The notes under the pieces are model-generated. The model was not told the DNA's origin and made no database searches. It saw only the letters and a list, made by a program, of their open reading frames with translations. Positions 1 through 64,000 of a stretch of DNA of 64,000 nt are shown here, piece by piece. Both the position numbers and the translations under genes were made by a program. Within the stretch, counting starts at the first letter, position 1; every line of letters starts with the position of its first letter. The stretch comes from Fidelibacterota bacterium (GTDB lineage Bacteria; Pseudomonadota; Alphaproteobacteria; Rhodospirillales; Rhodospirillaceae): the NCBI GenBank assembly GCA_947475895.1, contig CANJMF010000002.1, positions 186,001-250,000 of the forward strand, written 5' to 3'.

Positions 1-1
1 C

Positions 2-1348
<1,347 letters not shown>

Positions 1349-1351
1349 ACT

Positions 1352-2359
1352 CTGGCGTCGCTCCGCAACCCCGCGCTCGATACGCTTCGCGGTGTTGCCA
1401 TTGCGGCGGTCATTCTCAGTCACGCCCTGGGCGGCATGGGATTTGCGCCGACGCCCGAAAGCTCTGTCGTTGCGCTCGGGCGCGGCGGCGTCACGTTGTT
1501 CTTCCTGCTCAGCGGCTATTTGATCTTCAAAAGCGTCGAGGCGGAACCTGGGCCGGTTTTCGCCTTACGCCGTTTCTTCAAAGTGATGCCATCGTATTGG
1601 CTAAATATCCTCGTCATCCTGGCGCTCGATCTTGCGCTGACGACCTTTCCGCACATGGGTTGGGCGTCCTACGCGGCGGACGCCGCGGTTCTCACCGACA
1701 TCCTCGGCACCGCGCCGGTGAGTGGCGTATTCTGGACTCTCTTCGTCGAAATCAAATTCTACTTTTTTATTCTCCTCCAGTACGCGTTGCTCGGACGCCG
1801 CTTTAGCTTGGTGGTCGTCGTGGGATTGCTCGTCATCGAAGGTGCGGTCTGGTTGTGGCGCGGGCACGGCAGCACGACGCTCGCGTATTTTCCGGTGTTC
1901 TACATCGGCATCGAATTGGCTTTGGCTGAGTCGGCGCAGTGGAGCCGCGTTCATATCCTCCGTGTTGTCGGATTGACCGCCGTACTCGCCGCAAGCCTCG
2001 TGCTCTTTCTAGACCGCCTGAAGTGGGCTTCGGCCGGTTACCTCATCGCATCGGTCTGTTTATTCATGGCATTCACCGGATGGCGCGCGCGCAACCGCCC
2101 GCTGATCTTCCTCGGTGTCACGTCCTACAGCACTTATCTCTATCACTCGCTGGTCATGACCTGGGTGTTCGAGACATTCCCCAGCATGCGTTCAACGCCC
2201 CTGGGGTTTTTCGTCCTGGTGGGGACTATGGCCCTCGCGGTGGCTGTCGGGGCGGTCATGTATCGCCTGGTGGAAGTGCCCATGGTGCGCCTCGGACGGC
2301 GACTGGAGAGTTCGCGATTGATCCCCTATATTGGCCGCCATGACCGCACATCACGTTAA
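1352..2359 (+). CDS. Membrane acyltransferase 3 family protein (OafA/YrhL type), probable CTG start
   Basis: Multi-spanning inner-membrane O-acyltransferase that would modify a sugar, lipid or glycan; substrate unknown. Seen: the family N-terminal signature LDTLRGVAIAAVILSHALG with the catalytic His at about residue 26, then GGVTLFFLLSGYLIF and some ten hydrophobic segments. The first ATG (1436) lies after the catalytic His and would delete this signature. Upstream in frame the only start-like codon is CTG at 1352, right behind the pyrG stop (1346-1348), giving MASLRNPALDTLRG, which fits the family well. No clear Shine-Dalgarno is visible, so coupling to pyrG termination is likely (inference). 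The 3' end overlaps kdsA by 20 bases. Confidence 0.8.
   Translation: MASLRNPALDTLRGVAIAAVILSHALGGMGFAPTPESSVVALGRGGVTLFFLLSGYLIFKSVEAEPGPVFALRRFFKVMPSYWLNILVILALDLALTTFPHMGWASYAADAAVLTDILGTAPVSGVFWTLFVEIKFYFFILLQYALLGRRFSLVVVVGLLVIEGAVWLWRGHGSTTLAYFPVFYIGIELALAESAQWSRVHILRVVGLTAVLAASLVLFLDRLKWASAGYLIASVCLFMAFTGWRARNRPLIFLGVTSYSTYLYHSLVMTWVFETFPSMRSTPLGFFVLVGTMALAVAVGAVMYRLVEVPMVRLGRRLESSRLIPYIGRHDRTSR
2327..2332 (+). promoter_or_regulatory. Candidate -10 hexamer of kdsA (leaderless start)
   Basis: TATATT lies seven bases before the kdsA ATG (2340) and no Shine-Dalgarno is visible, so a transcript could begin at the start codon. It sits inside the 3' end of the acyltransferase gene. No convincing -35 box is seen. 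Confidence 0.3.
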
Positions 2360-3179
2360 AATCGGCAACGTCACCATGGGCAACGACTTGCCCCTCGGCA
2401 TCATCGCCGGGCCCTGTCAGATGGAAAGCCGCGCCCACGCCCTCGAAGTCGCCTCCGCCTTGAAGGAGATCGCGGCGAAGGCGGGCCTTGGCCTCATTTA
2501 CAAATCGTCCTTCGACAAAGCCAACCGTACCAGCCTCAAGGGCAGGCGCGGCCTCGGCCTCAAGGAATCATTGCCGGTGTTCGCCGAAATCCGCGAAAGC
2601 CTTGGCCTTCCTGTGTTGACCGACATTCACGAAATCGACCAATGCGTACCCGTGGCTGAAGTCGTTGATGTCATGCAAATCCCCGCCTTCCTTTGCCGCC
2701 AGACCGATTTACTGGTGGCGGCCGGAAACACCAAAGCCGTCATCAACGTGAAGAAAGGCCAGTTCCTGGCGCCCTGGGACATGGCCAACGTGGTGAGCAA
2801 AGTTGAGTCCACCGGCAACAAACGCATTCTCGTGACCGAACGCGGCGTGTCCTTCGGCTACAATACGCTCGTCACTGACATGCGCAGTCTGCCGATCATG
2901 GCCAAGACCGGTTATCCCGTTATCATGGATGCCACCCACGCGGTGCAGCAGCCGGGCGGGCAGGGCACAAGCTCAGGCGGTGACCGCGCTTTTGCGCCAG
3001 TTATCGCGCGGGCGGCTGTGGCTGTGGGTATCGCGGGGGTGTTCATGGAAACGCACCCCGATCCCGACAACGCACCGTCCGACGGCCCGAACATGATCTA
3101 TCTGAAAGACATGCCGGGCATTCTCGCAACACTCAAAGCATTTGATCAGGTGGCTAAAGCGAATCCTGTTCGGATATAG
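2340..3179 (+). CDS. kdsA: 3-deoxy-8-phosphooctulonate synthase
   Basis: Condenses phosphoenolpyruvate with arabinose 5-phosphate to Kdo-8-phosphate, the precursor of the lipid A-linked Kdo of lipopolysaccharide; cytosolic. Seen: the PEP-binding start IIAGPCQMES, YKSSFDKANRTS, LTDIHE, VNVKKGQFLAPWDM, the Cys-free VTERGVSFGYNTLV region and DATHAVQQPGG, all KdsA-typical. Length of 279 residues is normal. ATG at 2340 was preferred over an in-frame TTG at 2331 because MTAHHVKIG matches the usual N-terminus. Presence of the gene shows that the host makes Kdo-type lipopolysaccharide. It lies between the acyltransferase and the PEP-mutase gene, with eno further downstream as in related genomes. Confidence 0.96.
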   Translation: MTAHHVKIGNVTMGNDLPLGIIAGPCQMESRAHALEVASALKEIAAKAGLGLIYKSSFDKANRTSLKGRRGLGLKESLPVFAEIRESLGLPVLTDIHEIDQCVPVAEVVDVMQIPAFLCRQTDLLVAAGNTKAVINVKKGQFLAPWDMANVVSKVESTGNKRILVTERGVSFGYNTLVTDMRSLPIMAKTGYPVIMDATHAVQQPGGQGTSSGGDRAFAPVIARAAVAVGIAGVFMETHPDPDNAPSDGPNMIYLKDMPGILATLKAFDQVAKANPVRI

Positions 3180-3190
3180 GTCGGCGCGCA

Positions 3191-3196
3191 TATAAT
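3191..3196 (+). promoter_or_regulatory. Perfect -10 hexamer TATAAT before the PEP-mutase gene
   Basis: TATAAT ends five bases before the ATG at 3202, which would place transcription initiation at or next to the start codon (leaderless mRNA). The -35 region is weak (TTCGGA at 3169-3174). Confidence 0.4.
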
Positions 3197-3201
3197 GCGG
3201 G

Positions 3202-4005
3202 ATGAAACCCGCCGATAAGATCGCCACCTTCCGCCGCTTGCATGAATCCGGTTGCTTCGTGATTCCCAATCCGTGGGACATCATGAGCGCCAAATATCTT
3301 CAGCATTTGGGATTCAAAGCGCTCGCGAGCACCAGCGCCGGTTTTGCCTGGGCCATTGGCCGCGCCGACAATCACGTCACGCTGGAAGAAAAACTCGCAC
3401 ACCTGCGCGCGCTCAACGCCGAAATTGATCTTCCGCTCAATGCCGACTTCGAATGCGGGTTCGCCGATGCGCCCGAGGCCGTGGCGAAAAACGTGACGCT
3501 CGCGGTCCATACCGGCATTGCGGGATTGTCCATCGAGGACTCCACGGGCGAAACCGATGAACCGCTGTTCGATTTCGCGCTCGCCGTCGACCGCATCAAA
3601 GCCGCACGCGCCGCCATCGATAAAACCGGCAGCGGTGTCGTGCTCACGGCGCGCAGCGAGGGCTTCATTACCGGACGGCCTGATCGCGCGGAAACCATCA
3701 AGCGCCTGAAAGCCTTTATCGCCGTGGGCGCGGACTGTGTGTTCGCACCCGGCTTGAAAGACGATCTTGCCGGATATGTGGCGGACGTCGCGCCGACACC
3801 CATAAATTTCAACGTTGGGCGCGGGCCTTACAATGTCGCCGACCTCACGGCCGTCGGCATGCGTCGCATCAGCGTTGGCGGCTCGTTGGCCGCAGCCGCA
3901 TACGGCGAGTTCATGCGCGTGGCGCAGGAAATCGCGGAGCAGGGAACATTCACCGGGTTCGGCCGCGCGCCCTCCGGCGGCGACATCAACAAAATCTTTC
4001 TGTAA
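3202..4005 (+). CDS. Isocitrate lyase/PEP mutase family protein
   Basis: A TIM-barrel C-C or P-C bond lyase of the PEP mutase/isocitrate lyase superfamily (267 residues, the common length of the short, uncharacterised branch). Seen: FVIPNPWDIMSAKYL at the N-terminus, the STSAGFAWAIG loop, the metal-binding segment NADFECGF, the GIAGLSIEDSTG strand, LTARSEGF and ADCVFAPG. The isocitrate lyase KKCGH signature is absent, so it is not glyoxylate-cycle AceA; a methylisocitrate lyase (PrpB) role is unlikely without prp neighbours. Known relatives include oxaloacetate decarboxylases and carboxyphosphonoenolpyruvate mutases; the actual substrate cannot be read from sequence. It has its own likely promoter. 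Confidence 0.85.
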   Translation: MKPADKIATFRRLHESGCFVIPNPWDIMSAKYLQHLGFKALASTSAGFAWAIGRADNHVTLEEKLAHLRALNAEIDLPLNADFECGFADAPEAVAKNVTLAVHTGIAGLSIEDSTGETDEPLFDFALAVDRIKAARAAIDKTGSGVVLTARSEGFITGRPDRAETIKRLKAFIAVGADCVFAPGLKDDLAGYVADVAPTPINFNVGRGPYNVADLTAVGMRRISVGGSLAAAAYGEFMRVAQEIAEQGTFTGFGRAPSGGDINKIFL

Positions 4006-4188
4006 ATGATTCGGCACGCGCGGGTTGCGCACGCGCGCACCGCAGTGTGCGTGTAATCAACTCTCACGCGTTTTCGTCTTCGTAATCCGCATTTTTCGGA
4101 ACGCTTGTGTCCGCATGACGTTGTCCTCTTGTGAGACACCGCGCGTATCCGCGCGCGCTCACTTTATTGTTCAGTAAAGGATAACATC

Positions 4189-4710
4189 ATGCGTATTTCT
4201 CAAATCAAGTGTGCCGCCATCGCCTGCGCCAGCGTCATGTTGACGCCCGCGCTCTGCTTGGCCGCCGACGTCACTTTGTTCAACACCGCTAAAGTCAGCC
4301 TCAATGACGCTGTAATGGCCGCTGAAAAGGCCAGCGGCGGCAAAGCGGTCGATGTCGACTTCACCAAAGAAAAAGATATGCCGACATTCGACGTGACCAT
4401 TGCGCGCGGCGACGCCACGGAACACTACACCGTCAATGCCGGCGCAATGAAGGCCATGGCCGTGCAGAACAAAGGCCTGTTGGCCAAGCTCGATCATGAG
4501 CCGAAGAAAGAACGCGTCGCAGCTCAGATTGCACCCGTATCCATGACCTCGGCCGTTTCCAAAGCCGAAAGCGCCACTGGCGGAAAGGCGATCGAAGCCG
4601 AGCTGGAAACCTCCGGCAAAATGGCCACCTATGAAATCGAACTCGTGAAAAACGGCGAGACCATCAAAAGCAAGGTCGATGCCGCGTCTGGCGACGTGGT
4701 GAAACAATAA
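4189..4710 (+). CDS. Secreted protein with two PepSY domains
   Basis: Small periplasmic protein (173 residues). Seen: a signal peptide MRISQIKCAAIACAS... ending at ALCLAAD, then two PepSY-like units of about 70 residues. Each has a helix resembling SLNDAVMAAEKASGGKA or SMTSAVSKAESATGGKAIEAEL, followed by beta strands (FDVTIARG, YEIELVKNGE) and a Val/Asp-rich end (VDAASGDVV). PepSY domains are known as inhibitory or chaperone-like modules linked to peptidases and to ion or metal handling in the envelope. The 183-base upstream gap holds AAAGGA as ribosome-binding site; the gene ends in a strong terminator, so it is probably monocistronic. Molecular partner unknown. Confidence 0.8.
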   Translation: MRISQIKCAAIACASVMLTPALCLAADVTLFNTAKVSLNDAVMAAEKASGGKAVDVDFTKEKDMPTFDVTIARGDATEHYTVNAGAMKAMAVQNKGLLAKLDHEPKKERVAAQIAPVSMTSAVSKAESATGGKAIEAELETSGKMATYEIELVKNGETIKSKVDAASGDVVKQ

Positions 4711-4734
4711 CCGCAATAACGGCTCGATACCGAC

Positions 4735-4770
4735 AGCAATGGCCGCCCCACGAGGGCGGCCATTGCTTTT
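4735..4770 (+). terminator. Rho-independent terminator after the PepSY gene
   Basis: A perfect 14-bp stem (AGCAATGGCCGCCC with GGGCGGCCATTGCT), five-base loop and a run of T residues, 24 bases after the PepSY stop codon. Confidence 0.95.
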
Positions 4771-4777
4771 GGCTCCC

Positions 4778-4824
4778 TTGACTCTACCTATGCGCATTCT
4801 TTATTTAACCAATACGTTAAATAA
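4778..4824 (+). promoter_or_regulatory. Promoter and ArsR-type operator
   Basis: TTGACT (4778-4783) and TATTTA (4802-4807), 18 bases apart, form a plausible sigma-70 promoter. The -10 element lies inside a perfect inverted repeat TTATTTAAC-6-GTTAAATAA (4801-4824), the A/T-rich dyad with 6-base spacer typical of ArsR/SmtB winged-helix repressor sites. Binding there would block the promoter, giving autoregulation of the downstream operon (inference). Confidence 0.65.
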
Positions 4825-4840
4825 CAATTCGGTTTAATAA

Positions 4841-5191
4841 ATGCCGCCGGATCATCTCAGCGCCACCTTCGCCGCCCTGGCTGATCCTACGCGCCGGGCG
4901 ATCCTGGCCAAGCTCGCGGCGGGCGAGGCGTCGGTGAACGAACTGGCCGAGCCATTTTCCATGAGTCTGCCGGCGATCTCGCGCCATCTGAAAGTATTGG
5001 AGAAGGCGGGTCTTATTACCCGTGGCCGTGAAGCCCAATGGCGCCCCTGCAAGCTCGAACCAAAAGGCTTCAAGAGCGTTGATGAATGGCTGGAACACTA
5101 TCGCCGCTTCTGGGAGCAGAGCTTTAACCGTCTCGACGCCTACCTGAAGAAAATTCAAAAACCGGAGAAGAAACATGGACGCAAGCACTAG
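4841..5191 (+). CDS. ArsR-family winged-helix transcriptional regulator
   Basis: 116-residue DNA-binding repressor. Seen: the N-terminal FAALADPTRRAILAKLAAGEASV signature (split in the family as ADPTRR plus helix), NELAEPFSMSLPAISRHLKVLEKAGLI recognition helix-turn-helix, and the wing RGREAQWRPCKLEP. No Cys pair of the ArsR/SmtB metal site (ELCVCDL type) is present, so it belongs to the metal-independent group that is regularly coupled to AHSA1/SRPBCC proteins. Its last 17 bases overlap the next gene, showing translational coupling. A perfect dyad at 4801-4824 is the likely operator. The inducer is unknown. Confidence 0.92.
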   Translation: MPPDHLSATFAALADPTRRAILAKLAAGEASVNELAEPFSMSLPAISRHLKVLEKAGLITRGREAQWRPCKLEPKGFKSVDEWLEHYRRFWEQSFNRLDAYLKKIQKPEKKHGRKH

Positions 5192-5696
5192 CACCCCCAA
5201 GGGCACGCAGGTCGCTTTCGATTCCGGCGTTCCCGCCGCATCGCCCTATGAGCGATCCATCGTCCTCACGCACATATTCGATGCGCCGCGCGCGCTGGTC
5301 TGGAAGATGTGGACCGACCCTGCGCACCTTGCGCAATGGTTCGGCCCGCAGATGTTCACCAACAAAAATGTGACGGTCGATCTACGCTTCGGCGGCGGCT
5401 TCGCATTGACCATGGTGAGCCCGCAAGGCTCCGAACACCCCATGACGACCGTATTCAAAGAAATCGTCCCCAATGAAAAACTCGCGTTCACAAATGACGC
5501 ACTGGACGAGAAGGGCGGTAAGCTCCTGGAGGGGTTCACAACCGTCACTTTCGAAGACATGGGCGAGAAGACTAAAATTACCGTCGAAGCCCGCGCTCAA
5601 GGCACCGCTGAGGTTACGAAGTTCATGCTCGGCGGCATGAAAGACGGCTGGGCGCAAAGCTTCGATAAGCTCGCCGCATACATGATCAAAAACTAG
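5175..5696 (+). CDS. SRPBCC (AHSA1/START-like) domain protein
   Basis: 173-residue protein of the activator of Hsp90 ATPase homologue 1 C-terminal-like family, a helix-grip fold with a hydrophobic ligand cavity. Seen: IVLTHIFDAPRALVWKMWTDPAHLAQWFGP, the standard start of the fold, then DLRFGGGFALTMVSP, NEKLAFTNDALDEKGG, TTVTFEDMGEKTKITV and the C-terminal helix GGMKDGWAQSFDKLAAYM. In many bacteria an ArsR regulator and such a protein form one operon, as here (17-base overlap). A ligand-binding or lyase role is possible; no catalytic residues are evident. Confidence 0.9.
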   Translation: MDASTSTPKGTQVAFDSGVPAASPYERSIVLTHIFDAPRALVWKMWTDPAHLAQWFGPQMFTNKNVTVDLRFGGGFALTMVSPQGSEHPMTTVFKEIVPNEKLAFTNDALDEKGGKLLEGFTTVTFEDMGEKTKITVEARAQGTAEVTKFMLGGMKDGWAQSFDKLAAYMIKN

Positions 5697-5705
5697 GAGA
5701 GCGCT

Positions 5706-6104
5706 ATGAAGATCAATCCCTACCTGCACTTCAACGGCACGTGCGCCGAAGCCTTCAAATTTTATGAAAAGATTCTTGGCGGCAAAATCCAAATGGCGAT
5801 GCCCTTTGGCGATCACGCACCCAGCCCCGATTGGAAAGACAAAATCATGCACAGCGGCATGACCGTGGGCGACATCACGCTTATGGGGACCGATGCGCCG
5901 CCGCAGTATTTTCAAAAACCCGAGGGGTTTCGCGTGTCTCTGGCGGTCGATCTGCCTGCCGAAGCGGACCGCATTTTTTCCGGCCTATCGGATGGCGGAA
6001 CCGTGGACAGCCCCATTCAGGAAACATTCTTCGCCAAACGCTTCGGCATGGTGACCGACAAGTTCGGTACGCCGTGGATGGTCATGGGCGGTCAAACGAA
6101 TTAA
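5706..6104 (+). CDS. VOC family protein (PhnB/glyoxalase-like)
   Basis: 132-residue member of the vicinal oxygen chelate superfamily, PhnB branch. Seen: KINPYLHFNGTCAEAFKFYEKILGGKI, the usual first beta-alpha-beta unit, then MAMPFGDHAPSPD, IMHSGMTVGDITLMGTD, GFRVSLAVDLPAEADRIFSGL and FGMVTDKFGTPWMV. It follows the SRPBCC gene by nine bases with AGGAGAG as ribosome-binding site. Family members are metal-dependent isomerases, dioxygenases or resistance proteins; DinB/PhnB-like versions are often of unknown role. Co-expression with the SRPBCC and the next VOC gene suggests a shared small-molecule response. Confidence 0.88.
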   Translation: MKINPYLHFNGTCAEAFKFYEKILGGKIQMAMPFGDHAPSPDWKDKIMHSGMTVGDITLMGTDAPPQYFQKPEGFRVSLAVDLPAEADRIFSGLSDGGTVDSPIQETFFAKRFGMVTDKFGTPWMVMGGQTN

Positions 6105-6116
6105 CGGGAGAGAGTC

Positions 6117-6599
6117 ATGAATCCTTTTGTCACGTGCCTGTGGTTCGACACGCAAGCCGAGGAGGCTGCGAATTTCTATCTAGCGGTTTTCAAGAATGGA
6201 AAAATGGGTGACGTCGCGCGGTATACAACCGAAGACCCAACGCACGGCAAGAAAATCGGCGACGTTCTCACCGCTGAATTCGAAGTGAACGGGCAAAAAT
6301 TCCTCGGCCTCAACGGTGGCCCCTATTTCAAGTTCACGGAAGCCACCTCGCTTCAGGTCCTGTGCGATACGCAAGACGAGATCGATTATTATTGGGATGC
6401 GCTCCAGGCGGGCGGCGGCTCACCCAGCCAATGCGGCTGGCTCAAGGATAAATTCGGTTTCTCGTGGCAAGTGGTATCGACAGCGTTGACGCGCATGTTG
6501 AAGGGCAAAGACCCGGCGCGGGCAGGGCGTGTCATGGCGGCCATGATGAAAATGACCAAACTTGATGTCGCCGCGCTCGAAAGTGCATACGCCGGCTAA
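6117..6599 (+). CDS. VOC family protein (3-dmu-9_3-mt type)
   Basis: 160-residue second VOC protein of the operon, of the group annotated as 3-demethylubiquinone-9 3-methyltransferase-like domain (a name by similarity, not a methyltransferase). Seen: PFVTCLWFDTQAEEAANFYLAVF at the start, VLTAEFEVNGQKFLGLNGGP, the FTEATSLQVLCDTQDEIDYYWDAL segment, CGWLKDKFGFSWQVV and a helical tail with MLKGKDPARAGRVMAAMMKM. A GGGAGAG ribosome-binding site lies just upstream, 12 bases after the previous stop. It closes the ArsR-led operon; no T-rich terminator follows, only a weak CGCAG/CTGCG hairpin at 6600-6617. Confidence 0.88.
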   Translation: MNPFVTCLWFDTQAEEAANFYLAVFKNGKMGDVARYTTEDPTHGKKIGDVLTAEFEVNGQKFLGLNGGPYFKFTEATSLQVLCDTQDEIDYYWDALQAGGGSPSQCGWLKDKFGFSWQVVSTALTRMLKGKDPARAGRVMAAMMKMTKLDVAALESAYAG

Positions 6600-6696
6600 C
6601 GCAGGATCATTTCTGCGTGAAGTGTAGGCGACGACGCTTGAAACAACCCGCGGGGCCGTGCAGGTAGGTGGGCGTAACCCTTACTCCTTGCAGGTC

Positions 6697-7251
6697 ATGA
6701 CCAAGACACCTCTGTCTCTCAAGCCGCTTCCCGCGTTGATCTTCGCGTCGCGCTGGCTTCAAGTGCCGCTCTATCTCGGGCTGATCGTGGCCCAGGGCGT
6801 CTACGTCTTCTTGTTCATCTCCGAGCTGTGGCACCTGATCGAGTCTGCTGCCAGCTTCAACGAGCAGCAGATCATGCTCGTGGTCTTGGGACTCATCGAT
6901 GTGGTGATGATATCGAATTTGCTCGTCATGGTGATCGTCGGCGGTTACGAGACCTTCGTCTCGCGCTTGCGCTTGGAAGGTCATCCCGACGAGCCTGAAT
7001 GGCTGAGCCACGTGAATTCGGGAATCCTCAAGGTGAAGCTGGCCATGGCCATTATCGGCATTTCCTCAATCCACCTTTTGCGCACCTTTATCGAGGCGGG
7101 CGGCCTGGGCAATCCCAACTCAAACTCCCATTACACCGAAGCCGGTGTCATGTGGCAGACCATCATCCATATGGCCTTCATCGCCTCGGCGGTGGGGATC
7201 GCCTATGTGGACCGCCTGACCACACAAGCCGCCACCACCCACCACAGCTAA
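6697..7251 (+). CDS. YqhA/UPF0114 family inner-membrane protein
   Basis: 184-residue membrane protein with four predicted transmembrane segments. Seen: [22 protein letters not shown], the typical first helix, [32 protein letters not shown], then [28 protein letters not shown] and a last helix before a His-rich tail. This matches the TIGR00645/YqhA family, conserved but without an assigned function. ATG at 6697 was chosen because the upstream in-frame GTG (6658) adds a stretch that does not resemble the family. It stands apart from the VOC operon by about 100 bases and is likely transcribed separately. Confidence 0.88.
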
Positions 7252-7294
7252 ACTTTATCCAGCCTGAGCCTTGATCAAAGCCGGAAGGTATGGC

Positions 7295-7316
7295 GATATA
7301 TCCGCTTGGATATATC
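7295..7316. repeat. Perfect 9-bp hairpin/dyad before the importer operon
   Basis: GATATATCC, four-base loop GCTT, GGATATATC. It lies 16 bases before the ATG of the substrate-binding protein gene. It is not followed by T residues, so it is an operator or a leader-RNA stem rather than a terminator. It does not resemble a Fur, RirA or Irr box that I recognise. Confidence 0.55.
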
Positions 7317-7332
7317 AAAACCGGTATCGCAC

Positions 7333-8391
7333 ATGTTCGTTTCACTGCGCTGCAGACTATCGGGCATCTGCCTATTGATTGCGGCGTGCGCCATCGCATT
7401 GCCGAGTACTGCGTCGGCGCGACAAGTGACCGATTCCGCCGGCCGCACCGTCACGATCCCCGACACGATCACACATGTTTTCGCTGCCGGCCCGCCGGCA
7501 AGCATTCTGCTCTACACGCTGCGACCGGACGTGATGACGTCGTGGACGCGCACCATCCGGCCCGTCGACAAGAAATATCTGGTGCCGAGCGTTCGCGATC
7601 TACCGCAAGCAGGACGTCTGACCGGCCGTGGCGACACCGTCAATCTTGAAGTCCTTGTCGCGAACAAACCCGACCTCATCATCGACTACGGCTCCGTGAC
7701 CGACACGTACCGCTCGCTCGCAGACCGGGTTCAGACGCAGGCCGGCATTCCGTATGTGCTGATCGACGGAAAATTTTCCAACCTACCGACATCGCTCAGG
7801 CTGATGGGTGAAATCCTCGGCGTCAAAGAGCGCGGCGAACTTCTCGCGCGCTACGCCGAGGTGACATTTGCGCGAGTGGATGCGGTGCTCAAGAAGGTTC
7901 CGCCCAGCGCACGCCCGAAAGTTTACCTCGCACGCCGTCCCGACGGTCTTGAAACCGGCGCGCGCGGATCAATCAACACCGAAATCATCGAACGCGTTGG
8001 CGGCATCAATGTCGTCGAAGGCATTACGTCGCGCGGCGATCTGCTGAATGCCTCACCCGAACAGATTCTCGCTTGGGCGCCCGATACCATCGTCACGCTC
8101 GACGATGATTTCGCGGCCGCGGTCGGTAAAAAACCCGAGTGGGCAGCCGTCCCGGCCGTCAAATCAAAGCGCGTCTTGTTGGCGCCGGATGCGCCATTCG
8201 GCTTCGTGGATCATCCGCCGTCCATCAATCGTCTTGCGGGATTGTTATGGTTGGTCCATGCCTTCTATCCTAAGGAAGCCGCCGCCGAATCCGGGCACGA
8301 TCTGAATAGGGATCTTCGTGAGTTCTATAAGATCTTCTACCAATCCGATCTCTCCGACGCCGACATCAAAGAACTCCTTGCGGGAGGCTGA
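7333..8391 (+). CDS. Metal-chelate ABC transporter, substrate-binding protein (FecB/BtuF class)
   Basis: Periplasmic class III binding protein (352 residues) delivering a metal chelate to the permease encoded next. Seen: a signal peptide MFVSLRCRLSGICLLIAACA ending at STASA, then RQVTDSAGRTVTIPDTITHVFAAGPPA (the standard lobe 1 start), NLEVLVANKPDLIIDYGS, the linker-helix region RGELLARYAEVTFARVDAVL, and VVEGITSRGDLLNASPEQILAWAPDTIV in lobe 2. ATG at 7333 was preferred over TTG 7306 because it starts directly with the signal peptide. The ligand may be a siderophore, cobalamin or an oxyanion such as molybdate (MolA belongs to the same class); the sequence does not decide. Confidence 0.88.
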   Translation: MFVSLRCRLSGICLLIAACAIALPSTASARQVTDSAGRTVTIPDTITHVFAAGPPASILLYTLRPDVMTSWTRTIRPVDKKYLVPSVRDLPQAGRLTGRGDTVNLEVLVANKPDLIIDYGSVTDTYRSLADRVQTQAGIPYVLIDGKFSNLPTSLRLMGEILGVKERGELLARYAEVTFARVDAVLKKVPPSARPKVYLARRPDGLETGARGSINTEIIERVGGINVVEGITSRGDLLNASPEQILAWAPDTIVTLDDDFAAAVGKKPEWAAVPAVKSKRVLLAPDAPFGFVDHPPSINRLAGLLWLVHAFYPKEAAAESGHDLNRDLREFYKIFYQSDLSDADIKELLAGG

Positions 8392-9403
8392 TACCGCGCG
8401 CGCGCGTTATGTGACGCTTGCGCTCATAGCGATCTTGCTTCTGTCGGTCGTCATCGCGGCGACGATCGGTCCGTATGCGATCCCACCGCTCGAAATCGCC
8501 AACGCGATCGCGCGTAAAATTGCAGGCACGCCGGGTCCCGAAACAATCGACACCGTTCTCTTTCGCATCCGTCTGCCGCGGATCGCGGCGGCCGCCTTTG
8601 TCGGTGCGGCGCTGGCCTGTGCCGGGGCCACCTATCAAACCATCTTTCGCAATCCGCTTATTTCTCCCGACGTCCTTGGCGTCTCGTCGGGCGCGGGTTT
8701 GGGCGCCGTCGTCGGCATCCTGCTGTCATTTTCGGTTGCCGGTATTCAGCTGGCGGGTTTCGTCGGCGGGTTAGCGGTCGTCGGCATCGTTGTGAGCTTG
8801 GCGTCCGTCTTGCGGAGTCAAAACGAAACGCTGGTGCTCGTCCTCGCGGGCATCGTGATTGGAACGCTGGCCAGCTCCGGCATCGCCTTCATCAAAACCA
8901 TCGCCGATCCGTACGAGCAACTGCCCGCGATTACCTTCTGGCTTCTTGGCAGCCTTTCCGGCGTAAAGGCGGAGGACCTCACGGGTTTGATTGTGCCGGT
9001 AACCATCGGCTTCGCGCCGCTGATTGCGCTGCGCTGGCGCATCGGCGTGTTGTCGCTCGGCGACGACGACGCCCGTTCGCTGGGCGTCAGCGTGGCCCGC
9101 TTGCGGCTCATCGTCATTGTCGCATCGACGCTCATGACCGCCAGCGCCGTCGCTATCTCCGGTGTGATCGGTTGGGTCGGCTTGATGGTGCCGCACATGA
9201 GCCGCTTTCTCGTAGGGCCGCGCTATGATCGTCTGCTTCCTGCCAGCGCTTTATTGGGCGCAGCGTTCGTTGTCATCGTCGATACGCTCGCGCGGTCCAT
9301 CGCAAAAACCGAAATACCGCTCGGCGTTCTGACCGCCTTGACCGGCGCACCTGTTTTCGTATGGCTCCTCGTGCGCGGCAAAAAGCCGTGGTCGGGCGCA
9401 TGA
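8378..9403 (+). CDS. Metal-chelate ABC transporter permease (FecCD family)
   Basis: Inner-membrane permease, about 341 residues with nine to ten hydrophobic segments. Seen: LRIPRI-like FRIRLPRIAAAAFVGAALACAG, the conserved NPLISPDVLGVSSGAGLGAV, LAGIVIGTLASSGIAF, FWLLGSLSG and the coupling segment GVIGWVGLMVPHMSR, all signatures of the BtuC/FecCD family. The start is uncertain: TTG at 8378 overlaps the preceding gene by 14 bases; GTG at 8411 is the alternative, and GTG 8318 would give a long overlap. It is coupled to the binding-protein gene and overlaps the ATPase gene by four bases (ATGA). Confidence 0.92.
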   Translation: MREADTARARYVTLALIAILLLSVVIAATIGPYAIPPLEIANAIARKIAGTPGPETIDTVLFRIRLPRIAAAAFVGAALACAGATYQTIFRNPLISPDVLGVSSGAGLGAVVGILLSFSVAGIQLAGFVGGLAVVGIVVSLASVLRSQNETLVLVLAGIVIGTLASSGIAFIKTIADPYEQLPAITFWLLGSLSGVKAEDLTGLIVPVTIGFAPLIALRWRIGVLSLGDDDARSLGVSVARLRLIVIVASTLMTASAVAISGVIGWVGLMVPHMSRFLVGPRYDRLLPASALLGAAFVVIVDTLARSIAKTEIPLGVLTALTGAPVFVWLLVRGKKPWSGA

Positions 9404-10197
9404 CCGCCGCGGCACTCGACGTCAAAAATCTCGCCGTTGGCTATCGTTCGGGAAGCCACGTGCGCATCGTCGCCCAGGACCTCAACTTGAACTTGGCGCC
9501 CGGCGAGATCTTGTGCCTGCTGGGACCAAACGGTGTCGGCAAGACGACGCTCTTTAAAACACTGCTCGGTTTATTGCCGCGTCTTGGCGGAAGCGTGACG
9601 TTGAACGGTCACGACGCAGCCGCGCTGTCCCGACGCGAGATCGGGCGGCAGATTGCTTACGTGCCCCAGGCGCAAGCCTTGGAGTTCGCATACACCGCAT
9701 TCGATATGGTGTTGATGGGACGCTCCGCACACCTGGGGCCGTTTCAATCACCCAAGGCCATGGACCGTGATCGCGCTTACGCCGCCCTTGAGTTGCTTGG
9801 TATCGTGGATTTGGCCAATCAACCTTGCACCGAGATGTCGGGTGGTCAGCGTCAGCTCGTCCTCATCGCACGCGCGCTAGCGCAAGACGCCCGGATCATT
9901 GTTTTGGACGAGCCCACGGCCAGCCTCGACACGGGCAATCGGGTCCGCGTGCTCGATCAGGTGAAATCACTCGCGGTAAAGGGCCTGGGCATTATCATGT
10001 CCACGCATGATCCCGCGCACGCACTCGAGATCGCCCATAAGGTTTCGATCTTGGCCGAAAGCCGGCAACTGGCTTACGGGCCAACGCAGGAGGTGATGAC
10101 CTCCGCCATTCTGTCAGAGGCCTATGGCCTGGCCGTTTGGCTCGAACGCACGGCCGGCGGACGCCCCGTCATCATGGCCGACAATCATCGGCCTTAG
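9400..10197 (+). CDS. Metal-chelate ABC transporter ATP-binding protein (FepC/BtuD class)
   Basis: 265-residue cytoplasmic ATPase that powers the FecCD permease. Seen: Walker A LLGPNGVGKTTLFKTLLG, Q-loop IAYVPQAQALEFAYTAFDMVLMGR with the family-typical length, ABC signature MSGGQRQLVLIARALAQ, Walker B IIVLDEPTASLD, and the switch His in IIMSTHDPAHAL. The ATG at 9400 overlaps the permease stop as ATGA; the upstream in-frame ATG 9361 adds a non-conserved tail. With the two upstream genes it forms a full importer. The receptor gene that should serve the outer membrane step, directly downstream, is damaged. Confidence 0.95.
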   Translation: MTAAALDVKNLAVGYRSGSHVRIVAQDLNLNLAPGEILCLLGPNGVGKTTLFKTLLGLLPRLGGSVTLNGHDAAALSRREIGRQIAYVPQAQALEFAYTAFDMVLMGRSAHLGPFQSPKAMDRDRAYAALELLGIVDLANQPCTEMSGGQRQLVLIARALAQDARIIVLDEPTASLDTGNRVRVLDQVKSLAVKGLGIIMSTHDPAHALEIAHKVSILAESRQLAYGPTQEVMTSAILSEAYGLAVWLERTAGGRPVIMADNHRP

Positions 10198-10231
10198 CGG
10201 GCAGGGCGGCGGTCCTCTCGCACGGACTTGA

Positions 10232-12160
10232 TTGCATACCACCTCATTCTCCCTTGCCCCGACATATCTAGACGCCATCAACTTAGCGCCTGGCGTGAAC
10301 GGCCAGTTCGATTCCAATGGCCGCCGCAACGAGAGCGACATCTTCGTCCGTGGCTTTGGCCGCTGGCAGGTTCCTTTGCTGGTAGACGGCGTGCGCATTT
10401 ACTTGCCTGCCGACAACCGCCTCGACTTCAGCCGCTTCCTCACCGGCGACGTGGCCGAAATTCAAATTCAAAAAGGGTATGCGTCGGTGCTCGCGGGTCC
10501 GGGTGCGATGGGCGGGTTGATCAACCTCGTCAGCATCAAGCCCACGCAGGCATTCGAGGGCGAGGCGACCGAGGGCTTTGTTCTCACCGACAGCGAAGCG
10601 GTCTCCGGATCGCAAGGCTACGCACGCATCGGCTCGCGCCACGACAGCTACTACGTTCAAGGCAGCGTGAGTTATGTGGACCGCAATTCCTGGAATCTGC
10701 CGGGCGGCTACATTCCGACTGCGACGTCGCTTCAGCCTGTGGGCCGGCGCACCAACTCCGACAGCAGCGATTTGCGCTTCAACTTAAAAGCCGGCTTCAC
10801 ACCCAACGACACCGACGAATATACCGTCAACTTCACGCGCAATCAGGGTTCAAAAGGCGGTCTTTTGAACGTCTACAATAACCCGCAATCGCCGGCGAAC
10901 TACTTCTGGCGGTGGCCCCAGTGGGACAGTCAGAGCGTTTCAATCCTGACCTATGCGCAGATCGGTGAGGCTTATCTAAAAACCAAGCTGTTCTACAATA
11001 CGTTCGCTAACGTTCTGAAAGCCTACGACGACATCACCTACACCACTCAGTCGACGAACGGACGCTTCACCAGCCCTTATAGCGACGACGCCTTCGGCGT
11101 CAGCGCCGAAAGCGGGATCGATTTCGAAAATCATGCCTTGAAGGGCGCGTTCCACTTTCGCACCGATGGTCACGACGAATACAACGACAACCGCCCGACA
11201 GCGGCGCCCAACCTGCACACCATCGAACCTGTTCAACATCAAGAGCAAGATGCCTGGTCCGTAGCGCTGGAAGACACGTATCATGTCACGTCGGCAATCA
11301 ATGTTGTCGCGGGTATCAGCTTCGACGATTACACGATCACGGCCTCGCAAGACTACAACGCCACCTTGGGCCTCTATTCGTATCCGAAGGGCGGCGCGAA
11401 CGCGTTCAACGCGCAGGGCGCTTTCATCTAGAGCTACAACGAAACCGGACAGTTTCACGTCAGCATTTCCGATCGCGCACGCTTCCCGAACTTCTTTGAA
11501 CTTTACAGCACGCGTTTTGGAACAGCCGTCCCCAATCCCGCCCTGGGGCCGGAACGCGCCATCAACTACGAAATCGGCGCCAAGGAAACGTTTGGACGCA
11601 CGCACCTTGAAGGCGCGTTGTTCTACAGCGATGTCAGAAGTCTGATTCAATCCATTCAAATCACCGGCGGCGCCAGCCCGCAGGTTCAAAACCAAAACGT
11701 CGGCGACGGGGAATTCTATGGTTTTGAAATCTCGTTCGACACCGCCGTTTCGGCGCGCTTCGACGTCGGCGGTAATTACACTTATACCAACCGTCACATT
11801 AACTACGCGATTTCAGCAGCCATCGCGCCGCTGCAGCCCGCCTTCCGTCTCACCGGCGTGCCAAAGAACAAGGCGTTCTTCTACGCGGCCTGGCGTCCTG
11901 TTTCCCAACTGACGTTGACGCCGAGCCTGGAAATCGCCAGCGACCGTTGGAGCGACAAAACAACCACGCCCGCGCAAGCGTTCCCTTACACAATCGTGGG
12001 CGCCTACACGCTCGTGAATTTCTCGGCCGAATACCGCCTCGTGGAAAACGTCAGAATCACGGCCGGTGCGAAGAATTTGTTTGATAGCAACTACGAACTC
12101 TCATGGGGCATGCCGCAACAGGGTCGCACCTATTACTTTAAAGGGCGCGTGACGTTCTAA
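10232..12160 (+). pseudogene. TonB-dependent receptor remnant (5' deleted, internal amber codon)
   Basis: Remains of an outer-membrane receptor that presumably served the adjacent ABC importer. Seen: a plug domain that starts in mid-domain (LDAINLAPGVNGQFDSNGRR, FVRGFGRWQVPLLVDGVRIY, GPGAMGGLINLV), a 22-strand type barrel, a late segment RFPNFFELYSTRFGTAVPNPALGPER and a proper C-terminal strand ending in Phe. Two lesions: no signal peptide, TonB box or plug start exists between the ATPase stop and this frame (a TGA sits at 10229), and TAG at 11429-11431 interrupts the same frame between FNAQGAFI and SYNETGQF. Both halves (1200 and 729 bases) are collinear. A single base change, for example CAG or TAC to TAG, explains the amber codon. 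Confidence 0.85.
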
Positions 12161-12182
12161 GCGTACATTTTTCCTTCCATAC

Positions 12183-12213
12183 CCCGCCGGGCACTGTGGC
12201 CGGAGGGCTTTTT
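12183..12213 (+). terminator. Rho-independent terminator after the receptor remnant
   Basis: CCC-G-CCGG pairs with CCGG-A-GGG (one G/A mismatch) around an inner CAC/GTG, followed by C and five T residues. It closes the importer/receptor operon. Confidence 0.75.
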
Positions 12214-12296
12214 GTGCCTTCTTTCCCTCCCACCAAATGGTTGGATTTTGTATTTTCTACCACCTATGATCGCAGGGCGGCGGAAAGGGATGAGCG

Positions 12297-15200
12297 GTGC
12301 CGGACGATAAAAAAAACATAGCCGAGACGCTAGATCCAACAGTGATTGCCGCACTGACAGCGCTCCCGTCTATTGAGCGCCCCAGTTATGTCCTCTATCC
12401 GTATAAATGGGGCAGTGGGCTTCGCGGCACGAGCGGCGGAGTCATTACGTGGAGCGCGAGCGCTCAAATTCCGACCGACAATCCCTATACCGATAGCGCT
12501 GCGGTCATGCCGCCGTCATACCTCGATACGCTTCGTGCCGCCTTCGCGCGTTGGAACCAAGTCGGAAACTTCACCTTCGTCGAGACGACCGATGGCGTGA
12601 ACGCCGACATTCACATCGTATTTGATGAATTGGAAAGCCGGAGCTCAAGCACTCTTGGCCTGGCCCAGACCTTCTACGGCATCACCAGCGGAGCGGCACG
12701 CGAGGCATTCATCAGTTTCGACATTGGACGGCGCTATCGCACCAACGACGGCGTCATTCACAGTGCCGGCAGCGTTTCTAGCACATCGACGATTTACAAT
12801 TTTTACGCCATCGCTTTGCACGAAATTGGTCATGCGCTTGGTCTCGACCATGAAAACGATTTCGCCACGTTGATGAATTCTTACTACAGCCCGAGCGTCG
12901 CCGACCTCACCAGCGACGAGATCAACGGCGTTCGTGCGCTGTACGGCTCGCCTGGCTCGATCCCTACGTCCGACGATTATACGTCCGATAACACGACGGC
13001 CGGCCGCATTACCATTGGCGGGAACGCCCCGGGAACTCTGGAGTACGGCGGCGATGTCGACTGGTTTTCTGTAACTCTCACGGCAGGCACCAATTACCAA
13101 TTTGGTATCGTCGGCGGAACGTTGCTGGATCCCTATCTCATCGTTCGAAACAGCAGTGGCACAATCGTCGCAAGCGACGACGATGCCGGTGTCGGCCTCA
13201 ACGCGCAACTGACCTACACGCCGACCGCGTCCGGCACCTTTTACCTGGAAGCGCGCGGCGCCACGATTTCAGGCGCGGGCACTTATACTGCGTCTGTCGC
13301 CGTGACGACGACCCCACCCGGTGGCGGGGCAGGGGCGACGATAGACGACTACGCGGGCAGCACCGCGACAACAGGAACGCTTGCCGTTGGCGGCTCGATT
13401 TCAGGAAATCTGGAATCGGGGGGAGACAGCGACTGGTTCCGCGTCACGCTCACTGCGGGCACTAACTATCACTTCGGCATTACCGGCGGCACGCTAACCG
13501 ATCCATATCTCAATGTTCGTAACGGCAACGGTACAATTGTCGCAAGCGACGATGATTCCGGCGCCGGCCTGAATTCTGATCTCACTTACACGCCGACGAC
13601 CTCGGGTATCTTTTATCTTGATGTGCGCGGCGCCACCACTGTCGGAACCGGCACATATGCCGCGTTAGTTACGGTCGCGATATCGAGCGGTGTAAGCGAC
13701 GACTACGCGAGTAATTCCTCGACGACCGGAATGGTATCCATTGGCGGTTCGTACACCGGAAATATTGAGCATTCCGGCGACCACGACTGGTTTCGTATCA
13801 CGGCAACGGCAGGCACCATTTATCAGGTCAACGTTAATGGCAGCTCGTTAACCGATCCATACGTGATGATCCTCAATGTCGATGGCAATTTGGTTGCCAG
13901 CGACGACGATTCCGGGGCCGGTCTGAATGCGCAGGCGTTATTCAAGGCCCGCCTAAACGGCACCTACTACGTCGATGTAAGTGGCTCTCAGTCTTTCAAC
14001 ATCGGCGCGTATACAGGTTCTGTCACGGTCGCGGTGGCTGCCGGCGCGTTGCCATCCGATGATTATGGAGACACGACGCTGGCGAACGGCACACTGGCCA
14101 TAGGCGGGTCGGTGACGGCCACTCTCAACGCCAATTACGATGAAGATTGGTTCGCGGTATCATTGGTGGCCGGCGGCGTTTATCGTTTCAACGTCGATGG
14201 CATCACGCTTGTTGATCCATTTCTCATTGTCTACGACGCAAACGGCGGCATAATCACAAGCGACGACGACTCTGGCGTCGGGCTCAACTCACAACTGACT
14301 TACACAGCCCCAAAGACAGCGACTTATTATCTTAGTGTGCTGGGTTCCAGCGGCACAGGATCGTATCGAGCCAGCGCTACGGCACTCTCGCTTCCGACTC
14401 CCGCCGATGATTTTTCCGGATCCGCCGCGACGTCGGGCACGGTTACGGTCGGGGGATCGCGCTCGGGCAACATCGAAACCGGAAGTGACAGCGACTGGTT
14501 CCGCATCACGCTCACAGCCGGCACCGCGTATCTTTTCGATTTAGCGGGAGGCACGCTCGCCGACCCCTATCTTTATGTACGTGATGTCTCGGGCACCGCG
14601 CTGGTATCGGATAACGATTCCGGACCGGGACTGAATTCCCAGATTTCGTTCACGCCGTCGACCTCAGGCACCTACTATCTTGATGTGCGCGGTGCTGCGG
14701 CAGCGGCAATGGGAACATACACACTTTCCGCCGCGCTCGCGCCCGATGACTATGGTGCGACAATAACAACGGCGGCCGCAATCGCCATGAATAATGCGCG
14801 CACCGGCGCGATCGAAAACGGGGGTGATGCTGATTGGTTTTCTGTCACCTTTAGTGCCGGCGTTTTATACGAGATCGACGTTACGGCGAGCGCCACCAAT
14901 ACCGGCACGTTATCCAATCCGCGCATGACGTTGTTGGGTACCACGCCATCCGGAGGCACAGTCGCATTGGCGTCCGACGAGGATGGAGGCATTGGGAATA
15001 ACGCACAGCTGATATACACCGCAACGACTGGCGGCACGCACTACATTGCCGTTGATAGCGTTGATCCTAAAGCGACCGGCACCTATACCGCCAGGGTGAT
15101 GCAGATCGCCGACGATTATGTGGCCAGTGTCAGTACAACCGGCTCCTTGGTCGTTAACGGAACTGCAACCGGTCGCATAGACGCACTGTCCGATACCGAT

Positions 15201-16040
15201 TGGTTCCGAATCACACTGAACGGCAATGGCCGCTACCGCTTTTTCGTCAGCGGCTCCGACAGCAATGGCGGTACGCTCTTCGATACAACTGTCAGTGTTT
15301 ACGATGGAACCGGAAATTTGGTCGTCAGCGCCGACAACGGCGGCTTCGGTTCTGACGGACTGGTGCTGTATACGCCCAGCTTGAGCGGCACCTACTACAT
15401 TGCGGCGTCGGGCTTAAGCACCGGCACTTATACGGTCGGCGCCCTTCAACAAACGGTGGATGATTACAGCGCCGGCACATCGACCACCGGATCAATCGCA
15501 ATCGGCGGGACGATCCGAGGCATGATGGAAGCCACCGGGGACCACGATTGGTTTCGCGTCACCCTGACTGCGGGCTCCGCATATCTATTCAACGTGCTGG
15601 GAACAGCGCTGGGCGCCGGATTACGCGAAGCCGATTCCTATCTTTGGCTGCGTGACGCAAACGGGGCGGAGGCCGCAAAAGCCGAGGCTCACGGGGCAGG
15701 GATATCGGCCCAACTCACTTACACCGCACAAACGAGCGGAACGTACTATCTCGATGTGCAAGCCTACGCCGTCGGCGGGGGGAGTTATTTGGTCAACGTC
15801 ACTACCAACAGCGCCGCGCTCACGGCGCGCGATGTGACTGTTTCCCAACATACCTCCGAAATGGACGCCGTCACAGCGCCACCCGAATTCGACCTCAGCT
15901 TGCTCGGCGCCACACCCGCCTATCAAAATATCTTGGAGGCGGCGGATGGATACGACGATGACGCCCTGACGCTCTTGCGTGCGAACCAGCGCATGCCGAC
16001 GCCTCTCTTTTCGGCGGGCGCCCACAGGGTCTACGCTTGA
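12297..16040 (+). CDS. Matrixin-like metalloprotease with eight PPC repeats
   Basis: 1247-residue probable extracellular protein. Seen: an N-terminal zinc metallopeptidase domain of the M10 matrixin type with HEIGHALGLDH (His175, Glu176, His179, His185) and the Met-turn in TLMNSYYSPS; RGTSGGVITWSASAQIP and RAAFARWNQVGNFTFVE are typical propeptide-free matrixin features. From about residue 225 to 1190 there are eight consecutive bacterial pre-peptidase C-terminal (PPC) domains, each opening with DDY/DDF, then GDxDWFxVTLxAG, SDDDSGxGLN and SGTYYLDVRG. The start is GTG with GGAAAGGGA upstream. No N-terminal signal peptide is seen and no RTX nonapeptides, so secretion (type I with an atypical C-terminal signal?) is unresolved. 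Third codon positions look less GC-biased than in eno. Confidence 0.88.
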   Translation: MPDDKKNIAETLDPTVIAALTALPSIERPSYVLYPYKWGSGLRGTSGGVITWSASAQIPTDNPYTDSAAVMPPSYLDTLRAAFARWNQVGNFTFVETTDGVNADIHIVFDELESRSSSTLGLAQTFYGITSGAAREAFISFDIGRRYRTNDGVIHSAGSVSSTSTIYNFYAIALHEIGHALGLDHENDFATLMNSYYSPSVADLTSDEINGVRALYGSPGSIPTSDDYTSDNTTAGRITIGGNAPGTLEYGGDVDWFSVTLTAGTNYQFGIVGGTLLDPYLIVRNSSGTIVASDDDAGVGLNAQLTYTPTASGTFYLEARGATISGAGTYTASVAVTTTPPGGGAGATIDDYAGSTATTGTLAVGGSISGNLESGGDSDWFRVTLTAGTNYHFGITGGTLTDPYLNVRNGNGTIVASDDDSGAGLNSDLTYTPTTSGIFYLDVRGATTVGTGTYAALVTVAISSGVSDDYASNSSTTGMVSIGGSYTGNIEHSGDHDWFRITATAGTIYQVNVNGSSLTDPYVMILNVDGNLVASDDDSGAGLNAQALFKARLNGTYYVDVSGSQSFNIGAYTGSVTVAVAAGALPSDDYGDTTLANGTLAIGGSVTATLNANYDEDWFAVSLVAGGVYRFNVDGITLVDPFLIVYDANGGIITSDDDSGVGLNSQLTYTAPKTATYYLSVLGSSGTGSYRASATALSLPTPADDFSGSAATSGTVTVGGSRSGNIETGSDSDWFRITLTAGTAYLFDLAGGTLADPYLYVRDVSGTALVSDNDSGPGLNSQISFTPSTSGTYYLDVRGAAAAAMGTYTLSAALAPDDYGATITTAAAIAMNNARTGAIENGGDADWFSVTFSAGVLYEIDVTASATNTGTLSNPRMTLLGTTPSGGTVALASDEDGGIGNNAQLIYTATTGGTHYIAVDSVDPKATGTYTARVMQIADDYVASVSTTGSLVVNGTATGRIDALSDTDWFRITLNGNGRYRFFVSGSDSNGGTLFDTTVSVYDGTGNLVVSADNGGFGSDGLVLYTPSLSGTYYIAASGLSTGTYTVGALQQTVDDYSAGTSTTGSIAIGGTIRGMMEATGDHDWFRVTLTAGSAYLFNVLGTALGAGLREADSYLWLRDANGAEAAKAEAHGAGISAQLTYTAQTSGTYYLDVQAYAVGGGSYLVNVTTNSAALTARDVTVSQHTSEMDAVTAPPEFDLSLLGATPAYQNILEAADGYDDDALTLLRANQRMPTPLFSAGAHRVYA

Positions 16041-16045
16041 CCTAA

Positions 16046-17377
<1,332 letters not shown>

Positions 17378-17383
17378 TCGCCG

Positions 17384-19303
17384 TTAAAAATCGACGGCAA
17401 GGCTTGTGGAAAACCGTCGCGGGTTGCGCGTAAAGAACGCGCTGCCCGAATCTGCGTCGAGGGTGTAGCGGTTCGTGAGATTCGTCACCTGCGCACGCAC
17501 ACTCGCGGGCGCGCTCGCGAGCGCGAACATATAACGCACACCGAAATTGACCTCGTTCCAGGCGGAAACACGCGACTGATTGTCGCTGCGGGCGAATTTG
17601 CCGGAGCTATGCGTGAACGTTGTGTCGAACGCCAACCCGTCCCAAGACGGTGGCCGATACGTCAAAGTTACGAAGCTGAACAAGGGTCGCGGCCCGGGCG
17701 GAATGCGCCCCACTACGCCGCGCGCCACGGGCTCACCGGCAAGGCGCGGCTGCAACATGGTCATGCCGCCAACCACATTCAAACGCGTGAACACATCTCC
17801 CGAAAGCGACAACTCGACGCCGCGATGGCGCACCTGACCCAGGGCGCCGTAGACGTTGGCGGCGTTGATATTGAAGTATGGTTTTTCCACCTGAAAAACG
17901 CCTGCAACAAATTTTAGCGTGGGCGTGATGGTGTATCTAAATCCAGCATCTATCTGCTGCGTGATCGCGGGCGGCATGGCTTCACCGCGATTGACCGTGG
18001 ATGGCGGCGCGGTACCGGATTCCTCCAGTCCACGGGTATAGCCGGCATACAGCGCAAGTGATTGCGACAGAAAGACGCTTGCTGTCGCGTTATAAAGAAT
18101 CGGACTTGCCGTCGACTTGGCCAACGGAAACGTCGGTTGCTGTAATTCACGATGGTAGAACGTTTTCTGAACGCCGAACCCCACTTCGCCGATATTTTTC
18201 CAGAACAAGTTATAGGCAACGCCCGCTGTGCCTTGCCGCGCATGATCGTAACTCAAGGGCCCAAACGAAAACGCCGGCTTCGGCAGGGTTGAGGGCTCCC
18301 CAACAAACGCCGTGCCGAAGTCGAGCACATCGCTTCCGCCAAATCTGCGATTCACATCGCGTCCGCGCAGCGATACGACAAACAGATGCCGGCGCGGGCC
18401 ATCGCTGACCAAGCGCGAGAGCCGGACTTCGCCGGATGTTGAGCCGGAGCCGCTCGGCGGTTGCGCGATAATGAAATGGCGACCGCTGCCGTTCGCCTGC
18501 ACATCGGCAAGGAAATCAGCGAAGTGCTCGGTGATGGCACCCTCCGAGCGGAAGAGGCCCACACGCAATGTCCAGTCGCTCAACGCGACGCTCCCAAGCA
18601 TGCCGAAGTTTGAATCTACTTCGCGTGGATGCGTCCACTGTTGGCCCCAAAAGGAATTGTTGGGCAGGCGCGGCGGCAAAAAGGCCCCTGCGGTGAAAAC
18701 AACCGGCTGCTGTTTGCAGCAATCGGTAGACATGCGGCTCCAGAAGCCGACGACCTCCATATCATCCGCCGGATGCCATCGCGCCGTGAACGCCGCATTC
18801 CAAGTGGTATCTACGACTCCTACGTCGGCATCAAAGTGCGTGAAATCGCCGCCGAAGCCGATGCTCAAACGCTCCGCAACAATGGGGACTTGGGTATCCA
18901 CCTCGATGGCCTTGGTCGTGTTCGGACCATAGCCAAGATAAACGCTCGTCAACCGAGCCTCGCCCGGAAGGCGGAGGTGGAAATCCGCAATGCCGGTGGG
19001 CGCGGGGAAGGGATAGGACTGCGCGCTAATCCCGACATGAACTGTGTTGCCTGCGACCACGCGGTTATTCGGCTGCGACTGCTGGTCGAAATAGAGTCCT
19101 TCGATGCGGACGTTGCCCGCCTGCGCCGGACTAAAACCGCGCGCGTTATAAAGACCGTAAAGGCCAACGCTTTCGTTGCCGACTGTTGTGCCAAAGGCGT
19201 CGTCGGCAGCCGCCGCGGCATTATCGCTGGCGCGTTGTGCGAAGGCCGGCGGCACGGCGAGCAGCACAAAAGCGAGCGACGCATAGCCAAGTCTTGACCC
19301 CAT
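17384..19303 (-). CDS. TonB-dependent receptor, cluster A member of the DAFG/ARGF family
   Basis: Outer-membrane receptor of 639 residues. Seen: a signal peptide (MGSRLGYASLAFVLLAVPPAFA), a short plug-like N-terminus with DDAFGTTVGNESVGLYG and NARGFSPAQAGNVRIEGLYFD (the counterpart of the RGF..xxxxIDG plug motif), a long barrel with GYTRGLEESGTAP, GVFQVEKPYFNINAANVYG and RHRGVELSLSGD, and a final strand ending LAVDF. No classical TonB box is obvious. ATG at 19303 was chosen because GGGGAGGCGGAGG precedes it; the in-frame GTG 19324 adds a hydrophilic extension. Last gene of a leftward run blaI-M56-cytochrome c-receptor. The same family recurs three times at 55.4-61.3 kb. Ligand unknown. Confidence 0.88.
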   Translation of the reverse strand: MGSRLGYASLAFVLLAVPPAFAQRASDNAAAAADDAFGTTVGNESVGLYGLYNARGFSPAQAGNVRIEGLYFDQQSQPNNRVVAGNTVHVGISAQSYPFPAPTGIADFHLRLPGEARLTSVYLGYGPNTTKAIEVDTQVPIVAERLSIGFGGDFTHFDADVGVVDTTWNAAFTARWHPADDMEVVGFWSRMSTDCCKQQPVVFTAGAFLPPRLPNNSFWGQQWTHPREVDSNFGMLGSVALSDWTLRVGLFRSEGAITEHFADFLADVQANGSGRHFIIAQPPSGSGSTSGEVRLSRLVSDGPRRHLFVVSLRGRDVNRRFGGSDVLDFGTAFVGEPSTLPKPAFSFGPLSYDHARQGTAGVAYNLFWKNIGEVGFGVQKTFYHRELQQPTFPLAKSTASPILYNATASVFLSQSLALYAGYTRGLEESGTAPPSTVNRGEAMPPAITQQIDAGFRYTITPTLKFVAGVFQVEKPYFNINAANVYGALGQVRHRGVELSLSGDVFTRLNVVGGMTMLQPRLAGEPVARGVVGRIPPGPRPLFSFVTLTYRPPSWDGLAFDTTFTHSSGKFARSDNQSRVSAWNEVNFGVRYMFALASAPASVRAQVTNLTNRYTLDADSGSAFFTRNPRRFSTSLAVDF

Positions 19304-19327
19304 TGCCTCCGCCTCCCCACGCACAGA

Positions 19328-20317
19328 TTAGGGCATTCGTGATGCGGCGTAAGCTGCAATGTCGACCATATCCGTCTCGGTTAACTTTGCGACGACGGGC
19401 ACCATAAGCGCACTCCATGCGCCCGCGCGCGCGCCCTGCTGGATGTCGTAAAGCTGGCGCACAATATACGTGGGCGAACGGCCTGCGAGGAGCGGTACGG
19501 GTCCGATCCCTTGCAGATCTGCGCCGTGACACGTGGCGCAAGGCGTGGTCGTGCCTTTCCGTCCCGTCGTCACCAGCACTTCGCCGCGCTTGATGCTTCC
19601 CGGGGGCACGTAAGCAACAAAACCCGATCGTGAATCGCGCAACTGCGTGCGTTCGAAGTCCTCCGGGACTTCAATGATTCGTGTCCCCAGAGCCTCTGTC
19701 GTATCGGTGTCGGCTTTTACGGACATGAGATCTTCGGTTCTTGTCGTCGGCACGCGCGCGCTTTCAACAACACGAAACCAAGGCTTCGGTTTAAGCGCCG
19801 CGAAATATTCGGCGGCGATCCGCGTATCGTCTTCGTTCATGGGCCGGCTGACGAACGTCATTGTGCCGGTGCCGCTATATTTTTCCATGGCGCTTTTCCG
19901 CACGCCGCTTTTGAATTCCGCGATCTGCTGCGTGATGTACGCAACGGAAAGTCCGGCAAGGCCCGGGGCTTGAAGAATGGTGGTGCCCAACCCGTTCGGC
20001 AGATGACAATGTGCGCAACCCTCAACATCAGATCTGCGGCCGCGCAAAATCACATCGGGCGCGGGCGGATGATCGTCCGGATGCCAGTCCGGAACGTTGA
20101 ACGCGCTTCGTGATCGCTCGAGCGTGACGGCGAGAGTCGAATTCGGAACCCGTTTAAGTTCGGCTTCGTTGACCGGAGGCGGCATAGGCGCGTTCGCCGG
20201 CCGCGCGTATATCGGATAAGCCCATCGCAGCGGCGCGTCGGCGGCCTTTGCCTGCGGAAGGGTCAGACTGACCGCAGACAAGCCAAGGGCGGCAGCGAAC
20301 GCAAAGATCGTACGCAT
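19328..20317 (-). CDS. Periplasmic dihaem cytochrome c
   Basis: 329-residue exported c-type cytochrome. Seen: signal peptide ending at PQAKA; two haem-binding motifs, CAHCH (Cys101-His105) and CATCH (Cys260-His264), each followed by the class I pattern LxGxxxxYIxxQLxxFxxG (APGLAGLSVAYITQQIAEFKSG and LLAGRSPTYIVRQLYDIQQG). Met residues in TMTFVSRPM and WSALMVPV are candidate axial ligands. This two-domain layout resembles the cytochromes that accept electrons from periplasmic dehydrogenases. It is 25 bases ahead of the receptor gene and divergent from a molybdenum hydroxylase without a FAD subunit, so it is a good candidate electron acceptor of that enzyme (inference). Confidence 0.92.
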   Translation of the reverse strand: MRTIFAFAAALGLSAVSLTLPQAKAADAPLRWAYPIYARPANAPMPPPVNEAELKRVPNSTLAVTLERSRSAFNVPDWHPDDHPPAPDVILRGRRSDVEGCAHCHLPNGLGTTILQAPGLAGLSVAYITQQIAEFKSGVRKSAMEKYSGTGTMTFVSRPMNEDDTRIAAEYFAALKPKPWFRVVESARVPTTRTEDLMSVKADTDTTEALGTRIIEVPEDFERTQLRDSRSGFVAYVPPGSIKRGEVLVTTGRKGTTTPCATCHGADLQGIGPVPLLAGRSPTYIVRQLYDIQQGARAGAWSALMVPVVAKLTETDMVDIAAYAASRMP

Positions 20318-20346
20318 TGGGGTCTCTCCGTCGTTGATAAGCGGTT

Positions 20347-21919
20347 TTAGCCGAAGGCCCCCGCACGCTTGAGCGCCAGCAGGCCCTGCATGTTTAGTCC
20401 GTGAAATCGATGATTCTTGACGGCCTTCAAAAATTCCGGCGTCAGCCCATGAAGCTGCGCGGTCACATAATCGTTGGGATGAATTTGCGTCACGCCCACC
20501 GACAAAAGCGCGCGAATAAGTTCCGGCGATACGCCCGTCGCCTTGTAAACGACCAATTGGCGGGCAGGGAGTTCCTGCGGCTGCAGACCGGCCTTTTGAA
20601 ACGCGGCGATATCAGACGGGTCGAGATTGACGGTGCGCAGCGCCAAGATTTCATTGGTGGAAACCGTCGGCCATATGGCTTGCGTTTCGCGCACGTATTC
20701 AGGCGTCACGCCGCTCGAATTCAGAGCCGCAATTTCCGCGGTCCGGATGTGGGGTAATAAACCGCGCACATTTTGCACATAGTCCTGCCCGATCCCGAGG
20801 GCCTCCAGTGAAAGCGTTTCAAGTTCGCGCACGGGCGCGCGCGTTTGAGGCCAAGGTGATTTCAGGCAAAGCCAATTCAGGCATCGCCGGCGGCGCGAGA
20901 TCTTGCCCGGAGACGAGAACGAGTTGGATATTCTCTGGCGCTGGAATACCAGCCCGGGTCGAAATCGACACGCTTGGCGCCATTGCGTACCCAACGAAAC
21001 ACAACAGTCCAATGAGCGCGCCGATGACCGAAACATGATTCGTGTCGGCCGTACCTTCAACCAAGCGCAACACGCGCTGCCGCAAGACACCGCCATTGGC
21101 TGCGACCGCGAAGCGAGGCGAGGGGCGCAATGTTTCGACCGCGGTCAGTGCCCGTGCATATCCAATCGCGTCGCCGCATTGTGCGACAGCCAAATCATCG
21201 CAGCAATTTTCGCGCTCGGTGCGCATGCGGGCGCTAACCCACCACACAGCCGGGTGATAGAAAAGCAACGTTTCCGCCGCGATCTGGAAGAGATTGGCGA
21301 CCGCATCCCTACGCCGGATGTGCGCAAGCTCGTGAAGCACCAAGGCTTCGATCTGATACAGCGGCAATCGCGCGATCACCGCGACCGGCAACAAGATCGC
21401 AGGGCGGAACCACCCCACCACCATGGGCACCGCTGCCGACGCCGACTGCAAAAAAGCGATGGACTGCGTGATCCCCGCACGGCGCGCGAGGGCTTCGCAC
21501 CGTTGCGCAAGCTCATGCTTCAGTTCGCTGGTGGTCGCGTGGCGCAGGGATTGCGCGACGTACCATCCGCCAACGGCGCGAATGCTCAACGCCGCAACAC
21601 CCGCGATCCAAACCGCAACAACCGCATTCATCCATACGAACGCCGCCGGCGCATCGACAACATGACGCCATATCCCGGTGTCCAGACCCAGGCCGTGCGC
21701 GCCCGACCTATGAATGGTCGCGAACGTGATAACCGGCGCGGCCACCATGAAAGCCAGCGTGACGAACGCCGCGGTGTAGCGGTCGCTAGCGGTTCGGCAG
21801 AGCGGGAGAAGGGCGATCGACAAAAAAGCAAGGACGACGCCTTGCCATAAAAAATGAACCAACGTCCAACCCAGCGCCTGAACAACCTCGAACGGCAGCA
21901 AGGAGGACAGGGCGCTCAT
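20347..21919 (-). pseudogene. M56 (BlaR1/MecR1-like) sensor metallopeptidase, frameshifted
   Basis: Membrane zinc protease that normally inactivates the cognate BlaI-type repressor. Seen in the first frame (21919 to 20819): several transmembrane helices, the zinc motif HELAH (His196, Glu197, His200), ERENCCDDLAV and ARALTAVE. This frame stops at 20819-20821 after SNARARART. In the next frame the protein continues with RELETLSLEALGIGQDY and a series of helical repeats (LNSSGVTPEYVRETQ, YKATGVSPELIRALLS, AQLHGLTPEFLKAVK) that are the usual C-terminal part of this M56 subgroup. The two frames differ by one base and meet at the GC run 20833-20843. Either a one-base insertion, a consensus error or a programmed shift; an insertion is the simplest reading. 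Confidence 0.82.
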
Positions 21920-22302
21920 TTGGTCCTCTTCTCATGATCGTCGAGGATGCGCCGGATTTCTTCGATTTCCTCGGGCGACGCCCGCTTGCCGGCGAGGGCG
22001 TGCATGACGAGTTGTGTGGCCGAGCCGCTAAAAGCGCGTTCCATGAGATCGCGAACAAGCTGACTCTTGGTTTGGCTCGGCGGTTGCCCGGCTTCGTAAA
22101 TATGCGCCCGCTGCTCCAAGTGTCGGCGCAACGACCCTTTCGCCGCCATGATCTGCATGATCTTCAGTACGCCGGTGTAGCCGGTAGGCTTGGTCTTGCT
22201 CAGGACTTCATGGACTTCGCGCACCGTCGAGGGGCCACGCGTCCACAGAATATCGAGAATCGAGAGTTCGGTTTGCGTCGGCGTGGAGCGTTTGGGCGCC
22301 AT
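21916..22302 (-). CDS. BlaI/MecI/CopY-family repressor
   Basis: 128-residue winged-helix repressor. Seen: TQTELSILDILWTRGPSTVREVHEVL, TGYTGVLKIMQIMAAKGSLRR with the recognition helix, and the C-terminal dimerisation helices ending in EEIEEIRRILDDHEKR. It overlaps the M56 gene by four bases (ATGA), the standard pairing in which the protease relieves repression. It heads the leftward run M56-cytochrome c-receptor. Two near-identical palindromes at 22315-22353 lie 13 bases before its start codon and are the obvious operators. Because the iorAB genes diverge from the same gap, the repressor may control both directions (inference). Confidence 0.93.
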   Translation of the reverse strand: MAPKRSTPTQTELSILDILWTRGPSTVREVHEVLSKTKPTGYTGVLKIMQIMAAKGSLRRHLEQRAHIYEAGQPPSQTKSQLVRDLMERAFSGSATQLVMHALAGKRASPEEIEEIRRILDDHEKRTK

Positions 22303-22314
22303 GAATCGACCCTA

Positions 22315-22353
22315 CTACGAACATATTCGTAGGATCAACGAAATTTTTCGTAG
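22315..22353. promoter_or_regulatory. Two tandem BlaI-type operator palindromes
   Basis: CTACGAA-CATA-TTCGTAG (22315-22332) and ACGAA-ATTT-TTCGTAG (22338-22353). The shared core is ACGAA-4-TTCGTAG; the dyad centres are 21 bp apart, two helical turns, as expected for cooperative binding of two repressor dimers. The pair lies directly before blaI and about 100 bases before iorA. Confidence 0.75.
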
Positions 22354-22453
22354 ATAGAACGTGGGACCGAGGCCCGACCCGACTCACGCATCGCTGCTAG
22401 TCGAGGCGGCGCGCAGCTGATATGTTCGCCGCTGCACCAGGCAGGAGGACACA

Positions 22454-22912
22454 ATGTCGGTCACCCTAAAAATCAACGGCCAAACTCACACCGTCGACGC
22501 AGACGAAGATACCCCTTTGTTGTGGGTCTTGCGCGACCATCTCGGCATGACCGGCACCAAGTACGGTTGCGGCATCGCCCAATGCGGCGCATGCACCGTG
22601 CATCTTGACGGCGCCGCCGCGCGCTCGTGTCAGATTCCCGTCTCCGCCCTAGCCGGCGCAGAGGTGACGACCATCGAGGGTCTGTCGCAGAACTCCGACC
22701 ATCCTTTGCAAAAAGTCTGGGTCGAAAACAACGTGCCGCAATGCGGCTACTGCCAGACCGGCATGATCATGGCGGCGTCCGCGCTGCTCAAGCAGGTCCC
22801 GCATCCCACCGACGCCGAGATCGATATGGCCGTCGATAACATCTGTCGCTGTGGAACTTACCCGCGCGTGCGCGCGGCGATCCACCAAGCGGCCGAAAAA
22901 CTGTCGTCGTAG
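22454..22912 (+). CDS. iorA: Molybdenum hydroxylase 2Fe-2S small subunit (IorA/CoxS type)
   Basis: 152-residue iron-sulfur subunit of a xanthine-oxidase-family enzyme. Seen: plant ferredoxin-type cluster ligands in [13 protein letters not shown] (Cys39, 44, 47) with Cys59, and the second cluster on a four-helix fold with QCGYC (Cys97, 100) and CRC (Cys131, 133). The [17 protein letters not shown] context is closest to the isoquinoline 1-oxidoreductase alpha subunit group, a symbol used here by similarity only. No signal peptide; it would be exported with the Tat-tagged large subunit. AGGAGGACACA precedes the ATG. No FAD subunit gene is nearby, which fits the two-subunit class that passes electrons to a cytochrome. 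Confidence 0.93.
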
Positions 22913-22926
22913 GGGAGGAGCACATC

Positions 22927-25191
22927 ATGGGTAAACTTGAATCCGTTTCACGCCGCTCGTTCCTGATCTCCACAACTGTTGTCGGCGGTGGGTTCGCGAT
23001 CGGCTTACAGTGGACGCCGAGCCAAGCCGCCGGCGAAACAGCGAAAGACGAGCCCTGGGCGAAAGCCGCCGCCGGCTCTGAATTCACGCCGTGGATTTCC
23101 ATCGCGCCCGACAGCACCGTCACCGTGCGCTGCGCCATGCCGGAAATCGGCAACGGCGTGTTCACGCAATCTGCCATGACGGTCGCCGAGGAACTGCACG
23201 TCGATTGGTCGAAAATCAAAGTCGAATACGCGCCGCCGCTGCGTAACTTCCTGGAAAAGAGCGTGTACACCGAAGCCGGCGGCATGATGGGCTATTTCAG
23301 CGGCCGCTCCACCACCGCCGAGCGTATCCAATTGGGCCTCCAACTCGGAGCCGGTGCGCGTGAACGTTTGAAAGCTGCAGCCGCCGCCCAATGGAAAGTG
23401 CCGGTCGCGGAAATCACCACCGCCAACAGCATCCTGACTCACACCGCGTCCGGTCGGACGCTGAAATACGGCGAAGTGGCTGCAAAAGCCGCCACCGTCA
23501 AACTCGACAAAGAGCCCACGCCAAAGCCCCGCAGCGAATGGACGCTACTCGGCAAAGCAACGCCTTCAAAGCTGCAGAACCCCGCTGTCGTCAACGGCAC
23601 GGCGGTCTATGGCATGGATATCCGTCTGCCAGGCATGGTGTACGCCGCTTTGCGTCAGGCACCCGCCCAAGGCGGCTCGATTAAAAGTCTTGATGCTTCT
23701 ATCGCCCGCAAGATGCCGGGCGTTCTCGCGGTCGTGACCGTCGATCCGAAAGAAAGCGCCGGCTTCAGCGATCCGAAGCTGCAAGCGCCGTTCGGGCTCG
23801 AGATGTGCACAGCGCAAAACGCCGTCGCGGTTATCGCCACCCATTATTGGCAGGCCCGCAAAGCCCTCGATGCCGTGCGCATCGAGTGGGACGACGGCGC
23901 CGGCGCTCAGTGGAAAACCACCGAGACCATGAACGAAGCCGCACGCGCGCTGCTCGATTCAAAAGACCTCAAAGTCGAGAAGACCGAAGGCGATATCTCG
24001 TCTATCGACAAGCAGGACAAGATCATCGAAGGCTTCTATCACACGCCTTACTGCGATCAGGCGCCCATGGAGCCCTTGAACGGTACCGCGCTCGTGACGC
24101 CCGATAGCGTCGAAGTGTGGCATCCGTCGCAGCATTCGCAGCAAGCCTTCATGGTTGCCGCCCATGAAACCGGTTTGTCGCCCGAGAAGGTCGTCTTCCA
24201 TCAGACTTACGTCGGCGGCGGCTTCGGCCGGCGCGTGTTTGGCGACGACGTTCGCATGGTGGTGGCCATCGCCCGCAAGTATCCCGGCAAGCCGGTGCAC
24301 GTGATCTGGTCGCGTGAAGAGTCCATGCGTCAGGGACGTTACCGCGCGATTGTCGCGACAAATTTGCGCACCGGCCTCGATAAAACCGGGTATCCGGTGG
24401 CGGTCCACGGGAAATATGCCATCGGGTCTGTCGGCGGCACGGCTGGTTTCCACGACACGCCTTATGCCTTCAATAAGAACTTCAAAGTCGAAGGCACCAA
24501 GGTTCCGTTCAATATTCTCTCGGGTGCCTATCGCGGCCCAGGGTACAACTCGCATGCCTTCATCACCGAAACCTTTGTAGATGAATGCGCTCATGCTGCC
24601 GGCATCGATCCGCTCACCTATCGCCTGAAGTTGCTGGAAGGTTATAGCGACCTGGGCTGGGTCATGTGCTTGAAGGAAGCGGCTAGCAAAGCCGGTTGGG
24701 GCAAATCGTTACCTAAAGGCATGGGCATGGGGATTGCGATCTCCAACTGGGCCGGCAACGGCAAGCCGCAAGCCGGCACGACAGTTGCGACAGTCGCGAC
24801 GGTCGAAGTCAGCAAGGCCGGCAAGCTCAAGATCCATCAACTCGATGTTGCCTTCGACACCGGCGGCTTTTTGAACCGCGATGCGGTCGTCACCGAGATG
24901 GTGGGCGGCAGCATCTTCGGCTTGAATATGGCGCTCAATGAAAACCTCACGGTCCGCAACGGCCGCGTGGTGGAAGGCAACTACGACGAATACCCCATGC
25001 TCCGCATGGGTGATACTCCCACCAAGATCAACATTCACTTCGGTGGACTGTCAGGCCACGAACGTTTCTGCGAACCCGGCGAGCCGCCGGCGGGCGTGGC
25101 GGGTCCGGCCGTGGGCAATGCGATCTTCGCTGCCACCGGCAAACGCATTCGCTCGATGCCGTTCCGCTTGCACGACATCAGCTGGACCTAA
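22927..25191 (+). CDS. iorB: Molybdenum hydroxylase large subunit (IorB type), Tat-exported
   Basis: 754-residue molybdopterin-binding subunit. Seen: a twin-arginine signal at the N-terminus (SRRSFLISTTVVGGGFAIGL), two Ald_Xan_dh_C-like halves, LLGKATPSKLQNPAVVNGTA, the Moco-binding GGGFGRR at 430-436, VIWSREESMRQGRYR, GAYRGPGYNSHAF, and the C-terminal GEPPA segment holding the expected catalytic Glu (Glu719). Named by similarity to isoquinoline 1-oxidoreductase beta; natural substrates of this group range over N-heterocycles and aldehydes, and cannot be fixed here. The gene follows iorA by 14 bases with GGGGAGGAG as ribosome-binding site and ends in a terminator. Divergent from the blaI-receptor run. 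Confidence 0.93.
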   Translation: MGKLESVSRRSFLISTTVVGGGFAIGLQWTPSQAAGETAKDEPWAKAAAGSEFTPWISIAPDSTVTVRCAMPEIGNGVFTQSAMTVAEELHVDWSKIKVEYAPPLRNFLEKSVYTEAGGMMGYFSGRSTTAERIQLGLQLGAGARERLKAAAAAQWKVPVAEITTANSILTHTASGRTLKYGEVAAKAATVKLDKEPTPKPRSEWTLLGKATPSKLQNPAVVNGTAVYGMDIRLPGMVYAALRQAPAQGGSIKSLDASIARKMPGVLAVVTVDPKESAGFSDPKLQAPFGLEMCTAQNAVAVIATHYWQARKALDAVRIEWDDGAGAQWKTTETMNEAARALLDSKDLKVEKTEGDISSIDKQDKIIEGFYHTPYCDQAPMEPLNGTALVTPDSVEVWHPSQHSQQAFMVAAHETGLSPEKVVFHQTYVGGGFGRRVFGDDVRMVVAIARKYPGKPVHVIWSREESMRQGRYRAIVATNLRTGLDKTGYPVAVHGKYAIGSVGGTAGFHDTPYAFNKNFKVEGTKVPFNILSGAYRGPGYNSHAFITETFVDECAHAAGIDPLTYRLKLLEGYSDLGWVMCLKEAASKAGWGKSLPKGMGMGIAISNWAGNGKPQAGTTVATVATVEVSKAGKLKIHQLDVAFDTGGFLNRDAVVTEMVGGSIFGLNMALNENLTVRNGRVVEGNYDEYPMLRMGDTPTKINIHFGGLSGHERFCEPGEPPAGVAGPAVGNAIFAATGKRIRSMPFRLHDISWT

Positions 25192-25218
25192 ACGCCAGCG
25201 ACATCACGAAACGGACGA

Positions 25219-25247
25219 GGGCGCTGCCTTTTGGTAGCGCCCTTTTT
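25219..25247 (+). terminator. Rho-independent terminator after iorAB
   Basis: GGGCGCTGCC and GGTAGCGCCC pair (one G-T wobble) around a TTTT loop, followed by five T residues, 27 bases after the iorB stop. Confidence 0.93.
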
Positions 25248-25427
25248 CTTTGCGCTTTTGCAACCGTTGCGAGTCTCTCAGCGCGCAAACTGAATCATTT
25301 CTGCCACAGTTTTTGAATCGCACGCGAAAAAGCGACGAAAAGTGAATCGCGACGACTCGCGGAATCTTGACCCACTGACTCGCCTCGTGATTCTCTACGC
25401 GTACGAATTCACGTTGAGGTATCTCCG

Positions 25428-25793
25428 TTGCGTCGTTCCGCAGAAATCGGACAAGAGGTTAGCCGCAAGGCGCGTCAGGCACTCGGTCCCCTTATGGGGG
25501 CGGCGATGATGGCTTACTTTGGTTATCACGCCGTACAGGGCGACCGAGGCCTGATTGCCTGGTGGAACCTTCGCTACGAAATCGAAAAGACCAACACCGA
25601 TCTCGCCCGCGTCACCGCCGAAAAGCAGGCCATGGAAAATCGCGTGGCGCTGTTGCGTCCGCAAAGTCTCGACCGCGACATGCTCGAAGAACGTGCCCGC
25701 CTCATGTTAGGCATGATGCGCCCCGACGATCTGGTGATCCCCGGCGTCGCCGTTGCGCCGCGCGCCAAACCCTCCGCCGAGTCTACAAAGTAA
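25428..25793 (+). CDS. ftsB: Septum formation initiator (FtsB/DivIC family)
   Basis: 121-residue bitopic cell-division protein. Seen: a basic N-terminus, one transmembrane segment (ALGPLMGAAMMAYFGYHAV), then the family hallmark GDRGLIAWWNLRYEIEKTNTDLARVTAEK, which forms a coiled coil, and ERARLMLGMMRPDDLVI. The start used is TTG at 25428; the first in-frame ATG (25496) would cut into the membrane segment. The position between eno and pdhA is a conserved alphaproteobacterial arrangement, although here cluster A genes have been inserted between eno and ftsB. The gap before it (25248-25427) shows nothing else recognisable. Confidence 0.88.
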   Translation: MRRSAEIGQEVSRKARQALGPLMGAAMMAYFGYHAVQGDRGLIAWWNLRYEIEKTNTDLARVTAEKQAMENRVALLRPQSLDRDMLEERARLMLGMMRPDDLVIPGVAVAPRAKPSAESTK

Positions 25794-25987
25794 ATAGCCG
25801 GCTATCTATTTCCAAGTTCAAACGGGCTTTTGGGTCCCGCCGCCCAGCGGCCCAAACCGCTGATTTCTGTGGATTTCTTTTGATTCCGCAAAGTACCCCA
25901 AATACTTAACGGTCGTTTCGCTTGCTATCCTCCTGACCGCCCCGCCAGTATCTCCGCGACCTGACAAAGGCCGAGGGAGAACACGCG

Positions 25988-27007
25988 ATGGCGAGCAAGA
26001 AACCCCAAAAAGCCGACGATTCATCCGGTGGTAGCAGCGGCAAAAAGCCCGACGCCGATCAGCTGGTGGGCTTTTATAAGGAAATGCTTCTGATCCGGCG
26101 CTTTGAAGAGCGCGCGGGCCAGCTCTACGGCATGGGCCTCATCGGCGGGTTTTGTCACCTCTATATCGGGCAGGAGGCCGTCGTCGTCGGACTGCAAGCG
26201 TGCGCGAAGCCTGGTGACTCCGTCGTCACCAGCTATCGCGATCACGGCCACATGCTCGCCTGCGGCATGGACCCCAAAGGCGTCATGGCCGAACTGACAG
26301 GCCGCGCTGGCGGATACTCCCGCGGTAAAGGCGGCTCCATGCACATGTTCAGCCGCGAGAAAGGCTTCTACGGCGGCCACGGCATCGTCGGCGCCCAAGT
26401 TCCCATTGGTACGGGCCTGGGCTTCGCCCACCAGTACAAAGGCGATGGTGGACTCTGCATGGCTTACATGGGCGACGGCGCATTCAACCAGGGCCAGGTC
26501 TATGAGTCTCTCAATATGGCCTCGCTGTGGGATCTCCCCGTGCTCTACGTGGTCGAGAACAACAAATACGGCATGGGCACCTCGGTCGAGCGCGCGTCAG
26601 CCACCACCGAGCTCGCCGAGCGCGGCAAAGCCTACAACGTGAAGAATATGTCCGTGGACGGCATGGACGTCATCGCCGTGCGCGATGCGGGCCTCGAAGC
26701 CGTCGAATACATCCGCGCAGGCAAAGGCCCCGTGCTCATGGAAGCCAAGACCTATCGATATCGCGGACACTCCATGTCCGATCCCGCCAAGTACCGCACC
26801 AAGGAAGAGCTCAACAAAATGCGGGCCGAGCACGACCCCATCGATCACCTGCGCCAAACCCTCATCGAAATGAAGGCGCTCACTGAAGAAGACTTCAAAG
26901 CCATCGACAAGGACATCAAAGACGTCGTCATGGCGGCCGCTGAATTTTCGCAACAAAGTCCCGAGCCCGATCCGAAAGAGCTCTGGACCGACATTTTGGT
27001 GGCGTAA
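25988..27007 (+). CDS. pdhA: Pyruvate dehydrogenase E1 component, alpha subunit
   Basis: 339-residue thiamine diphosphate-binding subunit that decarboxylates pyruvate, working with PdhB. Seen: a hydrophilic Lys-rich start, then [61 protein letters not shown], and the TPP motif [17 protein letters not shown] ending in [24 protein letters not shown] is the phosphorylation-loop region. GGGAGAACACGCG precedes the ATG. It opens the pdhA-pdhB-pdhC operon; the 194-base gap from ftsB presumably holds its promoter, but no clear hexamers were found there. Confidence 0.97.
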
Positions 27008-27012
27008 CGCAC

Positions 27013-28404
27013 ATGAGCACGCAAATTTTGATGCCGGCGCTGTCGCCCACCATGACCGAGGGCAAGCTCGCCAAGTGGCTGAAGAAAGAAGGCGACACGA
27101 TCAAAAGCGGTGATCTCATCGCCGAGATCGAAACCGACAAAGCGACCATGGAAATGGAAGCCGTCGACGAAGGCACCCTCGGAAAAATCCTGGTGCCCGC
27201 GGGCACGGAAAAGGTCGCCGTCAATGCGCCCATCGCTGTGCTCCTGAGCGAAGGCGAAAGTGCCTCCGACATCAAGGCGGCAGCTCCTGCCGCTGCGCCG
27301 AAGGCCGAGAGCGCACCGGCGCCGCAAGCGAAAGCACCGGCGCAGGCGAAGCCTGCGGAGCAACCGGCCGCAGCCGCGCGGCCTGCGCCAGCCCAAGCGC
27401 CCGATGATCCGCAATTCTCCACCTGGAAGACTCAGACCGTGCGCGAAGCCTTGCGCGACGCCATGTCGGAAGAAATGCGCCGCGACCCCACCGTCTTCCT
27501 CATGGGCGAGGAAGTGGGCGAGTATCAAGGCGCTTACAAAATCAGCCAGGGCTTGCTCGACGAGTTCGGCAAAAAGCGCGTCATCGACACGCCCATCACC
27601 GAGCACGGCTTCGCCGGCCTCGGCGTCGGTGCAGCCTTCGGCGGCCTGCGCCCCATTGTCGAGTTCATGACCTTCAACTTCGCCATGCAGGCCATCGACC
27701 ACATCATCAACTCGGCGGCCAAAACGCTCTATATGTCCGGCGGCCAAATGGGTTGCCCCATCGTCTTCCGTGGCCCCAACGGTGCGGCGGCGCGCGTGGG
27801 CGCGCAGCACTCGCAGTGCTACGCCAGTTGGTATGCACACATTCCCGGTCTCAAGGTGCTGGCACCGTGGTCCGCCGCCGACGCGAAAGGCCTGATGAAG
27901 GCCGCCATTCGCGACAACAACCCGGTCATCTTTCTTGAAAACGAAATCCTCTACGGCCAAAGCTTCCCGGTGCCCGACGCGGAAGACTTCGTGTTGCCCA
28001 TCGGCAAAGCCAAGATCGAACGCCCCGGCAAACACGTCACCATCATCGCGTTCTCGATTATGGTCAGCAAAGCGCTGAAGGCCGCCGAGCAATTGGCGCA
28101 GCAGGGCATCGACGCCGAAGTCATCAACCTGCGCTCGATCCGCCCCCTCGACGTCGAGACCATTCTCGCTTCCGTTCAACGCACCAATCGCTGCGTCACA
28201 TGCGAGGAGGGCTGGGCCACGTCCGGCATTGGTTCGGAAATAGCCGCCGTCATCATGGAGCAGGGGTTCGATTACCTCGACGCACCGGTCGCGCGGGTCG
28301 CGGGCAAGGATGTGCCCATGCCTTACGCAGCCAACCTCGAAGCGCTTGCGCTCCCGCAAGTGGCCGACATCGTCGCGGCGGCGAAAGCCGTCTGTTACCG
28401 TTAA
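27013..28404 (+). CDS. pdhB: Pyruvate dehydrogenase E1 component, beta subunit with N-terminal lipoyl domain
   Basis: 463 residues, longer than the ~330 of a plain E1-beta because of an N-terminal lipoyl domain (residues 1-80, lipoyl Lys in ETDKATMEM) and an Ala/Pro linker to about residue 135. The catalytic part has [85 protein letters not shown] and LENEILYG. Lipoylated E1-beta is a known alphaproteobacterial trait. Five bases separate it from pdhA. The lipoyl coding segment is nearly identical at DNA level to that of pdhC, see the repeat entries. Confidence 0.97.
27031..27195 (+). repeat. Lipoyl-domain direct repeat, copy in pdhB
   Basis: About 165 bases that match 28434-28598 in pdhC with roughly eight differences by eye, including an uninterrupted identical stretch of about 50 bases at the start. 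Confidence 0.85.
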
Positions 28405-28415
28405 GGCCCGCCGTC

Positions 28416-29759
28416 ATGACCATTGAAATCCTCATGCCGGCGCTGTCGCCCACCATGACCGAGGGCAAGCTCGCCAAGTGGCTCAAGAAAGAAGGCGACG
28501 CTATCAAAAGCGGCGACCTCATCGCTGAAATCGAAACCGACAAAGCGACCATGGAAATGGAAGCGGTCGACGAAGGCACCCTCGGAAAAATCCTCGTGGC
28601 CGCCGGCACCGAAAAAGTGTCCGTCAATCAGCCCATCGCCGTCCTGCTTCAGGAAGGCGAGAGTGCGAAGGACATCAAAGCCTCTGCGCCCACTTCCAAA
28701 TCCGAGCCTCCCAAAGCCGAAACGCCGAAAGCTGAAGCGCCTAAGGCCGCACCGCCGCCAGCCCCTGCGAAACCCGCACCAGCGGCACCTCAGGCTGCCG
28801 CACCAACACCACCGCCGGCTGCTCCTGCCGCGCCGCCCATGGCGCCGGCCGCGCAAACCGGCGACCGCGTGTTCGCGAGCCCGCTCGCGCGCCGTGTGGC
28901 CGCCACCGCCGGGATCGACATTGCTGCCGTCACGGGCAGCGGTCCCCGCGGACGCATCGTGAAGGCTGACGTCGACGCGGCCGTTGCCAGCGGCGGCGTG
29001 AAGCGCACGACCACCACCACAGCAACCGGCGCGCCCGCGCCGCGCGCGACGTCGGGCACAGTCGACGAATACGGCCAGCCCTATACGATCCAACCCAACA
29101 ACAATATCCGCAAGGTCATCGCCAAGCGCTTGGTGGAAGCCAAGACCACCATTCCGCATTTCTATCTCACCATTGATTGCGTGATCGACGAACTGGCGAA
29201 AGCGCGCAAGCGCATCAACGAGAATGCCGACGGCTATAAGCTTTCGGTCAACGACTTCGTCATCAAAGCCAGCGCCATCGCTTTGCGCAAAGTCCCACAG
29301 GTCAACGCCAGCTGGACCGAAGACGCCGTGCGCCTTTACGACAACGTCGACATTTCCATAGCGGTCGCCACGCCCGACGGCCTCATCACGCCGATCATTC
29401 GCGATGCCGACAAAAAGAGCCTCAGCGTCATTTCCAACGAAATGAAAGACCTAGCTGCCCGCGCCAAGGTCAAGAAACTCAAGCTCGATGAGTTTCAAGG
29501 CGGCGGCTTCTCGATCTCCAATCTGGGCATGTTCGGGATCAAAGACTTCTCGGCCATTATCAATCCGCCCCAGGTCGCGATCCTCGCGGTTGGTGCGGGC
29601 GAACAGCGCACGATCGTTCGCGACGGCCAGATCGTCATCGCCGAAGTGATGAGCTGCTCCTTGTCCTGCGACCATCGCGTGGTCGACGGCGCGGTGGGCG
29701 CTCAGTTCATGCAAGCCTTCAAGGCCCTGATCGAAGATCCGATCCGGATGCTGGTGTGA
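28416..29759 (+). CDS. pdhC: Dihydrolipoamide acetyltransferase, pyruvate dehydrogenase E2
   Basis: 447-residue core of the pyruvate dehydrogenase complex, transferring the acetyl group to CoA. Seen: one lipoyl domain (Lys in ETDKATMEM), a long Ala/Pro/Lys linker, the peripheral subunit-binding domain [16 protein letters not shown]...[13 protein letters not shown], and the catalytic domain with [39 protein letters not shown] and the active-site [13 protein letters not shown]. The ATG at 28416 is the true start; an earlier in-frame opening lies inside pdhB. It follows pdhB by 11 bases and is followed by overlapping GNAT and by lpd. Confidence 0.97.
28434..28598 (+). repeat. Lipoyl-domain direct repeat, copy in pdhC
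   Basis: Counterpart of 27031-27195 in pdhB. The match ends abruptly in the linker, where the two genes diverge in sequence, which suggests gene conversion restricted to the lipoyl domain. Confidence 0.85.
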
Positions 29760-30241
29760 TGGCGGCGGCCTTCAATATCCGCGACGCCAAGCTCAGCGAC
29801 GTGCCGGTGATCGAGCGTTTCGTGCGCGATCTCGCACGTTATGAGAAGCTCGAGCACGAGGTGATGGCGACGACCGATCAGTTGCGCACGGCACTGTTCG
29901 GATCCAGCCCAAAAATCTTCGGGCTCGTGTGCGAGGTCGGAGGCGTGCCTGCCGGGTTCGCGCTGTTCTTCTATAATTTCTCGACGTTCCTGGGCCGCGC
30001 CGGAATCTATGTCGAGGATGTCTACGTCGACCCGGCCTATCGCGGGCGCGGCATTGGCAAGGCCTTCTTCGGCAGCCTCGCGCGCCGCGCCGTCGACGAG
30101 GGCTGCGGCCGTCTCGAGTGGGCTGTCCTCGACTGGAACGAACCGGCCATCAAATTTTACCGTTCTATCGGCGCAAAGCCGATGAATGAATGGCAAGTGC
30201 AGCGCGTGACGGGCGACGCGTTGCAGGCTTTAGCTTCGTAG
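29759..30241 (+). CDS. GNAT family N-acetyltransferase
   Basis: 160-residue acetyl-CoA-dependent acyltransferase of the diamine/thialysine N-acetyltransferase-like group. Seen: FNIRDAKLSDVPVIERFVRDLARYEKLEHEV, PAGFALFFYNFSTFLGRAGIYVEDVYV, the CoA-binding YRGRGIGKAFFGSLARRA, and the closing GRLEWAVLDWNEPAIKFYRSIGAKPM. All four GNAT motifs are in place. The ATG overlaps the pdhC stop by one base; GTG 29756 is an alternative. It lies inside the pdh operon between pdhC and lpd, an arrangement that suggests co-expression; acceptor substrate unknown. Confidence 0.92.
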   Translation: MAAAFNIRDAKLSDVPVIERFVRDLARYEKLEHEVMATTDQLRTALFGSSPKIFGLVCEVGGVPAGFALFFYNFSTFLGRAGIYVEDVYVDPAYRGRGIGKAFFGSLARRAVDEGCGRLEWAVLDWNEPAIKFYRSIGAKPMNEWQVQRVTGDALQALAS

Positions 30242-30250
30242 GAGCGAACA

Positions 30251-31651
30251 GTGGCGGAACAACATTCCTTCGATCTGGTTGTCGTCGGCTCGGGTCCTGG
30301 CGGATATACCGGCGCCATTCGCGCGTCTCAGCTCGGCATGAACGTCGCTATCGTCGAACGTGAACTGCTGGGCGGCATCTGCCTGAATTGGGGCTGCATT
30401 CCCACCAAGGCGCTTTTGCGAACATCCGAACTCTTTCATCTGATGCACCGCGCCAAGGAATTTGGCCTCAAGGCCGACAACATCAGTTTCGACCTCGACG
30501 CGGTGGTGAAGCGCTCGCGTGCTGTATCCGGCCAGCTCAACGCCGGCGTCAAACACCTCATGAAGAAAAACAAGATCACGGTGTTTGAGGGCCACGCCAA
30601 ATTGGCGGGCAGGGGCAAGGTGTCTGTCACCAAGGACAACGCGCCTATCGCCGACATCACCGCCAAGCACATCATCCTCGCCACTGGTGCCCGCGCCCGC
30701 GATCTGCCAGGTATGGAAGCCGACGGCGAATTGATCTGGAGCTACCGCCACGCGCTTGTGCCCAAGGTTTTCCCGAAGACGCTGCTGGTCATCGGCTCGG
30801 GCGCCATCGGCATCGAGTTCGCCAGCTTCTTCCAAACGCTCGGTTCCAAAGTCACCGTCGTGGAAGTCATGGACCGCATCCTTCCCGTGGAAGACGCCGA
30901 GATTTCCGCCTTCGCGCACAAGGCCTTCGAAAAGCAAGGCATGGTCATTCGCACCAAAGCCGGCGTGAAGGCACTCAAGAAAGGCGCGAACAACGTTACC
31001 GCCACCATCGAGCAGGGCGGCAAGACCGAGGATTTGATTTTCGACCGCGTGATCTCCGCCGTGGGCATCGTCGGCAACGTCGAGAACATCGGCCTCGAGA
31101 ATACCAAAATCAAAGTCGAGAAGACCCACGTGGTCATCGATAAGTACTGCGCAACGGGCGAGCCTGGCGTCTACGCTATCGGCGATCTCTGCGGTCCGCC
31201 CTGGCTCGCGCACAAGGCCGGCCATGAAGCCGTGATCTGTGTTGAGAAGATCGCCGGTCTGCATCCCCATCCGCTCGACACATCAACCATTCCCGGCTGC
31301 ACCTACTGCCAGCCGCAAATCGCCAGCGTCGGGCTCACCGAGCAAGCCGCCAAAGATAAAGGCCATCAGGTGAAGGTCGGGCGCTTCCCCTTCGTCGCCA
31401 ACGGCAAGGCGATTGCGCTGGGCGAGACGCAAGGCTTTGTGAAGACCGTATTCGATGCCAAGACCGGCGAGCTGTTGGGCGCGCACATGATCGGTGCCGA
31501 AGTCACCGAGATGATTCAAGGCTTTGGCATCGCCAAGACCCTGGAAACCACCGAGGAAGATCTTATGCATGCGGTGTTTCCGCATCCCACCCTTTCCGAA
31601 ATGATGCATGAATCGGTCTTGGACGCTTACGGAAAAGCTATAAATATGTAG
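30251..31651 (+). CDS. lpdA: Dihydrolipoamide dehydrogenase (E3)
   Basis: 466-residue FAD flavoprotein that reoxidises the lipoyl groups of PdhC and PdhB with NAD. Seen: FAD-binding VVVGSGPGGYTGAIRASQLG, redox-active disulfide GGICLNWGCIPTKALL, the NAD-binding LLVIGSGAIGIEFASFFQTLG, the second FAD segment GVYAIGDLCGPPWLAHKAGHE and the interface HPTLSEMMHE with the active-site His. Start is GTG with AGGAGCGAACA in front. The last gene of the pdh operon before a repeat-rich, A/T-rich gap preceding lipA. Confidence 0.97.
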   Translation: MAEQHSFDLVVVGSGPGGYTGAIRASQLGMNVAIVERELLGGICLNWGCIPTKALLRTSELFHLMHRAKEFGLKADNISFDLDAVVKRSRAVSGQLNAGVKHLMKKNKITVFEGHAKLAGRGKVSVTKDNAPIADITAKHIILATGARARDLPGMEADGELIWSYRHALVPKVFPKTLLVIGSGAIGIEFASFFQTLGSKVTVVEVMDRILPVEDAEISAFAHKAFEKQGMVIRTKAGVKALKKGANNVTATIEQGGKTEDLIFDRVISAVGIVGNVENIGLENTKIKVEKTHVVIDKYCATGEPGVYAIGDLCGPPWLAHKAGHEAVICVEKIAGLHPHPLDTSTIPGCTYCQPQIASVGLTEQAAKDKGHQVKVGRFPFVANGKAIALGETQGFVKTVFDAKTGELLGAHMIGAEVTEMIQGFGIAKTLETTEEDLMHAVFPHPTLSEMMHESVLDAYGKAINM

Positions 31652-31656
31652 CTTCT

Positions 31657-31756
31657 ATAAGTTCATGGGCTCGTTTGTTTTTTGGTCAACTCCATGAAAA
31701 CAAAAGAAAAAGTCTGTTTTGAGTCATAAGTTCATGGGGTTGTTTTTCGCCCCCAT
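31657..31756. repeat. Direct repeats and hairpins between lpdA and lipA
   Basis: ATAAGTTCATGGG followed by a G/T-rich tail occurs at 31657-31683 and 31726-31748. TTCATGG/CCATGAA (31662-31668 with 31692-31698) and ATGGGG/CCCCAT (31734-31739 with 31751-31756) can form stems. Possibly a lipA leader structure or an attenuator. Confidence 0.5.
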
Positions 31757-31774
31757 CCGGAAAATGATGCCGAT

Positions 31775-32695
31775 ATGAGTAACGTCGAGCCCATCAAAGA
31801 GAACGTCCCGCGCGCGCCAAAGCCCGATTGGCTGCGCGTAAAGGGTCCCACCTCGCCCGAGTACAACAGCACGCGCAAGCTCATGCGCGATCTGAAGTTG
31901 CACACCGTGTGCGAAGAGGCGGCTTGCCCGAACATCGGCGAGTGCTGGACCCAAAAGCACGCCACCATGATGATCCTGGGTGACATCTGCACGCGCGCCT
32001 GCGCCTTCTGCAACGTGAAGACCGGCAAGCCCGGCAACATCGATCCCAACGAACCTGAACACGTCGCTGAAGCGGTGAAGAGTCTCGGCCTGCGTCACGT
32101 GGTCATTACGTCGGTCGACCGCGATGATCTCGACGACGGCGGCGCGGCCCATTGGGTCGCGGTCGTTCAAGCCATCCGCGCGGCCAATCCCGACACCACC
32201 ATCGAAATTTTGACACCCGACTTCCGTAAGAAGATGGGCTGCGTCGATCTCGTCGCGGCATCGAAGCCCGATGTCTACAACCACAACCTTGAAACCGTGC
32301 CGCGCCTCTATCGCAAAATCCGCGCCAGCGCTCGCTATTACACCAGCTTGCGTTTGCTCGAACGCGTGAAGGAAATCGATCCGTCCATGTTCACCAAGTC
32401 CGGCGTCATGGTCGGCCTCGGCGAAACCAAGGAAGAGGTGCTGCAAGTCATGGACGACATGCGCGCCGCCAATGTGGACTTCCTCACCATCGGCCAGTAT
32501 CTGCAGCCCACCAAACGCCACGCTGCCGTTGAACGCTACGTGACGCCCGACGAGTTCGGCGAGTACGAACGCATCGCGCGGGCCAAGGGCTTTTTGATGG
32601 TTTCGGCCAGTCCGCTCACGCGCTCGTCGTATCACGCGGATTCCGATTTCGCGCAGCTTCGCGCCGCGCGTCAAAAGCAGCTCGCGGCCGTTTAG
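31775..32695 (+). CDS. lipA: Lipoyl synthase
   Basis: 306-residue radical SAM enzyme that inserts two sulfur atoms into octanoyl-lipoyl domains, here serving PdhB, PdhC and other complexes. Seen: auxiliary cluster ligands in [13 protein letters not shown], the radical SAM CxxxCxxC in [30 protein letters not shown], the [14 protein letters not shown] segment, [22 protein letters not shown] and the C-terminal RSSYHAD with the Ser ligand. Length and motifs are standard. Its location directly behind the pdh operon links lipoylation to its main targets. Confidence 0.97.
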
Positions 32696-32703
32696 GCTTA
32701 CCT

Positions 32704-33171
32704 ATGCCGACGCACAGCGAAACGCGCGTTCTTCCGTACACGCCGCAGCAAGTCTACGCTCTTGTGGCCGACATCGAACGCTATCCCGAATTTCTGCCAT
32801 GGTGTTTGGCCTGTCGTATCCGCAAGCGCGAAACACCGAACACATTCACGGCTGACTTGGCCGTAGGTTTCAAAATGGTCCGCGAGCAATTCACCTCGCG
32901 CGTTACCCTCGATCCGCAAAAGGCCATCACGGTCGAATACCTCAGCGGACCCTTCGAGCACCTGCGCAACACCTGGGCATTTTCAGCCGTACCCGGCGGC
33001 ACCGCCGTCGACTTTTTCCTGTCCTTCGAATTTCGCTCTAAGCTGCTGCAATCGCTCATCGGCGTCCTGTTCGAAGAGGCCGTGAAACGTATGGTTTCCG
33101 CCTTCGAAATCCGCGCCGCGCGCTTATACGGCTCCACCGCAACAACACCTGGAACCCTGCAGCCACTGTAG
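32704..33171 (+). CDS. Coenzyme Q-binding protein, COQ10/RatA family
   Basis: 155-residue START-fold protein. Seen: ETRVLPYTPQQVYALVADIERYPEFLPWC at the N-terminus, which is diagnostic of the family, then RKRETPNTFTADLAVGFKMVREQFTSRVTL, the GPFEHLRNTWAF segment and FFLSFEFRSKLLQSLIGVLFEEAVKRMVSAFEIRA. Yeast Coq10 aids respiratory-chain use of ubiquinone; E. coli RatA was described as a ribosome-association toxin, but the alphaproteobacterial neighbours (lipA) favour the respiratory role. Eight bases follow the lipA stop; no strong ribosome-binding site, so it may be translationally coupled. Confidence 0.93.
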   Translation: MPTHSETRVLPYTPQQVYALVADIERYPEFLPWCLACRIRKRETPNTFTADLAVGFKMVREQFTSRVTLDPQKAITVEYLSGPFEHLRNTWAFSAVPGGTAVDFFLSFEFRSKLLQSLIGVLFEEAVKRMVSAFEIRAARLYGSTATTPGTLQPL

Positions 33172-33202
33172 CGTTCGCTTCCTGAAGTACAGGAGCGAAC
33201 TC

Positions 33203-33427
33203 ATGGCCAAATGCGAACAGTGCGGTAACGACTACAAAGCCAGCTTTGAAGTCATCATGGCCGGGCAGACTCACACGTATGACAGCTTTGAGTGCGCGAT
33301 CACGGCGCTAGCGCCTATCTGCGCGCACTGCAATTGCCGCGTGCTGGGACATGGCATCGAGAAAAACGGATCGCTGTTTTGCTGCGACCACTGCGCCCGC
33401 AGCTCGCACACGATGGCAGCCAGCTAG
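33203..33427 (+). CDS. Small Cys-rich zinc-binding protein
   Basis: 74-residue conserved hypothetical protein. Seen: CEQCGNDY, SFECAI, CAHCNCRVLGHG and CCDHCAR, that is nine to ten Cys plus His residues in paired knuckles, so one or two zinc sites are expected (TRASH/metallothionein-like). AGGAGCGAACTC precedes the ATG. Convergent with cinA: the stop codon is followed directly by the cinA stop on the other strand. Homologues appear widely as single-domain proteins, without an established role as far as I know. Confidence 0.85.
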   Translation: MAKCEQCGNDYKASFEVIMAGQTHTYDSFECAITALAPICAHCNCRVLGHGIEKNGSLFCCDHCARSSHTMAAS

Positions 33428-33931
33428 TTAGTCGCCGTCTTTCAGGCATCCGAGCATCAGCTCAAGCGCGGCGCCCACGGCCGCGCGACGAATATCCGTG
33501 CGCGTTCCCGCGAAAATATAACGCTTCACCTGCGCGTCGGTGCCGGTTTGCGCTAAGGCCATGAACACCAGGCCCACCGGTTTTTCTTTCGTGCCGCCGT
33601 CGGGCCCAGCAATTCCGGTGATTGAAACCGCCAGATCGGCGTTGGCTTGCGCCAGCGCGCCTTCCGCCATGGCCGAAGCCACCACATCGCTCACCGCGCC
33701 CAGTTCGGCGACAGCGTCGCTCGGCACACCGAGGAGGCGCGTTTTCGATTCATTCGAGTAGGTGATGAAGCCGCAATCGACCACGGCCGACGATCCGGGG
33801 TGCGCGGTCAAGCAGCCGGCCAGCAATCCGCCGGTGCACGATTCAGCCGTCACCACGCGCTTGTTGCGGCTTTTAGCCGCCAGCAGCACCTCTTTGGCGA
33901 GGCTCAAAAGATCGGCAGGAAGTTCGGTCAT
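33428..33931 (-). CDS. cinA: CinA-type nicotinamide-nucleotide amidohydrolase (C-terminal domain protein)
   Basis: 167-residue stand-alone CinA C-terminal domain that deamidates NMN to nicotinic acid mononucleotide (PncC activity). Seen: KEVLLAAKSRNKRVVTAESCTGGLLAGCLTAHPGSSAVVDCGFITYSNESK (start, active-site Ser in TAESCTGG), VGAVSD-like LGAVSDVVASAMAEGAL, DLAVSITGIAGPDGGTKEKPVGLVF and the terminal helix LELML. These are the family hallmarks. The long eukaryote-like N-terminal CinA domain is absent, as in most proteobacteria. Transcribed leftward with pgpA, which it follows by ten bases. Confidence 0.95.
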   Translation of the reverse strand: MTELPADLLSLAKEVLLAAKSRNKRVVTAESCTGGLLAGCLTAHPGSSAVVDCGFITYSNESKTRLLGVPSDAVAELGAVSDVVASAMAEGALAQANADLAVSITGIAGPDGGTKEKPVGLVFMALAQTGTDAQVKRYIFAGTRTDIRRAAVGAALELMLGCLKDGD

Positions 33932-33941
33932 GGCGTTGTCT

Positions 33942-34490
33942 TCACGCGCCCCATTCTATCCAGGCAAAGCGCACGGCCCAAAGGATTGCTCCGGCATACA
34001 CGGCGGCCAGAAGGTCGTCGACCATCAAGCCGAATGTCGAGTGCTTGCGATCGGCCCAACTCACCGGCCACGGCTTGAAGATATCGAAGAAGCGAAACAA
34101 ACCGAAGCCCAGCGCATACCATACCGGATCAAGCGGAACGACCGTGAGCGTTGCCCATTGTGCCGCGACCTCGTCGACAACGATCCATTGCGGATCGTCC
34201 AATGAGCCAACACGCTTCTCAAACCGCCGCACGAAAAAATAGCCCAGCGCAAAAACAATAACCGCGCCGATCATCAAACTATAGCGCCCACCAAGCCAAA
34301 CGATCAGCGCCGCGTACGGCAAACATCCCAACGACGCCAGCGTGCCCGGCGCGCGGTTGATCATCCCAAGTCCGAACCACGACAAAAGCATCGTGCCCCG
34401 CGGCCAGCCCCCAGGCGGCAAATGGTCCATAAACAGGGGTCGTTTTTCGACGTCGATCGGTGGGATAGAGCGCGTGGGCGGGTGCGACAT
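33942..34490 (-). CDS. pgpA: Phosphatidylglycerophosphatase A
   Basis: 182-residue inner-membrane phosphatase producing phosphatidylglycerol. Seen: SWFGLGMINRAPGTLASLGCLP at the start of the family core, FVRRFEKRVGSLDDPQWIVVDEVAAQWATL (the PgpA DPxxIVxDEVxGxW motif), FRFFDIFKPWPVSWADRKHSTFGLMVDDLLAAVYAG and a terminal helix. ATG at 34490 (MSHPPTRS) was preferred over the earlier TTG at 34550. Coupled with cinA. An N-terminal hydrophilic stretch of about 40 residues precedes the core. Confidence 0.93.
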   Translation of the reverse strand: MSHPPTRSIPPIDVEKRPLFMDHLPPGGWPRGTMLLSWFGLGMINRAPGTLASLGCLPYAALIVWLGGRYSLMIGAVIVFALGYFFVRRFEKRVGSLDDPQWIVVDEVAAQWATLTVVPLDPVWYALGFGLFRFFDIFKPWPVSWADRKHSTFGLMVDDLLAAVYAGAILWAVRFAWIEWGA

Positions 34491-34863
34491 GAATTCATCA
34501 AATGCCAGAATGAGTTGCAACACAGTAAGGGGATCAAGCGTGAATGGCAAAAGTGCGCCGCAGCATCTGCTCTAACTTATTGTAAATTATAGGATTATCC
34601 GCAATTTACTTTCTCTTTGAATTTGCATGGCAAGATGGCAGGATACGAGCGGTAGTTTGCGAATTTTCTCACGTGCCTGGAGCGACCCGCAACCTCGCTG
34701 CGATTGGACGGACAACCGCCTTATCCCGCGAGCTGTTTTCGTGTTGCCCCACCAAGAGCACAGCCCCATCGCGGGTTTAACGGGAAAACGTGGCTGCTAA
34801 AGAGTCCGGCGAATAAAAAAAATAAGACGAAGCCGGAAACACAGGTGGACAGAGGGGACGTGC
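34491..34863. other. 373-base intergenic region between pgpA and the M23 gene
   Basis: No gene is supported. It is the promoter region of two divergent units. A/T-rich near 34575-34625, with a nested inverted repeat: GTAAATT (34582-34588) and AATTTAC (34603-34609) around GGATTATCC. Near 34815 an A-rich tract precedes the GAGGGGA ribosome-binding site of the M23 gene. Confidence 0.6.
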
Positions 34864-36306
34864 GTGTTTTCAAACAGGCAACACTCGAAATTTGACCCGC
34901 AGGAGCGTGGGTTAAGCAAACTTCAAAAGAATCTTCAGAGATTTTTCCCCGAACGCCAATTGATCGTGCGTTCCGGCGAGCGCATGCGCACGTTGCGCCT
35001 ATCGTCAAACCGGCAAGCTGTGATTGTCGCCTTCCTGTTCGTTGTGGGCGGTTGGACAATGCTGAGCTCCGGTCTGGCCATGAGCCACGGTGAACGCATC
35101 CGCGCCAAAAACGTCGAAATCAAAGATGCCCGCGTGGGCTATGAGCAATTGCTCGCCCAAGTGTCGATCTACAAAGAACGGGTCTCCGAACTCACCACCA
35201 ACCTCGAGCACAATTATTCGAAGTCGCTGGCGCTGGTGGATAAAGAATCCAACCTTTTGAAGGACCGCGCGGCTGAACTTGGGCCGTCTCCGGCGAAGCA
35301 CAGCCTGGTTTCAAAGCTGACGTCAAAAGCCAAGGACGTCATGAGCGATCCGATGGGCGCCTTTTCGGGCGACAGCGGCAACGTCGAACTGGCCTTGAGC
35401 CGCGCGAAGTTGGAACGCGGCCACGCCGATGACGAGCGTCGCCATCTCCTGACCGAACTCGCCGATGTCGAAGATTCCATGGTTGATGTTGTCGGCCATC
35501 ATCAAAAAACACCCTTTATCGCCACCGACAGTCTCGAGCTTCGCCAAGTGGTCCTTCAGCGCGATATGGCCATTTCGGAGAAAGACGATCTTTCAGATCG
35601 CGTCTCCTCGCTCGAAGGGCAAATTCGCGACATGGAGAGCAACGATCTGCTCCTCTACCATCGCTTCTCGGAAGTCACCGAAACCAAAATCTCCGACATT
35701 CAAAACTCGCTCAGCACCACCGGCCTTGATATCGAGATGCTCGTGAAGCGTCAGAATAACGAGAAGGGCAAAGGCGGTCCGCTGATCCTTCTGGACCCAT
35801 CGACACAGCGCACCGGTCCTTTGGAAGAATCACTCAACCTCCTCAACTCGAACGTCGACTACCTGCAGGATTTGCAAAGGGTCGTCGTGAGACTCCCCAT
35901 CGACACCCCGCTGCCGCACTACCAGGTCAACGACCCTTTTGGCGTCCGTTCAGACCCGTTCACCGGCAAGCTGGCACAACATAATGGGGTCGATCTGGGC
36001 TCACCCTACAAGGACGAGGTCCTGAGCACGGGCGAGGGAAAAGTTATTCACGCTGACGTCTCATCGGACTATGGTCGCAACGTCATCGTTGATCACGGCA
36101 TGGGGCTACAGACGCGTTATGCGCACTTGGCCCGCTTCATGGTCAAAGAAGGCGAGAAGGTTGAGCGGGGCACCGTTATCGGACAAGTCGGATGCAGCGG
36201 TCGTTGCACCGGACCTCACGTGCACTACGAGGTCATCTACAACGGCAATCCTGTGAATCCGCTGAAGTTCATGAAGGCTGGTAAAAATGTTCTCAAGGGC
36301 GAATAG
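34864..36306 (+). CDS. M23 family peptidoglycan endopeptidase with coiled-coil region
   Basis: 480-residue membrane-anchored LytM-type protein. Seen: a basic cytoplasmic start with FFPERQLIVRSGERMRTLRLS, one transmembrane segment (AVIVAFLFVVGGWTMLSSGLAM), a long coiled-coil stalk to about residue 280, and a C-terminal M23 domain with the zinc ligands in HNGVDLG and HVHYEV, plus YGRNVIVDHGMGLQTRYAHL and GCSGRCTGPH. The start is GTG behind GAGGGGA. It overlaps the bactofilin gene by 20 bases; M23-bactofilin pairs are known to act together in cell shape control, the peptidase cutting peptidoglycan at sites marked by the filament. Confidence 0.94.
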   Translation: MFSNRQHSKFDPQERGLSKLQKNLQRFFPERQLIVRSGERMRTLRLSSNRQAVIVAFLFVVGGWTMLSSGLAMSHGERIRAKNVEIKDARVGYEQLLAQVSIYKERVSELTTNLEHNYSKSLALVDKESNLLKDRAAELGPSPAKHSLVSKLTSKAKDVMSDPMGAFSGDSGNVELALSRAKLERGHADDERRHLLTELADVEDSMVDVVGHHQKTPFIATDSLELRQVVLQRDMAISEKDDLSDRVSSLEGQIRDMESNDLLLYHRFSEVTETKISDIQNSLSTTGLDIEMLVKRQNNEKGKGGPLILLDPSTQRTGPLEESLNLLNSNVDYLQDLQRVVVRLPIDTPLPHYQVNDPFGVRSDPFTGKLAQHNGVDLGSPYKDEVLSTGEGKVIHADVSSDYGRNVIVDHGMGLQTRYAHLARFMVKEGEKVERGTVIGQVGCSGRCTGPHVHYEVIYNGNPVNPLKFMKAGKNVLKGE

Positions 36307-36769
36307 CGCAAAACCCGACGCCAACGAGCAGCGCTCGGAAGCGGTCGCGGTCAAAGCAGTGCCGTCGATCATCAGCGCTGACCTCACGATTGAAGGTAAT
36401 CTGAATTCCACCGGCGAAATTCAAGTCGACGGCGTCGTTCATGGCGACATCCGCTGCAAAGCGCTGATCGTCGGCGTCAAAGGCTCCGTGACGGGTGAAG
36501 TCTCCGCGCAAACCGTGCGTATGCACGGCGCTGTCAAAGGCATGATCCGCGCAAAGAGCGTTTTCCTGGCGTCCACCGCACGCATGTCGGGCGACGTGGA
36601 GCACGAAAGCCTGGCCATCGAGCCGGGCGCGTTCATGGAAGGCCACTGCAAACGCATCACCGAAACGCGGGCAGCGACCGCGTCGCTCGTCGAGGCACCG
36701 CGCCGTGAAAGCATTGGCGATGCCCGCATGAACCGCGCGCTGCCCAAGCCCGCGCTCGCTGGTACCTAA
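36287..36769 (+). CDS. Bactofilin
   Basis: 160-residue cytoskeletal protein. Seen: a disordered N-terminus, then the beta-helix core SIISADLTIEGNLNSTGEIQVDG, VHGDIRCKALIVGVKGSVTGEVSAQTVRMHGAVKGMIRAKSVFLASTARMSGDV, and a Pro-free basic tail. Bactofilins polymerise without nucleotides and recruit cell-wall enzymes. The gene begins inside the M23 gene (20-base overlap) and ends in a strong terminator. The pair is thus likely co-translated. Confidence 0.95.
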   Translation: MFSRANSAKPDANEQRSEAVAVKAVPSIISADLTIEGNLNSTGEIQVDGVVHGDIRCKALIVGVKGSVTGEVSAQTVRMHGAVKGMIRAKSVFLASTARMSGDVEHESLAIEPGAFMEGHCKRITETRAATASLVEAPRRESIGDARMNRALPKPALAGT

Positions 36770-36801
36770 ATTTAAAAAAGATATACGGGGAGAGAACGAG
36801 A

Positions 36802-36827
36802 GGGCGGGTCTTTAGATCCGCCCTTTT
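36802..36827 (+). terminator. Rho-independent terminator after the bactofilin gene
   Basis: GGGCGGGTC pairs with GATCCGCCC (one G-T wobble) around a TTTA loop, then four T residues. Confidence 0.93.
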
Positions 36828-36849
36828 CGTTTGTGCGGTTGGAACGGCC

Positions 36850-39021
36850 TTAGCGCCGCGCCAATTCTTTCTCTAGGTTATGCTCGATCTTCGGGCTGCC
36901 GTTGAGGACAGCGCGGTACACCATGACGTTTTCCATTACGCGCTGCACGTACGAGCGCGTTTCCGAAAAGGGGATTTGTTCGACCCAGTCGATGGCGTCG
37001 ACACCTTTTTCATGTGGATGTCCATATTGCCGAATCCACTGACGCGCACGCCCGGGGCCAGCGTTGTAAGCGGCAGCGGCCAACACATACGATCCGTCGA
37101 ACGTGTCTACGAGTGAACTTAAGTAAGACGATCCCAGCCGAATATTGAAAGCAGGATCAGCCGTCAGCTTATTTTTGTTGTAGGGAATTTTCGCGGCCTT
37201 CGCGAGCGCAGTGGCTGTCGCCGGCATCAATTGCATCAGGCCTTTCGCCCCCGCGCCACTGCTTGCACCCGGATCGAAATTGCTTTCCTGACGCGTGATC
37301 GCGAGAATCAGCGCTCGTTCGGGGCGCTCAGGATACGTGTAGCCGGGCACCGGATAGCCGTATCGCACCAACATGATCTTATCGCGCGCGGCATCGCGCG
37401 CGATCACAACGCCCAAATCCGACCGGCCACGCTTTGTCAGCAGTTCGGCCGTCAGTTCGCGGTCGGCGGCGTTTCCCGAAGCGCTCGAGAGCGCCAGCGC
37501 AAAGGAGCGCTGATACGTCTTGGCATTGATGTCTAGCAACGCCCGCAAAGCCTGCGTCACATCGCGCTGTTCGAATGCTGCACGTTCTTCCGCCGTCGGC
37601 AGCGGGTCGGCGGACAATTGCGGAACAGTGTCGTCTTTCATGCGCGCGAGCGCGAGTTGGCCATAGTAAGTCGTGACATACGTCGCGCCGCGCGCGTACC
37701 ACTCGGCAGCAATATCGGGGCGCCCCAAAAATTCAGCGGTGCGTCCAGTCCAATAAGCGCCGCGCGCAAGGCTCGATGGCATCTGCACCGAGTCATAGAC
37801 TTTCTCAAAGTGTGGCAGGGCGGCTTCGCCGTCTTTCAGATAGCGCAGCGCAATCCAACCCGCGAGCCACTCGGCTTCCGACACACTGACCGGATCGGTG
37901 CTGCCGTGATGAGACGCGACCCGGTAGGCATCCGTAATCTGACCTTTGTTCAGCGCCGTGCGCGCGATTTGCGCCCGCAACCGCCACCACAAGTCCGGGC
38001 GCGGGCCACCCGCTGAAAACTCGGGCACCAGGGCCAAGGCGCCGTCATCGTCGTCGCGCGAGAGCCGCCATTTAATGCGGTCATACAAAAGGCCAGGATC
38101 ATTTTGCAGTGATGCCGGCACAGCCCGTAAAAGAGAGTCGATATTTCCCGCCGAAGCGATCAACCCCATGCGCGCGCGGGCGAGGGCTTGATGATCGTTG
38201 TCGACCAGCCGCAAAAGCCGCTCCGCCGCCGAAGTCTGTTCTTCGTAGAGAATGCGGTCGATGCGGGCCCAGTGATCGTCGGAGGTGAGGATGCTTTCAA
38301 ACGTCCGGGCGAAATCGCGTTCGTCGTCGCGGTCGAAGACACCGCTTGTCCAGGCATCGCGCGCCAGTTTGTGGGCCTCGGCGGTGCGGCCCAACGCGAG
38401 CAGTGCCCGCGCTTCGGCTGCTTTACCGGCGACCGTGATCGGCGGGTTTTGCACGAACCAGGCGTCCACCACACCCGGCGGAATGCTCGCGTCGATATTG
38501 GCTTCCGCCTGGCGGCGAATTTCGGTTTGTCCCGGCCACGACGGATTGCTTTTGATAAAGGCCACGCGCTCGGAAAATCCTGCGTGGGGACCCGGTTCGC
38601 GCAGATACGCCCAATCGATAACTTTGCGCAGGGTTTGATTGCGCGTTTCCGCGATGGTGCTGCGCGCTTTCGACCAGTCGCGCTTCTCGGCCGCCTTAAG
38701 GGCGCGGCTGAGAATTTCACGATCCCGTAGGTTCAAGCTCGCGGGCTCAACAATGACACCGGCGGGCGGCATCGGCGGCGGTGCGGCGGCGGCGGGATCG
38801 GGCGCGGCCGGTTTCTTCACCGCGGCGGATTTCTTTGCTGCGGACTTCTTCGGAGCAGCCTTCTTCACCACAGGCTTCTTCGTGGCGGCCTTTGGCGCCT
38901 GTTGGCTGGCTGCAAAACTTGCGGGTGTCGCGCTCATTATTAGCGCGAACACGCTGAGCGCGGCCAAACTCCGCTTCAGCCAGCCGGCATCTTGATGACC
39001 AACAGAGGTACGAAAACCCAT
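36850..39021 (-). CDS. slt: Soluble lytic murein transglycosylase (Slt70-like)
   Basis: 723-residue periplasmic enzyme that cleaves the MurNAc-GlcNAc bond with anhydro product. Seen: a signal peptide ending in TPASFA, a Lys/Ala-rich tract (AAKKSAA repeats) to about residue 70, an alpha-superhelical U domain, and the GEWL-like catalytic domain with the catalytic Glu in ITRQESNFDPGASSGAGAKGLMQLMPATA, then LGSSYLSSLVDTF, AAYNAGPGRARQW and ETRSYVQRVMENVMVYR. It converges on the bactofilin terminator and diverges from dapA. The slt-dapA-smpB order is common in alphaproteobacteria. Confidence 0.95.
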   Translation of the reverse strand: MGFRTSVGHQDAGWLKRSLAALSVFALIMSATPASFAASQQAPKAATKKPVVKKAAPKKSAAKKSAAVKKPAAPDPAAAAPPPMPPAGVIVEPASLNLRDREILSRALKAAEKRDWSKARSTIAETRNQTLRKVIDWAYLREPGPHAGFSERVAFIKSNPSWPGQTEIRRQAEANIDASIPPGVVDAWFVQNPPITVAGKAAEARALLALGRTAEAHKLARDAWTSGVFDRDDERDFARTFESILTSDDHWARIDRILYEEQTSAAERLLRLVDNDHQALARARMGLIASAGNIDSLLRAVPASLQNDPGLLYDRIKWRLSRDDDDGALALVPEFSAGGPRPDLWWRLRAQIARTALNKGQITDAYRVASHHGSTDPVSVSEAEWLAGWIALRYLKDGEAALPHFEKVYDSVQMPSSLARGAYWTGRTAEFLGRPDIAAEWYARGATYVTTYYGQLALARMKDDTVPQLSADPLPTAEERAAFEQRDVTQALRALLDINAKTYQRSFALALSSASGNAADRELTAELLTKRGRSDLGVVIARDAARDKIMLVRYGYPVPGYTYPERPERALILAITRQESNFDPGASSGAGAKGLMQLMPATATALAKAAKIPYNKNKLTADPAFNIRLGSSYLSSLVDTFDGSYVLAAAAYNAGPGRARQWIRQYGHPHEKGVDAIDWVEQIPFSETRSYVQRVMENVMVYRAVLNGSPKIEHNLEKELARR

Positions 39022-39242
39022 TTTTTCCCTATCGGCGCTGAAAAAAAACCGCGTCCCCGCACGCCGACGGCCTATTTAGGCTGGGATATGCGCACCCTGC
39101 AAGCGGCGGGAATCCCTATTACGCTGACTTAACAGGCTTTTTGCCCTCCCTTGTTGCCGGCAAACCCTATGGTAATGTCCGCCGCTCAAAACAATAGGGT
39201 GCCGCATTCGTCTCTCCGGCACCGCTTCTATAGGAGTGCGCC

Positions 39243-40118
39243 ATGTTTCGGGGGTCCATCACCGCCTTGATCACGCCGTTCAAGAACGGAAATGTGGACG
39301 AGAAGGCTTTCCAGGAATTTGTCGATTGGCAGATCAAGGAAGGCACCCACGGCCTAGTCCCGTGCGGCACCACGGGTGAATCACCCGCGCTTTCGCACGC
39401 CGAGCACAACCGCGTCGTGGAACTCACCGTCGAAGTCGCGAAGGGCCGCGTTCCGGTCATCGCCGGCACTGGGTCCAATTCCACAGCCGAAGCCATCGAA
39501 CTCACGCGCCACGCCAAGCAGGTCGGCGCCGATGCCGCCCTCGTGGTGACGCCCTATTACAACAAGCCGACGCAAGAAGGCTTGGTGCTGCACTATTTGG
39601 CCATCGCCAACGCGGTCGATCTTCCGATCATCATCTACAATATTCCCGGCCGCAGCGTGGTCGACATGTCCATTGAGACGATGGAAAAACTCGCCAACCA
39701 CAAGAACATCGTCGGCGTCAAAGATGCGACCAACGACCTGACCCGGCCTTCGCGCTTGCGCCTCAGCCTCGGCACCGAGTTCTGCCAGCTTTCGGGCGAG
39801 GACGGCACCGCTATCGGCTTTTTGGCCCAAGGCGGGGTGGGCTGCATTTCCGTGACGTCGAACGTGGCCCCGCGCTTGTGCGCGCAACTGCAGGACGCGT
39901 GGCACTTGGGTGCCTACGAAGACGCTTTCCGCGTCCGCGACATCCTGACGCCCTTGCACCAATCCATGTTTGTCGAGACCAACCCATCGCCGGTGAAATT
40001 TGCCGCCAGCTTGCTGGGTAAATGCGAGCCCGACGTGCGCTTGCCGATGGCCCCGCTGAAGCTCAAAAGCAAAGCGCGCGTTGAAGAAGCCATGCGAGAC
40101 GCCGGACTTTTGAACTAG
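39243..40118 (+). CDS. dapA: 4-hydroxy-tetrahydrodipicolinate synthase
   Basis: First committed enzyme of lysine and diaminopimelate synthesis, condensing aspartate semialdehyde with pyruvate. Seen: [70 protein letters not shown] with the catalytic Tyr, [13 protein letters not shown], the Schiff-base Lys in VGVKDATND, and [14 protein letters not shown]. 291 residues is the standard length. ATAGGAGTGCGCC precedes the ATG. The 221-base gap to slt holds both divergent promoters, no elements assigned with confidence. Confidence 0.97.
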
Positions 40119-40126
40119 TTCGGCGT

Positions 40127-40132
40127 TATAAT
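40127..40132 (+). promoter_or_regulatory. Perfect -10 hexamer TATAAT before smpB
   Basis: TATAAT ends six bases before the smpB ATG (40139), with no Shine-Dalgarno in between, predicting a leaderless or nearly leaderless mRNA. A good -35 box is not visible. Confidence 0.4.
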
Positions 40133-40138
40133 ACCAGA

Positions 40139-40606
40139 ATGGCCAAACTCATCTCTCACGGCAACGTCGCCCAGAACCGCAAGGCGCGCTTTAACTACGC
40201 GATTCAAGACACGGTCGACGCGGGCATTGTGCTGACCGGCAGCGAAGTCAAATCGCTGCGCCTTGGCCGTTGCACCTTGGTGGAAGCGTTCGCGCAACCG
40301 GAAGGCAGCGAGTTGTTTTTGGTCAATGCGCATATTCCGGCTTACGAGGGCGCCAGCCACTTTCAGCACGTCGAGAACCGTAAGCGGAAGTTGCTGCTCA
40401 AACGCAAGGAACTGAGCCGCCTCGTGGCGTCGGTACAACGCGAAGGCATGACCATCGTGCCGCTCAGCCTTTACTTCAACGATCGCGGCTTGGCGAAAGT
40501 GCAGCTCGGCCTCGCCAAAGGCAAAAACCACATCGACCGCCGCGCCGATATTCAAAAACGCGATTGGCAGCGCGAGCAGGGACGTTTGATGCGTGCGAAA
40601 GGCTAG
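40139..40606 (+). CDS. smpB: SsrA-binding protein
   Basis: 155-residue partner of tmRNA in the rescue of stalled ribosomes. Seen: NRKARFNYAIQDTVDAGIVLTGSEVKSLRLGRCTLVEAFAQ, LFLVNAHIPAYEGASHFQH, NRKRKLLLKRKELSRL, GMTIVPLSLYFNDRGLAKVQLGLAKGKNHIDRRADIQKRDWQREQGRLMR, all family hallmarks including the basic C-terminal tail. It lies 20 bases behind dapA but appears to have its own promoter. The tmRNA gene itself is not in the window. Confidence 0.97.
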   Translation: MAKLISHGNVAQNRKARFNYAIQDTVDAGIVLTGSEVKSLRLGRCTLVEAFAQPEGSELFLVNAHIPAYEGASHFQHVENRKRKLLLKRKELSRLVASVQREGMTIVPLSLYFNDRGLAKVQLGLAKGKNHIDRRADIQKRDWQREQGRLMRAKG

Positions 40607-40608
40607 CA

Positions 40609-41262
40609 ATGGCCGATAAAGACACGGAAAACGAAAAGCTGATCCGCACCAAAGAGCAGTGGGCGAAAACCGGCCGCGCGCTCACCGGCACGGAAGGCGA
40701 TCCAACCCGCGACCGCCGCCCGCCGGGTCAACATGTGACCGACAAATTCCCGGTCTTGGATCTCGGCATCCAACCCAATCTTAGCACAAAAGACTGGAGC
40801 CTGAGCGTCGCAGGCCAAGTGGCCAATCCGCTCAAGTGGGACTGGGCCGCTTTCATGGCGCAGGAGCAGGCCACCTTTCTCAACGACATTCACTGCGTGA
40901 CCACATGGTCGCGCTACGCCAACACCTGGATCGGCGTGCCCATGCGTACGCTATTGCGTGCCGTGCAGCCGCTGCCGACCGCCAAGTATTTGATGCTAAA
41001 GAGTTATGATGGTTATTCCACCAACGTGCCCTTGGCCGATGTCGACCGCGACGACGTGTTCATCGGGCATACGTGGCAAGGCGAAGCGCTCAGCCGCGAG
41101 CACGGCGGCCCCGCGCGGGTCGTTGTACCGCACTTATATTTCTGGAAGAGTGCCAAGTGGCTTCGGCACATCACGTTCCTGGACCGGGATCAGCCTGGAT
41201 ACTGGGAGGCGCGGGGCTATCATATGCGCGGTGATCCGTGGAAAGAGGAGAGATACTCATGA
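40609..41262 (+). CDS. Sulfite oxidase-fold molybdopterin-dependent oxidoreductase
   Basis: 217-residue protein of the Oxidored_molyb (sulfite oxidase/MsrP) superfamily, of the short group lacking the dimerisation domain. Seen: RDRRPPGQHVTDKFPVLDLGIQP, WSLSVAGQVANPLKWDWAAFMA, the segment NDIHCVTTWSRYANTWIGVPM whose Cys is the expected molybdenum ligand, YDGYSTNVPL and GPARVVVPHLYFWKSAKWL. No Tat or Sec signal is present, unlike MsrP, so a cytoplasmic enzyme is predicted; substrate unknown. ATG at 40609 lies three bases after the smpB stop. It overlaps the glutathione peroxidase gene by four bases (ATGA), implying a shared redox role. Confidence 0.9.
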   Translation: MADKDTENEKLIRTKEQWAKTGRALTGTEGDPTRDRRPPGQHVTDKFPVLDLGIQPNLSTKDWSLSVAGQVANPLKWDWAAFMAQEQATFLNDIHCVTTWSRYANTWIGVPMRTLLRAVQPLPTAKYLMLKSYDGYSTNVPLADVDRDDVFIGHTWQGEALSREHGGPARVVVPHLYFWKSAKWLRHITFLDRDQPGYWEARGYHMRGDPWKEERYS

Positions 41263-41816
41263 ACAGACGAACAATGACCAAGATGGTGGCGATGGCCGCG
41301 ATGACGGCCGGCCTGCTTGCGGGAGGTAGTGCGATGTCTACGACCGATACGGCCTACAGCTATGCTTTCGAAAAGATCGAAGGCGGCAAGTTGCCGCTGT
41401 CGCAATTCAAAGGCAAAGCCGTGCTGGTGGTGAACACCGCCTCGTTCTGCGGCTACACGCCGCAATACGAAGCGCTTGAAACGCTCTACAAGAACTACAA
41501 AGACAAAGGCCTCGTGATCGTGGGCGTTCCGGCCAACAACTTCGGCGAACAGGAGCCTGGCTCTAACGCCGAGATCAAAACCTTCTGCGAAGCCAAATAC
41601 GACATCGACTTCCCCATGACCGGAAAGGTCTCGGTCAAAGGCGAAGACGCGCATCCCTTCTACAAATGGGTCTCATCCGAGAAGGGCGAGCCCAAGTGGA
41701 ACTTCCACAAATATCTGATCAACACCAAAGGCGAATTGGTCGGCGCTTATCCGAGCGCCGTCACGCCACGCAGCAAAGAACTGACCGACGCCATCGATCA
41801 GGCGCTGGCGAAGTAA
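41259..41816 (+). CDS. Glutathione peroxidase family protein, probably exported
   Basis: 185-residue thiol peroxidase. Seen: an N-terminal hydrophobic segment (MAAMTAGLLAGGSAM) that looks like a signal peptide, then the thioredoxin fold with the peroxidatic Cys64 in NTASFCGYTPQY, the catalytic Gln/Asn context VPANNFGEQEPG, the second Cys in KTFCEAKYDIDFPMTGKV and WNFHKYLI with the conserved Trp and Asn. AGAGGAGAG lies in front of the ATG 41259. It is coupled to the sulfite oxidase-fold gene and followed by a terminator. Confidence 0.93.
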   Translation: MNRRTMTKMVAMAAMTAGLLAGGSAMSTTDTAYSYAFEKIEGGKLPLSQFKGKAVLVVNTASFCGYTPQYEALETLYKNYKDKGLVIVGVPANNFGEQEPGSNAEIKTFCEAKYDIDFPMTGKVSVKGEDAHPFYKWVSSEKGEPKWNFHKYLINTKGELVGAYPSAVTPRSKELTDAIDQALAK

Positions 41817-41837
41817 CTTTGTTGGAATGCAGGTTAA

Positions 41838-41868
41838 AACGGGCGGTGCGCAGGCATCGCCCGTTTTT
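41838..41868 (+). terminator. Rho-independent terminator after the peroxidase gene
   Basis: AACGGGCGGTGC pairs with GCATCGCCCGTT (one G-T wobble) around GCAG, followed by T residues. Confidence 0.93.
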
Positions 41869-41965
41869 ATTTATGGCTATCTAACAGACCGCAACTTTAC
41901 CGGGCGTGCGGAGTTTTCCCCTCTGGGAGTGGTGTGAAGCAGCATCATGACGTGGGAGACTGTGC

Positions 41966-42331
41966 GTGGCTAAAATCCTCGTAGTGGAAGACGAACCGCT
42001 CATTCGAGAGTCGGCCGCGATGGCCATTCGTGACTGGGGTCATGAAACTTTTGAGGCGAGCGATGTTGACGAGGCGCTCACGCTGCTGCTTTCCCCGCAG
42101 CAGATCGACATTCTATTTACTGATGTCTATCTCAAGACCGAGATTCACGGCGGGTGTCTACTGGCACGTCGCGCCTTGGAACTTCAGCCAAACCTGCGCG
42201 TGCTTTACACGACAGGCAATTTCATCTCGCCTGCGATGAAAGCCCTCTTTGTCAAAGACACGCAGTGTCTTCGCAAACCCTACACCGAGGAGCAGCTCCA
42301 GGACTCACTTAAGGGGCTCGTTGCCGTTTAG
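41966..42331 (+). CDS. Single-domain response regulator
   Basis: 121-residue CheY-like receiver without an output domain. Seen: KILVVEDEPLIRESAAMAIRDWGHE with the acidic pair, the phospho-acceptor Asp in DILFTDVYL, LRVLYTTGNF (switch Thr) and RKPYTEEQL with the conserved Lys. Start is GTG behind GGGAGAC. No histidine kinase gene is adjacent, so the partner is elsewhere. Converges with the GNAT gene on the other strand, seven bases apart. Confidence 0.93.
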   Translation: MAKILVVEDEPLIRESAAMAIRDWGHETFEASDVDEALTLLLSPQQIDILFTDVYLKTEIHGGCLLARRALELQPNLRVLYTTGNFISPAMKALFVKDTQCLRKPYTEEQLQDSLKGLVAV

Positions 42332-42338
42332 GCCCGAC

Positions 42339-43124
42339 CTAGCGATACGCCACAATGCGCGCGGCCGGCTTGAAGCCGAGGCGCTCATATAATGCGCGGG
42401 TGGCTTCCGGCGATTGAATCCCGGCCAGACGTGTCCCGACTTTTTTGGCGTCAACCAGCGCCTTGAGCATCAGCGCGACCGTGTAGCCTTTGCCGCGCGT
42501 GCTGGCGAGGCCGGCCATGGCATAGAAGTTGAGAATGTTGTGCGCCATGTAGGCTTCCAACACGGCAACCGGTTCTTTGTTCACGTAGCCCACATACAGG
42601 CGCAGCGGCGAGGCCGGTGCGATCGCGGCGTCTTTCGTATCTGTGTAAAACGTTTTCACATTCTCGTCGGGCGGCGTGGTCGACGCCGACAACACTTCCG
42701 CGAAGTGCTTCACTTCATCGGTCGTGGCGACGCGCTTCATTTCGAAACCTTGCGGCACGTTGCTCGGGATGTTGGCGCTATCGAGCATCATCGCCATCAT
42801 CCACTCTTCCTCAGCGCCCGCGAGGCCGGAGTCCTTCAGCGTCTGCTCCATTTTACCGTGGCCGGAGAGGGGGCCGAGAATCCAGGTGAAAGGCGACGAC
42901 TTGCTTTTGAAATGTTTGATGGCGGCGTCGATGCGGTCCATGCCAAAGCGCGGATGCAGCTCCGAGCGGCCAATCGTATTAAAGGCCGCGACCGGCAAGC
43001 CGGAATCCACAAGCAACAAGTCTTGCGTGTCTTCGACAACGGCGTCTTTGCGTGCCCGCGCCAAATAAGCGGCACGGTCCCACATGTTGCCTTCGAAGGC
43101 TTTTACGATAGCGTTACGATCCAT
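42339..43124 (-). CDS. GNAT family N-acetyltransferase
   Basis: 261-residue protein. Seen: an N-terminal half with FTWILGPLSGHGKMEQTLKDSGL and MAMMLDS, and a C-terminal GNAT domain with VGYVNKEPVAVLEAYMAHNILNFYAMAGLASTRGKGYTVALMLKALVDAKKVGTRLAGIQSPEATRALYERLGFKPAARI; the GKGYT segment is the acetyl-CoA loop. ATG at 43124 has GGGG upstream on its strand; a longer in-frame extension reaches 43235 but overlaps the UDG gene and looks random. Probably co-transcribed with the UDG gene (15-base gap). Substrate unknown. Confidence 0.88.
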   Translation of the reverse strand: MDRNAIVKAFEGNMWDRAAYLARARKDAVVEDTQDLLLVDSGLPVAAFNTIGRSELHPRFGMDRIDAAIKHFKSKSSPFTWILGPLSGHGKMEQTLKDSGLAGAEEEWMMAMMLDSANIPSNVPQGFEMKRVATTDEVKHFAEVLSASTTPPDENVKTFYTDTKDAAIAPASPLRLYVGYVNKEPVAVLEAYMAHNILNFYAMAGLASTRGKGYTVALMLKALVDAKKVGTRLAGIQSPEATRALYERLGFKPAARIVAYR

Positions 43125-43138
43125 TACCCCAACCCAAC

Positions 43139-43801
43139 TTAAGTCACTGCCCGGGCCGCCTTTATGGCTTGCTCCAGGGCGGTGTGAAACATCGCCTCTG
43201 TCAGTCGCCCGGTGTTGATGTTGTACCGTGAGCAATGGTAGCAGTCCGTTAACGATAGTTTGTTGTCAAAACTATAAGCCTTGCCGTGCACGAACGGATA
43301 CAGGGACTTTTTCAACCCAAGGGTAGACAGGACCGCTTCATGGGCCACACGCCCTAGGGCCAAAATCGACTTCAAACGGGGCATGGCGCCGATTTCGGCG
43401 ACCAGGAACGGGCGGCAGGTCTTTTGTTCGGCCGGAGTCGGTTTGTTCTCGGGCGGCACACAGCGGACGGCATTGGTAATGCGGCAGTCCAGCAGTTCCA
43501 GGCCATCGTCGGGTTCGGCCCGATAATTGCCCTTGGCGAGCCCGTACTTCAAAAGCCCGGGATAGAGCACCACACCCGCATAGTCGCCGGTGAAGGGGCG
43601 TGCGGTTCGGTTGGCGCCGCGCAAGCCCGGCGCAAGACCAACCACGAGCAAGCGCGCATCACTTGGCCCGAAGGCCGGCACAGCGCCGTTGTACCAGTCG
43701 GGAAACTGATCCTCATTGCGGCGGCGAAATTCGACCAGCCGTGGGCAGAGGGGACAATCTTTAGGCGGCCCAGCCAAGGCTTTCTGAGATGCAGTCGTCA
43801 T
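43139..43801 (-). CDS. Uracil-DNA glycosylase family protein (type 5, UDGb-like)
   Basis: 220-residue base-excision repair glycosylase. Seen: iron-sulfur Cys in CPLCPRLVEFRRRN with further Cys at DCRITNAVRCVPP and KTCRPFLV, the substrate pocket motif VVGLAPGLRGANRTARPFTGDYAGVVLYPGL (GLAPG, family 5 type), ILALGRVAHEAVL, and SLTDCYHCSRYNINTGRLT as the late HPS-like motif. Family 5 enzymes remove uracil, hypoxanthine and xanthine. Divergent from folK with 103 bases between, in which TTCTTGAATAAGAA forms a small dyad. Confidence 0.93.
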   Translation of the reverse strand: MTTASQKALAGPPKDCPLCPRLVEFRRRNEDQFPDWYNGAVPAFGPSDARLLVVGLAPGLRGANRTARPFTGDYAGVVLYPGLLKYGLAKGNYRAEPDDGLELLDCRITNAVRCVPPENKPTPAEQKTCRPFLVAEIGAMPRLKSILALGRVAHEAVLSTLGLKKSLYPFVHGKAYSFDNKLSLTDCYHCSRYNINTGRLTEAMFHTALEQAIKAARAVT

Positions 43802-43904
43802 TTATAAAAATTAAGCCAGAACAATGGTCTGTTACGATCAGCTCAGAAGTTTCTTGAATAAGAATATGTGGGAACGTACCGCCCGGAAGTGGTAGGAGCA
43901 AGGT

Positions 43905-44402
43905 ATGATTCTCATTGGCATTGGCAGCAATCTCCCGACCGAGGCCGGCCCGCCGATCGCGACCTGCATCCGAGCACTCGAACGGCTTAATGAACGGGGG
44001 ATCGCGGTCACGCGCTGTTCGCCTTGGTACGAGACAGCCCCGGTTCCCATTTCCGATCAACCTTGGTTCGCCAACGGCGTCGCGGAAGTGGAGACGACAC
44101 TGGCGCCTATTTGGCTGTTGGAGGTTTTGCAGGCCATTGAACACGACTTTGGGCGCGTTCGCGGCATCGAAAACGCTCCCAGAACCCTAGATCTGGACCT
44201 TTTAGCTTACAATGAGGTCGTTTTAGACGTGGAACGCCTCATTCTACCCCACCCGCGTCTTCAGGACCGAGCCTTCGTGCTTCAGCCATTGTGCGATATG
44301 GCCCCGGATTGGCGGCATCCAACCCTCGGACTAACGGCGGCAGAACTCCTGTCTCGCTTGCAACCGGGGCAGGTGCTGAGGCGCTTTCACGGAAATCCTT
44401 GA
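43905..44402 (+). CDS. folK: 6-hydroxymethyl-7,8-dihydropterin pyrophosphokinase
   Basis: 165-residue folate biosynthesis enzyme (HPPK). Seen: MILIGIGSNLPTEAGPP at the start, VTRCSPWYETAPVPISDQPWFANGVAEVET, LLEVLQAIEHDFGRVRGIENAPRTLDLDLLAYNEVVLD with the metal-binding DLDLL, LILPHPRLQDRAFVLQPLCDMAPDWRHP. AGGAGCAAGGT precedes the ATG. Stands alone here, without folP or folB; the 129-base gap after it separates it from rpoZ. Confidence 0.96.
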   Translation: MILIGIGSNLPTEAGPPIATCIRALERLNERGIAVTRCSPWYETAPVPISDQPWFANGVAEVETTLAPIWLLEVLQAIEHDFGRVRGIENAPRTLDLDLLAYNEVVLDVERLILPHPRLQDRAFVLQPLCDMAPDWRHPTLGLTAAELLSRLQPGQVLRRFHGNP

Positions 44403-44531
44403 GCAACCGGCCAATTCCGCGTAGAACGCGCGCTTCCACGAGTGCGCTGCGGCCCTTATATCGGGCGGGACAGCGTTGACCCGCTAAGTGATTGCGCGCA
44501 CTCTGATAAACCATAACGAAGGATACAAAGC

Positions 44532-44972
44532 ATGGCCCGCGTAACGGTCGAAGATTGCGTCCAGAGAGTGAGCAACCGGTTTGAACTCGTGATGGTCGCT
44601 GCTCAGCGCTCGCGCGAAATCTCCGCCGGCGGGGAACTCCGCATCGACCGCGACAACGACAAAAACCCCGTCGTGGCTTTGCGCGAAATTGCTGACGAAA
44701 AGGTCAGCCCCGAAACTCTCTACAATTCGATCGTTCAGGGTCTGCAGCGCCATGTGGAAGTGGACGAGCCGGAAGAAGACGGCTTCGACGCCATGGCTTC
44801 CAACCCGGAATTCGCCGGCATCGCTGGTCAGATGAGCGAGCAAATGGCGGCAGCGGCCGGCATGAGCATCGACGATTCCGAGGAAGAAGAGGAAGAGGTG
44901 AAGCCCGCCGCGACGGCAGCTCATCCCAAGGTTTCCTACGAAGACGTGCAAGAGGAAGAACCCAAGGTGTGA
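44532..44972 (+). CDS. rpoZ: RNA polymerase omega subunit
   Basis: 146-residue omega subunit that assists beta-prime folding and contributes to ppGpp binding. Seen: [33 protein letters not shown], the universal core, then [19 protein letters not shown], followed by an extended acidic C-terminus (EEEEEE tract, [17 protein letters not shown]) that makes it longer than the ~90 residues of enteric omega. GAAGGA lies upstream. It is next to the ppGpp synthetase gene, as in most proteobacteria. Confidence 0.97.
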
Positions 44973-45120
44973 TGCAACGACGCGCGTTCGCAGAAAATCC
45001 ATTTCTCACGCGCTGCGTTTTTCAATCCTCTCAGCCGCGGCAACCCTGCCGCTCGTCTAAAGCGCGTCGTATGGGTGCATGTCGCGGCGAAGCCGCGCCA
45101 ATAAAAAGTGGCGGTACGCC

Positions 45121-47274
45121 ATGATGCGCCAATTCGAACTTGTTGAGCGTGTGCGCTCCTACGATCCCGAAGTGGACGAGGACGCGATCAATCGCGCCTA
45201 CGTCTACGGCACCAAGATGCACGGGATGCAAAAGCGCGCCTCGGGCGATCCGTACTTCTCGCACCCCATCGAAGTCGCCGGCATCCTGACCAACTACAAG
45301 CTGGACACGGCGTCCATCGTCACGGCGCTGCTGCACGACGTGCTCGAGGACACCAAAGCCACCGTCGAGGAAATCCGCGAGCTGTTCGGCGATGAGGTCG
45401 CGCGCCTCGTCGACGGCGTCACCAAACTCGCCCGCATTCAGATTCAGAACATCGAGACCAAGCAGGCGGAAAATTTCCGCAAGCTCGTGCTCGCCATGTC
45501 GGAAGACATCCGCGTGCTCATGGTCAAGCTAGCCGACCGCTTGCACAACATGCGCACGCTGAACTTCATCACCGACGCCGCCAAGCGCCGCTCCATCGCC
45601 ATGGAGACCATGGAAATCTATGCGCCGTTGGCCGAACGCATCGGCATGCAGGAGATCAAGACCGAGCTTGAAGATTTGGCGTTCGCTGAACTCCACGCCG
45701 ACGCGCGCGCGTCGATCCTCACGCGCCTGCGGTTCCTTGAATTGCACGGCGGCGAATTGGTCGTGAAGATTATGGACGAACTCGACCAGGTCATGAACAA
45801 AGCCGCCATCGAAGGCTACATTTCTGGCCGCGAGAAGACTGCCTATTCCATCTGGCGCAAGATGCAGATCAAAGACGTCAGCTTCGAACAGCTGTCGGAC
45901 ATCATGGCTTTCCGCATCATGGTCGATAACATCGGCGACTGTTATCGCGTGCTCGGCGTCGTTCACACCGCCTATCCGACGGTGCCGGGACGCTTCAAGG
46001 ATTACATCTCGACTCCCAAGCGCAACGGCTACCGCTCGATCCACACCTCGGTCATCGGTCCGCAGCGTCATCGCATCGAAATTCAGATCCGTACGCACGA
46101 GATGCACGAGACGGCTGAACTCGGTGTCGCTGCCCATTGGAAATACAAAAACTCCGATCTCTTCGCCGAAAGCGGCCTGAAGCCCGTCGATGGCCGTCAG
46201 TATTCATGGTTGCGTGAACTGCTCGACATTTTGGAACACGCACAGTCGCCCCAGGAATTTCTCGAGCACACCAAGCTCGAAATGTTCCAGGACCAGGTGT
46301 TCTGCTTCACGCCGAAAGGCGATCTCATCGCCATGCCGCGCGGCGCGTCGCCGGTGGATTTTGCCTATGCGGTTCACACCGAAGTGGGCAACACCTGCGT
46401 CGGCGCCAAGGTCAACGGCCGCATCGTTCCTTTGCGCACACGCCTGCAGAACGGCGACCAAGTCGAGATCGTCACATCGTCGGCGCAAAAGCCGCAGCCG
46501 GAATGGGAATCCTTCGTGGTCACGGGTCGCGCCCGCGCACACATTCGCCGCCGTGTCCGCACCGAAGCGCGTACTGAATACATCAAGCTCGGCCGCGAGA
46601 TGCTCAGCAATTCCTTCGCCAAAGAAGGCTACGACCTGACCGACAAAGGCCTCAACGGCGTGCTGGAAAAACTCGGTGTCGAGGCCATCGACGACCTTTA
46701 CGCAAAAGTCGGCGAGGGGCGTCTGATCGGCCGCGAGGTTCTCATCGCTGTCTATCCCGGCGCGCGCACCGAAGGCGACGACAATATCGTCAACCTTTCG
46801 CAGGCGCGTTTGCGTCAAGCCACGGGCGCGGTCGCGATCAAGGGACTTACGCCGGGCATGGCGGTTCACTTGTCCGAATGCTGTCATCCTCTGCCGGGCG
46901 ATCGCATCATTGGGATCATTTCCGACGGGCGCGGCATCGACATCCACACCATGGATTGCGAAAAACTTGAGGGCTTTACCGATTCACCCGAGCGTTGGGT
47001 CGATCTCGCCTGGAACCCCGATAAAGATCAAGACGTTCATATCGGGCGCGTGGCACTCGTCGTTGCCAATGAACCGGGCAGTCTCGGTGCTCTGTGCACA
47101 GCTATCGCGCGCAATCTCGGTAACATCACGAACTTGAAGATTCTCACACGCTCGCAAGACTTCTTTGAAATGAATCTCGACATCGAAGTGCGCGGCGTTA
47201 AACACCTGACGAACATTATAGCTGCGCTTCGCGCCATGCCGGCCATCAACTCCGTGGAGCGTGCGCGCCGCTAG
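45121..47274 (+). CDS. rsh: Bifunctional (p)ppGpp synthetase/hydrolase (Rsh)
   Basis: 717-residue long RelA/SpoT homologue, usually the only long one in alphaproteobacteria. Seen: hydrolase HD domain with YFSHPIEVAGILTNYKLD and the intact HDVLEDT metal motif (so hydrolysis is active), synthetase domain with GREKTAYSIWRKMQ, FRIMVDNIGDCYRVLG and KDYISTPKRNGYRSIHT, TGS domain (VFCFTPKGDLIAMPRGASPVDFAYAVHTEVG), zinc-finger-like region with SECCHPLPGD and a C-terminal ACT domain. ATG at 45121 was preferred over ATG 45079, since MMRQFELVERVRSYDP is the usual start. Its signalling is linked to RpoZ. Confidence 0.95.
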   Translation: MMRQFELVERVRSYDPEVDEDAINRAYVYGTKMHGMQKRASGDPYFSHPIEVAGILTNYKLDTASIVTALLHDVLEDTKATVEEIRELFGDEVARLVDGVTKLARIQIQNIETKQAENFRKLVLAMSEDIRVLMVKLADRLHNMRTLNFITDAAKRRSIAMETMEIYAPLAERIGMQEIKTELEDLAFAELHADARASILTRLRFLELHGGELVVKIMDELDQVMNKAAIEGYISGREKTAYSIWRKMQIKDVSFEQLSDIMAFRIMVDNIGDCYRVLGVVHTAYPTVPGRFKDYISTPKRNGYRSIHTSVIGPQRHRIEIQIRTHEMHETAELGVAAHWKYKNSDLFAESGLKPVDGRQYSWLRELLDILEHAQSPQEFLEHTKLEMFQDQVFCFTPKGDLIAMPRGASPVDFAYAVHTEVGNTCVGAKVNGRIVPLRTRLQNGDQVEIVTSSAQKPQPEWESFVVTGRARAHIRRRVRTEARTEYIKLGREMLSNSFAKEGYDLTDKGLNGVLEKLGVEAIDDLYAKVGEGRLIGREVLIAVYPGARTEGDDNIVNLSQARLRQATGAVAIKGLTPGMAVHLSECCHPLPGDRIIGIISDGRGIDIHTMDCEKLEGFTDSPERWVDLAWNPDKDQDVHIGRVALVVANEPGSLGALCTAIARNLGNITNLKILTRSQDFFEMNLDIEVRGVKHLTNIIAALRAMPAINSVERARR

Positions 47275-47295
47275 TCGCCGCGAACGGACCAGCCG

Positions 47296-47895
47296 ATGTT
47301 TCAGCGCCGCCAGCAACGAACTATCCTCAGAAAAACGCGCGAGTTTTTCTGGCCCCACATGGGCTTTCGCCGCGCAGCTGTCTATTTTTGGCATCGTCTG
47401 CAGCGCATTCCCGGAACACCCTCCAGCATCGCCGCCGGTTTTGCCTGTGGAGTAGGCGTGGCGATGACGCCCTTTTACGGCACACACATTGTCACCGCCA
47501 TGTTGCTCGCACTCGCCATTCGCGGAAGCGCATTTGCCGCCGCCATTGGCGCGCAAGTCGCAAATCCGTGGACTGCGCCCCCGCTGTGGTTCGCGGTGTA
47601 TTACATCGGCGCTTGGCTGCTGGGTCGCGACGTCGGCTCAACGCCGCCTAATTTTGTACGGATGTTCAAAGGCCTGACCGAAGCTACCTTGCAACTCGAC
47701 GGCAGACTGTTTGTGGAAACTGTCTGGCCCGTCTTCGGCCCCATGACATTGGGCAGCTTGCCGCTTGGTATTTTGACGGGGGTCGTCGCCTATTTCATAT
47801 TGGAACCGATCATTGCCCGCGTGCAGCACAATCGATTCCTACGTTTGAAGTCGAAGAAGGCCGCGCGCGCGGAACAGTCCGGAGTTCAGCCGTGA
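47296..47895 (+). CDS. DUF2062 membrane protein
   Basis: 199-residue inner-membrane protein. Seen: [48 protein letters not shown], the typical DUF2062 opening, then alternating hydrophobic helices with [26 protein letters not shown] and [27 protein letters not shown]. Function unknown; conserved between rsh and pdxJ in this bacterial group, hence likely part of the same operon. It overlaps pdxJ by four bases (GTGA). Confidence 0.93.
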
Positions 47896-48653
47896 ACGTC
47901 TTCGGTCCATTTTTGCGCCTCGGCGTAAATGTCGATCACGTCGCCACCGTGCGCAATGCGCGCGGCGGCTCGCACCCGGACCCTGTGCGCGCGGCCTTGT
48001 TGGCCGCAGACGCGGGTGCAGACGGAATCACGGCGCACTTGCGCGAAGACCGCCGTCACATTTCCGACGTCGACATCATGCGCCTGAAAGCGGAATTGAA
48101 AATCCCGCTCAATCTTGAAATGGCCGCCACGCAAGAGATGCTCGCCATCGCCTTGAAGCACAAACCCCATGCCGTGTGCCTCGTACCTGAAAAGCGCGAG
48201 GAACGTACGACCGAGGGCGGTCTCGACATCGCCAGCGCCCAAGCCGCGTTGACGCCATTTGTCGGCGAGCTCACCGCCGCCGGTATCCGCGTTTCCATGT
48301 TTATCGAGCCCGATCCGCGCCAGCTCGACGCCGCGCGCGCCATCGGCGCGCCCGTTGTCGAACTGCACACTGGCGCTTACTGCAGCGCGCTGCTCGGCTC
48401 TGAACGCAACCAACACCTCGAGCGCGTACGCACCGCCGCACGTTATGCGGCCGGCATTGGGCTTGAATGTCACGCGGGCCACGGCCTCAGTTACGAAACG
48501 GTCGGGCCTATCGCGGCCATTCCCACCATCGCCGAGCTCAACATCGGGCATTTTCTGGTGGGCGAGGCGATCTTCGTCGGTTTCGCGGAAACCATTAAGC
48601 GCATGCGCACCGCCATGGACGCCGCCCGCGCTAACGGGAACGTGAAATCATGA
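47892..48653 (+). CDS. pdxJ: Pyridoxine 5'-phosphate synthase
   Basis: 253-residue TIM-barrel enzyme closing the pyridoxine ring from 1-deoxyxylulose 5-phosphate and 3-amino-1-hydroxyacetone phosphate. Seen: [107 protein letters not shown] and [11 protein letters not shown], all diagnostic. Start GTG overlaps the preceding gene; the end overlaps acpS by four bases. Indicates the DXP-dependent vitamin B6 pathway. Confidence 0.97.
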
Positions 48654-49063
48654 TCCTCGGCATCGGCAACGACCTCATCGACATTCGCCGCATCGAGCAA
48701 ACCGTCGCCCGGTTCGGTCAGCGGTTTATCAACCGCATCTTCACCGAAACCGAGCAACGCAAAGCCGAGCGCCGCAAAGGTGCGGGCGACGCCTATGTCG
48801 CCACGCTGGCCAAGCGTTACGCGGCCAAGGAAGCCGCCGCCAAGGCGCTCGGCACCGGATTTCGTCAGGGCGTTTATTGGCGCGATCTCGGCGTCGTGAA
48901 TCAACCGAGCGGCAAGCCAACCATTGAAATGACGGGCGGCGCCGCAAAGCGCTTGGCGGAACTCACGCCCAAAGGCATGCGCGCACAGGTCGATTTGGCC
49001 ATCACCGACGAATATCCCATCGCGGAAGCCACAGTCATCATCTCGGCGGTTCCCGACGTGTGA
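48650..49063 (+). CDS. acpS: Holo-[acyl-carrier-protein] synthase
   Basis: 137-residue phosphopantetheinyl transferase that activates acyl carrier protein. Seen: [54 protein letters not shown] with the metal-binding Glu, and [16 protein letters not shown]. The ATG overlaps pdxJ by four bases (ATGA), so it is translationally coupled. Followed by about 100 bases before lepB. pdxJ-acpS-lepB is a standard order. Confidence 0.96.
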
Positions 49064-49171
49064 CGAAACCGTTAGAGAAACGAGGGTAAATGGCCGATTC
49101 CCTTGACTTTACACGGCCACGCTGGCTTCATCCGGCCTTCTTCAAACCCGCCCGTAGACCTTCGAGAGATC

Positions 49172-49933
49172 ATGGTAAAAATTGTTTCAAGTGCGGCCCC
49201 CGGCGCCAAGCGGCGCGAAGGTTGGCGCGAGACTCTCATCACGTTGGTCTATGCCATTCTGATCGCGGTCGGCATCCGCACGTTCTTGTTCGAGCCGTTC
49301 AACATTCCGTCCGGCTCCATGATCCCGACGCTGCTGGTGGGTGACTACCTGTTCGTCTCCAAATACTCCTACGGCTACAGCAAGCATTCCTTTCCGTTCA
49401 GCTTGGGGCCGTTCTCGGGCCGCATCTTTCGCACCGAGCCTAAGCGCGGCGACGTCATCGTCTTCAAACTGCCCACCGACAACAAAACCGATTACATCAA
49501 ACGCCTCATTGGTATGCCGGGCGACACGATCCGCATGCAGGACGGCCGCTTGTTCATCAATGGCGAGTTGATCGAGCGCGAGCGCATCGACGAGTTCGTC
49601 TACAAGGACGACATGGGCCTCACGCATCGCCCCGTTCGCTATACCGAAACCCTTCCGGGCGGCAAAACCCACGTGATCCTCGAAGAAGGCGACAACCGCC
49701 GCTTCGACAACACGCAAGAGTTCAAAGTCCCGGCCGAGCATTACTTCATGATGGGCGACAACCGCGACAACTCGCTCGATAGCCGCGCCGACGTCGGTTA
49801 TGTGCCGGAAGAGAACTTTGTCGGCCGCGCCGAGTTCCTGTTCTTCTCCACCGACGGCAGCGCGTCCATCCTTCAGGTCTGGCGTTGGCCCTTGGCCATT
49901 CGTTGGGGCCGCCTGTTTACCGGTATTCATTAA
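49172..49933 (+). CDS. lepB: Signal peptidase I
   Basis: 253-residue inner-membrane serine protease that cleaves Sec and Tat signal peptides. Seen: a transmembrane anchor (TLITLVYAILIAVGIRTFLF), the catalytic Ser in FNIPSGSMIPTLLVGDYLFVSK, the Lys in DYIKRLIGMPGDTIRMQDG, and the late box GDNRDNSLDSRADVGYVP. ATG at 49172 (MVKIVSS) with CGAGAGA in front was preferred over the earlier ATG 49103. Clustered with rnc, era and recO. Confidence 0.96.
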   Translation: MVKIVSSAAPGAKRREGWRETLITLVYAILIAVGIRTFLFEPFNIPSGSMIPTLLVGDYLFVSKYSYGYSKHSFPFSLGPFSGRIFRTEPKRGDVIVFKLPTDNKTDYIKRLIGMPGDTIRMQDGRLFINGELIERERIDEFVYKDDMGLTHRPVRYTETLPGGKTHVILEEGDNRRFDNTQEFKVPAEHYFMMGDNRDNSLDSRADVGYVPEENFVGRAEFLFFSTDGSASILQVWRWPLAIRWGRLFTGIH

Positions 49934-49936
49934 GCG

Positions 49937-50620
49937 ATGGCCGAAGGCCGTCATCCACTCGAACAAACGCTCGGTCACGCCTTTGAGCTGCGCGCGCTGC
50001 TTGAACAAGCTTTGCGTCATCGCGGCGCATTGGGTTCAAAATCCACGTTGGTCTCCAATGAGCGCCTGGAGTTTCTAGGCGACCGCGTTTTGGGCCTGAT
50101 CGTTGCCGACATGTTGTTGCGCGCCTTTCCGGATGAGGACGAGGGCGCGCTCGCGCAGCGCTTCGCCGCACTCGCCAGTGCGCCGGCGTTGGACGAAGTT
50201 GCGGGCAAAATCGGTCTCGCCGAGTACGTCAAAGTGGCCCCCGGACAACGCGCCGATGAAGCCGACACCTCTGTCTTGCCCGATGCACTCGAAGCCGTGA
50301 TAGGCGCGCTGTATTTCGATGGCGGACTTGAAGCCGCGCGAAATTTCGTCGTCACGCAGTGGGAGCCTTTGCTGAAGACGGCCATCGCTCCGCCCAAGGA
50401 TGCAAAAACTGCCCTTCAAGAATGGGCGCAGGCGCGCGCACTCCCATTGCCGGTCTACGAAGTTATGGATGAATCCGGCCCGGCCCATGCGCCGTTGTTT
50501 AAAATGACTGCCGCCATTCAAGGCTACGCCATGGCTCATGGGGAAGGCCGCACCAAGCGGCTCGCGACCCAGGCCGCGGCAACAGCCTTGTTGACGACAC
50601 TCCCGAAAGGTAAAGCGTGA
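49937..50620 (+). CDS. rnc: Ribonuclease III
   Basis: 227-residue double-stranded RNA endonuclease for rRNA maturation and RNA decay. Seen: LEQTLGHAFELRALLEQALRHRGA, the catalytic signature NERLEFLGDRVLGL, SVLPDALEAVIGALYFDGGLEAAR with the second acidic site, and a C-terminal dsRNA-binding domain from DAKTALQEWAQARALPLPVYEV. It begins three bases after the lepB stop and overlaps era by four bases. Confidence 0.96.
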   Translation: MAEGRHPLEQTLGHAFELRALLEQALRHRGALGSKSTLVSNERLEFLGDRVLGLIVADMLLRAFPDEDEGALAQRFAALASAPALDEVAGKIGLAEYVKVAPGQRADEADTSVLPDALEAVIGALYFDGGLEAARNFVVTQWEPLLKTAIAPPKDAKTALQEWAQARALPLPVYEVMDESGPAHAPLFKMTAAIQGYAMAHGEGRTKRLATQAAATALLTTLPKGKA

Positions 50621-51546
50621 ACGACACCCCAATTCCGCCCGACGAAACCCGCTGCGGTTTTGTTGCCGTTTTGGGCGCGCCCAATGCCGGCAAGTCGACG
50701 CTGGTCAACGCGCTCGTGGGTTCCAAGGTCAGCATCGTTTCACCTAAGGTGCAGACCACGCGCTCGATTGTGCGCGGTATCGCCATGTTCGGCGCCTCGC
50801 AGGTGATCTTTGTCGATACGCCCGGCATCTTCGCACCCAAAAAACGCCTCGAGCGCGCCATGGTCGCTGCCGCCAAAGCCAGCGCCGCCGACGCCGACGC
50901 CGTCTTGCTTCTGGTCGATGCCGCCAAAGCCGCCAAAAAGGGAATCGATTCCGACGAAGAGCGTATTATCGACGATCTGAAAATCTCCGGACGCCAGGCC
51001 TTGTTGGCCTTCAACAAAGTCGATGTAGCCGCCAAGGAACCACTGCTTCATCTCACCTCGCAACTAAACGCTACGGGTGCTTTCAGCGAAATTTTTTTCA
51101 TCTCAGCGTTGACGGGCGAGGGCTTGAACTTGCTGCGCGACAAATTCGCGGCCCTGGTTCCGCAAGGCCCCTGGATGTTCCCAGAGGATGAAGTCTCCGA
51201 CATGCCCATGCGCCTGCTGGCATCGGAAATTACGCGCGAAAAGCTGTTCCTCAACCTACGTCAGGAACTGCCTTATTCCGTTGCGGTTGATACCGAAAGT
51301 TGGGACGAGAAAACCGACGGTAGTGTTCGCATTGAACAAATCATCTACGTCAGCCGCGAAACCCATCGGCCCATCGTGCTGGGCAACGGCGGCCAACGCA
51401 TCAAAACCATCGGCGCTAGCGCCCGCGCCGAGTTGGAAAAGATGTTCGACCGGCGCGTTCACCTGTTCCTGCACGTGAAGGTCAACGAACGCTGGAACGA
51501 GGAGCGCGGCTTCTATAACGCGTGGGGACTAGATTTTAACGCCTAA
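50617..51546 (+). CDS. era: GTPase Era
   Basis: 309-residue GTPase assisting 16S rRNA and small-subunit maturation. Seen: G1 GAPNAGKSTLVNALVG, the G2 region KVQTTRSIVRGIA, G3 FVDTPGIF, G4 FNKVD, and a C-terminal KH domain with VLGNGGQRIKTIGASARAELEKMFDRRVHLFLHVKV. Start GTG overlaps the rnc stop. In related genomes recO follows directly; here three extra genes (membrane protein, catalase, small protein) lie in between. Confidence 0.97.
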   Translation: MNDTPIPPDETRCGFVAVLGAPNAGKSTLVNALVGSKVSIVSPKVQTTRSIVRGIAMFGASQVIFVDTPGIFAPKKRLERAMVAAAKASAADADAVLLLVDAAKAAKKGIDSDEERIIDDLKISGRQALLAFNKVDVAAKEPLLHLTSQLNATGAFSEIFFISALTGEGLNLLRDKFAALVPQGPWMFPEDEVSDMPMRLLASEITREKLFLNLRQELPYSVAVDTESWDEKTDGSVRIEQIIYVSRETHRPIVLGNGGQRIKTIGASARAELEKMFDRRVHLFLHVKVNERWNEERGFYNAWGLDFNA

Positions 51547-51564
51547 TTCCGTTTTCATAGGGTC

Positions 51565-51762
51565 ATGTCAATGAACGGCGGACACGGGGGCGGTATCAGC
51601 ATTTTCGGCGTGGTCGCGTTTGTCATTGCCGTTCTCGCTTTAGGGACGCTCATCGTCCGCCGCGATAACCGCAAACCGCTGGCCGCCATTGACTACACCA
51701 TGATGTTCGTCGGCATCGCCGGCGTCATCATCGGCATCGCAGTTCTTTTCCTGCGCTTTTAG
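51565..51762 (+). CDS. Small two-helix membrane protein
   Basis: 65-residue hypothetical protein. Seen: a Gly/His-rich start (MNGGHGGG), two hydrophobic helices (IFGVVAFVIAVLALGTLIV and TMMFVGIAGVIIGIAVLFL) joined by a charged loop with RRDNRKP. No family recognised. It follows era by 18 bases. An ATG at 51571 is an equally good start. Plausible because of the clean amphipathic layout, but its reality rests on hydrophobicity alone. Confidence 0.5.
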   Translation: MSMNGGHGGGISIFGVVAFVIAVLALGTLIVRRDNRKPLAAIDYTMMFVGIAGVIIGIAVLFLRF

Positions 51763-51875
51763 CAACACCTTTAATTCCTCCACCGCTTGGAACGATTCAA
51801 AAGTTTGTTCGTTGAGAATGCGTGACGCCGCGCTCTCACGCCAGGCGAACAGCAAATTTTTGGAGAGGAACAGCG

Positions 51876-54053
51876 GTGGCAAAAAGCAAGGCACGCGCGG
51901 GCGCACCCTCAGGCGCTGCAATTTCAACGTCATACAATGCGCCGCAAGGCGCTGGTGGCGAAACCCATCAGATTGCGGGCGCCAACGTACCCACGCTCAC
52001 AACCCAGCAGGGCGTTCCGGTCGCGGACGATCAGAACTCGCTGCGCGCCGGTCATCGCAGCCCAACGCTTCTCGAAGACTTCCATTTGCGCGAGAAACTC
52101 TTCCATTTCGACCACGAGCGAATCCCCGAGCGCGTCGTTCATGCCCGCGGTTACGGCGCGCATGGCTTCTTCGAAGTCACCGATCCGCTGTCCGACGTCA
52201 CACGCGCGGACGTATTCCAGCGCAAGGGCGAGCGCACGCCTGCTTTCGTCCGCTTCTCTACCGTTGCCGGAAGCAAGGGTTCCGTCGACCTCGCACGCGA
52301 CGTACGCGGATTCGCCGTTAAGATTTATACGAAGGAAGGCAACTGGGATCTCGTCGGAAATAACATTCCGGTTTTCTTCATTCAGGACGCCATCAAATTT
52401 CCGGTCCTCGTTCATTCAGTGAAACCTGAGCCCGACCGCGGCTTCCCGCAAGCGCAGTCGGCGCATACTAACTTTTGGGACTTCATATCGCTGACTCCAG
52501 AAAGCATGCACATGATCATGTGGGTCATGTCCGACCGCGCCATTCCGCGCTCCTTCCGTTTCATGGAAGGCTTCGGCGTCCATACGTTCCGGTTCCTGGA
52601 TAAGAAAGACCGCTCTACCTTCGTGAAGTTCCATTGGAAGCCCAAGCTCGGCATGCAGTCCGTCGCGTGGAACGAAGCCGTCAAAATCAATGGCGCCGAT
52701 CCCGACTTTCATCGCCGCGATTTGTGGGACTCGATCACCACGGGCAACTTCCCTGAGTGGGAACTCGGCGTGCAGCTGTTCGACCAGAAGTTCGCCGACC
52801 GGTTTGCCTTCGATGTGCTGGACCCAACCAAACTCATCCCCGAGGAAGAGCTTCCGGTGCGCATCGTCGGACGATTGGTGCTGGACCGGATGGTCGATAA
52901 CTTCTTTGCCGAAACGGAGCAGGTGGCTTTCTGTACGCAGAATGTGCCGCCGGGAATCGATTTCAGCAACGACCCGCTGCTTCAAGGCCGCAACTTCTCC
53001 TACCTCGACACGCAGATCAAACGCTTGGGCGGCCCCAACTTCACGCACCTGCCGATCAACGCGCCCAAATGTCCGTTCGCGCACTTTCAGCAAGACGGCC
53101 ACATGGCCATGCGCAATCCAGTCGGCCGCGTGAATTACGAACCGAACAGCTGGGGCGATCAGGGCGGACCGCGCGAAAATCCGGTCACGGGCACGCGCAG
53201 CTTCGCCGACGAAGATACAGGGCCGAAACAACGCGTTCGTTCCGAAAGCTTCTCGGATCACTACAGCCAAGCGCGACAGTTCTTCATCAGCCAGACAGCT
53301 ATCGAGCAAAAGCACATTGCCGATGCGCTGGTGTTTGAACTCAGCAAAGTCGAACGTCCGGACGTACGCGCCCGCGTCGTGTCGCATCTCCTCAATATCG
53401 ACAACGATCTTGCGGGTGCCGTGGCCGACGGCCTTGGCATTGATCCGCCGACGCCCGCCGTTGCCGCGAAGCCCACCAATCGTAAGCTCGCCGCCTCCGA
53501 TGCCCTCAGCATCTTAAAGAACGGGCCGGAAAGCTTTAAAGGCCGCAAAGTCGGCGTACTTCTGACCGACGGCGCCGATGCCAGTCTATACGCCGCACTC
53601 GACGCGGCAGCGAAGAAAGAGGGCGCCACGCTCGAGGTCATCGCACCCAAAATCGTGGGCGCCACTTTGTCCGACGGCACGCTCATTCCCGCGCGGCAAA
53701 AAATCGACGGCGGGCCCTCGGTTCTTTATGACTCTGTCGTGCTTTTACTGTCCGACAAGGGCGCGGAGATTTTGAAAACCCACGCGCCGGCGAAGGACTT
53801 CGTCAACGACGCTTTCACGCACTGCAAGTTCATTGGCTATACAGCCAGTGCATTGCCGTTGTTCGAAGCCGTCGCCCTTGCCGATAAGCTTGATGGCGGC
53901 TGTCTCGCATTCGACGGAAAGCGCGACACCGAGGTCTTTGTCAAACTGTGCCGGGATCTACGTTTCTGGGATCGCGAACCGGGAACCAAAGCGCGCGACG
54001 AATCGGCGCCGCCCAAAGGAGAACCGAAGGGCGCGCGCAAACCTCGAAAGTAA
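51876..54053 (+). CDS. katE: Large-subunit (clade 2) catalase with C-terminal DJ-1/PfpI-like domain
   Basis: 725-residue haem catalase of the HPII type, degrading hydrogen peroxide. Seen: [36 protein letters not shown] with the catalytic His89, [46 protein letters not shown] (the Asn site), the haem-ligand Tyr376 in [11 protein letters not shown], and from about residue 560 a flavodoxin-like C-terminal domain ([39 protein letters not shown]). GTG at 51876 behind GGAGAGG is chosen. It sits in the core era-recO interval and is probably an insertion there. Upstream 51763-51875 holds nothing further that is supported. Confidence 0.95.
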
Positions 54054-54064
54054 GTGCGTGGTCT

Positions 54065-54325
54065 TCAGCGAACGCCAGGCAGCTTCCGGTCGTTGGCCGC
54101 ATCCTCGCGGACAATCGGCCGGTCGGTCTGATCGCGCAATCGTCCGCTGGCGTTCGTGTCGGGAAAGTTTGTCCCCGCGCGGCCGCTATTTTCGGCGGGC
54201 GTCACGGGCTCGGTGGGCGGAAGCGGTTGGCTTCCTTGGTTCTGGGGATAGCGCTTGCCTTTAAGGCCGTCACGATTGATTCGCCCAATCGGCTGCGATC
54301 CTGGATCTGATTTCGGGGCGTTCAT
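54065..54325 (-). CDS. Hypothetical small hydrophilic protein
   Basis: 86 residues, rich in Pro, Gly, Asn, Arg and Asp (MNAPKSDPGSQP, NQGSQPLPPTEPVTPAENSG, RDQTDRPIVREDAAND), without Cys or membrane segments, so likely intrinsically disordered. GGAG five bases before the ATG supports it. No family recognised. It is convergent with the catalase gene and divergent from recO. Could be a stress-related disordered protein or a random reading frame. Confidence 0.4.
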   Translation of the reverse strand: MNAPKSDPGSQPIGRINRDGLKGKRYPQNQGSQPLPPTEPVTPAENSGRAGTNFPDTNASGRLRDQTDRPIVREDAANDRKLPGVR

Positions 54326-54473
54326 GCGCGCTCCATTGATAGGGGTTTGTTCTTCAACGGAGCCGCCCTTCAAATAGTTTCAGCGCCCTTTCAAACACGC
54401 GCTCAAGTCGATGTAGACAACACGCGGAGTAACCCGCCAAGGTAAGTCCCGACGCAGCGAGGGCATAAGGTCA
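54326..54473. other. Gap between the small protein and recO
   Basis: No gene or clear element seen. Together with 54054-54325 it forms a 420-base interval whose only possible content is the small leftward gene. recO probably has its promoter here; no convincing hexamers were found. Confidence 0.5.
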
Positions 54474-55205
54474 ATGGCGGTTTCCTGGGAGGATGAAGGC
54501 ATCGTGCTTTCGGTGCGCCGCTTTGGCGAGCACGACGCTATTGTTTCGCTCCTGACTCCCACGCAAGGCCGTCATATGGGCCTCGTTAAAGGCGGCAGCG
54601 GCAAAACCAAACGCAGCGCGCTTCAAAGCGGCAACGTGGTCAAAGCGTGGTGGCGGGCGCGATTAGAAGATCAGCTTGGCAACTACACCATCGAGATCAT
54701 CCACAACTTCGCGGCAGAGGCCATGAGCGATCCCTTGAGTTTGGCCGGGTTGTCGTCGCTCTGTGCCATGGCCGAAACCACGCTGCCGGAACGCGAGGCT
54801 CATTCTGAGGTACACCGGCTGGCCATGTCGCTGCTGGCCAATCTTGGCGAGCCCGGCTGGGCCCCTGCCTATGTCCAATGGGAGATGTGCCTCTTGCGCG
54901 ATATGGGATACGGCCTCGATCTCGAATCGTGCGCGTCAACCGGGGTCTCCGACAATTTAACGTTCGTGTCCCCGCGCTCGGGCCGCGCCGTATCGGAAGA
55001 TGCCGCCGGCCCCTATCGCGACCGCCTGCTGACCTTGCCTGCCTTTCTCAAAGGAGAGGGGGTTACACCCACCACAGAGGACATCGTCGCCGGGTTAAAA
55101 CTGACGGAGCATTTTTTCGACGTAAACGTCTTTGCGCCCCATCGCCGCGAAATGCCGGCGGCCCGCGCGCGGTTCTTGGCGATGCTGTCCGGGCCCGCAA
55201 AGTGA
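54474..55205 (+). CDS. recO: DNA repair protein RecO
   Basis: 243-residue recombination mediator that helps load RecA at gaps (RecFOR pathway). Seen: WEDEGIVLSVRRFGEHDAIVSLLTPTQGRHMGLVKGG (OB-fold start), KTKRSALQSGNVVKAWWRARLEDQLGNYTIEI, and an alpha-helical second half with LCAMAETTLPEREAH, WEMCLLRDMGYGLDLESCASTGVSDNLTFVSPRSGRAV (the RecO zinc-like region without all four Cys). Length is normal. Last gene of the rnc-era-recO block. Confidence 0.95.
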   Translation: MAVSWEDEGIVLSVRRFGEHDAIVSLLTPTQGRHMGLVKGGSGKTKRSALQSGNVVKAWWRARLEDQLGNYTIEIIHNFAAEAMSDPLSLAGLSSLCAMAETTLPEREAHSEVHRLAMSLLANLGEPGWAPAYVQWEMCLLRDMGYGLDLESCASTGVSDNLTFVSPRSGRAVSEDAAGPYRDRLLTLPAFLKGEGVTPTTEDIVAGLKLTEHFFDVNVFAPHRREMPAARARFLAMLSGPAK

Positions 55206-55451
55206 AGATCCCGGCGCCGGGAATGCACGGCTTTACCACCACCGCAAGGCGGCCCTGCCCCGCGCTTCGGACCACCCGAACGAATAAAGTCGGGCTCCTT
55301 ACAAATTTCGCTCTTCCAAACACGGTAACACTCAAACTATGTAACGGGGCCGCAAAGCGCGGCATGTGGCTTTGGCCGCTTGGGGGGAACCCTCGCTTGA
55401 TCCCATGACGACGGGAAAAGGTGGGGAGGCGGCACGAGCAGGGGGAAAGAG

Positions 55452-57377
55452 ATGCGGCAGAGTTTGTTTGCGGCCGTTGCGGTTTTCGCGGCGATGATGG
55501 CGGGAGATCCCGCCCATGCGCAGCGCGCGGCGGAGAACGCCGTGAATTCTGCCGAGGACGCTTTTGGTGTTTCCATCGGCTCCGAGACGGTCGGTCTCTA
55601 TACGTCCACCAGCGCGCGGGGATTCAACCCGACCCAGGCCGGTAATATCCGCATCGACGGCCTGTACTTCGATCAACAGAACATGACCGCCGGCCGCATC
55701 TACGCCGAGACTGCCATGCGCGTTGGCTTGAGTGCACAGTCCTATCCGTTTCCCGCGCCGACCGGAATCGTCGATATCCGCTTGCGCCGGCCGACCGATC
55801 ATCTGACGGGCAGCGGCGGCATTATGTATGGGCCTTACGGATCCCTTCAGTTGGACGCGGAAGTCGCCAGCCCCATCGTGCCCGGAAAGCTCGGCGGCTA
55901 CGCGACCACCACCGCGGTTCTGTTCGCCAACGCCGCCTATCCCGGACCTTATTTGCAGGTCAATTACGGCACGGTCCTGAACTTCACGCCCAGCGACAAC
56001 ATCGACATCGTTGTTTTCGGCCAAGGACAAACGGGCCACACCCCGCAACAGAATTTCGTTTTCACGGCCAGCGGCGGCGTTCCTCCGCAATACGATCGGA
56101 ATCTTTTCTTCGGTCAGCCGTGGGCCGAGCACAATCGTCGGGTATTCCATCTCGGCTTCATCATGACGGCAACGCTGCCCGACGACTGGATTTTGCGCAC
56201 GGGCCTTTTCCGCTCGAACCATTTCATGCCGGATGAACACTACGTCTTTTTCCGCAACGTCCAACCCGACGGCAGCGCCGACCTTGACGTCTTGCGCAGC
56301 GCGCTCATCCGCGACTTCTCTTATTCGGGCGAGGCACGGCTCAGCCGCACCTTCACGGAAGGTCAGCGTCAGCACACCTTGCACATCGCCGTCCGCGCGC
56401 GCGACGCCGAACACACCTTCGGCGGCGGCAGTAGCGTTTCTTTCGGGCGGGCCCAGGTCGGCGTTTATGATCCACACCCTCAACCGGTTTTCCCTGCTCT
56501 GGCGCCACCACGGGATAACGACGTCTCTCAAATTACGCCGGGAATTTCCTATGTGGGCCGTTGGCTCAATGTGGGCGAAGTCAGTGTCGGCCTGCAGAAA
56601 AGCTTTTTTCGCGGCGAGGTGACGGCGCCCGGTGTCGCGCCTTCGCGCACCAAAGCGCAGCCTTGGCTCTACAACGGCACACTTGCCGTGTACCTCAGCA
56701 AGAACGCGGCACTTTACGGCAGCTATACGCGCGGCCTCGAAGAGTCCGGCGTCGCGTCCGAAACCGCCATCAATCGCGGTGAAGCGCTGCCCGTCAGTCA
56801 GACCGAGCAGGTCGATGCGGGCGTTCGCTATAAGTTGGGCGCCATCACCATGCTCGCGGGCGTGTTCGAAGTGAAGAAGCCGTTCTTCGACCGCAACGCC
56901 GCCAATTTTTTCACCAACGTCGGCAGCTTGAGCCATCGCGGCGTCGAATTGTCTGTCTCCGGCCGCCTAGCCCCAGGATTGACCGTCGTCGCGGGGGCCA
57001 TGTTCTTGCGCGCGCGCATCGAGGCCGACGCGGCCGTCGCGAGCTTCATCGGCGCGGTTCCGGCCGGAAAGCCCAATCGCAACGTGCGATTCAATGTGCA
57101 GTATGGTCCGGCGGCATGGCGCGGCTTCTCCATTGACGGTCAGCTGAATCAAGACGGCCCGGCCTTTGCCAATCGCTCCAACACGCTGCGGCTTGGTTCC
57201 AACACCACGCTCGATCTTGGCGCGCGCTATGTGTTCAAAGTCTTCGACACATCGGCGTCTGCAAGATTACGCCTATTGAACGCCACCAACACCTACGGCT
57301 GGACGGTCTCGTCCTCCGGCTCGTACACGCCCATCCAACCCCGCCGCGTCACCGCGCAACTGGTCGCGGATTTCTAG
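55452..57377 (+). CDS. TonB-dependent receptor, tandem copy 1
   Basis: 641-residue outer-membrane receptor. Seen: signal peptide ending at DPAHA, then ENAVNSAEDAFGVSIGSETVGLYTS and ARGFNPTQAGNIRIDGLYFD (plug-like), GLSAQSYPFPAPTGI, the barrel with GYTRGLEESG-like YTRGLEESGVASE, GVFEVKKPFFDRNAANFF and SHRGVELSVSGR, and a final strand ending LVADF. GGGGGAAAGAG precedes the ATG. First of three tandem paralogues and clearly related to the cluster A receptor (17384-19303). The 246-base gap after recO shows no gene. The barrel lacks the usual cork/TonB box, and the ligand is unknown. Confidence 0.9.
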   Translation: MRQSLFAAVAVFAAMMAGDPAHAQRAAENAVNSAEDAFGVSIGSETVGLYTSTSARGFNPTQAGNIRIDGLYFDQQNMTAGRIYAETAMRVGLSAQSYPFPAPTGIVDIRLRRPTDHLTGSGGIMYGPYGSLQLDAEVASPIVPGKLGGYATTTAVLFANAAYPGPYLQVNYGTVLNFTPSDNIDIVVFGQGQTGHTPQQNFVFTASGGVPPQYDRNLFFGQPWAEHNRRVFHLGFIMTATLPDDWILRTGLFRSNHFMPDEHYVFFRNVQPDGSADLDVLRSALIRDFSYSGEARLSRTFTEGQRQHTLHIAVRARDAEHTFGGGSSVSFGRAQVGVYDPHPQPVFPALAPPRDNDVSQITPGISYVGRWLNVGEVSVGLQKSFFRGEVTAPGVAPSRTKAQPWLYNGTLAVYLSKNAALYGSYTRGLEESGVASETAINRGEALPVSQTEQVDAGVRYKLGAITMLAGVFEVKKPFFDRNAANFFTNVGSLSHRGVELSVSGRLAPGLTVVAGAMFLRARIEADAAVASFIGAVPAGKPNRNVRFNVQYGPAAWRGFSIDGQLNQDGPAFANRSNTLRLGSNTTLDLGARYVFKVFDTSASARLRLLNATNTYGWTVSSSGSYTPIQPRRVTAQLVADF

Positions 57378-57386
57378 GTGAGGGGC

Positions 57387-59333
57387 ATGGCGAAAAAAAT
57401 GCGGCGCATGAAACATAACCGGCTTGCCGCGGTTGCGGCACTCGCGACCATGGCTGCGTATCCGGCCTATGCACAACGCGCGTCTGAGAATGCGGTGAAT
57501 TCCGCCGGCGACGCTTTCGGCGTCTCCATCGGCTCCGAAACCGTCGGCATTTACAGCTCAAGCAGCGCGCGCGGTTTCAGTCCGACCCAAGCCGGAAACA
57601 TCCGCATCGACGGCATGTACTTCGATCAGCAGGGCCCGGCCTTGGGCCGCGTTTACGCCGACACCACCATGCGTGTCGGATTGAGTGCGCAGTCCTACGC
57701 CTTTCCCGCACCGACCGGTATCGCCGACACGCGCTTGCGCCGTCCCGCCGATCACTTGATCGGCAGCGCCGGCGTTACCTATGGACCCTTCGATCTGTTT
57801 CAGGTCGACCTCGAGGCGTCGGGCCCCATCGTTCCCGGAAAGCTCAGCGCTTATGCCACCGCCACATCGGTTTTCGTCGGCAACGTCGCCTGGCCCGGTC
57901 CATCTCAGCAAAACACCTATGGCGGAGTACTGGAGTGGACGCCCAACGACACCGTGAATGTGGCGGTCTTCGGCCAAGGCCAAGTCAGTTACGCCCCCAA
58001 CCAGAATTTCATCTTCACAGGCGGCGCCTTCACCCCTCCGGAATTCGACCGGAATGTTTATTTTGGTCAGCCGTGGGCAGTCCACCATCGCCGGGGACTC
58101 CATCTCGGCGTCGTTGTGTCCGCAACGCTGCCCGACGATTGGATTTTGCGCACGGGCCTCTTCCGTTCGCTTCACTCTCTGCCCGATGAATACTTTCCGT
58201 TTTTTCGCAACGTCCAACCGGACGGCATGGCGAATGTCGACATATTGCGGAGCGCGCCGATCCACGACCTGTCTTATTCGGGTGAGGCGCGCTTGAGCCG
58301 CACGTTCACAGAAGGTCCACGTCAACACACCTTGCAGTTTGCCGTGCGCGGCCGCGATGCTGCCCATGAGTTCGGCGGCGGCAGCAGCGTTTCTTTCGGA
58401 ACGGGCCGCATCGGTGTTTACGATCCTCGGCCGGAGCCTGTGTTTCCCACTCCCGTGCCGCCCAGTCACAATCACGTGTCGCAAGTTACGCCCGGAATTG
58501 CTTATGTCGGCCGTTGGCGCGACCTGGGCGAATTCAGCGTCGGTGCGCAGAAAAGCATCTTTCGCGGCGAAGTCGCAGCGCCAGGTGTTGCGCCGTCGCA
58601 AACCAGCTCCAACCCCTGGCTCTATAACGGCACGCTCGCAATCTACTTAAGCAACGACGCGGCCTTGTACGGAAGCTATACGCGCGGCCTCGAAGAGTCC
58701 GGTGTTGCCTCCGAAAGCGCCAGCAACCGCGGCGAATCCTTGCCGGTGAGTCTCACCGAGCAGATCGACGCTGGAATTCGTTATAAAATCGGTTCGCGCG
58801 TGACGCTGATCGCAGGCGTGTTCGAAGTGAAAAAACCGTTCTTCGATCGCAATGCCGCCAATCTCTTCACACAGGTCGGCAACCTCAGTCATCGTGGTAT
58901 CGAACTTTCCATGTCGGGTCGCATCGCGCCGGGACTAACCATTGTTGCGGGCGCCATGCTCTTGCGCCCACGCATCGAAGCCAATGCCGCTGTCGCCAGT
59001 TTCATCGGACCCGTGCCGGCCGGAAAGCCCAATCGCAACGTGCGGCTGAACGTGCAGTATGCCCCGGCGTCTTGGCACGGTTTTTCCATCGACGGTCAAG
59101 TGAATCAAGACGGCCCAGCCTTTGCCAACCGCGCGAACACCTTTCAACTCGATCCCAACACCACCCTCGATCTCGGCGCGCGCTACGTTTTCAAAGCCTT
59201 CGGCACCTCGGCATCCGCAAGACTACGCCTGCTGAACGTAACCGATGCCTATGGCTGGACTGTTTCCGCATCGAGTTCTTATTCGGCCATTCTGCCGCGC
59301 CGCGTCACCGCGCAACTGGTGGCGGATTTCTAA
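57387..59333 (+). CDS. TonB-dependent receptor, tandem copy 2
   Basis: 648-residue paralogue of the previous gene. Seen: a basic start, signal peptide ending at AYPAYA, ENAVNSAGDAFGVSIGSETVGIYSS and ARGFSPTQAGNIRIDGMYFD, GLSAQSYAFPAPTGIADTRLRRP, GSYTRGLEESGVASESASNRGE, KKPFFDRNAANLFTQVGNLSHRGIELSMSGR and the LVADF end. ATG at 57387 is nine bases after GTG 57378, and GAGGGGC lies in front of it; the stop of copy 1 is ten bases upstream. Differences from copy 1 cluster in the loops around residues 190-260 and 380-420, where ligand loops are expected, so the copies may have different specificity (inference). Confidence 0.9.
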   Translation: MAKKMRRMKHNRLAAVAALATMAAYPAYAQRASENAVNSAGDAFGVSIGSETVGIYSSSSARGFSPTQAGNIRIDGMYFDQQGPALGRVYADTTMRVGLSAQSYAFPAPTGIADTRLRRPADHLIGSAGVTYGPFDLFQVDLEASGPIVPGKLSAYATATSVFVGNVAWPGPSQQNTYGGVLEWTPNDTVNVAVFGQGQVSYAPNQNFIFTGGAFTPPEFDRNVYFGQPWAVHHRRGLHLGVVVSATLPDDWILRTGLFRSLHSLPDEYFPFFRNVQPDGMANVDILRSAPIHDLSYSGEARLSRTFTEGPRQHTLQFAVRGRDAAHEFGGGSSVSFGTGRIGVYDPRPEPVFPTPVPPSHNHVSQVTPGIAYVGRWRDLGEFSVGAQKSIFRGEVAAPGVAPSQTSSNPWLYNGTLAIYLSNDAALYGSYTRGLEESGVASESASNRGESLPVSLTEQIDAGIRYKIGSRVTLIAGVFEVKKPFFDRNAANLFTQVGNLSHRGIELSMSGRIAPGLTIVAGAMLLRPRIEANAAVASFIGPVPAGKPNRNVRLNVQYAPASWHGFSIDGQVNQDGPAFANRANTFQLDPNTTLDLGARYVFKAFGTSASARLRLLNVTDAYGWTVSASSSYSAILPRRVTAQLVADF

Positions 59334-59359
59334 AGATTTCTCTGGGGGGTAGGCTAAAC

Positions 59360-61300
59360 ATGCGCGGGAACAGGAGACGGACATGGCTCGCGACGACCGC
59401 AATCTTGGCGGTGATGGTTGCGGCAATCCCCGCGCAAGCGCAGCGCGCCGCCGAGAACGCCGTGAATGCGGCGGAAGATGCGTTCGGCGTCTCAATCGGA
59501 AGCGAGACAGTGGGGCTTTACACCTCGACCAGCGCGCGCGGATTCAACCCGACGCAGGCGGGGAACATCCGTTTGGACGGCTTGTATTTCGATCAACAGA
59601 ATATGACGCCGGGCCGGATTTACGCCGACACCACCATGCATGTGGGCCTGAGTGCGCAATCTTACCCATTCCCTGCACCCACCGGCATCGCCGACACCCG
59701 CATACGCCGCCCGGGAGATCATGTGACCGGCAGCGGCGGCATCACTTACGGCGCCTACGGGTCGCTTCAGTTCGATGCGGAAATCGCAACGCCGATTGTG
59801 CCCGACAAGCTCGGCGCGTACGCGACCGTAACCTCGATTCACTTCGCCTACACCGGCATGCCCGGACCCTATCTGCAGATCAGTTACGGCGGCGTGGTGC
59901 ACTTTACGCCCAACGACAACATCGACATCGCGGTCTTCGGCCAAGGACAAACAGGTCACGTCTCACAAGCCATTTTTGTCTTCCCGGCCGCCGGCGTCAC
60001 ACCCCCGGAATATGACCGAAGCACTTTTTTTGGTCAGCCCTGGTCCGAGCATAACCGCCGGGTCCTCCAAGCCGGATTCATCATGTCCGCGACGGTGCTC
60101 GACGATTGGCTTTTGCGTACGGGATTTTTCCGCTCGAATAATTTCTTGCCGGATGAGCACTTTGTATTTTATCGCAACGTCCAGGCCGACGGCACCGCCA
60201 ACCTCGACATCTTGCGCAGTGCGCTCATTCACGACATCTCGTATTCGGGCGAGGTGCGCCTCAGCCGCACATTCACGGAAGGCGACCGCCAACACACCTT
60301 GCATTTTGCCGTCCGTGGCCGCGATGCCAAGCACACATTCGGCGGCGGCAGCAGCGTTTCTTTCGGCACGTCGCGGGTCGGCGTTTACGATCCGCGGCCC
60401 GAGCCCGTGTACCCGCCGCTGGCGCCGCCAAGTGAGAGTCATATCTCTCAGGTCACGCCCGGCGTCTCCTACGTCGGGCGCTGGCGCGACATCGGCGAAT
60501 TCAGTGTTGGTGCGCAGAAAAGCATTTTTCGTGGGGAAGTAATGCCGCCGGGTTTGGCGCCCTCGCGCAACAGCTCTCAACCTTGGCTCTATAACGGAAC
60601 GCTGGCAGCGTACTTGAGCAAAAACGCGGCGCTCTATGGCAGCTACACGCGCGGCCTCGAAGAGTCCGGCATTGCCTCCGAGAGCGCCAGCAATCGCGGC
60701 GAATTACTGCCGGTAAGTCTCACCGAACAGATCGACGCCGGAATTCGCTATAAATTCGATTCAGGCGTTACGCTGATCGCGGGCGTGTTCGAAGTGAAGA
60801 AGCCGTTCTTCGATCGCAACGCCGCCAATCTTTTCACCCAGGTTGGCGACCTCAATCATCGCGGCGTCGAGCTTTCCGTTTCCGGCCGGATCGCGCCGGG
60901 GCTGACCGTCGTCGCAGGTGTCATGCTGTTGCGCGCGCGCATCGAAGCCAATGCCGCCGTCGCCAGCTTCATCGGCCCGGTCCCAACCGGAAAGCCAAAC
61001 CGCAACGTCCGCTTGAACGTGCAATACGGCCCGAAGGCGTGGCGCGGATTCTCCGTCGATGGTCAAGTGAACCAAGACGGCTCGGGCTTTGCCAACCGCG
61101 CGAACACCGTGCGGCTCGATGCCAACACCACGCTCGATCTTGGCGCGCGTTACGTGTTCAAAGTGTTCGACACGTCGGCGTCTGCCAGGTTTCGCGTGCA
61201 GAACGTCACCAATGCTTACGGTTGGATCGTCTCGGCATCGGGCGCTTATACGCCCCTTCAACCACGCCGCGTCACCGCGCAACTGGTGGCGGATTTCTAA
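59360..61300 (+). CDS. TonB-dependent receptor, tandem copy 3
   Basis: 646-residue third paralogue. Seen: signal peptide MRGNRRRTWLATTAILAVM ending at AIPAQA, then ENAVNAAEDAFGVSIGSETVGLYTS and ARGFNPTQAGNIRLDGLYFD, the shared YTRGLEESGIASESASNRGE, KKPFFDRNAANLFTQVGDLNHRGVELSVSGR and the final LVADF. ATG 59360, preceded by GGGGGGTAGG, is right; the frame is open back to 59072 only because it runs antisense-like through copy 2. Copies 2 and 3 are closer to each other in the central part, copies 1 and 3 at the N-terminus, suggesting recombination. Followed by 163 bases before the second iorA. Confidence 0.9.
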   Translation: MRGNRRRTWLATTAILAVMVAAIPAQAQRAAENAVNAAEDAFGVSIGSETVGLYTSTSARGFNPTQAGNIRLDGLYFDQQNMTPGRIYADTTMHVGLSAQSYPFPAPTGIADTRIRRPGDHVTGSGGITYGAYGSLQFDAEIATPIVPDKLGAYATVTSIHFAYTGMPGPYLQISYGGVVHFTPNDNIDIAVFGQGQTGHVSQAIFVFPAAGVTPPEYDRSTFFGQPWSEHNRRVLQAGFIMSATVLDDWLLRTGFFRSNNFLPDEHFVFYRNVQADGTANLDILRSALIHDISYSGEVRLSRTFTEGDRQHTLHFAVRGRDAKHTFGGGSSVSFGTSRVGVYDPRPEPVYPPLAPPSESHISQVTPGVSYVGRWRDIGEFSVGAQKSIFRGEVMPPGLAPSRNSSQPWLYNGTLAAYLSKNAALYGSYTRGLEESGIASESASNRGELLPVSLTEQIDAGIRYKFDSGVTLIAGVFEVKKPFFDRNAANLFTQVGDLNHRGVELSVSGRIAPGLTVVAGVMLLRARIEANAAVASFIGPVPTGKPNRNVRLNVQYGPKAWRGFSVDGQVNQDGSGFANRANTVRLDANTTLDLGARYVFKVFDTSASARFRVQNVTNAYGWIVSASGAYTPLQPRRVTAQLVADF

Positions 61301-61403
61301 GGCGGCGCGAAAAATATTGGCCGCATAAGAAGAATTTCGCGACGGGCTAATTCAAACATAACGGTAAACCCCACGAATTGCGACCATAGTTAAATATTTC
61401 GCA

Positions 61404-61421
61404 TTTGGTAATATTACCAAA
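61404..61421. promoter_or_regulatory. Perfect 18-bp palindrome before the second iorA
   Basis: TTTGGTAAT directly abutting ATTACCAAA, 42 bases before the iorA ATG and within an A/T-rich stretch. Such a spacer-free dyad is typical of a regulator binding site. It differs from the cluster A operators. Confidence 0.65.
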
Positions 61422-61463
61422 AGTAGCTATCTTCCCGTCAGAGCTTCAAGCCGGAGGGGACCC

Positions 61464-61919
61464 ATGGCATTTCAACTGACGATCAATGGACGCGCGCGCG
61501 AGATCGACGTCGAAGGCGACATGCCGCTGCTGTGGGTCTTGCGTGACGAGATCGGACTCACCGGTACCAAGTTCGGATGCGGCATCGGCGCTTGCGGCGC
61601 TTGCACCGTTCACATCAACGGCGAGGCCATACGCAGTTGTCAGATGCCGGTCTCGGGCGTTGCCGGCCCCATCACCACCATCGAAGGCCTCGGCGCAGGG
61701 CAGGCCGATGAGCTTCATCCCGTCCAAAAAGCGTGGGTCGCGGCGCAGGTTCCCCAGTGCGGCTACTGCCAGTCGGGCCTGATCATGGCGGTCGCATCGC
61801 TGCTGGCGAAGAACCCTTCGCCCACCGACGACGATCTGAAAACCACCGTCACCAATATTTGCCGCTGCGGCACCCACGACCGCGTGCGCGCGGCCGTTGC
61901 GGCTTTGGCCAAAGCATAA
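61464..61919 (+). CDS. iorA: Molybdenum hydroxylase 2Fe-2S small subunit (IorA type), second copy
   Basis: 151-residue paralogue of the protein at 22454. Seen: FGCGIGACGACTVH (Cys39, 44, 47), Cys59, QCGYC (Cys99, 102) and CRC (Cys133, 135), the full set of ligands for two 2Fe-2S clusters. The rest closely follows the same family, including the WVLRDEIGLTGTKFGCG segment. GGAGGGGACCC precedes the ATG. It is followed by the large subunit gene after ten bases. As in cluster A, no FAD subunit gene is present, so a cytochrome is the likely electron acceptor (inference). Confidence 0.93.
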   Translation: MAFQLTINGRAREIDVEGDMPLLWVLRDEIGLTGTKFGCGIGACGACTVHINGEAIRSCQMPVSGVAGPITTIEGLGAGQADELHPVQKAWVAAQVPQCGYCQSGLIMAVASLLAKNPSPTDDDLKTTVTNICRCGTHDRVRAAVAALAKA

Positions 61920-61929
61920 GGGGCTCGCC

Positions 61930-64000
61930 ATGAAAATCACCCGGCGCAAGGCAATCCTCGGCACCGTACTCACCGGCGGCGTGCTCGTCATCGGTTTAGT
62001 GGCAATGCCGTATCCGCAGCGCGAGCGCGAAAAAGCGTTGCTGGGTCAAGACCAAAGACAACGTGGTCATCAAAACCTGGATCAAAGTCGCCCGCGACAA
62101 CAAGGTCACCATCTACGTTCCGCACCAAGATATCGGGCAGGGGTCGTTCACCGGCCTCGGGCAGATGGCCGCCGACGAGATGGATGCCGACTGGGCCCTG
62201 GTTTCGGTGCTCGAAGCCCCCGCGCATGAAGCCTTTGCCAATGGCGCCATGATCACAGGCATGGCCGGCGATCTCGGCGTATCCGATGGTTTGCTCTCCA
62301 CGCTTGGTTTCGTGATTCCCAAAGTCGCCCGCGCTGTGGGCCTCATGCTCACCGGCGGCAGCAGTTCGATCCGCGCCACCGGCCAATACGCCATGCGCCC
62401 GGCTGGCGCTGCCGCACGCGCAGTGTTCATCGAAGCAGCGGCCAAGACCTGGAATCTTCCTGCGTCCGAACTGCAAGCCGCCAATAGCCGTGTGACTCAT
62501 GCGTCGTCCGGCAAAAGCATCACCTACGGCGAACTCATCGATACGGCCGCCACCATCACACCGCCGTCGTCGCCGCGCCTCAAAACCCCCGAGCAATACA
62601 CGCTCATCGGAAAGTCCGTGCCCCGCATCGACATTCCGGAAAAGGTCAACGGCACCGCCAAATACGCCATCGATACGCGCCTGCCTGAAATGAAGTACGC
62701 CGCCATCCGTCATAGCCCCGTCTTCGGCGGCACGCTTGATAGCGTCGACGATGCTGCCGTGCTCAAGATGCCCGGCGTTACGCGCGTTCTCAAACTTCCG
62801 GCGACCAAGGGCACGATGATGAGCCCGGGCGACGGTGACGTCGCTGTCGTCGTTGTGGCCAATAACACGTGGCGCGCCGAGAATGCCGTGCGCGCGCTCA
62901 CGGTCAATTTCGGCCCCGGCCTCAACGGTAACCTCTCCACGGCCTCCATGTTCGCCGGCTTCGACACCGCTGTGTCGACGCCGCCGAAGAAAGATCTCCA
63001 CAAGCAAGGCGACGTCGGCAAGGTCATGAACGCCGCCGGCGCCAAGATCGTCGAAGCGCGCTACCGTGCGCCGTTCCTCGATCATGCCGGCATGGAACCG
63101 CTCTCGACCACGGCGCTCGTACGTGCCGACGGAACAGCCGAACTGTGGGTCGGATCGCAAGTGCCGCTCATGGCGCGCGGCGCTGTCGCCGACGCCCTCG
63201 GCCTCAAGGCCGAGAATGTGCTTGTTCACAATCACCGCATGGGCGGCGGCTTCGGCCGGCGTCTGCATGTGGATTTCATCGTGCAAGCGGCGCGTGTCGC
63301 CGCTGAAATGCCGGGCACGCCCGTCAAACTCACCTGGAGCCGAGAAGAAAGTATTCAACACGGCAAGTATCGTCCTGCCTCCGTCAGCCGCTTCAAAACC
63401 GCTGTGGACGCCGAGGGCTATCCCGTCGCTTGGGAGAATGTCTACAACTGGCACGACGACGACGCCGCCAAAATTCCTTACGGCGTTGCCGATCAACACA
63501 TCGGTTATGTCGAGGCGACCGCGCCAGTCCCCAACGGTCCCTGGCGCAGCGTCGGCCACTCGCGCCATCCTTTCTTCACCGAATCATTCATCGACGAACT
63601 GGCCAATGCGGCCGGCGTCGATCCTTACGCGTATCGCGCCAAACTGCTGACCAACGCCCCCCGCCACCGCGCGGTGCTCGATCTCGCGGCCGAGAAGGGG
63701 AATTGGGGTTCGCCCATGCCCAAAGGGTCCGGGCGCGGTATCGCCGTGCACGAAGCTTTCGGTTCCATCGCCGCTCAAGTGGCGGAGGTTACCGTCGTCA
63801 ATGGCGAACTGAAGGTGAATCGCATCGTATGCGCCATCGATTGCGGCCAAGCCATCAATCCTGACGCTGTCGTTGCGCAGGTTCAAGGCGGCGCGCTGTA
63901 TGGCCTATCGGCGGCTCTGTATGGCGAGATCACGCTGGCCGGCGGTCGTGTCGAGCAATCCAACTTCCACGACTACCGCTCGCTGCTCCTGCAAGATGCG
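61930..64000 (+). pseudogene. iorB: Molybdenum hydroxylase large subunit (IorB type), second copy, frameshifted and cut by window end
   Basis: Moco-binding subunit of the second enzyme. The ATG at 61930 starts a Tat-like signal (MKITRRKAILGTVLTGGVLVIG). This frame is lost after REREKALL, and the protein goes on one base out of frame from about 62042: [61 protein letters not shown], the Moco-binding [24 protein letters not shown] and [22 protein letters not shown], open to the end of the window. One extra G in the GGG at 62043-62045 restores the frame (giving KALLVKTKDN). Either a real lesion or a consensus error. The catalytic Glu would lie beyond the window. Confidence 0.85.

Follow-up and report, generated by a model that had tools for sequence, protein, structure and literature searches.

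Pairs of a BlaI-type repressor and an M56 metallopeptidase are known mainly from β-lactam resistance, and systems of the BlaI/BlaR1 type are characterized by adjacent repressor and protease genes and by palindromic operators. The first of these statements derives partly from PMC7593790, the consulted part of which describes BlaI/BlaR1 and MecI/MecR1 as controlling β-lactamase and PBP2a, and also describes cell-surface signalling, where a TonB-dependent transporter works with an anti-sigma factor and an ECF sigma factor. In the open-access literature, no description of a TonB-dependent receptor with BlaI/M56 was found among the matches listed, which is weak evidence of absence: the parts consulted of PMC10470040, PMC7593790, PMC5294843 and PMC6807378 mention BlaI and TonB-dependent receptors apart, or only one of the two. 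In the part seen of a further candidate source, PMC12864828, the search term had matched only the name Blair, and this paper was discarded as a source on BlaI. Within that open-access scope and among those matches, a BlaI/M56 circuit that probably targets a receptor gene therefore has no described precedent.

The locus described here lies in a window of 64,000 nucleotides (the whole stretch of DNA that was analysed), which is part of a 3.3 Mb genome in 36 contigs. In cluster A, four genes follow one another on the minus strand: blaI (21916–22302), the first gene of the putative operon, an M56 gene (20347–21919), a gene for a c-type cytochrome with two CxxCH motifs (19328–20317) and a gene for a 646-aa TonB-dependent receptor (17384–19324). 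The first two overlap by 4 bp and the following gaps are of about 29 and 3 bp. On the plus strand, across a divergent gap of 151 bp from blaI, lie iorA (22454–22912), for a [2Fe-2S] subunit, and iorB (22927–25191), for a molybdenum subunit. Open reading frames and homology searches place all of these genes where the original prediction had put them; the unit that it drew from them, a receptor, cytochrome and BlaI/M56 pair built around the molybdenum hydroxylase, is nevertheless drawn wrongly. On the basis of the observed gene order, homology, recurrence of the receptor with BlaI/M56 and conserved operator-like sites, the best explanation, and one that we consider probable, is that cluster A comprises two neighbouring units: an operon for a TonB-dependent receptor, which proteolytic derepression through BlaI/M56 would induce, and a separate iorAB.

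Recurrence of the receptor beside BlaI/M56 was examined in relatives of the window genome. M56 matches were found in 6 of 59 genomes of the family (five above the cut-off) and in 14 of the 19 genomes of the genus. These 19 genomes contain 21 M56 genes, 9 of which have a receptor gene no more than 5 kb away, where 0.67 would be expected; seven of the nine were counted by script and two were read by eye. Among the first 15 M56 genes, taken from a listing that reached 12 genomes of the genus, 7 lay within this distance (0.47 expected), and the search of all 19 genomes added six M56 genes, two of them beside a receptor. The counts are not independent, since all the genomes come from a single genus and several of the loci are orthologues of one another; the linked loci represent about three genomic settings, namely between eno and ftsB, next to an aldo/keto reductase gene, and a third common to G297, G291 and G282. 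A single-sequence contig scan returned one locus, on the same contig as G035:C10, which was not counted as independent. For the other 12 M56 genes no receptor was seen within 5 kb; two of these are in G310, a genome with no receptor match, and the one at G301:C206, perhaps with others, lies at a contig end.

The linked loci take two forms. In type 1 (the window and G299) the order is blaI, M56, a third gene and the receptor, the third gene being the cytochrome in the window and a gene here called X in G299. In type 2 (G035, G056, G297, G291, G282, G309 and G313) one or two receptors are followed by blaI and then M56. The pair also occurs with no adjacent receptor, as type 1 in G019 and as type 2 in G299:C70 and G312:C27. 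In G310 two solute-binding-protein-like genes are followed by a type-1 operator, blaI and the remnant of an M56 gene; these two genes resemble the pair that precedes a type-1-clade receptor in G043 (Pfam on one of them); from a reading of N-terminal sequences, the two places appear to correspond. G043 itself has this close type-1-clade receptor, yet no M56 match in its genome.

The cluster-A receptor has no Pfam match (E ≤ 0.001) and scores below the cut-off of NCBIfam TIGR01783. Its identity as a TonB-dependent receptor comes from homology to solved receptors: a profile built from the four receptors of the window matched the siderophore receptors FemA (E = 8e-34) and BauA (E = 1.7e-19) over the C-terminal part. 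Unlike FemA and BauA, it is a protein of about 650 aa that Pfam does not match, and the siderophore-receptor homology would be a mere lead to its cargo. In a tree of 54 chosen receptors, a subset of the genus's 144 and of those of the family, all 13 M56-linked receptors fall in one 18-member clade (support 100/99) and none is among the other 36. The five members of this clade without an adjacent M56 gene are those at G000:C7, G043:C1, G035:C8, G047:C21 and G313:C108. A plasmid search found no record that covers 80% of the cluster; the only plasmid place that covers at least 80% of the receptor, in Niveispirillum at 35.6% identity, is without BlaI, M56 or iorAB matches (E ≤ 1e-4) over 17.8 kb. 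At two places (L022 10323–12413 and L099 4238–6286) a gene resembling a bifunctional class II aldolase/short-chain dehydrogenase occurs near a receptor from the BlaI/M56 clade (Pfam on the L022 copy only), and an aldo/keto reductase gene is present in three type-2 clusters (L140, L100 and L235). Such neighbours possibly hint at the receptor's cargo.

The repressor is of the BlaI/MecI type (PF03965, 85.1 bits against a cut-off of 22.6, E = 6e-24). It is 67–74% identical to the BlaI proteins of G019, G310, G299 and G301, and those of G035 and G056 are only 19–20% identical to it. The protease belongs to the M56 (BlaR1-type) metallopeptidases (PF05569, 102.9 bits against a cut-off of 31, E = 2.5e-29) and carries the HExxH motif. 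In the window its gene is split over two frames, with the metallopeptidase domain in the N-terminal frame (20819–21919) and the C-terminal part, which the C-terminal ends of the G019 and G299 proteins match in alignment, in a second (20347–21096). This copy may thus be non-functional, or the assembly may be at fault. The G299 gene is a single frame of 714 aa, and that of G019 a single 558-aa frame preceded, close to the N-terminus, by an in-frame stop. Midway frame changes were also noted in other genes of these draft genomes, the genes noted being the window M56, the cluster-B IorB, a receptor copy (C2:302296–304063) and the G056 M56 (at 20347–21919, 61930–62100, L026 7252–9064 and L100 5332–7202), where assembly error and decay are not distinguishable.

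The locus resembles BlaI/BlaR1 and MecI/MecR1 in joining a BlaI-type repressor and an M56 metalloprotease in adjacent genes with palindromic sites, the latter recognized here by sequence. It differs from them in three respects. Pfam found no penicillin-binding sensor domain in the two M56 pieces of the window or in four M56 relatives, a beta-lactam signal thus being unlikely; the score of the window M56 with the blaR1 NCBIfam model, 84.8 bits, is also below that model's cut-off of 400. The M56 proteins end instead in a DUF2807 domain (in the two type-2 proteins scanned) or in a repeat-like region with no Pfam match above the cut-off (type 1). Lastly, the gene behind the pair is that of a TonB-dependent receptor. 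Contact between M56 and the receptor through a TonB_C domain was also considered and rejected, as none was found in the four M56 relatives.

Each type of locus has its own palindrome. The type-1 operator is a double palindrome, CTACGAA-N4-TTCGTAG twice at a spacing of 21 bp, and lies 12 bp before the window's blaI: site 1 (22315–22332) matches perfectly and site 2 (22336–22353) has one mismatch. These are the sole sites with 0–1 mismatch in the 3.3 Mb genome; at up to three mismatches the pattern is not enriched there (71 against 123 for the control). Searched as a 38-bp double pattern, it occurs in 5 of the 19 genus genomes (G000, G299, G301, G019 and G310), at a single place in each and always directly before blaI, and the reversed control gave 0. 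Since type-1 operators precede blaI only, it is through the operon structure that the type-1 receptor would be controlled.

The type-2 palindrome, TGCTAC-N5-GTAGCA, stands before 9 of 9 type-2 blaI genes examined, one of them with one mismatch, and it also precedes receptor genes. Among the 62 receptors with upstream sequence, a site with at most one mismatch was found before 7 of 10 M56-linked receptors and before 0 of 52 others (Fisher 2.4e-7, relatedness ignored), three of the ten type-2-linked receptors thus lacking a site of their own; with two mismatches it precedes the receptors of G048 and G043:C1. A scan of about 1.9 Mb of partly redundant sequence, centred on these genes rather than genome-wide, gave 16 distinct sites when one mismatch was allowed: 13 are perfect and 3 have one mismatch, and nine stand before blaI and seven before a linked receptor. 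In redundant counts there were 34 perfect and 8 one-mismatch sites; the corresponding numbers were 0 and 10 with the pattern reversed, and 0/0 and 0/2 for two permuted palindromes. Perfect type-2 sites thus stand out, and one-mismatch sites do not do so by number. A palindromic operator before the repressor gene is therefore present by sequence, and its binding by BlaI is predicted. Together with the recurrence in relatives, these sites support the part of the original prediction in which BlaI/M56 would serve as the receptor's regulatory pair.

By analogy with the known systems, BlaI would bind these sites, M56 would cleave BlaI and the operon would thereby be induced. In unit 1, the blaI–M56–cytochrome–receptor operon, a BlaI dimer on the double palindromic operator would keep the genes off; M56, a metalloprotease in the membrane whose C-terminal region is sensor-like, would detect a signal, probably not a beta-lactam, and would remove BlaI, upon which the TonB-dependent receptor would be made. 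Unit 2, iorAB, would be a molybdenum hydroxylase of periplasmic type outside the recurring module. Control of a receptor gene through regulated proteolysis would be a feature in common with cell-surface signalling. Here, by contrast, a repressor and an M56 protease would take the place of the sigma and anti-sigma factors, and no N-terminal signalling domain was recognized in the receptor (Pfam, E ≤ 0.001), a weak difference as Pfam recognizes no part of this protein. In this way, operon structure and operator-like sites connect a BlaI/M56 pair that has no recognizable beta-lactam sensor with a defined clade of TonB-dependent receptors. The receptor becomes a concrete, testable target gene of BlaI/M56, and its cargo a route to the signal; the adjoining molybdenum enzyme is not to be used for guessing that cargo.

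The pair might instead be a general sensor of envelope stress or antibiotics, the receptor being one of several stress genes. The 12 of 21 M56 genes with no receptor seen within 5 kb would fit this, as would G019, G299:C70 and G312:C27, which have the pair and its operator and no adjacent receptor. We nevertheless regard it as unlikely, given that the linked receptors form one clade and that, in the sequence centred on these genes, type-2 sites occur only before blaI and linked receptors. A narrower version of the derepression model is dedicated surface signalling, whereby the C-terminal region of M56 would read cargo transport or receptor occupancy, remove BlaI and so induce the receptor. On this reading, two M56 sensor regions (the repeat-like one and DUF2807) with two operators would serve neighbouring receptor subclades, so that the wiring would have been made twice or the sensor swapped; we regard it as a speculative and rather improbable refinement.

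The derepression model of two neighbouring units leaves the relation of iorAB to the operator to be weighed. The units might be separate in origin while the operator in the 151-bp gap here also puts iorAB under BlaI. The start of iorA is only about 100 bp from the end of the operator sites, and the sequence preceding iorA is not clearly conserved with that of G019, G047 and G309, so that its promoter may be a replacement. Against this local capture, the operator stays beside blaI where ftsB or unrelated genes flank its other side, and no sigma-70-like promoter was recognized in the blaI–iorA gap on either strand. It seems to us doubtful.

No FAD subunit appears in the list of open reading frames beside the cluster-A iorAB, as had been claimed, and IorB (which has PF02738, PF20256 and PF01315) begins with SRRSFL, which we take to be Tat-like. 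The pair thus has the features of an IorAB-type enzyme, that is, a [2Fe-2S] and a molybdenum subunit, no adjacent FAD subunit and a Tat-like N-terminus; as regards its substrate, the NCBIfam equivalog models listed all scored below their cut-offs. The best solved match of IorB is 8gy3_C, the large subunit of an aldehyde dehydrogenase. It is in the molybdenum and [2Fe-2S] subunits and the missing adjacent FAD subunit that the enzyme resembles the molybdenum aldehyde dehydrogenases and IorAB-type enzymes, and unlike them it appears here as a neighbour, and not a member, of a receptor module. As a separate observation, two tandem iorB genes lie behind one iorA in G052 (L102 7451–12311).

Comparison of the site between eno and ftsB separates the two units. 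In G019 and G047, of the same genus, the order is eno–iorA–iorB–ftsB–pdhA (eno, ftsB and pdhA recognized by reading), with nothing between eno and iorA, no receptor block and, in G047, one extra open reading frame between iorB and ftsB. By tblastn, G299 has eno–receptor–X–M56–blaI–ftsB–pdhA without iorAB, and G301 has M56–blaI–ftsB–pdhA without iorAB, cut by the contig end. Since iorAB alone or the block alone is found at this site in relatives, both use it independently, and the window has both. Adjacency elsewhere was assessed with 144 receptor and 68 IorB matches in the 19 genus genomes, expectations assuming uniform placement. Within 5 kb of a receptor were 2 of 68 IorB genes (2.43 expected), both in the window genome; within 10 kb there were 5 (4.1 expected) and within 20 kb 7 (7.24 expected). 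On its own, the window genome has seven IorB genes, two of them no more than 5 kb from a receptor where about 0.29 would be expected; the other genomes show no such excess. The original prediction had proposed comparing the co-occurrence of receptor and iorAB genes with chance, and had named a lack of enrichment as telling against it; across the genus, co-occurrence is at chance level.

The cytochrome is an operon member here and not a conserved partner. Its relatives amount to 14 matches in 10 of the 59 family genomes, and at the cut-offs used the other 13 have no contig in common with the receptor or IorB matches listed. Seven of these 13 loci were read and have mixed neighbours, with a polA-like gene in two, by eye. 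A role of the cytochrome as electron acceptor of IorAB was considered and rejected, the relatives showing no IorB link at those cut-offs.

It had further been claimed that the combination is found twice in the window. In cluster B, on the plus strand, three receptors (55452–57377, 57378–59333 and 59357–61300) are indeed followed by iorA-like (61464–61919) and iorB-like (61930–64000, continuing past the window end) genes, as seen from open reading frames and Pfam; this IorB changes frame between its N-terminus (from 61930) and the remainder (from 62063). The three receptors, however, are each only 38% identical to that of cluster A and fall in a separate part of the tree. Cluster B has no M56 match (the genome's sole Pfam M56 match is in cluster A) and no cytochrome match (the genome's two are in cluster A and on contig C19), and a tblastn search with the cluster-A genes over the stretch from the second receptor onward (L032) found only receptors and iorAB, with no blaI following. 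Receptor and iorAB thus occur twice and the full combination once. No receptor is present on the stretches read around the close relatives of the cluster-B iorAB (G019 and G308), and recO and parC, sought for the surroundings of cluster B, were found only in the window genome's own loci.

That receptor, cytochrome and IorAB form one uptake and oxidation route for a bulky N-heterocyclic or aldehyde compound, with BlaI/M56 as its sensor, is therefore very unlikely: the adjoining of all parts in cluster A and of receptors and iorAB again in cluster B, the local excess in the window genome, the operator pair in the gap common to blaI and iorA and the aldehyde dehydrogenase match of IorB would favour it, but iorAB and the block each occur without the other at the same site, adjacency across the genus is at chance, neither close relative of the cluster-B iorAB has a receptor on the stretch read, and the cytochrome relatives are located elsewhere. 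The same separability, chance adjacency and scattered cytochromes speak against a cluster built around the hydroxylase. Elsewhere in the window, the region 7306–12160 was noted by eye to hold a run resembling an ABC uptake system (binding protein, permease and ATPase) and, after it, a TonB-dependent-receptor-like gene split over two open reading frames (10232–11431 and 11618–12160). Also by eye, the region 12297–16040 encodes a protein of 1247 aa, in which a metalloprotease-like motif near the N-terminus, HEIGHALGLDH, is accompanied by numerous repeats of about 120 aa that resemble one another.
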